Of a DNA stretch of 64,000 nucleotides, positions 1 through 64,000 are shown one piece after another. Position 1 is the stretch's first letter, and each line of letters starts with the position of its first letter. The notes beneath the pieces were generated by a model. The model made no database searches, was not told the DNA's origin, and saw nothing but the letters and a program-made list of their open reading frames with translations. The translations under genes and the position numbers were made by a program. The DNA is from Biscogniauxia marginata. Taxonomy: Eukaryota; Ascomycota; Sordariomycetes; Xylariales; Xylariaceae. The stretch spans positions 62,001 to 126,000 of the forward strand of contig MU404134.1 in assembly GCA_022695795.1 (NCBI GenBank), in the 5' to 3' direction.

Positions 1-1633
1 CCGAGGTTAATGTTACTGGACTAAAGGGCAAAATTATTCAGGGTGTGATGGGAATCTTCAGGAAGATTAAAGGCATGAAAGGGAAACTCGAATGAATGTC
101 ATAGTTGTTTAAATAATATAAGCCCAAGCAACCCTTTCTGAGAAGAATTCTACGACGAACCCCAGTTCGGAATGCAATGTGGGCTGCTGCGGGAACGATG
201 TGAATCAAGCCGAAGAAAAAAGCTGTTGAACGCGCCATCTATCAAGTGCTGTTGCAGGCCAAAATGAGCAATATCAGCGACTACGAATGACATACTTAAT
301 ATGGTGGCCGCCTGAACTCACATGGATATCTCCCGACAGCTCGCACATATCTACACTCCCGCCCTCAATGGTTTTCGATTTTCGTTAACGTTGGTGTGCA
401 CTCTCTCCTGGTGACGCACTGATTTCAGCGCACAATCTCGGGATGGCCAGTGTGATCATCTTCGCTAAGGAGATCTACACTAAATGATGCATCGCGTTAG
501 TCTTTTTACTTGTGCTTCCAACGTCGGTTCCTTTCTAGGACACAGCCGCCAGCTATTGTGTAATGGCCTCTGACTAGTTGCTAGCAGAGTTGGAAGTCAG
601 ATCAACTCCATCCCTTTCTCTTATTAACAATTCTCGATCACATGCTAAACGTATGAATTGTGGTCTGCCTAGCTCCGTAAAATCGTTCAAAATCGACATC
701 GCTAGGCAATGCTGTATCTGCTCTGTAAACGCAGAAACAGAAAATGATATGTCTCAGACAATATCCAAGACAAATAACGTCCAAACTCGGAATTTCCGAT
801 CATGATCCAACCAATGATGCTCTTTCGTAGTATTATTTCTAGTACTGCTAGGACTTCGCCTATCAAAGTGTACGGCTGGGTGACTATATCGGTTACAAAT
901 TACCTGGAAGCAAAATTTTATTATCATGACAATGTGAAGTTATTCAGAACTGGTTTCCATGATCAAAAGATTCCGTGCACCCGGCCCCGTGCGAAGCACT
1001 GTCGAGATGCTTATCACAAATATAATAACGTGTTGCCAATGAAATTTTTTTTTCTTCGAATCTTTAACCCGAGACAAAGACCTGGCAGAGCGACGTTCCG
1101 CGGTGAACCAAAATCGGCCAGTACTACTATATATTGGATCCGAGGCTAAAAATTATCAATCGCGAAGCCCCTATTCTACCTCACGAATGGAACGGTTAGA
1201 AGTGGCCTCACTACTTGGTGTTTTAATCATAGAATTACAACAGAGACTACACGGGAGTCAGACAAGATATCCATTAGAAAGACTTTATCCCGGGTACCAA
1301 GTTCCTTATTTTCTTTTGTGATAATTGTACTCCTGTATCTCCTACAGTCGATCACATGGAACCACGATGCTCACCGTGTCACTGATAACGAGGAGAAATG
1401 ATGCTCGAATAAGCTTGGCATCAGTTACCACATACTAAGGAGAAGGGGAATTGAATAGAACTATAACGAGGCTAGTGCTTTTCCGAATGCTAGTTGAAAC
1501 ATGCATATATAATAACTTCCATGAGTCCAATCTGAGAAACTTTGAATCATGTCCGAATAATTGCTAGCACAGTATACCTAGGTAGGTGATAGGAGAAACC
1601 TGCTATCTTGCTGCTGACACAAGAGCTATATCT
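1..1633. other. Intergenic left edge, no supported gene
   Basis: Only short open frames without recognisable domains or convincing splice structure occur here. An AGGT/ACCT palindromic motif (TACCTAGGTAGGT) lies near 1576-1588. I see no RNA gene or repeat that I can support. Confidence 0.5.
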
Positions 1634-2155
1634 TTAAGCCCTAGTGGTTGGGATACTCCATGGGCGGCACCTAGTCGCAGCGCAGAAACCGTTGCAACAT
1701 GGTCCGACATATTGACCGTCGGTGCCGTAACATTGTCCATATGTAGGCACACACATTCCTTGGCAGCTAACACTGACTATTGGCTGGGGTGGTCCAACAA
1801 TCACTTGCTGGAGTCCATCTTGGTTAATGCCGCCAACTAGTGTCTTCTCACCAGCGGTGTTGAAGGTACATTGAGAGAGGGCGTTGTAATCCGGGGCATC
1901 GATAATGCTGATAGAAAGGTCGCTGTCTGATACAGAGTCAGGTCAGATGTTGTGCTGTACAGTTTCCCACGACAGGTATGAGAGGAACATACTGGTTTGA
2001 ATAACAGTACCGTCCGCGGGTACAGAAAGCTCGTACGAAGCTGCGCCGCCGTGGAAGGTGAGGTGGGCAACTTGGACGTCTCGCCCATCAAGAGGATGGG
2101 CTAGCGAGCATGACACAAGGCTAAGAGTCAGGACAATGGGTTGTGAGAACTTCAT
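1634..2155 (-). CDS. Small secreted cysteine-rich protein (8 Cys), 151 aa, two exons
   Basis: The ATG at 2155-2153 opens a signal peptide (residues 1 to about 19, ending ..SCSLAH). Exon 1 is 2155-1993. A 66-nt intron runs 1992-1927 (GTATGT donor, TATCAG acceptor). Exon 2 is 1926-1634, ending TAA. Joining gives a 151-aa product. The second half holds eight cysteines in the order C, C-x3-C, C, CC, C, C (CQGMC, QCY, PCC, GFC, TRC), and a conserved-looking IIDAPDYNA stretch lies before them. The spacing resembles disulfide-knotted small secreted fungal proteins. From memory, similar proteins are widespread in plant-associated ascomycetes, but I cannot name the family. Expected location is extracellular; an effector or antimicrobial role would be a guess. 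The splice model rests on the frame staying open across both exons and on canonical signals. Confidence 0.75.
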
Positions 2156-2900
2156 AGTGAAAGCGGTGGCAGAAGATTTCGGGTTATGATGAAGATGTTA
2201 GGACTAGTTTGTAATATGATAAGATAGCAAATTCTGATTCCGTTGCTGCTCGTGACATATTTATAGTTTTGTGAGCACCTCTCTGGCCCAAGGACCGATC
2301 AGTATCACAATAAGCTTTAGTAACATTCAATTCAACTTATGTTGGTGATACGATCACATCATGCAATCCGAAGCAAATACGAACTTGAGTTTATTATAGC
2401 CCTTCAGCCCTACGGCCGCCCAGAACTTCGCTTACGGTAACCAAGTACCTGAACGCCCGGCTGGGTATTTCGGATCGCCTAATCGCACAAGTGCTAGTCT
2501 CTCGATTCTTTTAAAAAGGAGATGAAAACGAGATTATAGATCACGAGTCCAGGAAAAGATCTATCGCCATGGCACCACTATTCCGTATTTATCGCAGCTG
2601 TGTACGTGACTCTCCAGTTCGGTTCGCCGGGCATCTATTAATTTCTGTACTAATGTAATTGCCTCTACATCAAGGGAGACTGTAAAGCATCAGAAGTTTA
2701 CGAATTGTGGCTACTCATCTCTCCACACACATCTCAGGTGATCATCACATTTTGATCGAGTAGAAGGCTGGGGAAGCAGTTGACGTCAAGACAACTTTGA
2801 GTTTAATTCCAGTTAGACAGTCTGGTACGACACTCCAGCAATAATATCCCAACAGTATAACTCAAGTAAATAATGATAGCCTAGTCTCTGTCGACAGATA
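2156..2900. other. Intergenic, no supported gene
   Basis: This is the shared upstream/downstream space between the small secreted protein gene and the FAD oxidase gene. I see no coding frame with recognisable content. A TATTTATAG-like sequence near 2259 could belong to the promoter of the secreted-protein gene. Confidence 0.4.
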
Positions 2901-4721
2901 TTAGAATCCACCTTTTGGGCTGGCTTTCTGGGAAACCTGCTTGTCAATATCGATCTGCAGTTTGGCCTGGCAGCGGAACATCTCGTTGTCTAGACCCGTA
3001 TCTTCAAACCCGACACACTTCCAGCATTCCAACAACCTGTCTGGGTCAAACTTCTGTTTGATTTCGAGCAGCCTTGGATAATTATCTCCCCACCATGACT
3101 CACGCCAATTCTGGGTAAAGGGGTTGGCCTCGTTTGGATAAGTTCCGCCTTCCGTTCCCGTTAGCTCTTCAGCAAGCATAGTGACCTTGGCCAAGGCTGT
3201 AAGGTTCTGTAATCTATCTGCATAGGATGCATTCCAATAGATAGATATGCTGTTCGCCATAGACCACAGAGAATGATACCATGCCGGGTGGACAGATGTT
3301 CCGCTTGATTCGTGATCGGCCACCGTGTCTGCCACGAACGGAGTGTCCACTGGGCAATAAAACCTGCGTGGATCAAACCCTAGATCTCTCGCGGCTGCAA
3401 TGAAATTCATCAGTTTCCCAATCCCCTCATCAGTTTCAAACAGGATTTGCGGGAGTAATCGTGACGACAACACACGGACCTGTCCGGCCGTCCGCGGAGA
3501 TCCCGGCACGACGTACTTATTCCAGACGTCGATGAAGTCGGGAAGTATTTCGACAATACTAGTACCACCGATGGATAACGCAAACTCGGTTGCTTTCTCC
3601 ATCGACCTTTGAGCAGTTGAGCCCCCGTCTGAGTGGTTGGCTATCGCGGGGAGCGGGTTCATATACGTTAAGTATAACCCGGCAGCGTGTCCGCCCCAGC
3701 CTTGTTTGCCCCAGCTTAACGATTCCCTTGCCATCAGCTCTATCCACTTCATTGAGGTATCGGCAGTGATGTTGGACGGCAAGGTGATGTTGGCTACTGC
3801 AACGGAGATGGAAGGCTCAAGGCGGTGAGTAGCTTCGAGTACAACCCCAAAGGTGCCGCCTCCCCCTCCGCGCAAAGCCCAGAACAAGTCAGCGTGTTGG
3901 CATTTATTCGCAACTCGCACAACGCCATCCGGGGTGACGATCTTGTATTGAACGACTCGATCTACGCCCAGCCCATAAACAGGAGACAGCACACTATGAC
4001 CAGCACCAAGCACCCAGCCTCCGGACACAGCTACTGTAGGCGAATAACCTCCGATGAAGGTGCTTCTATGCTCAGATGCGAACGCTATAACGTCCCCAGA
4101 ACTGGCACCGGTTCCCGCCGTCACGGCCCTTCCGGCGCTCATATTTTGCGAGCACGCTTCCAGTACAAAACCTTCGTGAAAGCGTATACCGTTCAGCTTG
4201 TGCACCCAAAGCGCAAGAGATCGCTTCTGACTACTACGAGTCATATAATCATGACCGCTATTCTTGACGACGAGCGGCACTCCGTGGGCCTTCGCGAAGG
4301 CAAACGCAAAAGCGATATCAGAGGCTTCTTCCACCTCGACGTGATAAGATGGCACACTTCCTTGATTGCACGATAAGCCTGGCTGTGGTTTTGGTACTGG
4401 AGATGCTGTGTTGTCTAGAACGCACTGGTCGGTTGGATCGGACCAGCACAGTTCGCTTTGAAGGTTCATATAAGCGCTGGGCTCCTCTACGCGAAACTGG
4501 GCCGTAGTGTAATTAAGGCGTATCGTCGAGCACATTTCTTCATCTACTTCTGTCGGTTGTCCATTGTAAATGGAGAAGCAGGGAAGTGCTAGCGGTGTTG
4601 ACCGGTAGAGGCGCCCTTTAACTGAGATGTTGAAGTTTCTCCATGCCTGGCAGTCTTGGCTAAGGCTATTCTCGATGAGTGAAACAAATAGGAAGGTTCT
4701 GAGTGATAATCGAAGCTTCAT
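2901..4721 (-). CDS. Secreted FAD-linked oxidoreductase (FAD_binding_4 plus BBE), 606 aa
   Basis: Single-exon gene. The frame stays open upstream to 4844, but the Met at 4721 is preferred because it starts a signal peptide (residues 1-21, ..IENSLSQ) directly followed by the mature Cys. The FAD-binding PCMH fold is shown by VVKNSGHDY (residues 152-159; His157 sits where many relatives bind FAD covalently), GAGHSVLSPVYGLGVD and ALRGGGGGTFGVV. The C-terminal BBE (berberine-bridge) segment is around NPFTQNWRESWWGDNYPRL and FDPDRLLECW. The Cys used for bicovalent flavinylation in some relatives appears absent (GAGHS rather than a GxxC-type motif). Overall layout resembles fungal isoamyl-alcohol-oxidase-like flavoproteins. 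Such enzymes oxidise alcohols, sugars or secondary metabolites with O2; the substrate here is unknown. Confidence 0.88.
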   Translation of the reverse strand: MKLRLSLRTFLFVSLIENSLSQDCQAWRNFNISVKGRLYRSTPLALPCFSIYNGQPTEVDEEMCSTIRLNYTTAQFRVEEPSAYMNLQSELCWSDPTDQCVLDNTASPVPKPQPGLSCNQGSVPSYHVEVEEASDIAFAFAFAKAHGVPLVVKNSGHDYMTRSSQKRSLALWVHKLNGIRFHEGFVLEACSQNMSAGRAVTAGTGASSGDVIAFASEHRSTFIGGYSPTVAVSGGWVLGAGHSVLSPVYGLGVDRVVQYKIVTPDGVVRVANKCQHADLFWALRGGGGGTFGVVLEATHRLEPSISVAVANITLPSNITADTSMKWIELMARESLSWGKQGWGGHAAGLYLTYMNPLPAIANHSDGGSTAQRSMEKATEFALSIGGTSIVEILPDFIDVWNKYVVPGSPRTAGQVRVLSSRLLPQILFETDEGIGKLMNFIAAARDLGFDPRRFYCPVDTPFVADTVADHESSGTSVHPAWYHSLWSMANSISIYWNASYADRLQNLTALAKVTMLAEELTGTEGGTYPNEANPFTQNWRESWWGDNYPRLLEIKQKFDPDRLLECWKCVGFEDTGLDNEMFRCQAKLQIDIDKQVSQKASPKGGF

Positions 4722-6222
4722 TGCGAGATAATCCCAGGTAGGTTTGGACCTTTTTACGAGACGGCGTAGTGAATACCTCGTTGTAGGCTGAGTACTGACA
4801 GAGCCACGAGATAATAATCGCATGATAGTTATAAATGCATACAAGTGTTCACGGGAATTATCTGAGAATCATACGTCTTATGTGGTGTGTTTCTCAATAG
4901 CTACCGTTCCTTTTAAAGGGATATTATGCGATCAACTAGGATTGTTGTTCTATTAACCTACTAGATTCACGTGAGGACGTAGGCTGCGAATGGCTTAACC
5001 TATATGAATTACTTTACGCTCAGATCTCTACCCCCGTCGATACTCAACCGGATAAATTTTTGACGCCTCAAATGGCATCATAATCCGTAGTAGTTACCTT
5101 CCCGAATTCATGATCTCCAGGCATTTTTCCAGGCCAACAAACGAGCTTTGACGTAGGCTATATATAAAATGTACTAGCCCCAAACATATTACAGCGTGCA
5201 TTATACTGGCTTCATCAATTTCTATTCTTTTTCTAAGATGGCCAATGGTTTGGCAAGTATCTTCGAGCTCTATTCTTAATGAGCCCAACGACATACTTAA
5301 GTTGGACAAGGTTTGCCGAATAGCATCTCCTTCAAATCTCTAATTGAAGTTGCCAAAATATCCGAACATCTGCTACGTTGCTGATTTAGCAAGTCCAGAG
5401 ATAACCAGAGTCCGGTTAACCTCACATTTCAACACTTTAAAATTAATATATATATATGCATTTTACTGGCTAGATTCAGGTTCTTACATACATGCAGTCA
5501 ACTATTCGACTCATATTACCTATGCAAGAAATTTAATAGTTCTGTTCAATCATCGTCAGTAATTTCATACATACTAGAGATATCAGGGTGTATTTTACAA
5601 CATTTTCTAGGCGGTAACTTGAACGTAGAGCTCAAGCTCGACTATAATCATGTGCCAGCCCTTGATTTTAAAGTATAGGATCCTAGAATACCTATTTAAA
5701 TACCCTATACATGGGTATGCCACTACAGTACTATTAAACAATGAATCAAACAGCAGCTTGGCAGAATTTTTAATATCCATACTAGACATCATCAGTCATA
5801 ATATTGAGACAACTTATATGCCCCCGGCTAGTAAGTCGCATGGTTATAGAAGCACATGCGGCAGGCTCGTCACGATCAATTACCCTTGCCTAAAATGAAG
5901 TCTAGGGGTCTATCGACCTTCTGAAAGGGGATGGATTCTTTGCATGGTTGAGGTGCGGCCCTTCCAATCACCATTGATTTGCGCCAATAGGGTCTCTCAT
6001 CGCTTGCCTAGAACCAAGCTCCGGAGATTGGAATATACAGTAAGTCTGCCAAGAAGAACACAAGCTTGATTGCGTCTGGGTATTTATTCACCCAACTGCC
6101 TGATTCACCTAGCTCACCGTGACGCAGAAATTCTCGGCGTGGATATATAATACAGCTATGCTCCTTCTTTCTCGCCTATCATGGACTATTCCATAGTCTG
6201 AACCTAGTATTGGTGAGCAGCA
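4722..6222. other. Intergenic region, moderately AT-rich, no supported gene
   Basis: Between the FAD oxidase and carboxypeptidase genes, which point away from each other, so both promoters lie here. Only short frames without recognisable domains are present. Confidence 0.5.
6144..6150 (+). promoter_or_regulatory. Probable TATA box of the M14 carboxypeptidase gene
   Basis: TATATAA lies about 75 nt before the carboxypeptidase ATG (6223). It is followed by a CT-rich leader containing two tiny upstream ORFs (ATG at 6158 and at 6181), both closed before the main start. Position and sequence are consistent with a fungal TATA element; transcription start is not known. Confidence 0.4.
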
Positions 6223-7539
6223 ATGAAGTGGACCAAAGTTAACTGTCTCGTCTGCCTTACTAAGCTAGTAGGTGCATGCCTACTCCCGGAGGAACGCCAA
6301 GGAGGCCATATCTCTCGAGTAGGCAGCCTCCAGGCTCGAGATAATGGCAAGGCCATCGGCAGGGGTGACCGATTCGATGGTGGGAAGCTGTTTCCACGAG
6401 GACTGGGTACCGGCAACGAAACAGACTTGAGTACCATTCTCAACGTCGACGAAGTCAATTCTGCACTACAGGGTCTTGCAGACGAATACGGCTTTGAGAC
6501 TTTTACTACACCGTACAAGACCTACGAGGGCGCAACGATTTCTGGTGGGAAGGTCGGGGGCCAAGGGAACGGGGACGATGGCTATCATATATTCCTCAAC
6601 GCGGCGATCCACGCCCGCGAACGCGGGTCCTCTGACAACCTGATCTACTTTATATCAGACCTTCTCTACGCCGAAAAGCATGGCACCGGCCTTTCCTACG
6701 GCTCTAAGACATACACCAACGCAGATGTCACCACCGCGCTTAGCACAGGTATCGTGTTTCTGCCCCTGAGCAACCCGGACGGCGTAGCATATGATCAATC
6801 TAGCAATAGTTGCTGGCGCAAAAATCGTAATCCTGCAGCTGCGACCGGTGGTGACGACGATACTGTTGGAATAGACCTGAATCGAAATTTTGACTTCGTG
6901 TGGGATCTTGCAAAATGGGCATCGAGCGTGCGGAATAGTGTCGCATCGAGCAATCCCGGCTCGCAGGTTTACCATGGCGCCTCGGCCTTCTCGGAGCCGG
7001 AGACGAAGAGTATCAAGTGGGTGTTGGATACATTCATTAATCTGCGGTGGTTCATCGACTTGCACTCGTACGCTGGAGATATTCTGTACAGCTGGGGTAG
7101 TGATACCGATCAGACCGCCAACCCGTACATGAACTTTTTGAACTCGACATATGATCGTGTGCGCGGTATAACGTCGGACTCGACAACGACGGGATATGGC
7201 GAGTATATTTCCCAGGAGGACCTGGACAACATTCAGAGTGTCGGGACGCAAGTCGGCAGGGCCATGGACGACTCGACTGGTCGCAGCTACACGGTAATGC
7301 AATCGGCCTACTTATATCCTACATCGGGTGCTAGTGATGACTATGCGTTCTCTCGCCACTTCGCGGACTCGACACTCAATTTAGTATATGGCTACACGAT
7401 CGAATTTGGCTTTGGGAATAACCAGGCATCGTGCCCATTCTACCCCACGGACGATCAGTATTTATTAAACATTCAAGAGACCAATGCTGGCTTCCTGGAA
7501 TTTCTCCTAGCGGCAGCCAAAGTTGGCCTCGGAGACTAG
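6223..7539 (+). CDS. Zinc carboxypeptidase, peptidase family M14, 438 aa
   Basis: Single exon. The M14 zinc site is complete: HARE at residues 130-133 (His130, Glu133) and DLHSYAG with His281. Substrate-binding residues are visible in WRKNRN (Arg200 region) and DLNRNF (Asn220-Arg221), and the catalytic Glu is in YTIEFGFG (Glu394). The YPTSGASDDYA segment matches the family's conserved region near the specificity pocket. The enzyme should remove C-terminal residues from peptides. The N-terminus (MKWTKVNCLVCLTKLVGACL) is hydrophobic enough for a weak signal peptide, and residues 21-75 may be a short propeptide. I therefore expect a secreted or vacuolar enzyme. Specificity (A- or B-type) cannot be called from this reading. 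It is convergent with the GH47 gene on the minus strand. Confidence 0.92.
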   Translation: MKWTKVNCLVCLTKLVGACLLPEERQGGHISRVGSLQARDNGKAIGRGDRFDGGKLFPRGLGTGNETDLSTILNVDEVNSALQGLADEYGFETFTTPYKTYEGATISGGKVGGQGNGDDGYHIFLNAAIHARERGSSDNLIYFISDLLYAEKHGTGLSYGSKTYTNADVTTALSTGIVFLPLSNPDGVAYDQSSNSCWRKNRNPAAATGGDDDTVGIDLNRNFDFVWDLAKWASSVRNSVASSNPGSQVYHGASAFSEPETKSIKWVLDTFINLRWFIDLHSYAGDILYSWGSDTDQTANPYMNFLNSTYDRVRGITSDSTTTGYGEYISQEDLDNIQSVGTQVGRAMDDSTGRSYTVMQSAYLYPTSGASDDYAFSRHFADSTLNLVYGYTIEFGFGNNQASCPFYPTDDQYLLNIQETNAGFLEFLLAAAKVGLGD

Positions 7540-7762
7540 AGTGATAATCAAAGAGGTAGCACAGAGGGTTTACATCGAACGTAGGGTCCTCGCGTTGGAG
7601 CACGGGTCTTGATGAACGTGGGGCTTAAAATTGTACATATATGCCAACGCAATAAGATAGGTAATGACCAAAGGAAAATTATATGTTGATCTTAGCCCGT
7701 GGATATATTGTTGATGCTCATGATGGCTTTATCACATAGTAGTGGTACATACCATTCCTACT

Positions 7763-9678
<1,916 letters not shown>

Positions 9679-10871
9679 TGTACCTCGATTACCTGTAAAA
9701 GATCAACGAGACTTTAGTGACACCGTATCCGGTCTATGGTGCCTGTTCACTTGTCCAAGTCGCTTGTATGTTGTATAGGTTCCTTTTACACATCTGTCTG
9801 TTGGATATGACCGCCAAATCGAACCTCAACTAGTCTCAGCCCCTTCCATCCCTCCCGGAGCCGCCCATCAGCATATGCAATCTAACTTGCCAACCAGCAG
9901 TCATAAAAGCAGATATGATTGGACGCCGTATACCAGCCCGAGCGTGATGACCATAACATACTATCTACCAACCAAGCAAACCATTACCATTTCACCCCGA
10001 CGCCCAACCCAGACATTTACATGAAACGTTTCCCATCAAACACAGAATCGCGCTTTTCCATTTGTCGTCAGGAAACATAAAATGCGAAAGCGCCATCTCA
10101 GTGTGTTGATTAGTCCGGCGACAGGCCGCTCGTATCGAAGTGCCAAGGTCACATTCTCCCCGATTGTAAATGTTTGCTGTATGTAAGGGACCGCCCTGTC
10201 AGTGGTACTTAGGTGAGTCAAACATCCATCCCGGCACTTTGACTCGTCAATCTCGTCAGTCAAGCGCTTAGTTTTGGGAATCGTCGTACAGCCACAACTA
10301 AATGTATTGCCAATAATAGCCAAGTCCCTTTTTCTGATGATAATGGTGCGGCATATGTCAATATGAGGAGTCCCTGGCCACCAAATCCAAACAGCGATAT
10401 TCACCTACGTTATCTGAAGCCGGTTTGATAACGCGTACCACAGCCTCACATCACATTCACTATTGTCTCATCTGAAGGACCCACAGACCAAGTAATATTT
10501 GACAGCCGACAGGGTGATTCAGTTATATGACCGCGGCCAACCAGAGCCCCCCCCAAATATATAGAATTCTCCTGTTTACCTACGTTGATCTTTAAGCCCA
10601 TTGGGCATGTAAACCATATAAATATGTACTCGTGAGATATTTAATACAATGGCAACCGAATCATTGCATAGCGAGAATCTGAGCCATCCACTGTAAATAT
10701 ATACATTGTCCATAGTTGTGATTGAATATAGTCCCATTTCTAGCTTGATAATAAACTAATAAAACTGGTATACACAGCCTTGAGTACTTTTAACGCAGAT
10801 TCAGTAAAGACGCGCTGGTAGAATACTAACTCCTGCCTTATATGCAAATATCAGCTTGCTGTCAGAAATGT
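9679..10871. other. Intergenic, one unresolved minus-strand open frame
   Basis: Holds the GH47 promoter and a minus-strand open stretch at 10404-10036 that lacks an ATG. It begins right after a possible acceptor (GTAG) and contains WIWWPGTPHIDIC and several Cys. It could be an exon of an unrecognised secreted protein or a decayed gene. I do not call it a gene. Confidence 0.3.
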
Positions 10872-11906
10872 TCATCCACCGTACAGCTCGGCAGGATGCT
10901 GCCGTACGTAGGGAGGAAGCCCCTCTAATTCTATCGGTGGGCTCCTGGTAAGAAGTTGTGATTTTCCGCCCCTCGGTGATAGTTCATGGAATTGCCTAGG
11001 CTCTGTATTCTGATACAGTGCTGAGTAATAGTCCCTGGGATCGGTTGCCTGTCCGACGGCCATGGCCATTGCCTTTTGCTTTCGACGCCTCATCAACCAC
11101 ATTGCTGTTAACAGTGAGATGATACCTATCACAGAAAGACCAGCTCCAATCCCGATTCCCGCCGCTGCACCCGTGCTGATCCCACTAGCCTCGCTCGACG
11201 TGCTATCCGGTCGTGGCGACATAACAAGGCTCGTTTGTATAATGGGCTCTGACGTCGTCGCGGGGGAGGACGTATGCGAGTATGTAGACGACAATGATGT
11301 TGTAGAACTATCCCGGAGCGTGTTCCAACCTACTACAGCAATCGCCCCCACGTACAAGTCTTGTGTAAGTGTTGTCGTCGCGGTGCTCCATGATTCCGAA
11401 TTGTCTGGTGATGTTGACGCAAATGTTAGAGTCATCCCGGAGGAGACGTCTGACAAGCAATCGCCTACAACAGAACCTGGAATTCCGTTGTTGAGAGAGT
11501 AGCCCCTGTTGCAGATATACTTAGAGCCACGTTGCTGAAAAACAAAAACCTGTAGAATTACTTACGATGGACAGCACATCGCAAGTGTGCTTGAACCGTC
11601 CTTCACTGACGAGGCAACAGTCGACCATTCATTAGGGCATGTTAGAGGGCCTATGCTGACAGCTGTATGGTCTCCATCTCCTGCGTCTCCGAAACGGCCT
11701 TGTTCCCACCATGTTGTCACCGCCGAGGGGAGGCATCGCACATTTGTATCAATATCCAGTCCGTACCCGGGATCGAAAGCCACGAGGCTTGGTCCATTTA
11801 GTCTGAAGTAACTTGTGCATTCGGCTGTGGGAGTGAAGACTGATGTAAGTGGAATGAAAGAGGTGACTACCCCGCTCGTAGTTTCTGCAGGATAGAGATC
11901 CTCCAT
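10872..11906 (-). CDS. Single-pass membrane protein with extracellular Cys/Ser-Thr region, 324 aa, two exons
   Basis: Exon 1 is 11906-11566 and exon 2 is 11505-10872. The 60-nt intron (11565-11506, GTAAGT to ACAG) was chosen because it gives the in-frame join CCPSGYSL. A nearer acceptor would make a 31-nt intron and break the frame. There is no N-terminal signal peptide. Residues 1 to about 120 contain paired cysteines (AECTS, VRCLP, LTCP, MCCPSGY, GDC). A Ser/Thr-rich stalk follows, then a Gly/Ala-rich transmembrane helix (GIGIGAGLSVIGIISLL) with a MRRRKQK stop-transfer sequence and a cytosolic tail containing PPYV. This architecture recurs in filamentous fungi as cell-surface sensor-like proteins. 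Function is unknown. Confidence 0.75.
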
Positions 11907-11949
11907 TGCAATATATTTTATTTTATACCTTCACTCTAATCCAGTCACT

Positions 11950-12671
11950 TGTGACGAACCTCCCTGTGTGTTCCTAGTCAGCTGACTTCACAGGTGAGTA
12001 CGTACTGGGTTTTCTTGATTTGAAGGTAACAGTGGGTTGAGATTGGTTCAATTGATTCACAATGTTATGTTCGTCAGAGAGGTTTCAAGGTACTCTCACT
12101 ATAGTATCAAAGAGTGACTGTAGTCTTAGATTGATAGCTAAGGAACAAGAAAGAGTGACTAGATACACAAGAAATCCTATCCGTACTTATACTTTTCTCC
12201 TTCTACATCCTTTCTATGGAATATGTTGAATAGTTCCGTTGGAGACCTATTCAACCTATTCATGAATAGCTGATTTGGAGAAGTTCGGAGACTATTCATT
12301 CAAGGTCTTCCGGAAAGGAGTGGGTCCACTTTCCCTTGAAGCCTGTACCTCGGGGAATCCTCGGTTCCTTTCTTACATTCGTAACAAAGGTAACAGTGGA
12401 TTGAGATTGGTTCAAGAGATTCACTATGTCTTGTTCGTCAGAGAGATTTCAAGGTACTCTCACTATAGTATCAAGGAGTGACTGTAGTCTTAGATTGATA
12501 GCTAGAGAACGAGAGACTAATTACATAGGAAATTCCAATCTTCTTATACTCGTTCTTCCTTCCATACAAATGAAGTGAATAGTGAATCGCACATTCTCAA
12601 TCCACTATTCACTATTCATTTTTTTTCTAGTCACGTGACCCGCACGTGCTCATGTTCCGATGGTCGTAACA
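11950..12671. repeat. Solo LTR of the Ty3/Gypsy family, composite, with perfect target duplication
   Basis: The element begins TGTGACGAACC and ends GGTCGTAACA, and is flanked by the 5-bp duplication TCACT at 11945-11949 and 12672-12676. The first about 230 bp match the left end of the LTR at 28529 and, with changes, that at 43147. A complete-looking LTR end (TTCGTAACA) occurs internally at 12378-12386. After it the unit starting GGTAACAGTGG repeats a stretch already present at 12027. The repeat is therefore a fusion or internal duplication of two LTR variants. Unlike the copies in the 28-44 kb block it is scarcely RIP-mutated. It lies between the promoter side of the membrane-protein gene and the DNA beyond. 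Confidence 0.85.
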
Positions 12672-12676
12672 TCACT

Positions 12677-13613
12677 CTTCAAATAACGGTTAGTCGGATG
12701 GTATGGGAATGCTGTGGTTTGGTAGGTCCAAGGCGAGGCGGGTTTGAAAATAGCTTTTGAGTTTGCCATGGAATTTCACAGGTCGTCAAATATGTTACTG
12801 TGAAGAGATAGTAAGAATCTAAGAGGCCACTCAGATAGACATTGAGCGGTAAGACGGATCTATAGGAACCGTCTGGGCGCTACTGTCTTGAGCAACCGTA
12901 GACAAGGGTGGCTAGTCACCTGTGAAGAAGTTGCAACAAAACAGACGTGAAAGCGCTCCCATTTGTCATTCCAGTAGTAGAAACCGTCCAGAACCAACCA
13001 ACAATAGTCCCTTGCTTCATCTGATGCTCTGGTTATATGTGAATTCAAAGAAACTAGAAAGTGCCCCGAAACTCAGTCAAAATCCTTAACGTAGTTATCT
13101 CTTGCCTCAAATACACAGCGTGACAGGTGTATACCTGCGTATGACCAATTGTTTGCCTGGATGGATCGTAGATAGGTAGATGTGGTTAACAATCTCACCT
13201 TAACAAAGAAAAAAAGGGGGGGATGTCGGGAGAAGGGGAAACACCTTAATCGTATCTAACACGTTCATACCTATACACCAGAATGAATGTTATCTAGAAG
13301 CCAGAGCATATTCGCAGAGCTTATAAAACAGATATCCAAGCACTAAACGTACTTACTAGTAGAGTCACACACCTAGTTATCACATATCCATTGGAAGTGT
13401 GGTGTTTCTTTGAACTATACCTTGTGCACATTAGGTTCATGCGCCCTAGTAAGATGCAAGGCCAAACTTTATATTTCCTCGCTCGTATTCATGATTATTT
13501 TCGTATAATGAGAACTGTGTGCTGCCATTAACCACTGTAGTCAGGTAATTCTAGAATCCTAGATGCGTTCAGCCTCTTCTGTCTCTTGTTAAGCCCCAAC
13601 GGCACCCTGCAAA
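12677..13613. other. Intergenic, no supported gene
   Basis: Downstream flank of the solo LTR. Open frames are short and without recognisable content. A purine-rich run (AAAGAAAAAAAGGGGGGG) lies near 13205-13222. Confidence 0.45.
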
Positions 13614-14341
13614 CTACTGCCGCGCAACGCCGAGTATTCTTTTAACTGCATATCATCAGTATGTAATCCGCAATCCTCCATTGATAGTTCCTAGATTGCA
13701 AACAACCTACCATCATTCCAACCTAGAAGCTCCTCTTTTTCCTCGGCGGAGTCATACCATAGACGTAAACACCACATCGCGACTAGAGCATCCATTGTTT
13801 CTCGTTGGAGCCTTGCGGTTACCACCAGCCTGTACTGGTCATCCGCCTCATCCTCGACGGCGATTGGCCTCCCATTAAAATCAATCCATTCAAATTTCTT
13901 GTTTTTCTGCTTGATTTCAAACAAGATATTGTCATCGTTACCGGTCCGGCTTAGTTGCAAGGCTTTGAAGCCGTGCCGACTTATGTGGGATTTCTTGAGG
14001 CCTACATTGCCTAGGGTCCGCTTTGAGACGGACTTGAGAAAGAAGGGATATCGAGACGTTGAGATAGCATTTGGTGGGTGCTTGAGATCGAAAATATGTC
14101 GATCCCGACGCGTAACTCGGGGGTTGCCGCCACGGTCGATCTTCACGCTGTGCTCAAGTCGGAGAAAGGTCACGGACTGATCCGTGTGAGAGAGGGAGCT
14201 CACGCCACGGGACATCTCGTACAACGGAGCTGAATTCACCGATTCCGAGTGGATGAAATGCCCGACGAGCACTAAGATCACCGGCTGAAGAACGTCATTG
14301 GTAGTATCCTGATCTCCATCGTCGTAAGGCGGGGGCTCCAT
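13614..14341 (-). CDS. Conserved fungal protein of unknown function, about 220 aa, two exons
   Basis: Exon 1 is 14341-13711 and encodes almost the whole protein. An inferred 65-nt intron (13710-13646, GTAGGT donor, TACTGAT branch, TGCAG acceptor) leads to a short last exon 13645-13614. If the intron is not used, the frame stops at 13691 after 216 aa. The protein starts PPPYDDGDQD and contains VILVLVGHFIHSES, RHIFDLKHP, VGLKKSHISRHGF, VEDEADDQYRLVVTA and TMDALVAMWCLRLW. No signal peptide or membrane helix is seen. I recall this pattern as a widespread uncharacterised fungal family (small acidic-start cytosolic protein), but I cannot assign a function. Confidence 0.7.
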
Positions 14342-15126
14342 TAAAGACCGAGGGAATTAAGATTGGATAAATATTACAGGCGCGCGTGACGGACCTAATG
14401 TTGAAGCCGGATGACGAAAGTCGCGCTCTCGGGACACCCGGTCTAGCCCTTTATTTCTACTCACGCGTCGAGTTTATATGATAATCCGTCACAGCCTATC
14501 GGGATGCTATCAGAAGACCTGAATGGAGTAAGTAACAAGTAGGATAGGTATTGAACTATAGCAGGCATAGTAGCTAATAAAAAGAGGCGCGGCAGCCAAG
14601 AATCTCGCGGGAAATATTTCCGCGGGGTGATGCTGCGCTGACCACTCATCTTGGCATGCTTTTAGAGACAGATATGCATCTCACGAAACCATCAGACATA
14701 TCTCCGGGTAATTAATCTCGTGCTGGAGTAACTATCTTTCTTTCTATACTCACCTTACTTATTTTGAGACATATGGCTCAACAGCATATGAGTACCCTAG
14801 GCAAGCCTAGGTCGCTATTCGCTGGCATTCACTCGTATAAGCCTTTAACGCGAAAAGAGGAATGAAGTTTAAAGGGGGTTTATTAACTCGACCAACAATA
14901 ATATCAAGTTCAAATATTCGAATAACAAGAGTTTGGGATTATTAACAAATATCAATAGCAGCTTCACCAGGGTGGGTGTCAGGAAATGCTACTATACTAT
15001 AAATAGGCCGTTTCTTATAAGGTGGTTAATTTCCCATCTATCTTCTACCTCCCCAATGGTTGGCTATATAAAGTTGAGTTTCGAGTACCTTATTAGTACC
15101 TTATTGAAAACTAGAAAGCTATTGAC
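14342..15126. other. Intergenic, no supported gene
   Basis: Includes the upstream region of the conserved unknown gene and the 3' side of the ankyrin-subtilase gene. Short frames only. A CCTAGGCAAGCCTAGG inverted motif lies near 14797-14812. Confidence 0.45.
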
Positions 15127-18100
15127 TCATCGTCTGATCAAATTTGACGATAGTGCAATTATACTCTCGGCTCTCTGCTTGTCTGTCGTGTTAGGGTCAT
15201 CAAACACCTGGTTCGCAGGCTCGAACGATTCCCACACTTGAATAAAGCGATCTTCGGTGATGTGGCCAATCTTTTGGAAGGCTGCCTTCATTGTGTCGTG
15301 CTCGCTAATCTTCCTCGCTTCGCTGCTTGTGATGGCCGCACCTAGCAGATCGTTCTCGTCAGTTCCCTTCCGGGCATTAAAAGTCGCGACAGCGAGCGCG
15401 CTGGCCTTTACACAATATATTATGGTTGCCGCAAGTCCAGCTGCAAGTGCTGTGGCGACGCTGGAGCCAGTTTCGGATGGGATCTCTAGGACTTTATCTG
15501 TGAGATGACGCGTGCGCTCGCTCATATGGCGCTTTACAACGTCAACACCAGGCAGGATAAAGTTCAAGTAGTCGGTTGACCCAGCCCAACTGTAGACAGT
15601 ACCGTCTCCCTTCGCTGCTCCGATGCGGAAAAAGCTTTCTCGATGGAAAGCTGTAGGGTAGTCCTTCTCGGTAAACTTGCCGCTATCCGGAGAAGAACAA
15701 AACATGAGGATCTTCCGGTCGCAAGCCTTCTGGAGCACCTTTTTGAAAAGCTCTTTCTCTTCCCCATGACTGTCGTCCGGGATTGGGACTGTCCAGGACA
15801 TGGAAATGATGGTTGCACCTTTGTCTAGTGCAGCCTGAATGGCCTTGGCAAGGTCTCATTAGAGACACGGACGTGGAAAAGGGGGGCGAAATGACTTACA
15901 TGAGCAGCGGATTCGGCCACTATCTCGGTTTTTTTCCCGTCGGGAAGAGATCGGGTCTTGAGCCTGATAGGATATATCTTCGCCATGGGACATACTCGTG
16001 TGATCATATTCGCCATAACGGTTCCATGACCTCTCGCGGACACGAAGTGCGGCCGGATCCTTCCATTTTCGTAATCGAACGTCTTGCCATCGAGGATCTG
16101 GCCGGACGAGAACGACAGATCACACGAATCTACTCCGTCGTCGATTAGAGCAACAATGACGTCCTTCTCAACTCCGCTATCCGTTTCTCTAGCCCTCTCC
16201 GGTCGGGAATCGAGGAAAGCCTTGCGAGTGTCACTCCAGAATGGCCTGATGTGGTCGGCGAACTTGTCCATGCAGTCAAGCCACTGATGAGAAGTGATAA
16301 CTTGCGAGGCTGATGAAGCTGTCTGCGAGGGGTCCTTCGTTGTGACCTTGTGCCCCTTACTTGTGTTTGATTTGATTTGGAAAACCTCGACTAAATTCTT
16401 GTCTGATGAGTCCGCGTGGCTATTTGTCGACTTCTCTTTGCCTGGATTCTTTGGCGCATTGTTTTCTTCCGAGCTTGCCTCGTGCGTAATGTTTGTTATC
16501 CTCCGAGCTTTGACATTGTTGTTGAGCCGCACCTGGAATTCCCTTACGGTATGGCTGATCCATTCCCGAGAGTCATAGGTCTAGCGCAGAGTCAGCTATC
16601 TGTGAATTATGGAGGAAATTATAAGATCAACTCACCTCTGTTGCCTCAGGAATGTGGAGATGGATTTTTCTGAGCTTGGGTAGTAGAGGGAGGCCCTCGA
16701 GTTCGCTCCATGCTCGTAAAACTGCGTTGTTGCCACTCCATCGTAACGTTATTTCGGTCAGGGGATTCGGAATTTCTTCAGCTCCCTCTGTGTCCTCCTT
16801 AGTCGCGGATTTTTCGTTTACTTTGCTGGCTACTCGGCAGATTATCTGAGGGTCCATATCAACCTTTTGCCAGTCTAGGTGCTCGACCACGAAGTTCTCC
16901 AGACATTTCTGAATCGCGTCATCACAATGGACGAGCTTTGCAGTGTCGTCTACGGTGGCCTTAATGATATGACGGACGCCTTTCCTATAGAGCCAATCGA
17001 AGAAGAACTGCATATCGCGACGTCCGAGTCCGCCTGGAGGGTCTCTGGCAGCTCTGCGAGCAGGACGTACCACATTGACTTTTGGAAATGAAACATACTG
17101 AAGGACCTTGTCGAACTGGATTCCGCTCTTGCAATCGGTCCCAAAGCTGTTCGTGAAGACCTCGTCTTTAACCTCTTCGGGGAGACCGTGATAGTCGAAA
17201 CATATCTGCACACCTATCAAGACACCCGTGTCAGCTTAAGGAAAGGGAATTTTCTCGGACGGCTCTAAGACGCTTGCTTAGGTACCTTCGATATTTTTTC
17301 CGTACAGAAACGAGACGGCCATCTCAGTGTTCCGGGTTCTCATATAATGCAACTTCAGGCTGAGGAGTATCTTCTCGGAATTCCTAGCCAGCGTAATTGG
17401 GTCGGACTTGTCGCTCTTCTTCACAGGCTTCTCGGGCACCTTCTTCTTGGGTTTATCCTCATCGTCCATCTTGATAGTCGAAACCCTCTTGATCGGAGTG
17501 TTCGGCGAGGGATCAACACGAGTATGCCCACCGTTCGAAGTCTGAATACTAGAAAGTGGCCCCCCTCCCTTAATAGCATTTATAGGTCCCTTCGGTCTCA
17601 TGCTCTCATCTCGCCGAACATCTCGTGCCTCGGAATCACGATCCTGGTCCCGCGTCCTCCTCCCACCTTCCAGAGCTAGGGCCTCCCTCCTCTTAGCTTC
17701 CTGGCGCGCTCTCTCACGTTCGTCAACCTTTTCATACCCCTGCTTTCCCCTCTCGCGATCATTATCCTGCTTTCTGTCTCGCTCACGCTCACGTTCTCGT
17801 CCCGGCTGGTATTTCGTATCCTTTGGCCTCTCTGAATACTTAGGGTCGGGATTTACTTGAAGGCTGGTGCTAGCATTATTAACTGGCTGGATAGTAGCGG
17901 CATCTTCATTTCCTAAATTGTCAAGTCTCTTCGTCCCTGTGCCCTCCTCAGCTTTCGCCTTAGACCTTTTCACCAGCGCCGCTGTGTATACAGCGGCAGA
18001 GCTCTGGTGTTCACGGTAGACCGATCTGCCATGTTTGTCCACGTAGTCTAGAAAAGTGAAGATGGGCTCATGCAGATTGGTTTCGCTCAGCTTAGCGACA

Positions 18101-18804
18101 GCCTCCTTATCTCTGCTGATTAGTATCTCGATTACCTTAACCCTATTCTCGGTACATTGACCGTAATTCACAGCGTAGTGAAGCGGTGTCTTGCTGTTCG
18201 TATCTATAGCACCCAGAGCTTTGTCGCTAGCATAAAAGATGAGCTTCTCGATCGTCTCCGCGCGGAGGTCTTTCTCAAACGCAAGGTGTAGACAGGACTT
18301 ATTACTCTCCCGCGTACAAGGGTCTGTTAGTGCGTCGGCGAGTATACCACGGCTAGATACTGGACAACTTCGCAGCATGTAATCGACCAGCATCCACTTC
18401 TTGTTCCAGATGGCCATGTACAGCGCGTTTTGACCCATATCATTCGGATACCTCAGAAGATCGGGATACTCTCTGACTATATGCTGGACCAGAGGTTTAA
18501 TCCTGCCTGACTTCATCTCCGGCGTGTGCTTTACCAGCTCGACAATGATGTGAAGCAACGTTCCGGAATCTTCGATCGCCTGACCGATTACATCTCTATA
18601 CTCGTCGACAAAGTCTCTGAGATCCTCCGATTTCGAGAAATTGCCCTCTCTTGCCCTAATAGCTTTTCTGGCAGCAGCGAAGCGTTGCCTTTTGTGATTG
18701 ATATCCGAATCTTGCTCCGTATAGAATCCATCTTCCTCGTCATCGTCGTCCTCATCTTCACTATCGCGCTCCCCGTCGGTTCTGTCCTCAAAATCTAGAG
18801 GCAT
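15127..18804 (-). CDS. Ankyrin-repeat protein with C-terminal subtilase (S8) domain, 1164 aa, four exons
   Basis: Exons: 18804-17286, 17213-16636, 16580-15900, 15843-15127. All junctions use GT-AG signals and restore one frame (for example ..NIEG/VQICFDY.., ..PEATE/TYDSREW.., ..ESAAH/AIQAALDKGATIISMSW). Order of parts: an acidic N-terminus; a helical region with degenerate ankyrin repeats (about 100-240, e.g. SKTPLHYAVNYGQ); a long charged low-complexity linker (about 310-460, RERERDRKQDNDR); a middle region found in fungal subtilase-ankyrin proteins; then an S8 domain. The subtilase triad is intact: Asp846 in ALIDDGVD, His884 in RGHGTVMA, Ser1054 in TGSSVATALAAG. There is no signal peptide, so a cytosolic protease is expected. 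Such architecture resembles fungal NLR-type death or immunity proteins in which a protease is the output domain; that role is inferred. It is transcribed divergently from the 298-aa gene. Confidence 0.85.
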
Positions 18805-19479
18805 TTTTTATCCTTATCTTTATTTTTACTTAAACGACTTACGCGCTGGGTGTTCGAGGGAGTAAACCCGAGTAAGACGCCAAAAGCTTGGAAATTCCTA
18901 GGCTTGGAAAATTGTACTCCTGCCGCGCAACTAGGGCGTGAATGTTACAAGTCTTCGTGTCAGCTTCGGGACTATTAGCACCGCTTATGGGCGTGAGAAT
19001 GCACCCCTCCTGTTTGGTTGGATTTTCTTCCTCTTAATCCTTAGCTTATTTAAAGCACAGAGGTTGCAACACAGTGTGTGCGATTTCAAGCTGGATCGTG
19101 CCCACTAGCGATCCTTCGCCCCCCTGAATAATGTTATCTCATCCTCATTTCTCTTGATCAGTATCTTATCTTGTGCCTTGTGTTCGATTTTACCAACTAC
19201 CATATGAGAGAGAGTAGAGAATATCGTACTTGATCTCAAAACACTCAAAAATAAACATCGTACTGATCAACCTATGTCCAGTGGCCGCCATTTTCTTCAT
19301 CTTTTGCTGTCTAGTGTACCATTGTTGGCTTCCTTGGCACTGCTCGTCTGATAATCAGGCCTGATTACAGTTGTCGATTAATTGCGGCTGTCGAAGGTAT
19401 TATCTAGGCAGAGGACAGCGCATCCTTGGAAAGCCTCTCTCCTCTTCTATGTGGTTGCTACAATCTCTCCTTATCAATC
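18805..19479. promoter_or_regulatory. Shared divergent intergenic region
   Basis: These 675 bp separate the start of the ankyrin-subtilase gene (minus) from that of the 298-aa gene (plus), so both promoters must lie here and joint control is possible. No specific operator was recognised. Poly-pyrimidine stretches precede both starts. Confidence 0.45.
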
Positions 19480-20376
19480 ATGACCTATGATGAAGATTCA
19501 GCACCTGCGCTTGAGGGTGTTGAACTAGACGACGATGTCGACGTCTTTGATGTTGGCATGTTTGAGGGCGGAGCTGAAGGCAGTGGTTTTCATACCAAGA
19601 ACAACCCTAAGGATCCCTATCAGAGATCCGAGGTAATCCAACGGACCGGAGCTGTCGATATCAGGTGCTCTGTCGTTGATATCGTCCATGGGTCGATGTC
19701 AGCCGACAGCGACTACTGGGCTACTTTGATGGTCTTACAATTCCGCTTCGACCCTCAAAAGAAATCGCGTCGCGTAGCAGAAGCGACAATAGAGCTAAGA
19801 TTTGATGCTTTGGGGGGTGGGGACGATGTACCCGAGGTTGAATCTATTTCATTTGACGGGAATTTCAGCTTCGTACCGACCACGCAGTCCGAAACAATTA
19901 CCCATGGTGTTGACGGCAATGTTGGCGCCAGCTATGGTGCTGAGCTGAGCGCTGGGGTCAAGTGGGAAAAAACGATTAGTCGCCAGACGACGGATGCCAC
20001 AACAGTCAGCGGTGGCAAACTGGTGCTTCACAACATTCCGCCGAATCGCGTCGCCAAGTGGACATTATTGGAGAACAAAAAGCTCAAAACAGGTGTGCCG
20101 GCATCTATGAGAGTAGCAGTTCTCATTAAGAGGAGAGACGAGAAGGTTTTTGCCTGTTTTCCAAAGTTGGAGTGCAAGGCGGACGTATGGAGCTCAGTGG
20201 AAAAGTTCTTTGGGAAGGTTCCAGAAGACGACCCTGTTCTGCTAAAGCCCGACGTGAAGCCAACGAACAGGCTGATGGTGTATGACACGGAAGAATTAGG
20301 CGCTATTGACCTCCAGAAACTCAGTGATGTTACTTTCACGACAATGATTACAGATGCTCTCAAGAAGCAATCATAG
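19480..20376 (+). CDS. Conserved fungal protein of unknown function with Gly-rich central segment, 298 aa
   Basis: Single exon. The start ATG at 19480 gives MTYDEDSAP; the frame is open upstream but has no ATG there. There is no signal peptide or transmembrane helix. An acidic N-terminus is followed by a beta-rich sequence. The central part (roughly residues 125-175) has SFVPTTQSETITHGVDGNV, then GASYGAELSAGVKWEKTI and SRQTTDATTVSGG, i.e. alternating small and polar residues framed by Ser/Thr, followed by WTLLENKKLKTGVPASMR. The C-terminus includes YDTEELGAIDLQKLSDVTF. I recall similar uncharacterised proteins in many ascomycetes but know no function. The Gly/Ser/Thr alternation resembles amphipathic hairpins of beta-pore proteins, which is only a structural suspicion. 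It sits between two NLR-like genes. Confidence 0.75.
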   Translation: MTYDEDSAPALEGVELDDDVDVFDVGMFEGGAEGSGFHTKNNPKDPYQRSEVIQRTGAVDIRCSVVDIVHGSMSADSDYWATLMVLQFRFDPQKKSRRVAEATIELRFDALGGGDDVPEVESISFDGNFSFVPTTQSETITHGVDGNVGASYGAELSAGVKWEKTISRQTTDATTVSGGKLVLHNIPPNRVAKWTLLENKKLKTGVPASMRVAVLIKRRDEKVFACFPKLECKADVWSSVEKFFGKVPEDDPVLLKPDVKPTNRLMVYDTEELGAIDLQKLSDVTFTTMITDALKKQS

Positions 20377-21219
20377 GGAATCTTACTTCCTCTACAATTT
20401 AGTTGCTATCTAGATCACAAAGACTACCTAACTATACTCGTTCTCAATCACAGACTCGGCATTTCGATAGCGTAGAGGGATAATTGTTAGACTCCTAAGA
20501 AAGGGACGGTTTTCTTTTTCATTTATTTATTTATTTTCATTTACCTAGGTACCTACCTAGGTAATAATATTTATTTATTTATTTAAAAAATTCTTTTTTT
20601 TTTCACTCTCACACTTCCTTTCTCACAATACAGTGTTAACACAGTACCTGTCTATGCTAAATGACCCTCAATCATAAGAAAACCGCGCATCAAAGCTCCC
20701 ATCGTACCGACGCTCCAATCAGAGGAAAGCAACCCATGCTCTCTATGCATGCCCTAGAGTTGTCGAAGTGTCGGTGGGGTGGGCCATTGCATAGTTTCTC
20801 GTAATGCTATACGCAAGTGGATTAGGTATCTACCTTGCACGATGATCTGCAACCATGACGAAGGGCTTGGCTCCTCAGGCCACACCATAATATGTATCAG
20901 CTCAGCCGCACGGAACGGGGAGTATACGCTAACTAGCTATCCTCGTCACCTGGAGTTATTAGCGACAGACCACAAAGTCGGCTCAGAAAAGCAGGAGTCA
21001 TTTTCACGCTTGAGGTTATTGTACTATTGCTCTCGCCTTTCTCCCCCGATCATAGGCTACCCATATCTGTAGGTGGAGTTCTGACGTTACCTGGTATCTT
21101 CGTGCTCCAATTACGCGCCGTTCCTCCGGTTCACAAATTTCCAAACCAAAACTGGAAAGACGTTGCAGTTAGGTCACTTTTATCCTCACCAATATCACAG
21201 GAGAAACCCTTTACTGGGA
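20377..21219. other. Intergenic with AT-rich and AGGT/ACCT palindromic tract
   Basis: Near 20524-20585 there is a tract of TTTA/ATTT repeats interrupted by ACCTAGGTACCTACCTAGGT. The rest is the promoter space of the large STAND-like gene. No coding region is supported. Confidence 0.45.
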
Positions 21220-24200
21220 ATGCCTTCTTCGAGGAGCTTAAGCCAGCAATCTTCAGACGAAGATGACATAGATAAGCCGGGCGCTATTGTTGAGGATGAG
21301 ACAATGAATGAGGCCCGCTCAGGAGGCTCGGGTAGTTCAGAGTCGTTGAAGCAAAATGATGACGCTCGTAGTGAGTCAACGAGAACATCTGAGCTGCTTC
21401 CCGGATCAATTCCCACTTCTCCATCACCAGTCGAGGTGAAAGAGCATGGGAATATAGGTCTGAATATTGCCAGCCGTTTTTGTCTATCTAAATACCATGA
21501 CTATGAGTGAGAAAGCGAGAGATAATTCCTGTGCCCTTCAACATATGTACTCTCTAACTCTCGCAGTGTCATTACCGTCCATGGTATACGCGATGAACCC
21601 CGTACGGCATGGCGAACTCCGGATGGGAATTGGTGGATCTTGGAGCAGATTTTCGCAGGCCTCAGCGCAAGGCAGATTGACTTCCAATACGAAATTGACG
21701 AAGAGGCAGACATATTTAGGTCAAATGGGATTGAAAAGCAGGCGCAGATTCTTTTAGACGAATACACGTCAAACAGGGCTGATCTCCCCAGCACCGAGGT
21801 AGATCGGCCCATTATCTGGATGTGTCACGATATTGGGGGGGCTATTGCAAAGCAGGCTCTTATTCATGCGGCCTTGGAGCCCCTGAGGTACGCGAGGATT
21901 GCGTACCTCACAACAGCCATCATATTCCTAGGGACCCCACACCGGGCCAATTCAATGAGCGAACTCGAGGACCAATTGCACCATCTGTTGATGTTGCCAG
22001 GACCCGGAATCAAGTCCAGCATCGTGCAAAGAATCAAGGACCTCGCTACACAAATTACAGCCGTAAATATACAGTTTCCCGAGACCAAGCTGACTTGCCG
22101 TGCTATCATTATGAACATATTTAGCGAAGAAGGGTGGAAATCCCTAGAAGAACCGAAGGATGACGAAAAGCTAGAGGTTAATAATAGCATAAGAGCTGGT
22201 AGTAGTGGCACGGAGAGTAAAATTGCTGGTGACCAAGAGCAAGTTACTGAGGCCCCGAGCCGTGTGATAGAATCACCCAGTTTGAAAAATGGAGGTTTGG
22301 AGAGCGAGGCAAGGGATGAGTTGGACAAACTGCTGAAGCTGGAGGATCTCGAGGCTCAAAGTTCAACCCCTGGGAAGTTAAAATCTGGGGAAAAGGACGG
22401 CATCCAGTGGAGACTGGCGCCCGCTCCGGAAGAGAATCCTACTATCGTGACACCATTTCGCCGGTACACGGTATTGATGGGTCACCCTTTTGAGACATTC
22501 GGTCGGTCTCGAGTAGACACGAATCATCTTGACCTGGTCAAAGGAGGCAACTCCTGGATGTTCTTTGCGAATTTCTTTAACAAGATCGCTTATCGTGAGT
22601 GGTACATCTACATCGGCTTTTTGTAACTCATCTAACAATATCGGGTTCTAGCTATTGAAGTTAACTATCGCATCATCCAGAATCAGATCAGCCTACTCTC
22701 ACTAGCTCCACCAAGACGAACAACGAACTTGCACTTTGATGCGCAAGGGCCAAGGGATCCGATAATTGCCTGGATATATAAGCAGCATGCGTTCCAGGAG
22801 TTCAACGTCCCCGTCGAAACGAAGATGCTTCACTTGCATATCAATGAACCTGGTTCGCCGAGCATCGGTCAGCTTTCTCAAAAGCTTTACATTGACTACG
22901 ACCTCGAGTATGGGAACCGCGACAACTTACCCGAGCAGTCAGTTCTTTTCTTCCAGTTCGACAAGTGGGATAATAGATATAACAGTCTTCGAGCGATGCT
23001 TATCACGTTCCTGAACGACATCATCTGGCACTTCTGGAAAGACCGAGCCCACCAGGTCGCCCACGTACTAAACTTCTTCTCTTGCTATCGCTGTTTCTCT
23101 CTGGAAGACTTGTATTATGCTTTTAATTACCTGAGGGACTTTGCAGGAGTAGAACAACTCACGTTTTTCATCAGCTGCTTCGATCAATGTGACGATGAGG
23201 AGCGGAAGTGGTTCCTAAAGCGCGTTTTGAAGAAGCAGGGGTTCACTTGCATGATATCTAAAATGATAATTTCGACAAGTGGCCCTGACGATTCCGTCAT
23301 GGGTGAACTTGAGCCGATTCCCACCATCGACATCAGTAAATGCCCGGCGTACCAAGAGGGTCAGACGGAAACCAGTGAAGCAGAGGTAAGCAACTAGTCG
23401 TTTCTCTTGTTAGCGAGGACAGTAATAGCGGGATTACACCGCGGCGCCTGGATTCCATGCTTATCTTGAATGTGCTTTCTTTACTGTTGGGATCGTATTT
23501 ATCATCTGTCGTCGTAGGAAAATAACTAATTCGCAATTACATCGCAGGTTGACAAACTTCGAATGGTACTGGTAAAACTGATCAAGAGACGGACAATCTT
23601 CAAGAATTACAAGCCTGAGCTTATAAGACTGTTGATTGAATGCAAGAAAACACCATACCTCGGGCGAATAATCTTCACCTGGCTCGGCTCATATAAGCGC
23701 GGGGCAGCAATGGCGGAGATAGAGAGTGTTCTCGAGAAGCTATCTCCTGTCACACCTCTAAACGTTGCCAATTTATTTTTTGAGGCATTAGAAGAGCCTC
23801 AGAGTCAGGCATGGGCCAAACAAGTTTACCAATGGGTGAAATATGCCGCACAACCTCTAACTCCCGAGATTCTCGCCCAAGCAGTTGCACTATCGACCTC
23901 CCCTGGCAGCGAGATGTGGATTGCAGATATCGATAATGAGGACTTCTGCCGTGAGATGGAACGTGTGTTCCGTGGGGTTATCATAGTGGATGGGCGCGAT
24001 GTCAAATTCAGTCATGATACCTTCTATGAGCTTCCCGGCCTAGGCACAGAAGGCAGTCCAGAGGACGACATATTAGACATTCATCGTCAGATCGCGGAGG
24101 TCTGCCTGCGCTATATTAAATCAAGTGAAGCTTCCGAGGCGCTATCGGCTCTTTCAGTAGAGCATCATGACGGTTCCACGGGAGCCGTACCTCTCATGCT

Positions 24201-27200
24201 CCCAAGATCCAACTTTGCCGAGTACGCAGTTCGGTTTTGGCCTATGCATTATGGCCTCAGTAAATCCAAAGCGCCAGGGGAGTCAGCAATAGGTATTTTC
24301 CAAAATAATCGTATAAGGAATGCATGGGCCGAAGCGTTCTACGTTTTATCAAACCCGTTTACGCGTATACATCGAAGTTACTTCACCCCACTACCTTATA
24401 TGGCGATGATAGGCCTGGAGGATTTGGTTCTGCTACAAGTTAAAAAGGAGAGTGGCACACCATCATTCAATCAAAGCTGCTGGCTAGCCATCATCGAAGC
24501 CGCGCGACACGGACATAGGGATGTGGTCCTCTTACTCCTAGATCATGCTCATGAAGACCAATCCAGCCTTCGAGAAGCGATTTCTTGGGCGGCATCGTAT
24601 GGTAAAGGTGGTGCTCTAGACATACTCGTTGATAAAGCGCGAGCAATCGAGGGCTTCCAGTGGCCCGAGTTCATTCTCAGTAGGGCTGCTTCTGCGGGTC
24701 TTGTGTCTCTAATATCAGCTTTGCATGCGTCTGACTACAATATGAACGAGAAGGACTCGTCGGACGACATGACAGCCGTTATTCTCGCTGCGCGGTGTGG
24801 GCATAAGGAGACAGTCGATTTATTGATAGGCTATATGGCCGATCTCAGCATTTTGGATGAGGCTGGGGATCCGCCTTTATTCCAAGCGGTCAAACGCGGC
24901 GATCCCGATATCATCAAGTCGTTCCTCACCGCGGGTGCAGATGTCCATCAGAAAGATAGTAGGGGTGGCACGGCTGTTAATTCCGCGGTGGATTTCGGTC
25001 GGTTCAAAGCACTAGAGATGCTTATTGGAGCCGGGGCAGACTTCAACACCGGAGAAGAGACGGATGACGATAGGGACCTTGACCTTAGAATTCCTATTGT
25101 CCACGCCGCTGAGTTTGGATATAAGGAGTGTGTGCGTATACTCTTAGAGAACAACGCAGATGCATGTGCCGAGTCACCCACTGGGAGTGCACTGTATCTC
25201 GCCTCGCGCAATTATGTCGAAATATGTCGCATGCTCCTAGACAAGGGGGCAGAGCCCAACCAGTGCTACAAGGACAGAGATATGCTTCTCCTGCGGGCGA
25301 TCGCAAGCAAACAGATAAAAATGGTGGAGCTTCTGATCGATAAAGGTGCTATTGTGGACTCGGTAGACACCAGTGGTCCTTACTGTAACACGCCGTTAGC
25401 CCGCGCGGCCGAGGAGCGATCCAAGGACATCTTTTATCTTCTTCTCGAAAGGGGAGCCAACGTCAATTTTGTGGGCGAAGGGTCGTGGTCACCGCTTTTC
25501 ACGGCCGCCTTCCAGGGAGAGTTCGAAATGGCCAAAGTTCTAGTTGAGAAAGGCGCCAATGTACACTGGAGAAGAAATGATGGCTGGACGCCTCTGCACG
25601 CCGCTTACGATAGGCCCAATATTCTTGAGCTATTTCTCAAGCATGGTGCGAATATCAACACATTGAGCGAGGACGGAACCGTCGTGATGCTTGCCTCGAA
25701 GTGGAACTACACCGAAAGTCTCGAGTGTCTGCTCGCGCAGAATCCCAAGCCAGACCTGGAAATAGAAGTTGCCGACAGCCCGGATCACGATGACTTCAAC
25801 TGTACAGCATTACTGATTGCCTGCAAGTACGGAAACTCCAGGTGTGTGAAACTACTACTCGACGCGGGTGCAAATATGAACTACAAGATGAAGGATGGGA
25901 GCTACGCCTTGGAGCTTTGTCTCAACAAGGGAGGCACGGCGAGCGAGGAGACTCTCAAGGTGTTTCTCGAGTACAAACCAGACTTGAGACAGAACGATGA
26001 CAACGGAGACACGGTACTTCACAGTATTCGTGCTGATACGCCGTTGTCCGTTGTCAAGCTCCTAGTTGAATCAGGAGCCCCCGCCGATGCCGCGAACAAG
26101 TACGGCTACACACCATTAGCCGTCGCCATAGACAAGGAGAACGTGGAGGTCGCACAGTATCTTGTTTCGTGGGGTGTTAACGTCAACGTCTTCAACAGAA
26201 AATTCGGCAGCCTCCTACATCTAGCTTGCATGAGACATTCAGTAGAGCTTCTCGAGCTTCTAATCGAGAACAACGCGGACCGCAGTGCTGTCGACCTCGA
26301 TTTCGGCGAACCACTATTGTATACAGCTATTAAGGACGGGAACATTGTCAAGTCTCAAAATAAACTAATCCGTTACTTGGTCAACGAAGTTAGAGTCGAC
26401 GTCAACGTACAAGGCGGAAGCCTGGGCTATCCCATAATTCTCGCAGCACAGAGAGGTCATTTTAAAATGGTGAAGTACCTGATCCGTCATGGTGCTGATG
26501 TCAATATCGCCGATGACCTTGGACGTCGTGCGATCCACGTGGCCGCTGCTGAAGCTCAAGAATTCATTATCTCCGCCCTCGTCAAAGCAGGAGCCGACTT
26601 GTCCGCCAAAGATAAATATGGTCGGACACCGCTGCACTTTGCCGCGATGGGATGGAGTATAGGTACCTTCCTCGCCTCGTTACTGAAGGACTTCGACATA
26701 GACCAGCCTGATCACGATGGGTGGACGCCGCTGATGTGGGCCTGCAGGACAGCTTACAGTCAGTCTAATCTAGACACGTTAATTAAGCAGCACGGTGCGA
26801 GTATTTGGGCACGAAGCCGGGATAATGAATGGTCACCTCTCAAGATCGCTAATTTCCACGGTTGGCATCAGGACGAAACAGATCAGCTGAGGCCACCCGA
26901 GGATAAACGCACATGGGTGAATAAAGACGGAAAGCAGGAGAAATGGGATGACAGGCTACACGAGAGCCGACCTGGTGATTGCAAACTACCTTCTCGCTGC
27001 TCGAGTTGTTTCGCGGTTCGTACTTTTCCCTCTTCCTTTTCTATTTCTCTTTTTCTCCTTTCCCCTCTATTACAAATTCTCTGCAGGCTACGTTATTGAC
27101 ACTATCGGAAGCCCATATGGGGTATTGAGTGGAAATGTAGCGATTGTGACAACATGAGTCTTTGTTTCAAATGTTCCGGGGATCGGTTCACTATGCACAA

Positions 27201-27432
27201 TAAAGCACATCATTTCGAGGAAGTTGGCCCGCGCTACAAGCCGAAGGACACATATAAGTTGCAATATGATTCTGTGGTCAGTAGCGATGAGCGTGAGGAG
27301 ACTCCAGAGAGCGAACAAGATGAAGATGACGATGGCAACCGGGGGAGAGATGAACAGGAGGAAGAGGAAGAGGAAGAGGAAGAAGAGAAAGAAGAGGAAG
27401 AAGAGAAAGAAGAGGAAGAAGACGATACCTAG
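21220..27432 (+). CDS. STAND/NLR-like protein: SesB-like hydrolase, P-loop-less STAND region, ankyrin repeats, ZZ finger, 1945 aa
   Basis: Five exons: 21220-21506, 21567-22594, 22652-23385, 23548-27015, 27112-27432. Parts in order: a Ser-rich acidic leader (1-95); an alpha/beta-hydrolase of the SesB type (97 to about 235; DVITVHGIRDEP, IIWMCHDIGGAIAKQAL) in which the usual nucleophile Ser of HSLGG is Asp184; a linker; a region matching a NACHT/STAND core in layout (439 to about 760), where the P-loop place reads LHINEPGSPSIGQLSQ, without the GKS/T lysine; a post-NACHT-like segment (KFSHDTFYELP, IHRQIAEVCLRYI); about 20 ankyrin repeats (970-1790); a ZZ zinc finger (CSSC, WKCSDC, LCFKC, H-H) split by the last intron; and a Glu-rich tail. 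It is likely a cytosolic sensor/scaffold. Absence of catalytic and nucleotide-binding residues suggests non-enzymatic signalling. The last intron (27016-27111, donor GTTCGT, acceptor GGAAG) is the weakest junction. Confidence 0.82.
27355..27425 (+). repeat. GAA/GAG coding microsatellite (poly-Glu tail)
   Basis: A purine-only tract of GAG/GAA with interspersed AAA codons encodes the Glu/Lys tail at the C-terminus of the STAND-like protein. It is likely length-variable between strains. The AT-rich block starts about 50 bp downstream of the stop codon. Confidence 0.8.
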
Positions 27433-28528
27433 TGATGGTCGAGGGAGTTATAACGAAGTTATTTACTAGCTATTACAACTATACTTCACACATAATAAGT
27501 TTTAAGTTGCACAGTTAAAAACGTGTTATAAATAATATTAATTTAAGTAATAATATTAAAATATAAAGTTATAAATATTACTTTTGTCATGTTAAGAGGG
27601 CAAGCTAGGTATAACTAATGTATTCCTATGAGGGAGGAATAAAGCAAAACAAACGCTTGCCTTGTCCTAAAGGAAGGGGAGAGAGTCTACCTTTATATAC
27701 TTGTTACAAGTCAGGGACTAACCTAGAGCAGGTAAGGTACGTGCTAGTAGCTTCTGTGACCCCTGCTTATAACAACTTTTCACTTTATATATAAAAAATT
27801 TTATAAGTTTTACCTATTTATTTATTATTATAACTTAATAAAAATAAATTTAATTAAATAATAAAGTTAAAAATAAAACTTGAAATATATTTAATTATTA
27901 AAATAACTTTAATAATTATTTTAATAATTTTTTTTAATAATTTTATTAATAAACTAAAAAGTTAAGTATTATTTTAAATCTTTTTATATTATTATAATTT
28001 TTATATTTTTTATAATTATTATATTTTTATTTATTAAACATTATTTATATGATTTTAAAATTAATTAATAATTATTATTATTATTTTAATTATAAATTTT
28101 ATTTTATTAAAATTATATATAATTTTTTAAATATTATATTTCGTAATTATATTACATATTAATTTATATTATTTTTAATATATATTTAAGTTTTTATAAA
28201 AAGTTTTTATTTATTTATTTAAACGTGTTTAAAGGCATTTTTATCGTTATATAAAATTAAAAGTTTAATTTTATTTAACTTATTTTACGTTATAATTATA
28301 TAATAAGACATTTATTATCACGGCAATGTAAAGGGGTTCAAAGTAATACTTGATTTCCTGGTTTATTAACAAAAATACTAAGGGTAAAGAAGAAGGAAAA
28401 TCTAGAATGGTCGCTAGGGCCATTTTAACAGCTAAATACATTTCAGGCTTTATATAAGCCTTATTGTTTTATAGTGAATATAATGGCAAGGTACCGTAAC
28501 TTATTATCTTGTTACCAAGGTTAGTTAT
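27433..28528. other. AT-rich RIP-like left flank of the nested retrotransposons
   Basis: Extremely A/T-rich, with no coding capacity and with TpA-rich composition typical of RIP. Two islands of normal composition interrupt it: a possible small solo LTR (27590-27774) and a 200-bp island (about 28316-28528) that touches the outer element. Confidence 0.7.
27590..27774. repeat. Possible short solo LTR
   Basis: The 185-bp island begins TGTTAAGAGGG and ends CTTATAACA, giving the TGTTA..TAACA inverted ends typical of LTRs. It is distinctly GC-richer than its surroundings. No clear 5-bp target duplication is visible, and no second copy is in the window, so the call is tentative. Confidence 0.35.
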
Positions 28529-29034
28529 TGTGACGAACCTCCCTGTGTGTTCCTAGTCAGCTGACTTCACAGGTAAGTACGTACTAGGTTTTCTTAATTT
28601 GAAGGTAATAGTGGGTTGAGATTAGTTTAAGTATTTCATAATGATTATTCGTTAAAGAGGTTTCAAGGTACTCTCACTATAGTATCAAAAAGTAACTATA
28701 GTTTTAAATTAATAACTAAAAAACTAGAATAAATAACTAGAAACAAGAGAAATCTTATTCTTCTTATATTAAATTTCCTTCTAAAATAATACCTAACATC
28801 CTTAATTATTTTCTCTCATTCTCTATAAAAATAATAGAGAATACAATTATTCTCTTTTATTCTTTATGAGAACAACAAAAAATATAATCATTCTCTTTCA
28901 TTCTTTATAAAAACAACAAAAAATACAATTATTCTCTTTTATTCTCTATAAAAGCCACAAAAAATACTACTATATGTCACGTGACTCGTGTTCACATAAC
29001 TATTCACCTTTTTAACCCCTATTAATTCGTAACA
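28529..29034 (-). repeat. 3' LTR of the outer element (506 bp)
   Basis: Runs from TGTGACGAACC to TTCGTAACA on the plus strand; in the element's sense it starts TGTTACG and ends GTCACA. It contains about four copies of a 41-42-bp minisatellite (ATTCTCT..AACAACA-type unit, about 28805-28970). A purine-rich tract just outside it on the minus strand (AAAAGAGAGAAATAG) is the probable polypurine tract. Confidence 0.85.
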
Positions 29035-29101
29035 CTATTTCTCTCTTTTAATTTTGTTTTATTCTTAAAACGCTTTAAGTTAATACTTACCATTCTTCAC
29101 T

Positions 29102-29650
29102 ATGTCTTTAAGTAAAATAACCAAACATTCTTAATTAAATTCGAAAAAGAGTTTCACTAAACATCGTTATGAGTTGGTTTCCGCGATCGCCAAGTTTGGT
29201 TTTGAAGTTATACTATACTCCTACTATTTCGATCGAGGCCTTGCTTATAAAATGTTAAAAGGTCGCAAAAAGTATCAGAATTATATTAAAATAAACATTT
29301 TTTAATATAACGAAAATCGCATTTCTCTTAATTCCCTAAAAAACATTCATTTAAAAAAACTGCGTGTTAATAAGGAGAAATATACGGCTTTTAAGAAGCA
29401 CCGACGTATTCTTTAAAGCCTTTAAAAGCTTTTAACTCGTATGTCTTACTTAAACCAACAATCCGAGTTTCTTCGTAAGCGAGAAGTAAAATTTATTTAG
29501 CGTGAACTTAAAAACTTAAATAAGTTAAAAAAACAAAAGCTTTTTAAAGCAAAGTAACAACGTCTTAATAAAGAATAACAACGCATAAAGAAATCGCTGT
29601 GTCAGCTTGAATCTAAGTAAGACGTGCTTACTTTAGGGGTTTTCCCCTCC
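29102..29650 (+). pseudogene. Decayed antisense Cys-rich/coiled-coil ORF of the outer element
   Basis: Reads on the strand opposite to gag-pol, between the pol 3' end and the LTR. From an ATG at 29102 the frame reads MSLSKITKHS, then KSFTKHRYELVSAIAKFGFE, a stretch with the spacing of a CxxC..C..CxxC..C zinc cluster in which the cysteines now read Tyr (YSYY, AYK, KYQNY), and then a Lys/Arg/Leu-rich coiled coil (LRKREVKF.., LKNLNKLKKQKL). Several stops interrupt it. The match of the same Cys spacing in the nested copy supports a real ancestral gene. Similar unnamed proteins are common in fungal genomes. Function unknown. Confidence 0.6.
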
Positions 29651-29714
29651 TTTAATTAATCCCGACTAGGTCACAAACTAGGTCCTCAAATCCCCTTAAA
29701 CGATTTAAGTTCTA

Positions 29715-29870
29715 GCGGTAAAAGTTCTTAAGTTTATTTGTCAAATTCTTTAAATGCTTAAATGGTTCTTAAGTGTTTTCTTTTAATAAGTAACCCTCCT
29801 ATTTAACAAAATATTATAATTAACTTTCGATTCGTTTTAAGTTTAATATCTTTTTTACTTCGTACTTATT
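29715..29870 (-). pseudogene. Chromodomain remnant at the C-terminus of outer pol
   Basis: The minus-strand frame reads NKYEVKKILNLKR, then YFVK-stop-EGY, then LLKENT-stop-EPFKHLKN. This is the chromodomain pattern in which the two Trp codons (in KWEGY and NTWEP) have become stops. Chromodomains at the integrase C-terminus steer chromoviruses to methylated histone H3. Confidence 0.7.
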
Positions 29871-30521
29871 AGGGTTTTCTTTAAATTTTAATTGGTTTTT
29901 TAGCATAGCGTTATTTAATGCTAATTTTAAGAGCGAAACATAAAATACAAGATATATTCTAGATCCTTTTAATAGTACTAATTTATAATTAACTTTCGAA
30001 ATAACCTTCTTAATTTTATATAGTCCTAATTTTTTGAATTTAAGTTTTTCGTTAGGTCGTTTTGTTTTAATTTAGGGTGTTTTTAATGTTACGCCTTATC
30101 ATTAACGGAGCAAGTAAATCATGTCTCTTCTCCTAAAAATTGGTCCCTTAATTCTTCTTTTATTATAGTACTTTATTATTCTATCCTGAATAAACTGTAA
30201 TTCTTTTTATAGCCGTTATTATACTACCTAGATCTTTTTAAATAATACTTCTGCTCTTAGGGCCTCTATTTCGACTTTTAGTGCTTTTATAAGTTTAATC
30301 GATTATTTTTAAGCTTCCGCCTTTTACCTATATACTACCTTGTGTAGTGACATTTTTATATCTTTATTAATCGAAGTGTTATATACTATTTGGGCTATTA
30401 ATAACAATTTTACTTAGTTATTTATTTCCTAGTTAACATAGCTTTATAAATATTGTTTTATTATTTGGTTTAGTTTTTTTATTTACTCGTTTATTTAGGG
30501 GTAATATGTTATAAATAACTT

Positions 30522-30776
30522 TTATTTAATTCTCATTCGTTTTATTAAACTAGTCCAAAATTTCAATATAAATAACTTATCTTTATTTAAAACAACACGT
30601 TTTAATAGCTTATGTTTATTAATATATTCTCTTAAGAAGCTAAAAGCTAATTGTTTTACTATGCTTAATTCGTTAAATAGTAAAAAATAGGCGTATTTCA
30701 TGAGTTTATTAATGATTACCCATATGCTGTCATAAGGTATTCCTATGGTAGGATCTTTTAACTCCGGGAGTTTCAC
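30522..30776 (-). pseudogene. Integrase core fragment of the outer element
   Basis: This is the longest surviving open stretch of outer pol (84 codons). It includes IPYDSIWVIINKLMKYAYF, FLREYINKHKL and KLFILKFWTSLIKR, matching the retroviral-type integrase core of Ty3/Gypsy elements, where catalytic Asp codons now read Asn in places (LNKDKLF for the usual SDRD-type motif). It is flanked by stops and non-functional. Confidence 0.8.
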
Positions 30777-32036
30777 TATAAAATCCCATATAATTATATT
30801 CTATGTTTTATTAGGTATTTAGGTTAGTTATAGTAGTTTATATGGTTTATATCGTGATACTTTAACCTTATTATAAATGTTATAATTCTTTATAATTCTT
30901 TTAACTGTTTATTGTATTTCTAGAAAGTCGAATTCTTCTTAAAGTCGTTTTATTGTTTTGAAAATCCCTTGGTGGTTATATAAGGGATATTCGTGAAATT
31001 CTTTAACGAATTCGTCTTATACTTGTTTTAATATGTATACCTTTTCCTTATATAAAAGAAGTTCGTCACTAGATCTTTATTAAGACTGTAATTATTTTTC
31101 CTTTTAATTGTAATTTTCCTTAAATTGTTATTTCTAGTCTCTTATGTTGATTCGCATGTAAGTTAATACAACTAATCCGTCATTTTATTATTTAAATATC
31201 TAAACATCTTTTTTATTGATTTTTAATTTATAATCTCCCTTTTTACTAAGAAAATCTACTTAGATATTTTCCTTTCCCCTAATGTGCTGGATTTTAAAAT
31301 TAAACTTGAATAAGAAAATCATTTAACGTTTATATCTTTAATTAAGCGTTTATATTATTATAAATCGTGTAAAGTTCTTGTGATTTAAATAGATATTAAT
31401 AGGTTTTTTAATTCTATTAAGTTATAATTCCCATTCCTTTAGTGCTTTAATAACTACTAACAATTCCTTATTATAAATCTAATAATTTAATTTAGCACTA
31501 TATAGTGCTTTAAATAGGTACGCAATTAAGTACTATTTCCTGTTATCTTCTAATTGCTCCAAAACTGTTTCAATAGCGAAATCTAAAGCGTTTATCCTTA
31601 GTCGTTTCTTTTTATTTTCATTTAGAAGTTTATATATAACCTCATTAGTTACAACTTCTTTTAGCTATTAAAAAGCCTATTTAGCTTCTTTAATAAAATA
31701 AAAAGCCTTTTTTGTTTTTACTAAGGTAATTAATTCCGTTAATAGTTTAACGATACGCCCGAAATCTTTAATGAATTATTTGACATAATTAATAAAGCCA
31801 AGAAATGCGCGTATGTTTATAACACTTTTAAGTTCTAGCTAATCCTTAATTGTTGTTATTTTTCCCTTTTAAATACGAATTTCTCCTGGACTTATTATAA
31901 ACCTTAAATAGTTTAGTTTCTTAACATACTATTCACTTTTAGTCAAATAAACAAGTAAGTTTACCTTTTCTAGGGCTTCTAATATCTACTTTACATGTTC
32001 CTTATATTTCTTCTCGTTTTCTAAGTAAATTAGTAT

Positions 32037-32440
32037 TGTTACGAACCTTCCTTGTGCTGTGTCACGTGTAGGTCACGTGAACCAGAATAAATCGTTGAAT
32101 CATGGGTTAAGAATCCATAATTCAATAATTTAATAGATCATTAAATCATGAATAAAGAATTAGTGATTTAATGATTCGCAAGTTTTTATGTAAGGAGAGA
32201 ACGAGTATAAATAGATTGGAATTTTTTATGTATTTAGTTATTCATTCTTTAATTATTAATCTAAAACTATAGTTACTCTTTAATACTATAATGAAAGTAC
32301 CTTAAAACCTCTTTAACGAACATAACATTATAAATCATTTAAACTAATCTTAATTTATTATTACTTTTAAATTAAGAAAACCTAATACGTACTCACTTAT
32401 GAAGTTAGCTAACTAAAAACACATAGGGAGGTTCGTCACA
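32037..32440 (+). repeat. 5' LTR of the nested element (404 bp)
   Basis: Starts TGTTACGAACC and ends GTTCGTCACA. It contains a run of overlapping direct and inverted ATTCAAT/ATTTAATGAT motifs (about 32095-32190). The sequence right after it, TTTTGATAGCTCC, has no TGG-type tRNA primer-binding site. Confidence 0.88.
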
Positions 32441-33581
32441 TTTTGATAGCTCCTTAATTAGTGCTTAACATTGATTTAAAAGGAGGGACTTTTAATCGAA
32501 ATAGTCTTAAGACAAGTATGCCCCTTAAAACCAAAGGGTAACAAGAAAAGAAATAAGTAAAAGAATAATAGTTAATAAGCTTTTAAACGAAAGCTTTAAA
32601 TCCTTTTATGGTACAATAAAAAGGTTTAAAAAAACCAACACAAAAATTCATTATAATTATAACTAAAAAAGAGTCATAAGAGGACATCTCGGAAAATCAG
32701 CAAGAAGAAGCATCGGAGGAAGAAAAAAAGGAGAAGGAAAAAATACCTAAAAAAAAGATAAACAGGCAAAACAAACCCTACCTCTTAAAAATAAGTAACT
32801 ACTTTTAAACGATAGCGACTTTAATAACTTAAACGACGAAAACAACATAATAACCCTCGATATAAAGGGTTTTAAACTAATTACACTTAATAAATATAAT
32901 AAGTTAAACGATTTAAAAGGATTTTTAATTTAAGTTAAAACTTACTTATAGTTTTATTATAAGACGATTATCATTAAAAAACAAAAGATTTTTACGGTAT
33001 CTTAGCTCCTAGTTAAAACCGCTTTAACCTGGTTTTAACTAGTATTAAAAAATTATTTAAAAAACGGATTAAACGCCCGAGAAGATACGAAGAAAGTCTT
33101 TAAGAATTATAAGGAATTTAAAAAATAATTTAAGTTTATATTTAGCAATTTAATTCTTAAGTAATAAGCCGAAGCTCGATTTCACAAATTATGACAAGAT
33201 AAAAAGGCTTTAAATTACGCTATTAAGTTTAAAAAACTCGTAAGCTAGTTATAACTACTTATCGAAAGTTTATATTACTTGTTTTATTAAGGGTTAAAGG
33301 ACTATATAAAGGATGAGTTATATAAAATAAACCTATATAAAGAAAGGAACTTAAGAAAGTTTAATAATTACGTTATAATAATAATTGCTATTAATAACGA
33401 AAACTTCAAACGGTACCTTGAAAAGAAAAAGACGGTATAACGAAGAAATAGCGACTAGCTAAAGGGAGGAAATTATAAAAGCGGTACTAAAACCAAAAAA
33501 GGCACGGGAATAAAGTTAAATCTTATTAAAATTAACGTTGTTTAAAAAGAACGGAAAAAACAAGATAAATTAATTATTAAA

Positions 33582-33623
33582 TGTTTTAATTGTAAAAAGA
33601 AAGGACATTATAAGAACGAGTGC
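33582..33623 (+). pseudogene. Gag CCHC zinc-knuckle of the nested element
   Basis: Codons spell C-F-N-C-K-K-K-G-H-Y-K-N-E-C, an intact CX2CX4HX4C knuckle typical of retroelement nucleocapsid proteins that bind RNA. The surrounding gag frame is broken. In the outer copy the second Cys of the same motif reads Tyr (41986-42027). Confidence 0.85.
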
Positions 33624-36050
33624 CGAAGTCTTAAAAAACAGGAACTAAAAACAGGAGGGATTCTTTAACTTGAGAAAAGAGTCGCCGAAGTAAGGGTTTA
33701 ATTTAAAAATAATAAAGAAATAAACTAAGTATTTATTATCGGTACTATTAAGGTAAAAAAGATTAAGAAGGCTTTTATAAAAAGAATTTATAGATTTCAT
33801 TAAGTTAACCGCAAAGATTACCTAGAGGATGACCACTCGTATTTAAAACATCTTACATTAAAACAAGCCAGATAAAGATATAACGAAAGCGAACTACTAT
33901 ACGTATATAATAATTACAAGCTAGGATACGACTTAGGAATTAAGTTAAACTATAGTGATTTACATTAGAGCCACTATAAAAACGATAAATGCGAAACTTA
34001 TTAAGGGAAAAGCTAATATAATAACTTAAACTAAAAGCTTTATATAGATAATAGTTGTAATGTTTATTAAAGCTCAAGGGAATATATATCGTTACATTAA
34101 AGCTTTTATACTAACGACGCTTATTAAGTATATAAAAGTTTTAAAAATAAAGCCGGTTATTATCCTTAAGAACTAAAAAGTGACGACATAAAAGAAAATA
34201 AATGTATTTATAATAACACCTCACGATGGTTATATTACTTTAAAGCATGTTATTTTTACTTAAGCTCCGAAAGAAGTTACGAAGTAATGGTTAAAAGTTG
34301 TATATATTATATCTCGGTATTATGCGATATATATAACTTACTTAAAACAGGTTTCAAAAAAGACGAGATAAAGAAAGAATTATAAGAATTATAAAAAGAA
34401 CTATATTTTTTATAATGGCTCGAAAAACGAACTAAATATGACATTAATTTATTTAGCTTTATAAGGAAACACTTAACAAAGCAGTAAATAAAAACATATA
34501 TAACTAAACAAAGCTATAAACAAATCACTAAAGCATACCTCAAAAAAAGAGGGAAACTCCTAAAAATCAATATAAACCTAAAGGGAGATATCGAGATACC
34601 CCTAATAAGTAGACTTAATAATTACTCCTTTTATTTAAGAATAATCTAGAATTTCAAGAAATTCCGAGTTAATAGAACGAACTTGGGCTATAAAAAGGCT
34701 CTCGAAAAAAAATTAAAGTTTTAATATATAAGATTCTATATAAAGGATAAACCTTTTACCCCCTATTATGTAAAGGGTAATTAAAGAGATTATCTAAGTA
34801 ATGATTACTAGAAACACGCTTTTATAAAAGCCTAAAAATAGAAGGACATCCGGGTTATAACAACTAAAAGAAAACCAAAAAGGAAGGGACGTAGAAAACC
34901 AAAAAACGGTAAAGGCTCTCGCTAGTAAGGTAGTAAGAAGCTATAAATAATAAGTCTTTATATAAAGTCTAATCGGGACTTAATAATATTATTATAATTA
35001 AAGTTAGGTATAATAAAAGGAAGTATAAAGCCTTAATAGATTTAAAAGCAAATAAAAGCTATGTTTTAATAAAGGTAGTTTAAGAAAATAAAATACTATA
35101 AGTATATAAATAAAGTCCATATAAGCTATGAAACTTTAAAGGAAACATGTCTAGTTACGAAAATAGTAAGGTATTAAGAGAAATAATCCTTTTCTTGGTA
35201 ACTATTTAAGAACACCCCGAATAAGTCATTTTTAACATTATATATATATTAAATCATAACATAATTTTAGGAATAAATTAGCTTAAAAAAAGCAATCCAC
35301 GAATAAATTTCGAGATAAACACGTTTTATTAAAATTAGAAATAAAAGGAGTTAACCACTACGGGTTACGAAATAAGTATTGTAAGTAACTCTAGAAAAAC
35401 GAATACAAAAACGAAACATATTACTTATATAATTCGAGTAACCAAATCTAAAGATTTAACAAAAAGAGTACCGCGTAAGTACCTCCGTTTTTATAAATTA
35501 TTTAAAAATAAAACAAAAAAAGAATTATTAAAACATAATTAATAAAATCACTAAATTTACTTTAAAGAAAGAAAATAATTAAAATTATTTTTAATATATC
35601 TTATGAATTAAGAAAAAATAAAAAGCATTATAAAAGGGAATTTAAGAGGATCTCGATAAAGGATATATTCAAAAATCTAAATCTTCGTTAGGATACCTGG
35701 CGATTATAGTACTTAAAGTTAATAAAAACGGGAAATAACATGTCAATAAAAAAGGAAACCTAGTGTGGCGATAAGTAATTAATTATCGACACTTCAATAA
35801 AATAACTAAAAAAAACGGATATTTATTACCACTAATGAAACTCATGAGAGGATAAATCAATAAAGCTTAAATCTTTATAGCACTAAATCTTCGCGATGGA
35901 TACTATATAATTAAAATGGCTAAGGGATACGAATAATATATAACCTTTCAAACGATATATAGATATTATAAGTATAAGGTTATGCCATTTAGACTTATTA
36001 ACGCACTTATTATATTTTAATATATAATTATAATAGTTTTTCGCAAGTTT

Positions 36051-36750
36051 CTGGATAAATTTGTATTTATTTACCTAAACGATATACTAATTTACTTAAA
36101 AAACGAGAAAGAATATAAAGAACATATAAAGCAGGTGTTAAAAGCCCTGGAAAAGGCAAACCTATTTATTTATTCGACTAAAAGTAAATAGCATATCAAG
36201 AAACTAAACTATCTAGGGTTTATAATAAATCTAAGAGAAATTCGTATTTAAAAGGGAAAAATAATAACAATTAAGAATTAGCTAAAACCCAAGAATGTTA
36301 TAAACGTACGCGCATTTCTTGGCTTTATTAACTATATTAAATAATTCATTAAAGATTTCGGGCGTATCGCTAAACTATTAATAGAATTAATTACCTTAAT
36401 AAAAACAAGAAAGGCTTTCTATTTTATTAAAGAAGCTAGATAGGCTTTTTAGCAATTAAAGGAAGTTATAACTAGTGAGGTTATATGTAAACTTTTAAAT
36501 AAAAAGAAAAAGAAATAACTAAGGACAAACGCTTTAGATTTCGCTATTAGAGCAGTCTTAAAGCAATTAGAAAACAATAGGAAATAGTACCTAATCGCGT
36601 ACCTATTTAAAGCACTATATAGTGCTAAATTAAACTATTAGATTTATAACAAGGAACTATTAGTAGTTATTAAAGCACTAAAAGAATGGGAACCATGGCT
36701 TAGCAGAACTAAGGAACCTATTAATATTTATTTAGATTATAAGAACCTTA
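36051..36750 (+). pseudogene. Reverse transcriptase / RNase H remnant of the nested element
   Basis: The frame reads FVFIYLNDILIYLKNEKEY, with the RT active-site box YxDD changed to YLND, and continues through LGFI, KNVINVRAFLGFINYI, FIKDFGRIAKLLIEL and into RNase H (LDFAIRAVLKQLE, YNKELLVVIKALKEW). In-frame stops occur at 36585-36587 and 36639-36641, among others. Loss of the first catalytic Asp alone would abolish activity. Confidence 0.85.
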
Positions 36751-37109
36751 TATGATTCATGATAATACAAACGCTTAACTAGAGACATGAGCGTTAGATG
36801 ATTTTTCTATTTAGATTTAATTTTAAAATTTAGCATATTAAGGGAAAGGAAAACATTTAAGTAGATCTTCTTAGTAAAAGGGGAGATTATGAATTAAAAA
36901 TTAATAAAAGAGATGTTTAAATGTTTAAATAATAAAATGACGGATTAGTTATATTAATTTATATATGAATTAATATAAGGAACTAGAAATAACGTTTCAA
37001 AGAAAATTATAATTAAAAAGAAAAATAATTACAGTCTTAATAAGGATTTAGCGATAAACTTTTTTTATATAAGGAAAAGGTATATATATTAAAACAAGTA
37101 TAGAACGAA

Positions 37110-37700
37110 TTTATTAAAGAATTTCACGAATATCCTCTACACAGCCACCAAGGGATTTTCAAAACGGTGAAACGACTTTAAAAGGAATTCGACTTTCTAG
37201 AAATACGATAAATAGTTAAAAGAATTATGAAGAATTATAACATTTATAATAAAGCTAAAGCATCACGACATAAACCATATAAACTACTATAACCAACCCA
37301 AATACCTAATAAAGCATGAAATATAATTGCATGGGACTTTATAGTGAAACTTCCAGAGTTAAAAGATCTTACCATAAAAGTACTTTATAACAACATATAA
37401 GTAATCGTTAACAAACTCACGAAATACGCCTACTTCTTATTATTCAACGAATTAAGCATAATAAAATAATTAGTTTTTAACTTCTTAAGAAAATACGTTA
37501 ATAAATATGGGTTATTAAAACGCGTTATTTTAAATAAAAATAAGTTATTTACGTTAAAATTTTAAATCAACCTAATAAAACGAATAGGAATTAAATAAAA
37601 ATTATTTATAACGTATTACCCCTAAATAAACGGATAAATAAAAAGACTAAACCAAATAATGAAATAATATTTATAAAGCTATATTAACTAAGAAATAAAT
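37110..37700 (+). pseudogene. Integrase remnant of the nested element
   Basis: Reads EFHEYPLHSHQGIFKTVKR for the His-His half of the HHCC zinc site, then NYNIYNKAK, where both zinc-binding Cys read Tyr. Then come WDFIVKLPELKD, KYAYFLLFNEL and LRKYVNKYGLLKRVI of the catalytic core. Stops interrupt the frame. Confidence 0.8.
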
Positions 37701-38249
37701 AACTAAGTAAAATTACTATTAATAGCTTAAATAGCATATAACACTTCGATTAACAAAGATATAAAGATGTCACTATACAAAGTAGTGTACAAGTAAAAAG
37801 CGGAAGCCTAAAAATAACTAATTAAACTTATAAAAGCGCTAAAAATCGAGATAAAGGCCTTAAAAGTAGAAGTACTATCTAAAAAGATTTAAATAATATA
37901 ATAACGGCTATAAAAAGAATTATAGTTTATTCAAAATAGAATAACAAAGTACTATAATAAAAAAAGAATTAAAGAACTAATTTTTAAGAGAAGAAACATA
38001 GTTTATTTGCTCCGCTAATAACAAGGCGTAATATTAAAAACACCCTAAATTAAAATAAAACGACCTAGCGAAAAACTTAAATTCAAGAAATTAAAACTAT
38101 ATAAGATTAAAGAGGTTATTTTAAAAGTTAATTATAAGCTAATATTATTAAAGAAATTTAAAATTCATTTTATATTTTATATTTCGCTTTTAAAATTAAT
38201 ATTAAAAAACGCCTCGTCAAAAAAATAATTAAAATTTAAGGAAAACCTT

Positions 38250-38408
38250 AATAAATATAAAATCGAAAAGATATTAAATTTAAAAAAAGTTAGTAGTTAG
38301 TTATAATATTTTATTAAGTAAGAAGGTTACTCACTTAAAGAGAATACTTAAGAACCTTTTAAGCATTTAAAGAACCTAACGAATAAAATTAAGGATTTTT
38401 ACCGCTAA
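38250..38408 (+). pseudogene. Chromodomain remnant of the nested element
   Basis: The frame NKYKIEKILNLKKVSS is followed by YFIK-stop-EGYSLKENT-stop-EPFKHLKN and ends in TAA at 38406. The same two Trp positions as in the outer copy are stops. It marks the element as a chromovirus. Confidence 0.75.
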
Positions 38409-38499
38409 AATTTAAACTAGCTAAGAGGGTCTAAATATCGAAGTCTTGATTTTACTAGGAAGAATCAAGGAAAGAAAAAGGGTAAGCCTTAAAAACAGG

Positions 38500-39010
38500 T
38501 AAATCTTGCGAAGATTTAAATTAACGCTATAATTCCTTTATATGTTGCGATTCTTTAATAAGACGTTTTTGTTTTTCTTTTTCGCGCTTAATGCGCTTTA
38601 ACTTCTCGATAAAATTTAAATCGCGTATAATTATTTTTCTTAACTTTTCAAATTAAAAACGACGTTAAGTACAAAGGCGACGAACGCGGATCATCGTAGC
38701 CTCTTAGCGTGTTTTAACTTTTTTTAGTTTATTTTCGATTTTTTGGAATTACTTAGTAATCTCAGCTATATTACTCCTGGAAATGCCAAAAACGTCGTAT
38801 TAAGTACGGTTTATCCGAATATATTTATTATAACGATCGAATTCGTTTAAAGCAATGTATTTCTTTTCGTTATGATCATAATAAGAATAAGGCATTTCTT
38901 TTCGACCTTTAAAAATAACTGTGTTTATTAGGGCTAGTTTGTTTTTAACCTGCTTTTAAGCACGATAAGAAACTTCGGGAATTTCTTTGTGGTTCTTTGT
39001 AACTCGATAA
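38500..39010 (-). pseudogene. Decayed antisense Cys-rich/coiled-coil ORF of the nested element
   Basis: On the minus strand, opposite to pol, the frame reads KEMPYSYYDHNEKKY, then FDRYNKYIRINRT and YDVFGISRSN, followed by Lys/Arg/Leu-rich coiled coil (FEKLRKIIIRDLNFIEKL, KRIKREKEKQKRL). Tyr occupies every position of a C-x2-C..C..C-x2-C..C cluster, as expected from TGY to TAY mutation. Several stops are present. It corresponds in place and design to 29102-29650 of the outer element but differs in sequence. Confidence 0.6.
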
Positions 39011-39117
39011 GATATGTTAAAATGGGGATAAAAAACTTACTAATAACCAAGGAAGAAGTAATTAGGTTATATTTTCTTTTTATTTTTAGGATAAAGATTC
39101 TCGGAGGGGAAGAATAA

Positions 39118-39521
39118 TGTTATGAACCTTTTTTATGTTATGTTACGTATAGGTCACGTGAATTAAAATGGATCGTTAAATCATGAGTTAAGAATTTATG
39201 ATTTAATGATTTAATAGATTATTAAATCATAAATAAAGAATTAATAATTTAATGATTCGTAAGTTTTTATATAAAGGGAGAACGAGTATAAATAAATTAG
39301 AATTTCCTATGTATTTAGTTATTTATTCTTTAGCTATTAATTTAAGACTATAGTTACTTTTTGATATTATAATAAGAATACCTTAAAACCTCTTTAACGA
39401 ATATAACATTGTGAATCACTTAAATCAATCTTAACCCATTATTACCTTTAAATCAAGAAAACCTAGTACGTACTCACTTGTGAAGTCAGTTAACTAGAAA
39501 CACATAAGGAGGTTCGTCATA
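39118..39521 (+). repeat. 3' LTR of the nested element (404 bp)
   Basis: Same length as the 5' LTR. Starts TGTTATGAACC and ends TTCGTCATA, where the terminal CA has become TA by C-to-T change. It abuts the right AGTAT duplication. Confidence 0.88.
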
Positions 39522-42500
39522 AGTATATCGTTTAAATAAACAAATACAAATTTATCCAGAAACTTATAAAGAACTATTATAATTATATATTAAAATGTAA
39601 TAAGTACATTAATAAGTCTAAATAGCATAACCTTATACTTATAATATCTATATATCGTTTGAAAAGCTGTATATTATTCGTGTCTCTTAGTCATTTTAAT
39701 TATATAATATTTATCGCGAAGGTTTAATACTATAAAGATTTAAGCCTTACTAATTTGTTCTTTTATAAGTTTCATTAATAGTAACAAATATCCTTTTTTC
39801 TTGGTTATTTCATTAAGGTGTCGATAATTAATCACTTATTACTATATTAAGTTTCCTTTTTTATTAACACGTTACTTCCCGTTTTTGTCGACTTTAAATA
39901 CCATGATCGCTAGGTATCTTAACGAGGATTTAAATTCTTAAATATATCCTTTATCGAGATCTTCCTAGATTCCCTTTTATAATGCTCTTTATTTTTCCTA
40001 ATTTATAAAATACATTAAAAATAATTTTAGTTGTTTTTCTTCTTTAAAGTGGATTTAATGATCCTATTAACTATGTTTTAGTAATTCTTTTTTTGTTTTA
40101 TTTTTAAATAATTTATAGAAACGGAGGTACTCGCGTGGTACTTTCTTTATTAGGTTTTCAGGTTTAGTTACTCGAATTATATAAGCGATATATTTCGTTT
40201 TTGTATCCGTTTCTCTAGAGTTATTTACGGTACTTATCTTATAACTCGTAATAATTAACTCCTCTTATTTTTAATTCTAATAAAGCGTGTTTATCTCGAA
40301 ATTTATTTATGAATTGCTTTTTTTAAGCTAATTCATTCCCAAGATCATATTATGATTTAATATGTATATAATGTTAAGAATGATTTATTTAAAATGTCCT
40401 TAAATAGTTACCGAGAAAGGAATTATTTCTTTTAACACCTTATTATTCTCGTAACTAAACATGTTTCCTTTAAAGTTTTATAACTTATATAGACTTTATT
40501 TATATACCTATAATATTTTATTTTCTTAAGCTACCTTTATTAAAACATAACTTTTATTTACTCTTAAATCTATTAAGGCTTTATACTCCCTTTTATTATA
40601 CCTAACTCTAGTTATAATGATGTTATTAAGTCCTAACTAGACTTCATACAAAGACTTATTATTTATGGCTTCTCGTTACCTTACTAGTGAAAACCCTTGC
40701 CGTTTTTTGGTTTTCCACGTCCCTTCCCTTTTAATTTTCTTTTAATTACTATAACCCGGATGTCTTTCCATTCTTAGGCTTTCATAAAAGCGTGTTTTTA
40801 GTAATCATTACTTAAATAGTCTTTTTAATTTCCCTTCACGTAATAAGGAGTAAAAGGTTTATTCTTTATATAAAACCTTGCACATTAAAACTTTAATTCC
40901 TTTTCGAGAGCCCTTTTATAACCTAAGTCCATTTTATTAACTCGGAATTTTTTAAAGTTCTGGATTATCTTCGAATAAAAGGAGTAATCCTTAAGTTTAC
41001 TTGCTAAGGATATCTCGATATTTCCCCTTAAGTTTATATTGATTTTTAAGAGCTTCCCTCCTTTTTTGAGGTATATTTTAGTAATTCGTTTATAACCTTG
41101 TTTAATTACACGTATTTTTACTTACTACTTTGTTAAGTATTTCCTTATAAAGCTAAATAAATTAGTGTCGTATTTAATTCGTTTTTCAAGCCATTATAGA
41201 AAATATAGTCTCTTTTATAACTCCTATAATTCTTCTTTAATCTCGTCTTCTTCGAAACCTGCTCTAAGCATGTCGTGTATATCGCATAATACCGAGGTGT
41301 AACACATATAACCTTTAGCTATTACTTCGTAACTTCTTTTAAAGCTTAGGTAAAAATAACATGCTTTAAGGTAATATAGCCATTATGAGGTATTATTATA
41401 AATACACTTATTTTCTTCCGTGTTATTACTTTTTAGTTCTTAAGGATAATAACCGGCTTTATCTTTAAAGTTTTTATATATTTAATAAGCGTTATTAATA
41501 TAAAAGCTCTAATATAATAATACATATTCCCTTAAGCTTTAATGGGTATTATAACTATTATTTATGTAAAACCTCTAATTCAGGTTATTATGCTGGCTTT
41601 TTCCTTAGTAGGTTTTGTATTTGTCGTTTTTGTAATAGCTTTAATGTAAATCACCATGGTTTAACTCAATTCCTAAGTCGTATCCTAGCTTATAATTATC
41701 GTATTCGTATAATAATTCGCCTTCGTTATATCCTTATTTAGCTTGTTCTAATGTAAAATATCACAAATACGAGTAATCATCCTTTAAACAATCCTTGTAG
41801 TTAACTTAATAAAATCTATAGACTTTTTCTATAAAGGCCTCCTTAATTTTTTCTACTTTAATAATGTTAATAGTAAATATTTAGTTTATTTCTTCGTTAT
41901 TTTTAAATTAAACTTTTATTTTAGCGACTTTTTTCTTAAGTTAAGGAATCCCTCTTGTTTTTAGTTTTTATTTCTTAGGATTTTAGCACTTGTTTTTATA
42001 ATGTCCTTTCTTTTTATAATTAAAACATTTAATAGTTAATTTATCTCGTTTTTTTCGTTCTTTTTAAATAACGTTAATTTTAATAAGGTTTAACTTTATT
42101 TTAATACTTTTCCTGGTTCCGGTACCGCTTTTGTAATTTCCTCCTTTTAGCTAATCGCTATTCTTTTGTTATACCGTCTTTTTCTTTTTAAGGTACCGTT
42201 TAAAGTTCTCGTTATTAATGGTAATTACCATTATAACGTAGTTATTAAACTTTCCTAAGTTCCTTTCTTTATATAGGTTTATTTTATATAACTCATTTTT
42301 TATATGGTTTTTTAATTTTTAATAAATAGTTATAATTAGCTTATAAGTTTCTTAAACTTAATAGCGTAATTTAAAGCCTTTTTATCTTGTCGTAATTTAT
42401 AAAGTCGAGCTTCGGCTTATTATTTAAAGATTAAATTATTAAATATAAACTTAAATTATTTTTCAAACTCTTTATAATTCTTAAAAACTTTTTTCGTATT

Positions 42501-43146
42501 TTCTCAAGCGTTTAATCCGTTTTCCAGATAATCCTTTAACATTAATTAAAACCAGGTTAAAGCGGTTTTAGCGAGGAGCTAAAATACCGTAAAAACCTTT
42601 TATTCCTTAATAATAATCATTTTATAATAAAACCGTAAATAAGTTCTAGCTTAAATCAAAAATCCTTCTAAATCGCTTAACTTATCATATTTACTAAGTA
42701 CAATTAATTTAAAACCCTTTATATTAGGGGTTATTATATTGTTTTTATCGTTTAAATTGTTAGGGTTATTATCGTTTAAAAGTGGTTACTTGTTTCTAAG
42801 AGGTAGGGGTTATCTTACCTATTTATTTTCCTTTTTAGGTATTTTTTCCTCCTCCTTTTCTTTTTCCTCAAATGCTTTTTCTTGCTAATCTTCCGAGATG
42901 TCCTCTTATAACTCCTTTTTAATTGCAATTATAATAAACTTTTGTATTAATTCCTTTAAACCTTTTAATTATACCGTAAAAAAACCTAAAGCTTTCGTTT
43001 AAGAGCTTGTTAATTGTTATTTTTTTACTTATTTCTTTTCTTGTTACCCTTTGGTTTTAAGGGGCATACTTATCTTAAAACAATTTAACTAAGAGTCCCT
43101 TCCTTTTTTAAACCAATATTAAGCATTAATTAAAAAGCTATTAAAA

Positions 43147-43693
43147 TGTAACGAACCTCCTTATGTATTTTTAGTTAATTAACTTTACAAGTAAATACGT
43201 ACTAGGTTTTCTTGATTTAAAAGTAATAATAAGTTAAAATTAATTCAAGTATTTCATAATAATTATTCGTTAAAAAGGTTTCAAGGTACTCTCACTATAA
43301 TATTAAAGAGTAACTATAGTTTTAAATTAATAGCTAAAAAATTAAAATAAATAATTAAAAACAAGAAAAATCTTATTCTTCTTATACTAAATTTCCTTTT
43401 AAGATAATACCCAACATCTTTAATTATTCTTTCTCATTCTTTATAAGAGTAACAAAGAATACAATTATTCTTTCTTATTCTCTGTAAAAACAACAAAGAA
43501 TATAATCATTCTCTTTTATTCTTTGTAAGAACAACAGAAAATATAATTATTCTCTCTTATTCTCTATAAGAACAACAGAGAATACAATTATTCTCTCTCG
43601 TTCTCTGTGAGAGCCACAGAGAATGCTACTATATGTCACGTGACCCGTGTTCACATGACCATTCACCTTTCCAACCCCTATTGGTTCGTAACA
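43147..43693 (-). repeat. 5' LTR of the outer element (547 bp)
   Basis: Runs from TGTAACGAACC to TTCGTAACA on the plus strand. It contains about five copies of the 41-42-bp minisatellite (about 43428-43625), one more than the 3' LTR, which accounts for the 41-bp length difference. The right part is less mutated (CACGTGACCCGTG) than the left. Confidence 0.85.
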
Positions 43694-43786
43694 GTTACCA
43701 AGCCGAGACATTTATTATCTCGGTAACGTAATAAAAATAAAAAAGAAATAACAAATTATTTAAATTAATAATATATTAAACGATTA

Positions 43787-44209
43787 ACGTGTCTTATAAG
43801 CGAGTAAGCCACTTAATTTCTTATATAAAATCGACTTTTTTAAAAATTTATAACTTTAAACGTAAAAATCGTAAAAATCTCGAACCTTTTTTTTAGTTAT
43901 ATAATTATAAGGTTTAATTAAAAGTAAAATCGAAAAAAAATATAAGTAAAATACATAAAAAAAATACGTAAAAAGGTTCGTACGTTTTGTTTTAATTTTA
44001 GTTTTTACGCGTTTTCTTTTCGCGTCTTTTGAAATTAATTCTTTCGATTTTATTCTTAGTTAAATCGTATAGTTATTTAATTAATGAAAAAGGTTCGAGA
44101 TTTTTACGATTTTTACGATTTTTACGATTTTTACGTGTAAAGTTATGAATTTTTAAAAAAGTCGATTTTATATAAGAAATTAAGTGGTTTACTCGCTTAT
44201 AAGACACGT
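43787..44209. mobile_element. Foldback/MITE-like element with long inverted repeats and TA flanks (423 bp)
   Basis: The left arm starts ACGTGTCTTATAAGCGAG and the right arm is its reverse complement, ending CTCGCTTATAAGACACGT. About 100 bp at each end match almost perfectly, and weaker symmetry continues toward the centre, so nearly the whole element can fold back. A CGTAAAAAT unit is present twice in the left arm and four times in the right. TA lies immediately outside both ends, as expected for Tc1/mariner-type insertion. No ORF is inside, so it would depend on a transposase from elsewhere. Confidence 0.72.
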
Positions 44210-45132
44210 TATTATTTTTTTATAAGATATAAACTTTTGAAAATTTAATATAATAATTAATCGCGTAAATATGTTTTTAATTCGTTATTATAATATAATA
44301 CGAAAAATTTTATAAATTTTCGATAATTTATAAAAATTAATATTTAAATAATGTTATTTAACTATATATAATACTATAATTAATTTAAGTTTTAATAATA
44401 TTATATATTATTAAATTAAATTAATTAATATAAAAAAGATTTTTAGTTTTTAAAATATAAAACTAAATAAAATAATTTAAATAACTTTTAATAATTATAA
44501 ATGTAATAATTATAAAATTTTGTTTATAAACTTATTTTATTTATTTACTTATATTATATATTAAAGTTTTATAAAGTTATAATTATAATAATATTTAAAA
44601 AGGTTTAATTAAACTTATTTTAATAATTAATTATAAGGAATATTTAAAAATCTTTTTTATAAAAAGTTAATATTATATAAGAAATATTATTAAAAATTTA
44701 TATACTTTGTTAAAATATAAGTTTAAGTTCGTTTCATTTATAAGAATCTCTAAATATTATCTTAAATACGTGTCTTTTTTGTGTAGCACGGCCTTTAAAA
44801 TCTATTTTATAATAAAGCAAATGTAATCTCCATCTCGGCATCTCTTGATACTACTTCGTCTCCTTTTATTTAATAATAAGACTTATAACTCACGATATTA
44901 TATAACTTCTCTAAATTTCTAAATTGTGGTTTTATTACAACTACAGCCACCGCCTGGTTAAATTTGAGGACAGTATATCGAAAAAAAAACATTATTCCGA
45001 GTCTAGAAAGTAAAATACACTTTGCACGAAATAGAAAAAACAGTAATGCCCATATAATACACAAAAGCTGTAAAATTACAGCGATGAACGATCCAGCAAT
45101 GAAATACCGTACATTAAATTATAAAGACCATT
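44210..45132. other. AT-rich right margin of the RIP block, then return to normal composition
   Basis: Up to about 44770 the sequence is very AT-rich without coding capacity. From there composition returns to genome-normal. No gene is supported; the 3' UTR of the acyltransferase gene probably lies at the right end. Confidence 0.55.
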
Positions 45133-46636
45133 TTATGCCTTTTCAAGCTCCTTTTCAATCTTTGCCCACTGCCCCTGGTTTAAATATCCAGACAACCAGT
45201 AGTTCCCTTCATTGTCTTTACCAATGATCGGGAAGCCATTAGGGAGAATCAGTCCGAATTGGTTGTTCTGTACATATGTCGGCCTGCCAGACTTACTGGT
45301 GGTCTGGTGCGGTGTAGCGATGGCCTTTGAGAAATCCACGTCGTACAATCTAGCCTTACTCCAATTAGAGTAGGTAAGCATGTGCATATTGCGATCACCA
45401 AAGAACGGTGGCAGTTTGCCAACCGATTCTCGCCACATCCCGGTGAAAGCCTCCACTTGAGCCCGAGTACCAAGATCTGTGATAGCTTTTCGTATCTCTA
45501 GAGCAATACGTCCGAGTGGCTTTTCGAAGATGTCTCGTGCTGGTAACAACACATTTATGAAGGAAATCGCGTTGGATATGTACGCCGACCCCTTACCTGG
45601 GAGGAGGTCCGCAGCTAACGTGTTACGCATGGAATACGCGTTGTTGAGCATAATGGTTCTTTGGGAGTTGCGTGGCAAATGCGCAATGGAGAGTCGTGTC
45701 CACCAGGCGCATAGGACGTCGCCTTCGCTTAGGAAAGGTTTCTCGTGCCCCTCAGCGGCGAGCTCGGCGAGGGCCATTTCCCGCAGTCGTATCAAGAAAG
45801 CGGCCGGAACACAAACCATTCGATTTTCCTGACTCCGGAGAAAATCAAAAACATTGCCAAGCCCATATTGTGCCAGACCGAACGTCGACATGCGCTTAGG
45901 GGTGAGTTTGTGCGACTCTGTCGCGTTCTTTCCGAGATCTGCAAGGGGGTCGGGACCGGCGTCGGCTCCATGCGGTACGACAACGTCCTCGTCCCGTCCC
46001 TCGACCATCAGCATCCAGGCGTCAAGCAGTGCCCGTTGTCCCATCGCGTCCATCAGAGTGTGTGGCCAATATATAGTCACGAGCGTCTTGTCCGTGAACG
46101 ACACAATATGAAGACCGATCTGCGGTACATCCCTGTTTAAATAGTCGTCGAGCTTTACAGGGCCACCTGGAGGAAGAAATAATTCACGGAACGCATCAGG
46201 ATCACCTACGGATGCTGGCCGCGTACTCGGCCTCGGCAAACGTGACGAAATAGGGTGTTCGGTAGCAGACGTGCTATAGTTGATGTGTGAATAGGTAAGT
46301 GCTGTGCGTTCATCTGTGAACTCGGTCGGTATGTGGTATTCGAGGCCGCCTCCAGTATTCTGTTCAGGTTTAGCATTCATTCATTCTAAGAGGAAAAAGT
46401 ATACATTATTCGGGGGTACTCACAGTGCGTCGCATGCGAGCCCCAAGCTTTCGCCAGCCATCACGCTTGGCCAAAGCCTCGAGGCTGTCTCGCAGTTTCA
46501 CCGGGTCTAGCACCACGTCGAAGACGAACAAGGAGTATAAGATGAAAGCTCTCCACAGGGGAGTGTCGTCAAAGAAATGTAAAGGGACAACAGTATCCGT
46601 GGGTACTGTAGCTGGGACGGCAGGCTTCCGGAACAT
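45133..46636 (-). CDS. BAHD-type acyltransferase, trichothecene 3-O-acetyltransferase-like, 479 aa, two exons
   Basis: Exon 1 is 46636-46424 and exon 2 is 46359-45133. The 64-nt intron (46423-46360; GTGAGT, branch TGCTAAAC, acceptor GAACAG) joins ..GARMRRT to NTGGGLEYHIP.. in frame. The transferase family (PF02458) is shown by the catalytic HxxxD motif HTLMD at His171-Asp175. The second family motif (DFGWG) is degenerate (VDFSKA), as in many fungal members. The N-terminus (VPLHFFDDTPLWRAF) and LEYHIPTEFT resemble Tri101-type and related fungal O-acetyltransferases. The expected reaction is acyl transfer from acyl-CoA to a hydroxyl or amine of a small molecule; the substrate is unknown. It lies 8 kb from a terpene synthase, which makes a terpenoid alcohol a reasonable guess. 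Confidence 0.87.
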
Positions 46637-49007
46637 GTTGATGATATTCGTGGCGGTCCTCGATGGCGTCTAGAGACTGTATGGGCCGTTATTTCGATAT
46701 TATCTTCACTAAATTCTGTTGTAATATGTGACCAAATGTACTGGAGGCAGAAGAGGAGGATATTAATAAGGCACACACCCCTATAAGAGACTACGGACAT
46801 CACGGACAAACTAACGACGCAAGGCTCGTGTATGATAATATCCCGGCTTGTCTCTCCTACTACCAGCAGGGTAGCCATAGCCGCATGCTTCCGCAGTTAC
46901 ACGCTGAAATAACCAATCAGAGCCCCAACCGATGCTCGTCAGCAGAATACGTATGGTTATTCTGCTTAAGGGGGGAAGCAGAAGGGTAATTATTGCCGGG
47001 CCAGAAACGGCAGTCCCCGACATTGGTGTGAATACTTATTCCCACAAACTCCTCATGACTGAGCTGAACACGCTATCATCTTATCTTATGTCATCTCTCT
47101 CGCGGCGCAGATACACCACGGGATACACATTAGTGGAGGACTAGTCAGGATATCAATATAGTGTTAGCCCTAGTAGTTAAAACTAACAGAAACTAGTTTG
47201 TATTCACTGAATTTAGTTCTGGAGCGTTAGAGGTATGGGTTTGAAGCCATGATAAACATCTTGCACGACCAAGATACCGGGCTATTTTACATACGATTAC
47301 TATGCTCACAAATCTACCCACCCCTGCTACAACAGCAAGTTCTTCGGGATAACAGGTGCATATATAAACACGCCGATTACTTTTACCTGCACACCATAAA
47401 ACGTAGACTCATGATTCGACATGAACGTTGTTGTGTAATACAGGCCGTGATAGAGACCGTTACTACGGCTCTGTAGCTGGAAACCCCGTCTCTATTGGCT
47501 ATACCTGCTGCAATGTACGTCATCTGACACACACTTTAACAGGCCGCCTCCACAGCGGACACGATCTCTCGACCTGTTATAATCGTCAGAAATGACTCTA
47601 TCCCCTTCAATTAATTTATATGTGCCCCTCCGTCAGCACTTATTAGTCTAGTAGATTTCCGCATTTGTCACTTGTCAGTATCTACTTAAAACCGATTAAG
47701 GGGGGAGGGGGCCTGTACAGCATTCAGGGGTAATTATTTTGCAGTTTCGGCTGGGCTTTCAACTTTTCTTTATGATTTTTATAGTCGCACTGCCGATACT
47801 TTTTCGTGAGGATTAGGTTTTGCTTCAAAAAGGATATCATAGACTCACACCACAGGTCTCAAAGATCTCCGGATCTAGCAGACCATTAATATAGTATAAA
47901 CAGATGTTGTGGAGTTGGCTATCTCGCAACGGCCCGTTACATTCAAAATATCAGTAGTGTTAGAATATGGGGTGAAGCCTAATTACGATCACGATCCAAT
48001 AGGCCTCTGACATTTAGGTCTACATACATATAGATATTCAGCCATCCACTCTATCTCACTTTTGGCTGCAGTAATATATTTGGGTTGTTCCTCAACCTTT
48101 TTTTTAGTCCATTTCTTAATCCCAGTTTGTTAACCGTGATTGAGGCATCCGCTGTGAGGAAGGAACCATGGTAAAACGCGCGTTTGAAACCTTCTAAGGC
48201 CCTGGCATTGTACCTGGCTAATTGTGAATTCTCAATGCTGTGGCTCCAGCGTGAGCGTCATTTTCGATTCGACCTTGGGGAGTTCGTGTAACATGCTAAG
48301 ATGAAGATTTAATTATCACTAGGTAATTTCACAGGGATTGAGTTAACTGTTGGTCATTACACATCACCTAACTATCGTACTACATACAAGACACTTGTTC
48401 ATCTGTATATCCCCCTATAATGCCAGCTTGAAGTTACTTGCATGTAGGATACGGCCTCGGGATTTAATCTTGGAGCTACAATGCATATATATAAGGATAT
48501 ACTTCACCCGACGTGCATTGAGGAGCTATCGCCAAAGACCACGGGTGGTGTTGGGTTATTTGCGTAAAGATTAAAGCTCGTTGCCCTGCAATGCTGTGCC
48601 TATAGGAAGTCCCCCGTGACGCCTCAACTGTCTGTTGGTTGATACGTCAGCACGGGGAATTGGTTCGTTAGCAAATTGTGACATGTGATATATGCTGTTG
48701 GACCATGGATGAGGTGCCTAATTTTTAAGCACTATTGCTAGGAGACCCCACCAGCGTTGATGCATTGCGACAGACCTTCTACTGTATGTGAAGTGAGAAG
48801 TGAGGTCTTGTATAGATCCCCTCCCATTCGGACCCTAGACTGCTGTACAATATTGCGTATGCTTAGAATGCTACACGAAACTGGCATGGGATTGTATGCC
48901 TACTTAATATCAGTTAAGAGCCCGTGATCTTAATTCCATTCAGACTTGCCGTTTCACCCAGCAAACTTTCTTCTTTGCATAGGAGTCGATATTAACGAAT
49001 TCTCAAT
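46637..49007. other. Intergenic, no supported gene
   Basis: 2.4 kb between the acyltransferase and SAT4-like genes, which diverge, so both promoters lie here. Only short frames with no recognisable domain were seen. Composition is normal for the window. Confidence 0.5.
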
Positions 49008-50310
49008 ATGGCCTCGACTTCGCAAGCTGACCCGAATACCCCCCAACTCTCCCCTGCGGAGATGGGGGCGATGCTTTCTGCTGCAGCCTACGCCCAGCCT
49101 CCAATCAAACCCCAAGGCTTAGCGATGGTACTTGTTGTCATCATTACGGTCCAAGCTACCATTGCTACTATAGTAGTTGGACTAAGAGTATATGCTCGGT
49201 TATGGGTTGGCAGACAATCAAAGACTTGGGGGTGGGAGGACGTATTTGCTATACTCGGTTATGTAAGTTAACCAGGTATTTCCTGTTGGTAGCGTCCCTA
49301 TGTCTCACCACGGGCATTTAGACTAACTCATGAGCAACCTTTTGGTGCATTATTATTAGATTGCTTTTTTGTCCAGTTCCATATTCGCCATACACGCTGC
49401 CTACTACGGATTAGGCACTCAGGATATTAGACTAAATGACTATCTTAAGGTTAGATGTACTGAATATCTGCTATACTCTCAGGTTTTATACGGATTTTCG
49501 ATGCCGTTCATCAAGGCCTCGGTGGTGTTCACACTTTTACGCGTGACTCGGGAAGTACTATACCGCTGGTTGCTCTACGGCATGCTGTTCGTGGCCAGCG
49601 TCATGGCTCTGGTGGGCATCCTCGCCTCGCTTCTCTACTGCCGGCCGACCTCGGCGTATTGGAATCCCCTGCTTGGCAAGTGTGGCGATTTCATGGTCGT
49701 CGTCAACATTGGTTATGCTTGGACCGCCGTGGGGATTATCACCGATTGGATGTGTGCTATTCTACCCTATTTTGTAGTGAGAAAGCTCCAGATGGCACGG
49801 CGAACCAAGATTGTCGTCATGGGAATTCTAGGTCTCGGCGCCCTAGCGAGTACGGCTACCGTTGTCCGCGCCCCGTATCTGCAGTACTACCTCGCTCAAT
49901 CCGACCAACTCTGTAAGTTTCCATTTCCGCGGGTTTACACCATTTCGAAGCTCATAACAATATCTCTAGATTGGAACGGTCATATTATTCTCTGGTGCCT
50001 TCTTGAGAGTGGAATCGGTCTCACCGCTGCGTGCCTTCCTGCTCTCCGTCTGCTTGCCCGTCAGTACCTTCAATCTCGAGATGGTTCCAATGCCCAGAGT
50101 AAAGGATATGCTTATGGGGGCAGCCGAGATCAAAATCTACGAAATCACGACTTGGCCATGGACAACCTGTCGCGCAACGGAAAAGCTACTGTCACCGTGG
50201 GCAAATGGGAAAGGCTAGACGACGAGAACTCGAGCACAAAACACATCATCCAACAAACATCGGTATCTGTGGAAACAGAAATCCTGCGAAACCTCAAACA
50301 GCATAACTAG
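49008..50310 (+). CDS. SAT4/Pth11-like seven-helix membrane protein (fungal rhodopsin-like domain), 382 aa, three exons
   Basis: Exons: 49008-49262, 49360-49912, 49970-50310. The first acceptor (TTATTATTAG, 49359) was chosen because it continues the frame as GYIAFLSSSIF. The second junction rebuilds QLYWNGHI. Seven hydrophobic segments follow family order: GLAMVLVVIITVQATIATIV, the WGWEDVFAILGY helix, YSQVLYGFSMPFIKASVVF, YGMLFVASVMALVGILASLL, NIGYAWTAVGIITDWMCAIL, VVMGILGLGALASTATVV, and HIILWCLLESGIGLTAACL. The loops carry the family signatures RPTSAYWNPLLGKC and LPYFVVRKLQM. The C-terminal tail is cytosolic, polar and Ser/Asn-rich. Relatives include Pth11-type receptors and SAT4 of the satratoxin cluster. 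Its role here may be signal reception or be tied to the neighbouring metabolite genes. Confidence 0.85.
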
Positions 50311-53300
50311 GGCCTGAGTGGGAATCGCGTGAAGGTTGATATCCGCATGACACTCAAGATCAAGATGTTTCTCGGGTGATAGAAGTAGGCAGAAAGACAG
50401 ATAGTTGGCCAATGTAATGAAAATGGAATGAGGAGGAAGAACCTGATAAAAGGGGCGGGGAACACCCATGCTGTATTACTAAATATTCTATGTACGATGC
50501 TTAATTACTTTCGTAACCTAGATTTGAATTCAACTCCGGCAACTCTATCGGTGACAATACCCTCCTTCTCATTTTTTCTTCCTTCGAAGATCAGAGCAGG
50601 GCTTTGAGAAGTACGTTGATATCACTTAAATTTGAATGTTGCTAGAAATAAAAAGTTCAATAGTGTGTGCTGAGGGATTTCTCAAGATTGTCTACCTTCC
50701 CATCCGGCTCAGTGTCATGAGTTTTACCGTGTTGATTTTCAGAAAAATATGTTGTGCGCCTTGGCTTAGTGAGGCTTATATTTCAACATACCGCAGCAGT
50801 ACACATTGCCTGTTCCGAACTAGAACTATCCCGGGCTTTCCCGGAAAACTAGTGTTCAGCAAGCTACAAGCGAACTCGCAACACGATTATATAAAAATAT
50901 CGAGCGTTGACTCTACGAATAGCTTGTGGCAGTCTTGAAACTGACGGTTATGGACACTCTACCTATAAATAATACTCTTAGCCCCGAGTATTGTTTTCAA
51001 GACAGCTTCAGCTTAGCAAGAGACTTACCATATGACAAGAACTTCCACTTGATGATACACTTTGATATTATAAATGTAGCAACGAGAAGTATGCAAACCC
51101 TTATACGGTCATCCTTCGTATGTGAAGCATATGGGGATATAAAGAAACCGGGATCACGGCACGTATTGGTCTCGGCCTATCGTTCGTCCGATCACAGTGG
51201 TCATTTCACCGAGCTACGTGGAAAATGGTCAAGTCAAAGGCACTGTTATATCTAGCTGTCATACGATACGGCCATCAGGAAAAAAACATCCTTCTGGCTA
51301 TAGGTGCGTGAGAATGCATCAAACTAGGGAGCCAAGAAGCTCCACATCAACCGATCAAGCATCTTGCCAACCATGGAAAAGTTGATTGCGTAGATAGTAT
51401 ATAAGGTAGTAGTGTGTTAGGTACCTACATAGATAGAATTACCCCGAAAATAATGTTAGTTCCCGCTGTGGGTTAGTTATTACAAGTAATAAGTATACAG
51501 ACATATTTTCCTTATGATCTTTCAAAGTCATAATACAATTTTTGTGTAACTATTTTGCATATAACAACTAAAAAAACAGAAGCTTGATAAGAAACATTTC
51601 GTATCGAGACTTGGATTAATACCTAAGGTACTTTTCGAGGTACGGTGGAGAGAACCGGCGAGGTAACTCGGCGCGGGATGGGGACGCTAACACTATTTCA
51701 GGGGGTGAGGTTGTAGAAGGTATCTTATCAGGCCAAATCTGAAACACTACACCTTGAGAGGATTCACCCTGCCAGATTTTCCTGCCCACGGCTAGCGCGA
51801 CGGAGACTTCTGCCTAGGTAGGTACTTTGGCAGCGTGCCCTTGCATGTTCCACAGAAAGGGAAGACCGGTACGGAATTCCGACGTGGATAATCCTTTCAA
51901 GACAGAAGCTTGGCACTATGAAAATCATACACGGTCCCTGTACTGAAGAATTTTACGTGGTTGGTGGCGTTTACAAAAACAAAAAGAAGAAAAGGCACCA
52001 TGGACTATAAAAGGACCCCCACAAAGTCACAACTTATTTAAGATACCGCCAGATCGTAATGTTAGTGTAGCATTCACGGGTCGATTGTCGTGCATTTTTG
52101 ACACAGAATTTGGCGACTCTGTCATAATAAGGTACCTAGAAATAGAGTAACATAGGGATCCTCGGATGTCGATAGTGTATACGTGGTTCTTGGTAATTCT
52201 GAACATGGACGAATTTGGGTCAGATTGTGCCCTTCCGTGATCCGAAATACGTGAGATTAGTCTGAGCCTCGAGAACATCTCCATAGAGGCCCGAGCTCAG
52301 CAGTCGCTATACCAGTGGAGGAGATGATCACCAAGCAAGGGTTGCTTACCTTGGTACAGTACTCTTCATATCCCTGCACTTCAGCAATAAATATCCGTTT
52401 TCCAGACGTCTCAGTTCCATGGCACACAAGAAAAACCCCCCCCCCCCCCGAAAAAACAGCCAACTTTCTGGCATACGTTGCGCATGTCTGCCATCCGTTT
52501 CCAAGTCAGAAAGCTCAGTGAAGGACCCCCCTCCGACCCGGAAGATCCTCTGCGCATTGAGGAGCGTATGTAGTGTACACCAGGTAGGTAGTGTCAAAAA
52601 TGACTTAAATATACGATGAACCTGCAAGCGTACTAACGATTGGTGATTAGGGAACCTATACCTACCTATATCGCTCTGGTTTAATCATTGTTTCTCCGTA
52701 GATTTTATTTATTTTTCGTCTTGGGACCTTCGTTAATATAATCGGCCTACTTTCTACTAGTGGTATCTTTGGGAATGCCGTGCTATGAGATTATGAAGTG
52801 CCTGTCCCAGCATCTGCCCTAATTCAGAGACCGGATAATCTGTTTATCATTTTCCTGGTCGGTGGTACTCCTTGTACTCATTGTACGGGTGCAATCTAAA
52901 TAGAGTTAATAGAAATGGAGAACAGGGTTCACTTGGCATATGCCCCCTCCACTTCAACCCCTGATACAATGTCGACAGATCACATTACGCTCCCCACAGA
53001 GAAAGATGATATAATATCGAGACAAGGTATTCATACGAAGACTATCAGTGTGTACTACGCAGTCACATTACTTGTCCGGAAGCTTCACCGAGCTCGTTCA
53101 AACATCGCACACTTCGCACATCATAGCGCCCGTAGACCTCCACGTCAATGTGCTTGGACAGGTAGCTTATATCTAGTGTACATGCCCCCTAAACTACTAG
53201 GTAGGTAGGAGGAGTTGCCGTCTTGTACGAGCACAGCACTTATCGCATGGGTGCCTGGGCTGTGCCCTATTACGCTACACTAGAGTCGCTAGGCAGCCAG

Positions 53301-54692
53301 GTCATCTTCCTAGTTCGTTCAAGAACGCTTACAGTCCGACTTGATAGCCTTGAAAAAGCTCGATCGAAACATTGTATGTGATAAGTACTAAGTTTGGGCG
53401 GATTCTGCTTTTCTTAACAGGTTTCAATGTTCTTCCGTTCTTCTCCCAGCACAGAGCTATTGTCACCAATCAAAGGATGTATCTGATTGTGGAGACTACT
53501 GTAGTTTCACTTTCATTTCAAAATTTGTGAGTGTTAGTATATTTGATAGTGGAGCTAAGTTTGGAAACTGATAGCCTTAGTCGTGAAACTAAAACGTTAA
53601 GCAGATGAGCTCGGGTCCTATTCGTGCTACCGGTCAGCAACATTGGACGGTACTGATGGACGAGGTCGATGAGCGACGGTGATAATGATAGAAAATAAAA
53701 GTCTCCGTCGTCTCCTAAAACTAACTACCTACGTCCGTACACAGTACATAGTTAGGTAAGTGTATAGTGGCACGGATCATCAACCGGTAGGTACTAATTA
53801 ATTTACAAACTTCCTATCCGATTAGTCTTTAAACGAGGGGCCTCATGACAAATGTGCTCAGACTCGGCCTACCTGTCTAGTTTAAGAATCTAAAGTCAAA
53901 TCCTGGGAGCATAGGATTCTAATCTCTTGATATACACTAACGACTACTCGGCATGAGCTCACACGATGCCGCCCAGAATCGCCAAGAGGAAGAGAGAATA
54001 ATATTAATATTAATATTAATATTAATAATAACTAATAATTGATGGCGAGTATATTCCGTATAACAACGTTTAAGACTTTCGCTGCTAAGCCATCTTCCCC
54101 AGAGAGGCCCCCCACGGATTCGCCCCAGACGTATGTATAGGCCTGACTACCTCCTAAGACACTGCAGAGAATGCCTAGAAAATCCGCACCGCATTGGTAC
54201 ATTAGTATACTCGTTCCTGACGTAATCGGTATGCTAGCCATAATATCAGTGGGAGGAGGAGCCCGATGGGTTCTTAAAACCTAGGTATGCACGTACCTAC
54301 CTAGATAAGTTGGATTGGTATCGTCTGTCCTCAGGTTATCGAGTCCCGACACCCAGGCTTGCTCCCCTGCCAGCACCGGGAAGAAAATCGATACCCAATT
54401 GCAATGGGCATGTTGCTTTCCTTTTGTGGCATGGACTGACCCTTAAGGGTCAACTACCTATGATACCAAGATGAGTCGGATCTCGCTACCAGCGTCTTGG
54501 AAACAGATTTTTCGAATGCATACATGGGAGAATTAGTGGTAAAGAGCAATGACGTCGGTTAATAACTCCTCCTTCGTCAAGTTGCGAACGACATTTAAAT
54601 ATAAATGACTTATGGTCGTAGCACCTGCCTTCCTCTACGAAAGCATACCGAACATGATGTCTCACACCTCGTGATGTGCACCGTCCTGCAAC
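50311..54692. other. Long intergenic region without supported gene
   Basis: 4.4 kb. Short frames only. Visible structure: a 14-C homopolymer near 52437-52450, AGGT/ACCT motifs (51417-51432, 51811-51824, 53200-53213, 54293-54304), and an AAT microsatellite at about 53998-54035. Open stretches at 52.9-53.4 kb can be conceptually spliced in several ways, but none yields a recognised domain. Confidence 0.45.
53998..54035. repeat. AAT/ATT microsatellite
   Basis: A run of AATATT/AAT units directly downstream of the AAGAGGAAGAGAG purine stretch. No coding association. Confidence 0.8.
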
Positions 54693-56021
54693 ATGTCTCA
54701 GAAGATCCAGATCCCAGATTTCGAAGCCAACTGGATGTGGCATCGTCGCATGAACCCCCACGTGAATGAAATAAGACAGAAATGCCTCGAGTGGGCAGCG
54801 AGCTTCGGGGCTTTCACACCAGAGGCGCAGAAGGCGTTCGACAAGTGCGACTTTGGTAAGCACGCATGGTTACTAACCGGTTTACGGAAGTCTTGCTAAC
54901 TGCTATATTCAAGCTCTCCTAGCCGGCCTTTCGTATCCGTGGTTAACAAGGGGTAGGCCATCTCGCCTCTAACAATATCTGCACTACACTAGAATGAACC
55001 AGGCTGACCCAAATCCACGAGGCAGATCAGCTCAGAGCCGGCTGTGAGCTCATGAATGTTTTCTTCGTTTTTGACGAGCACTCTGACAAGTGCGAATCGG
55101 CCGAGGTGTGGGAACAAGTCGATATCCTCATGGACGCTCTACAGAATCCGGAGAAGCCTCGTCCGGAGAAGGAATGGATTGGTGGCGAGATTGCACGGCA
55201 GTAGGACGTCCGACGCCCTGTTTTAGACTAGAAGTGCTCACTAGCTATAATAGGTTCTGGGACCATACGATTAGGCATTCGACGAAGACTTTCCAGAGAC
55301 GCTTCCTTAAAACCTGGGAGGAATTCCTCCACGGCACCGCGCAGCAAGCAGAGGATCGAGGTCGGTCATATATCCGCGATTTCAACAGCTATATAGAAGT
55401 TCGTAGGCGGACCGTGGGCACCTTGCCGTCTTTTCGTATCCTAGAGATGGCTATGAATATACCAGACGACATCATGGAACACGCAATCATCCAGGAGTTA
55501 GAGCTGCTCGCAACCGACCTCACGATATTCACCAACGTAAGCAATTATCTCGTATCATCACGACATACCTAAGCTCTGCAGTAACTTATTATTTACAGGA
55601 TATCCTATCGTACAACAAAGAACAGGCTTGTGGGGATGATGAGCACAACCTAGTAACAATTGCGATGTATGAGCGAAATCTCGACGTCCAAGGTGCAATC
55701 GACTGGATTGCAAAGCTCCACACTAAAATGGTAAAAAGATTCAACCAGTTATATCAAGTAATTCCCCGCTGGGGTGGTCCTGTCGACCTGGACGTCCAGT
55801 CCTACATGAACGGAGTAGCTCATTTCACCATCGGGAACGTCCACTGGAGTTATGAGAGTGAAAGATATTTTGGGAAGCGGGGGCTGGAGATAAAAAAGAC
55901 TAGAGAAATGCACCTTCTGCCAAAGCAAGTGAATGGGGAAATTGGTCCCGTCATGATAGACGATAGAATTCTAAACGGCCACACGGGTCTGGCCGGTCAA
56001 GAAAAGGTGCCCTCAGAATAA
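54693..56021 (+). CDS. Class I terpene synthase (sesquiterpene-synthase-like), 360 aa, five exons
   Basis: Exons: 54693-54855, 54914-54952 (39-nt micro-exon), 55026-55200, 55254-55536, 55599-56021. Joining gives a typical-length fungal/bacterial-type terpene cyclase. The aspartate-rich metal site is DEHSD (Asp84-Asp88, in [11 protein letters not shown]), a DExxD variant of DDxxD. The NSE triad is intact as NDILSYNKE (Asn220, Ser224, Glu228). The RY pair near the C-terminus is [10 protein letters not shown]. These residues bind three Mg2+ ions and the diphosphate of farnesyl (or a related) diphosphate, which the enzyme should cyclise. The product cannot be predicted. Intron 2 is chosen because it yields [13 protein letters not shown]; nearer acceptors give stops. 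Neighbours include an O-acyltransferase and a SAT4-like membrane protein, suggesting a small cluster; no P450 is seen in the window. Confidence 0.9.
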
Positions 56022-58237
56022 AGTTCACATCCGAGTTGACGATGGATGACACGGGCTGGGATTAAACAATGTATCATACATGCCGTAGATTTGTGCGCTG
56101 ATCTGCTTTCGAGTCGCTAGGCTCATTGTACTATAACTCCAGATCTTCTGAATTACTCGCTCAACATCTAGAAGGAGGTCACTTTGGCCAATTACAGCCT
56201 TTCTTTTCTAGATTCAACACAAATTTTGCTTGGTAATATCGATAGAAGACGTGCTAGTAGTTTACATCGGTAGAAGAAGAAAAAAGAGAGAGGAGTGAAG
56301 TCGTAATATTGTTGAAATATGGGGCTATACGACCCTTGCCACCTGTATCTACATATATATAGGAGTGATTCGTCCTCCTATCTAGACTGACCTTGAACTA
56401 ATACACTTGATCCTATCCTCACATCTTCGTCTCATCTCAGCAAATATGTGTTGATCTAGGAAAAAAATGTTCTATGCACCTTAGCATATTGAGCTATGTC
56501 TCTATAATATAAGGTGTGAATAGACGAATAATATTGGAGGTCCCATATTATCCTACTGTTAAAACTAAATAGAGTGAGATTGAACATAGCTAACCCAGGG
56601 GATTCGGAAAAGGTCGACATCCGAAAGAAACTCGACTAGACCCTCCATCATTCCAAGATTCGATGGCGTTCATACATATCTCTGTCAAGTCCGTAGGACA
56701 CATGTAATTTCCCTATTAGGACGGGAAAGGATGTTCACGATGGTGATGGCGCTCAAGACACTAACTAGTTCGTATAGATTCAAAGGACCCTCCCACGTAT
56801 GATGCTGAAAAGAGAAGATCGAGCTTGCTAAATTTCATTTTAAATTATATTAAACGATTTATATAAAATACTTTTACATTATAGGCAAGGCATATATCTC
56901 TTTATAGTTATTGTTTGAGTTTATAATAAAGATGCATGTGTATCTATTCCTTCATTCTACATTTGCCCCTTACTATGTGTTACGTTGAAATCCGAGAGAG
57001 CGGCCTAGCCGTAACGCCTTCTACAGAGTGTTCCTAGGTCACACGCTTAATATATATGTCGAGGGGAGGACGTTACTTCACAAAGCATGTTGTTAAAATA
57101 TCTCACCTCGCCTCCAACTTGCTTCGTTTCTTTCTCTCCCTTCGATAGCTTTACCCCGACTAAATATACCCCGAAGGAAAGACACATATGTATAATATAA
57201 GCTCTTATGTCGTAGATACTATTCATGCCCAAACTTGGACGCACCCGATCTGAACGTACCGATAATTTCTACTGGCGAGGTGCGACTGAAAGTTTTTCAC
57301 TTCCACAAGCAACCAGGTTGAAGGTTGAGTATGTCACATATCGCTCATTATAATATATGTACGGCCCTGCTCTCCTCCGTGCTAATTCTAGGCAAGCCCG
57401 ATGCACAGCGACATTTAATGATGATTGTTTGAGAGATCAAGCACTGACTGTAAGAAGCCAAGTTTCAATTACCGCTCATTTCTTTGCCTAAGAGAGTCTC
57501 GACGGATTCCCGGAATTATTATTACTCAGTGCCCTACGCAAAGCAATAAGGGTGATAGGGTGCGATATATTCATTGTGCAATATGTTAATAATTGATATC
57601 TATATCTGCTTAATGTCGTGTAATTTATACCGCGCCTCCTCTCGTGACTTTGAGTTGATACATTTCAAGCAGGCTGATTGTAGATGGCCTTTCCCAACCT
57701 CACTAATCTCGATGATTGCGTAATTACCATTGTTTGACTTAGATGTTTGCAGTCATACATAGGAGAAGGAATAAATGACATGTTATGAAACCCAGCAGCA
57801 TGGGAAATATGCACTAAATAAATTACATTCCATTTATTTAGAAAATCCGGGAAAGTGGACAGGATAGTTCGTCCCCGATAGGCTAACTTAACTCTTGTTT
57901 GTAGACCGACGTGGAAGAGCAAACAGCTACAAGCTGAGAACAAATAAATGACGCATGTGTAAGGCGTTTCGAGTTCTCTAAAGGTGCACCTTGCATTTTT
58001 GCGTCTGGAAATGGGAAGTAATTTCATTGTACCGGATTCCTTGGGCACCCACGGCAACGGCCGCAGCAACGATGATAGCAACATCTGCTAGGGGAGATGG
58101 GTGAAATCGGATGATTGCTCGCTCGGTCCTTCTTACTTTCTCATCGGCCATTTTCAAGGAGAACACAAGCTCAGCAGTAATACTGCTACAAACCTGGTTT
58201 TTTTTTTCTTTCCTTTTCTTTTCCTTTTGCTGCTGTC
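56022..58237. other. Intergenic, no supported gene
   Basis: 2.2 kb, moderately AT-rich in places (56820-56900). Two minus-strand frames at 57.0-58.2 kb have no recognisable domain. Just before 58238 a strong CT-rich tract (TTTTTTTCTTTCC, CTTTTCC) is the probable promoter/leader of the RBR gene. Confidence 0.5.
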
Positions 58238-59245
58238 ATGCCTGGGCTGATAGGTAATCGGGGAACAAACGGCGCCCCTGAAAAACTAGACTGTGCTCTC
58301 TGCATGGATAAGGCCATCAAAGATGATACCACGACCGCTATTCTAACTTGCAGTAGTAGCTGTGTCTATCACGAAGAGTGCCTCAAGGCTGTCTTTCACC
58401 ACGCTGCAGCGTCTGAACTTTACTTCCCCGCAAGATGCAACTGCAAGATCGTGATCGATTTAACCCGAGCGGTAGAGTTGCTCCTAGGCGACGACCTGAC
58501 GCAGGAATATAATGACAAGCAATGGGAGTACCTCGGTCCGGGTCGTCTTTACTGCTGGGGAAACGACTGCTGGGCGTTTATTCCTCCAAGTGCGAGGTTG
58601 GACGGGTATGGTCAATGTGTGGCCGATGACTGTGGCAAGAAAACCTGTGTCATATGTGGGAAAGCGATGCACAACGACGACTGTGTGGAAGAACCTAGTG
58701 AGAAGGCATTCACAGAACTCTGCGAGAGGGAGGGCTGGCAGGGATGCAGACACTGCGGCCGGATGGTCGAACATATGCAAGGCTGCAACGACATAGAGTA
58801 AGTACGTGCGAACCCCGGTGTCTTGTATTATGGCATTTTCTCTCCATGAAATAACCAACCGGGCCCGGCTAGGTGCGTCTGCGGCTTCAAGTTCTGCTAT
58901 GTGTGTGGGAAGCCAAGCGGGGATTGCGGCTGCAGGCTACTCCCAAGAGATGTGATCAGCAGGGAACAGGCTTTAAATGACGCGAGGTTAAGCCAATCTA
59001 GAGGCAAGGCCGACAGACACAGAGCGAGCAAGCAGTTAGTCGATGCGGCCTCTTGTGATCATTCCGGGACGTTTAAGGGGCTTCAGGGGACGACTCGATG
59101 CGAAGGATGCAACAGTCTATCGAACGATACTTATCAGTGCAGGAGTTGCAGCAAGATAGCATGCTACGATTGCTTTAGAAGCAGACCGCATCGCCGAGAG
59201 CAGGCTCGGAACGACGCCGAAGCGCTGCGTGTCGTAGGCCAGTGA
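58238..59245 (+). CDS. RBR-type (RING-IBR-RING2) E3 ubiquitin ligase-like protein, 310 aa, two exons
   Basis: Exons 58238-58797 and 58873-59245. The junction rebuilds NDIECVCGFKFC in RING2. RING1: Cys19-x2-Cys22, Cys38/Cys42, YHEEC (His45, Cys48), CNC (67-69). IBR: Cys106-x4-Cys111, Cys127-x4-Cys132, Cys137-x2-Cys140, His145-x3-Cys149, a complete C6HC set. RING2: Cys170-x2-Cys173, GC at 182-183 (Cys183 in the place of the catalytic thioester Cys), CVC, FCYVC. The C-terminus adds a second Cys cluster (CEGCN, YQCRSCSKIACYDC). RBR ligases pass ubiquitin from E2 to the substrate via the RING2 Cys. The protein is small and has no other domain. The substrate is unknown. Confidence 0.85.
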
Positions 59246-59861
59246 AGGAAAGAAAAATGTTTATCATCTTAGACGGGATGGACTTCAGGAGGTCTTTCTA
59301 TTCCACTCCATCCCTTCTATGTAAGTTAAGTACCTAAGTACAAGTACCTGCTGCCTATGTAGGTACATAGGTACCTACTGAAATATAGGTAATTCCATAC
59401 ATGCAGGTTAGGTGAATGTATATAGGGAGTGCAGGTGCGCTCCGCACATTAGGTACATACAACAAGGTACCCGTAGACAATGTAAGGCAATCTTAGGTAG
59501 GGCTAGCAAGCGGGTCTATGCACTAAAAGGTCTGAGACTAACTACCTAGGTAGGTGTGTATTTCTGCGACTATTTCTTAGTGCGGTGCACCTACCTAGAA
59601 CATAGGTACTAACTTTAGGTCTTATAAATAACTTACGGAAGGGCCCGAGCTCCTCTTTAACTACACTGGGTAAGCTCGATTCGATTCCCTTCCTCCCATT
59701 GGATTAATCTGACTGCTGCCGGAGCTCCAACGGAAAAAAATATGTCATCATCTATAAATCATCTCTAGATGCTCTCATCTTGAATTTGAACTTGGAACGA
59801 CTTCAGCAGCAGCATCTGTCTACCTGCCCGCCTAGAAAGAGCTCAGCCAGGTATATCCGCC
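59246..59861. repeat. Intergenic tract dense in AGGT/ACCT palindromes
   Basis: Between about 59320 and 59630 the motif TAGGTAC/GTACCTA recurs in both orientations (e.g. GTAGGTACATAGGTACCTA and CTACCTAGGTAGGT). The same motif is scattered at 1576, 20545, 51417, 53200 and 54293. It lies upstream of the stomatin-like gene. Nature unknown. Confidence 0.55.
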
Positions 59862-61272
59862 ATGTCGCTGGTAAGGGCCGAGACGGCCCTGGCGCCGAGC
59901 ATACGGTGGGTGCAAACGCGGGGAGTAGGAGTAGGTGGAAGAGGCGGAGGAGGAAGACCAAGACGACAGCCGCCGCATCCATCGCCAACCCTCAAGCCAC
60001 GAAACACGACGCTCGGAGCTCTGCGGCTTTTTCACGACACCAACCGATCCCTCGCGCCCCTCCCAACGCCCGGCGGCGGCATCCCGCCCTCGTATTTCCA
60101 GCGCCCCTCCCTCCCCGCCAACACCATAATCCGGTTCGTGCCCCAGCAGACAGCATGGATCGTCGAGCGCATGGGCAAGTTCAGCCGCATCCTGGAGCCG
60201 GGCCTTGCCATTCTCGTGCCCTTCCTCGACCGCATCGCCTACGTCAAGAGTCTGAAGGAGGTTGCCATCGAGATCCCGAGCCAGAGCGCCATCACCGCCG
60301 ACAATGTGACGCTCGAGCTTGACGGCGTGCTATACACAAGGGTGTTCGACGCATACAAGGCTAGGTAAGGCTACTAATTTTCCTAATGAAATTCTACCTG
60401 CCTGTCTGCCTGAGTGTGTGTTTCCGCTGGGCGTAATCAATGTCTTGTAACGGCCGTGCTAACCACGCGCCACTACCAGCTACGGCGTAGAGGATGCCGA
60501 ATACGCCATCTCGCAGCTCGCGCAGACGACGATGCGCAGCGAAATCGGCCAGCTGACCCTCGACCACGTCCTGAAGGAGCGCGCCGCTCTAAACACCAAC
60601 ATCACAGCCGCCATCAACGAGGCCGCCCAGGCCTGGGGCGTTACCTGCCTGCGGTACGAGATTCGGGACATCCACGCCCCGGCCCCGGTCGTCGAGGCCA
60701 TGCACCGCCAGGTCACCGCCGAGCGTTCCAAGCGCGCCGAGATCCTCGACAGCGAGGGTCAGCGCCAGAGCGCCATCAACATCGCTGAGGGTAAGAAGCA
60801 GAGCGTCATCCTGGCCTCCGAGGCTATGCGCGCCGAGAAGATCAACCGCGCGAGCGGCGAGGCCGAGGCAATTCTCATGAAGGCCACCGCCACCGCCTCT
60901 GGCATTGACGCCATCGCCCGCAGCATCAGCGAAGGCGGGTCCTCGGCCCAGGGTGCCGTGAGCCTTAATATTGCCGAGAAGTACGTTGACGCCTTCGGCA
61001 AGCTGGCGCGGGAGAGTACGGCCGTCGTCGTTCCTGGCAACGTCGGAGATATCGGTGGCATGATTGCCACCGGTCTTAGCGTCTACGGCAAGGTAAACGA
61101 AACGCAGAGCCGGGCTGTTGCCAAGGACATCCTCGAGAAGAGAGGCTCAAAGTCAGCATCAGCATCAGCGACGGACGGGTCTTTTGCTACGACGAAGTCA
61201 TCGAAGCCTTCCAATTCCAATGTCATCGACTCCGTGATTCGCGAATTCGATAACACGACCGGCAGTAGGTAA
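59862..61272 (+). CDS. Mitochondrial stomatin-like SPFH/band-7 protein (SLP2-type), 431 aa, two exons
   Basis: Exons 59862-60364 and 60480-61272 (115-nt intron; join AYKA/SYGVED). The Arg-rich N-terminus without acidic residues over about 60 residues (RGGGGRPRRQPPHPSP.., FHDTNRSL) fits a mitochondrial presequence. From NTIIRFVPQQTAWIVERMGK onward the sequence has the very conserved SPFH core of stomatin-like protein 2: LVPFLDRIAYVKSLKEVAIE, SAITADNVTLELDGVLYTR, SQLAQTTMRSEIGQLTLDH, and the coiled-coil part QRQSAINIAEGKKQSVILA. SLP2 proteins form ring-like scaffolds in the inner membrane and bind cardiolipin-rich domains with prohibitins. The C-terminal tail (KSASASATDGSFATTKSSK) is variable. 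The N-terminus could differ, because ATGTCGCTGGTAAGG contains a potential donor. Confidence 0.9.
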
Positions 61273-61979
61273 ACTAGTAAGTGCACATCTATATGTACGC
61301 ACGCTTTTCCTAAGGTGAAGAGCATATCGTATGGAACCAATAACTGGTATATTAGTAATACCTTACACTTGATTGAGTGATATGCCGGGAAGAGGGGATT
61401 CGGAGGAGCTGTGTCAAAATCTCAAAACAAGAAAAGGCAGCATCTCAACTTTTGTTAATAAGACAAGACAGGCAGGGGAAAAACCGGATCAAGTGAAGAG
61501 AAAAAGAAAAGAAAAGAAAAGGAACTTAAAAGAATTTTGATGTCGCAGGCGGGCGATGGCACTTTTGCGAATGAAATCGCCCTGTGCTGCCCATTTGATA
61601 CGAGTATCTGTATTTAGTCCCGTGTTATATCACAGCAAACTACCTACCTGTGCAACTATATATTCAGATGAGCACACATGAACGGCAGAGACAGAAGTAT
61701 TGCGAAGGGACTGAACGGCTGTGTTCAAAATAGAATTCTCCATTTGGGTCTGGCCTGCCGATTCGAGGTGGAATAATTCCCCTTTTAAGTTCTATATCTC
61801 GCGATGGGACAAGTCTGTTTGAACATCCCCCCGGAAAAAAAAAAAACTCCCCAAACCAAAGAATCAATGTATATATCATCTATCTGCGAGATAGATAACT
61901 CAATTGACATTTCTTAATTAGCGAACCAATAATGATAGCACGCTAAAACTACCATTGCTATACCATTGTTAGTACTGTG
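61273..61979. other. Intergenic between convergent genes
   Basis: 3' regions of the stomatin-like and Mon2 genes. It contains purine-rich (AAAAGAAAAGAAAAG) and poly-A stretches and no coding frame that I can support. Confidence 0.55.
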
Positions 61980-64000
61980 TTAAATCCCCAGTTCGGCACC
62001 AACGGCCTCAAGTGCATCCGTCAAAAGCCGCAGAATGTTGTTATCGCCGGTGGTCCCGGCAACGTTGGTAGCGCTGACCACCAAGGGATAGAGACGGAGC
62101 AGGTGCTTCTTTCCATCGCTCTCAACGTTCGGCGCATCCGGTATGGCCTCTGGCTGGCTCCTCAGCTCGACGAGCCTCTCGAGGATCTGCGCCAATTCTC
62201 TGCGCTGGCTGAGAGGTTGGGGCATGCGTCCTCGCAGCGGCTGGTCGGCGATGTAAGCCCTAAGCGTCAGAGCAGCTCTGAGTATGAGATACGGCGCCAC
62301 CGTTCTCGCTAGTCTCACGTTGAGCGCGTGGGGGGACTCTGCCGGCGCTCTGGCGGGCGGCGGTCCAATCTTCGGGAATCCCGGCGTGGGAGGTTGTACC
62401 GTTATATGCGGCGTCGTAACCTCGTCATGGTTTGCCACGAGGGAAAAAAGCTCGTCCAAGCAAATGTAGGACATCTTCTCGCGCTTCGTCGGTGGCGGAT
62501 CAATGGTACGACCACGACGGGGCTTGTAGAGATTTGTTAAGCTAGTCACTTCGCTGACATTGTTAGCGTTATTGCCGTAGATCAGGCACGATTCGGCGGG
62601 CGCGGGTACGTGAATGATAGACATTCGGAAAAGGCTTTCTGCGAAGATCTTGCGTGTCTTATCTGGGATCACCTCTGCGCCGAGAGATGGTATGATCAGT
62701 TCGCGCAGCTTCAAGAAGGAGGAAATGTCGAAGTCCTGGTCCTGGAAGATATTTACTCTGTCTGGAGATGCGTTACAATCTGCGCTAGTGATCCCGTTGG
62801 CAATATTGACAATCATTTGCCAGATATCCTGGAGCATAGACCGCGAGATGTCAAAATTTAGAAGCTGTTGAAGGGTAGCTTCGAGGATTTCCAGCGCCGA
62901 CGATGTCGCCTGTTTCCATGGCTGATCCGATTTTGTGATTATGGGGAACTGATATTTGAGTATAATTGGCCTCGATAACGACGCGAGCGCGGTCAAAAAG
63001 GCGCCGTTGCTATATATATCCACGTCGAGGGCATGATTGACTACCAGAGACGTCAAAATACCCATGCTAGCTTTGGCCATTGCAACGTAAGTACGCTTTT
63101 GCGTGGTTCGTAGGCCCGACGCGCCAGCCCCGTTGAGAAAAGCCAGTGAAATGAACTCAGAGGTCTGGGTTATTAGCGCAGCTGGAGCCCCAGGAAGATC
63201 TGTTCGGAGCATCTTTAGAACATCCAATACCTGTCCTTGCAAGGGCGTAACGTGATCGATATCAGCAATAAACGCCCCTGGCGTTGCTACCTGCATAACT
63301 TCACATAACAGAGTGAGCATACGCCGAATACGGTCGACAGTCAGGTCTGCTTGGATAAGGCGGTATACATCATGTAGAGCCGCAACATAGGCCAGGAGGC
63401 AGTTCTGGTTGTCAGTAACCTTCCCGATACTGCCGCCGCTACTTGCCGGGATGCCTCGAGACCATAGGTCCCACGCCAGGTCGATAGTCGTTTTGTTGAA
63501 ATTTTGATTCGTTCCGTTTTGACTGTGCGAAAGGATCTGCGCTAACGCTTTAAATGTTGCCGTGTTGATCTCGAGTACTTGTAAATCCAACAGTGCGGCA
63601 AAATGACCCAAGAGCTGCTGCCAATATGAGTTGAAAGTTGGGTGAACTGTCAAGACGTCAAGATAGTTTGCTAGAAGACTGGATATTCCATTCAGCACCA
63701 CGACGGCGGTGTCGTGCCAATCGTGCCGGGACTTTTCGTCGACCTCGGGCTGGCAGACTGACTGTAGCTCGTTTTCCATGGACGATAGTAAGCGGAAGAT
63801 CACCGACTTAATACAAACAGACCAGGCTTCGGAACTGAGACGGTCACCGTACGCGTCAAATATTCGTAGCAGAGTTTGAATCGCACTGTTTCTCAAGTCT
63901 AACCTGTCATCCGTTGTTACAGTCGTTAGCCGTAGCAAGAGAAGCATCCATAACGCTGCATCCGAGGAAACATTCTCGGCATGCGAAGCCACCTCCACCA
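61980..64000 (-). CDS. MON2: Mon2 homologue, C-terminal part (672 codons in window, 5' end outside)
   Basis: The frame is open from the window edge to the stop at 61980, so the gene continues beyond 64000. Mon2 is a large HEAT/ARM-type scaffold related to the non-catalytic parts of Sec7 ARF-GEFs. It acts at endosome/trans-Golgi membranes with Dop1 and Neo1-type partners. Visible features fit the C-terminal region of fungal Mon2: DLRNSAIQTLLRIFDAYGD, ESLFRMSIIHVPAPAES, LTNLYKPRRGRTIDPPPTK, MSYICLDELFSLV and ARTVAPYLILRAALTLRAYI. The sequence is all-helical without signal peptide or membrane helix. About 670 of the roughly 1650 residues usual for the family are present. No intron is seen in this part. 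Confidence 0.85.
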   Translation of the reverse strand, partial: VEVASHAENVSSDAALWMLLLLRLTTVTTDDRLDLRNSAIQTLLRIFDAYGDRLSSEAWSVCIKSVIFRLLSSMENELQSVCQPEVDEKSRHDWHDTAVVVLNGISSLLANYLDVLTVHPTFNSYWQQLLGHFAALLDLQVLEINTATFKALAQILSHSQNGTNQNFNKTTIDLAWDLWSRGIPASSGGSIGKVTDNQNCLLAYVAALHDVYRLIQADLTVDRIRRMLTLLCEVMQVATPGAFIADIDHVTPLQGQVLDVLKMLRTDLPGAPAALITQTSEFISLAFLNGAGASGLRTTQKRTYVAMAKASMGILTSLVVNHALDVDIYSNGAFLTALASLSRPIILKYQFPIITKSDQPWKQATSSALEILEATLQQLLNFDISRSMLQDIWQMIVNIANGITSADCNASPDRVNIFQDQDFDISSFLKLRELIIPSLGAEVIPDKTRKIFAESLFRMSIIHVPAPAESCLIYGNNANNVSEVTSLTNLYKPRRGRTIDPPPTKREKMSYICLDELFSLVANHDEVTTPHITVQPPTPGFPKIGPPPARAPAESPHALNVRLARTVAPYLILRAALTLRAYIADQPLRGRMPQPLSQRRELAQILERLVELRSQPEAIPDAPNVESDGKKHLLRLYPLVVSATNVAGTTGDNNILRLLTDALEAVGAELGI

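What the first reader, a model, noticed from the sequence alone, without database searches (positions are those of the whole stretch)
15127..27432. Three-gene STAND/NLR-like locus: ankyrin-protease, unknown beta-rich protein, hydrolase-STAND-ankyrin-ZZ giant
Two multidomain proteins with ankyrin sensors but different outputs (a complete S8 protease; a SesB-like hydrolase fold) flank a 298-aa protein. The protease gene and the small gene are divergent over a 675-bp shared promoter region. In fungi, SesB and subtilase domains are known N-terminal or output parts of NLR-type incompatibility and immunity proteins, and genes for sensor and effector are often neighbours. The set here could be a self-contained death or defence module with the 298-aa protein as executor or guardee. 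Co-function is inferred from adjacency and architecture only.
Basis: partly seen in the sequence, partly recalled or inferred. Interest (0 to 1): 0.75.

Follow-up and report, generated by a model that had tools for sequence, protein, structure and literature searches.

The report
Fungal protease and hemolysin-fold gene trio
Three neighbouring fungal genes look like a cell-death switch in which a protease and a large ankyrin sensor-like protein control a small protein predicted to fold like a bacterial pore-forming hemolysin; the trio recurs in other fungi, but pore formation has not been tested.

Summary
The three genes are real and they belong together. A is an ankyrin-S8 protease with an intact catalytic triad. 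B is a 298-aa protein outside Pfam. C is a 1,945-aa protein: hydrolase fold, NACHT-like module, ankyrins, ZZ finger. The host is Biscogniauxia marginata.

The same genome holds a second, deeply diverged copy of the trio on contig C4 (26-50% identity). A third B relative, on C8, sits beside TPR-CHAT and caspase-family genes. In other fungi A, B and C share contigs, often with consecutive locus tags.

The main new result is B's predicted fold: two AlphaFold models of the family rank leukocidin/alpha-hemolysin-type pore formers first in the PDB, with a poorly ordered segment where a membrane stem would lie. B lacks an obvious signal peptide.

C is not a conventional NLR: the full Walker A motif is absent in all 85 family rows covered, and the hydrolase nucleophile is Asp in 70 of 70 complete rows (Gly in the C4 copy).

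Best reading: a protease-gated intracellular pore module, built like fungal gasdermin-protease clusters but with a hemolysin-type executor and a pseudo-enzyme sensor or scaffold. Linkage is shown; cleavage, pores and death are inferred.

The parts
15127..18804 (-). Gene A: ankyrin-S8 protease, 1164 aa, exons 18804-17286, 17213-16636, 16580-15900, 15843-15127
   Evidence: identical to P0121
18109..18315 (-). A: ankyrin repeats (residues 164-232)
   Evidence: Ank_2 E 2.5e-6
16140..16142 (-). A: catalytic Asp846 of the S8 triad
16026..16028 (-). A: catalytic His884
15460..15462 (-). A: catalytic Ser1054
18805..19479 (.). 675-bp divergent gap between the starts of A and B (candidate shared promoter region)
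   Evidence: coordinates; promoter function not tested
19480..20376 (+). Gene B: 298-aa protein of predicted leukocidin/alpha-hemolysin-type fold, candidate pore former
19618..20265 (+). B: beta core aligned to hemolysin-type structures (residues 47-262)
19882..19986 (+). B: candidate membrane stem (residues 135-169), low-confidence segment between long strands
   Evidence: pLDDT below 50; hydropathy alternation at 144-150 and 154-160
21220..27432 (+). Gene C: hydrolase / NACHT-like / ankyrin / ZZ protein, 1945 aa, exons 21220-21506, 21567-22594, 22652-23385, 23548-27015, 27112-27432
21823..21840 (+). C: hydrolase nucleophile elbow CHDIGG (residues 182-187), Asp in place of Ser
22843..22869 (+). 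C: degenerate Walker A position, NEPGSPSIG (residues 503-511)
23167..23190 (+). C: degenerate Walker B position, FISCFDQC (residues 611-618)
24490..26860 (+). C: long ankyrin-repeat array (limits approximate, set by eye)
   Evidence: Ank_2 E 1.7e-105, 12 stretches
26998..27240 (+). C: ZZ zinc finger, split by the last intron (27016-27111)
   Evidence: ZZ E 8.8e-4 on the last exon; comparison with homologues

Best explanation
The locus is a conserved three-gene fungal module for controlled self-permeabilisation. B is the executor: a cytosolic pore-forming protein of leukocidin/alpha-hemolysin-type fold, kept inactive as a monomer. A is the switch: an intracellular subtilisin-like protease with ankyrin repeats, which would cleave B, most likely in its flexible N-terminal or C-terminal flank, so that B can assemble and insert its stem. 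C is the control protein: an ankyrin-rich sensor or scaffold built from a degenerate hydrolase and a NACHT-like module without an ATP-binding motif, which would hold or trigger A and/or B rather than act as a classical NLR ATPase. Shown: gene structures, an intact protease triad, B's predicted fold in two family members, absence of Walker A in C, and linkage of the genes in this genome and in other species. Inferred: cleavage of B by A, pore formation, cell death, and C's role.
Against: No direct evidence of cleavage, pores or death. B's models have mean pLDDT 70.4 and 69.3, with the candidate stem and both flanks poorly predicted; Foldseek TM-scores are low (0.17-0.37 in the rows of this family). 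No sequence match to a leukocidin family or structure. Hydropathy alternation does not single out the candidate stem: none of the 25 positions with the strongest alternation falls there. 46 of 87 B rows on contigs of 10 kb or more have no A or C partner in the truncated lists. In two genomes a listed member lies elsewhere: Fusarium xylarioides B (H9Q74_005454) away from A/C (H9Q74_013688/9), and F. decemcellulare C (NM208_g3022) away from A/B (g2289/g2290). The C8 B relative has no match to A or C in the 19 kb read. 5 of 120 B-family rows have a fairly hydrophobic N-terminus.
Confidence: 0.6

Rival explanations
1. B is a divergent fungal gasdermin and the locus is an ordinary gasdermin-protease (Q2L-type) cluster with an extra neighbour.
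For: Same gene company (S8 with ankyrins, TPR-CHAT), same size class and same genomic logic as reported for fungal gasdermins (PMC12881547, PMC10197012).
Against: Both B models rank hemolysin-type structures first and no gasdermin is among the rows shown; no gasdermin family is among the Pfam hits of 110 members. Absence from these lists is not proof, and the Pfam model may miss fungal gasdermins.
Confidence: 0.12
2. B shares only a common beta-sandwich arrangement with hemolysins and makes no pore; it is a guardee, inhibitor or substrate whose state is read by A and C.
For: Moderate model confidence and low TM-scores; no sequence match to known pore formers; a shared fold shows no function.
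Confidence: 0.2
3. B is a weapon or secreted toxin used against competitors, and the neighbours process or control it.
For: The structural relatives shown are mostly secreted bacterial toxins (secretion recalled).
Against: B has an acidic, non-hydrophobic N-terminus, and only 5 of 120 family rows reach a 10-residue mean of 1.8 near the N-terminus; A is also without such a stretch. No dedicated signal-peptide predictor was run.
Confidence: 0.05

Closest known systems
Fungal gasdermin-protease clusters (HET-Q1/HET-Q2; Q2L S8 and CHAT proteases)
   Same: A small candidate membrane executor is encoded beside an intracellular S8 protease with ankyrin repeats, or beside TPR-CHAT; cleavage is the expected trigger.
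   Different: B has a predicted hemolysin-type beta fold rather than a gasdermin fold, and a third gene (C) with a degenerate NACHT module is part of the set.
Leukocidin/alpha-hemolysin small beta-barrel pore-forming toxins
   Same: Predicted cap fold over residues 47-262, with a poorly ordered segment where the stem would lie.
   Different: Fungal, apparently cytosolic, no detectable sequence similarity (identities 4-14% in the structural alignments), gene beside a protease; pore formation untested.
Fungal NLRs with SesB-like / NACHT / ankyrin architecture
   Same: C has the same domain order, a NACHT-derived module and ankyrin repeats.
   Different: No Walker A in the family rows covered; Asp or Gly in place of the Ser nucleophile; ZZ finger at the C-terminus; linked to A and B.
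HET-S/NWD2-type NLR-executor gene pairs
   Same: A sensor-like giant next to a small membrane executor.
   Different: A protease is present; amyloid signalling motifs were not looked for; B is not of HeLo type by the structure rows shown.

Membership tests
Fungal protease-executor (gasdermin/Q2L-type) cluster | Intracellular S8 or CHAT protease with ankyrin, TPR or WD repeats beside a small candidate executor gene | tested here: met
   Window and C4 (S8 with ankyrins) and C8 (TPR-CHAT)
Fungal protease-executor (gasdermin/Q2L-type) cluster | Executor of gasdermin fold | tested here: inconclusive
   Hemolysin-type structures rank first; no gasdermin in the rows shown, which does not exclude it
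Fungal protease-executor (gasdermin/Q2L-type) cluster | Executor activated by cleavage | not testable with these tools
   Needs biochemistry
Leukocidin/alpha-hemolysin family | Cap fold of the family | tested here: met
   Predicted models only:
Leukocidin/alpha-hemolysin family | Sequence match to family profiles or solved members | tested here: not met
   No such match in Pfam or NCBIfam scans of 110 members or in the PDB sequence search
Leukocidin/alpha-hemolysin family | Secreted with an N-terminal signal peptide | tested here: not met
   Crude hydropathy test only: B best 10-residue mean 0.92 near the N-terminus
Leukocidin/alpha-hemolysin family | Ring-shaped transmembrane pore | not testable with these tools
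   Needs biochemistry or microscopy
NLR/STAND (gene C) | NACHT or NB-ARC with Walker A (GxxxxGK[ST]) | tested here: not met
   0 of 85 rows covered have the full motif; two have a bare GKS at the site
NLR/STAND (gene C) | Descent from a NACHT module, with C-terminal repeats | tested here: met
   NPHP3_N in 10 of 23 relatives, best E 2e-13; Ank_2 in 23 of 23
SesB-like serine hydrolase (gene C) | Ser nucleophile in the HSxGG elbow | tested here: not met
   Asp in 70 of 70 rows complete at the elbow (17 of 87 rows gapped there); Gly in the C4 copy
S8 subtilase (gene A) | Asp-His-Ser triad | tested here: met
   D846/H884/S1054; 119/117/115 of 120 homologues. Oxyanion Asn is Asp (D979) in 119 of 120

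The most novel reading that the evidence does not exclude
Ascomycetes use a further class of intracellular death pore beside HeLo and gasdermin: a protease-gated protein of leukocidin/alpha-hemolysin fold, wired to interchangeable immune-type proteases (S8-ankyrin or CHAT/caspase-like) and overseen by a conserved pseudo-enzyme giant without ATPase or serine-hydrolase residues. A fold known to me only from bacterial toxins would then be a self-killing effector in fungi.
Probability: 0.5. Interest if true: 0.9.

Novelty: new variant of a known kind. Interest (0 to 1): 0.8.

Why it matters
Fungal cell death is described as resting on a few membrane executors, mainly HeLo-type proteins and gasdermins (PMC12881547, passages and one section). 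A hemolysin-fold executor under protease control would add another and would show that the protease-executor gene pair is a general design in which the pore former can be exchanged. It gives a testable partner for many ankyrin-S8 proteins now named only 'intracellular serine protease' or 'hypothetical protein', and a function to look for in a conserved NACHT-derived family that has lost its ATP-binding motif. My searches of the held open-access library (listings seen) and term searches in four papers on fungal death and NLRs found no mention of a fungal leukocidin-like executor. The main gasdermin-protease paper (Clave 2022) was not held, so this is not proof of priority.

Tried and rejected
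B as a known domain: no credible Pfam or NCBIfam family and no PDB sequence relative (the single hit, EDS1 at E 0.92, was taken as chance).

C as an active NLR with lipase output: rejected because of the Walker A and nucleophile changes. The C4 copy of C seemed at first to lack the hydrolase; three-frame translation shows a diverged one with SHGIGG.

B as a gasdermin: no gasdermin was among the structural rows shown. Kept as a rival.

Other CHAT genes of the genome as B partners: the C9 and C106 CHAT loci were read, and a B profile over the six frames of all loci fetched by then found B only at C80, C4 and C8.

RNA families and tRNAs in the window: none at the thresholds used.

Paper searches gave nothing relevant in their listings (three of them no paper; one search listed 12 of 24).

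Not examined: strain-level presence/absence, expression, and gene order in other species beyond shared contig lengths and locus tags.

Full report
What is there. The window is G000:C80:62001-126000 of a 45.3-Mb assembly. Protein A equals a database protein of Biscogniauxia marginata (Xylariales) on a contig of the same length. Three genes were modelled by hand. A (minus, 18804-15127, 1,164 aa) has ankyrin repeats and a subtilase domain. B (plus, 19480-20376, 298 aa) has no Pfam match. C (plus, 21220-27432, 1,945 aa) has an alpha/beta-hydrolase region, a NACHT-like module, a long ankyrin array and a ZZ finger. My model of A is letter for letter the database protein. The odd last splice of C, an AAG acceptor, is supported by homologous ZZ fingers. 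A and B start 675 bp apart on opposite strands; B and C follow in tandem.

The set is conserved within the genome. Searching the genome with each protein separately put the best paralogues side by side on contig C4: C at 515.8-520.0 kb minus, B at 521,975-522,862 plus, A at about 523.4-526.9 kb plus; identities are 26% for C, 36-39% for B and 34-50% for pieces of A. Gene order is as in the window, with B inverted, so the link outlived a rearrangement and deep divergence. One more B relative was found, on C8 (32-34% identity). It follows a TPR-CHAT gene (CHAT E 5.9e-31) and a C14 caspase-family gene (E 9.4e-21), all on the same strand within about 9 kb; a HET-domain gene starts about 5 kb away. 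No match to A or C was seen in the 19 kb read there. Thus the three B genes found all sit beside protease-domain genes. With 29 S8, CHAT and C14 loci counted (25 S8 matches taken as 20 loci, 4 CHAT, 7 C14 matches taken as 5 loci), random placement within 5 kb has about 0.8% chance per gene. The window and C4 copies share descent, so these are not three independent events.

The set is conserved between species. Three protein searches gave 147 B, 524 A and 114 C matches, of which 120, 120 and 114 were listed. Of 87 B rows on contigs of at least 10 kb, 41 have A or C among the listed rows; the lists are cut, so this is a lower bound. Where both records on a shared contig have serial locus tags, A and B are consecutive in 11 of 11 (for example GIQ15_01939/01940, QQX98_006493/006494, CGRA01v4_14826/14827); the other 17 of the 28 contigs were left out because they have no tags, non-positional DRAFT numbers, or are the window. 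B and C are consecutive in 3 of 3. A and C differ by 1 to 3 in 10 of 11 and by 8 in one (FSST1); five differ by exactly 2. Fusarium lateritium has C, B, A as ACHAPT_012980/81/82 (tags counted by eye). In 4 of 114 C proteins, and none of 120 A proteins, B is joined whole or in part to the N-terminus: true fusions or merged gene models of tandem neighbours; three of these four share a contig with A. Against this, Fusarium xylarioides and F. decemcellulare have a listed member elsewhere. Named hosts of listed B rows include Sordariomycetes, Leotiomycetes (Hyaloscypha) and one Onygenales species (Arthroderma).

What A is. The S8 triad is intact and conserved (D846 119, H884 117, S1054 115 of 120), with Asp in place of the oxyanion Asn (D979, 119 of 120). 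The N-terminus is hydrophilic, so an intracellular protease is likely.

What C is. In an alignment of 86 relatives (those of 1,600 aa or more, of 114) plus C, none of the 85 rows covered has GxxxxGK[ST]; two have a bare GKS. The only canonical P-loop of the 114 is in the weakest, marginal match (P0354, E 1.7e-4). At the Walker B position FDQC predominates (58 of 87 rows). NPHP3_N still matches 10 of 23 relatives (best E 2e-13), which shows descent from a NACHT module. The hydrolase elbow is HDxGG-like, with Asp in 70 of 70 complete rows, and SHGIGG in the C4 copy. Asp can be a nucleophile in some alpha/beta hydrolases (recalled), so activity is not excluded for the main branch; the Gly of the C4 copy argues that catalysis is not essential there.

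How it most likely works. Reviews report that most fungal gasdermin genes lie beside genes for S8 or CHAT proteases, often with ankyrin, TPR or WD repeats, and that HET-Q2 cuts HET-Q1 (PMC12881547, section 20 read; PMC10197012, passages). The present modules have the same gene company, but their small partner is predicted to be a hemolysin-type protein. I therefore propose that A, licensed or released by C, cuts B and so permits pore assembly in the cell's own membranes. Steps shown: genes, domains, conserved residues, linkage, predicted fold. Steps inferred: cutting, pore, death, the role of C, the stimulus.

Novelty. The kind, a protease-gated executor cluster, is known. The executor fold and the P-loop-less third protein are the new elements. 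No paper in the listings is on a fungal leukocidin-like executor; noncanonical P-loops in fungal NLRs as such were reported in 2014 (PMC4986451, passages).

Noticed in passing
window 28001-44000: AT-rich block (24-27% GC) with TpA/ApT 1.2-1.4 and (CpA+TpG)/(ApC+GpT) 0.48-0.62, the signature of repeat-induced point mutation; it begins soon after gene C ends.
   Followed up: partly
G000:C8:520215-529001 (L023, L024): Three same-strand ORFs: C14 caspase-family gene, TPR-CHAT gene, B relative; a HET-domain gene starts about 5 kb further on.
   Followed up: partly
G000:C9:124362-133558 (L031, L032): Another CHAT gene with a C14 caspase-family gene about 3 kb away but no B relative; its executor, if any, is unknown.
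   Followed up: partly
gene A residue D979 (window 15685-15687): The S8 oxyanion position is Asp instead of Asn in 119 of 120 homologues, suggesting altered catalysis as a family trait.
   Followed up: no
P0330 (Chlorociboria aeruginascens, 2445 aa): A C-family protein annotated with an N-terminal pro-kumamolisin domain and a weak S8 match ahead of the ankyrins: a fusion or a merged gene model.
   Followed up: no
P0014, P0044, P0085, P0115 (B-family rows): Several B proteins of about 260-300 aa are named 'intracellular serine protease' although no protease domain is listed for them; the name probably comes from the neighbouring A gene or merged models.
   Followed up: no
window 2904-4868, 6217-7536, 8665-9348, 49360-50307, 60463-61269, 61983-63998: Neighbours with ordinary domains: FAD/BBE oxidoreductase, M14 carboxypeptidase, GH47, fungal rhodopsin domain, Band-7, Mon2.
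   Followed up: no
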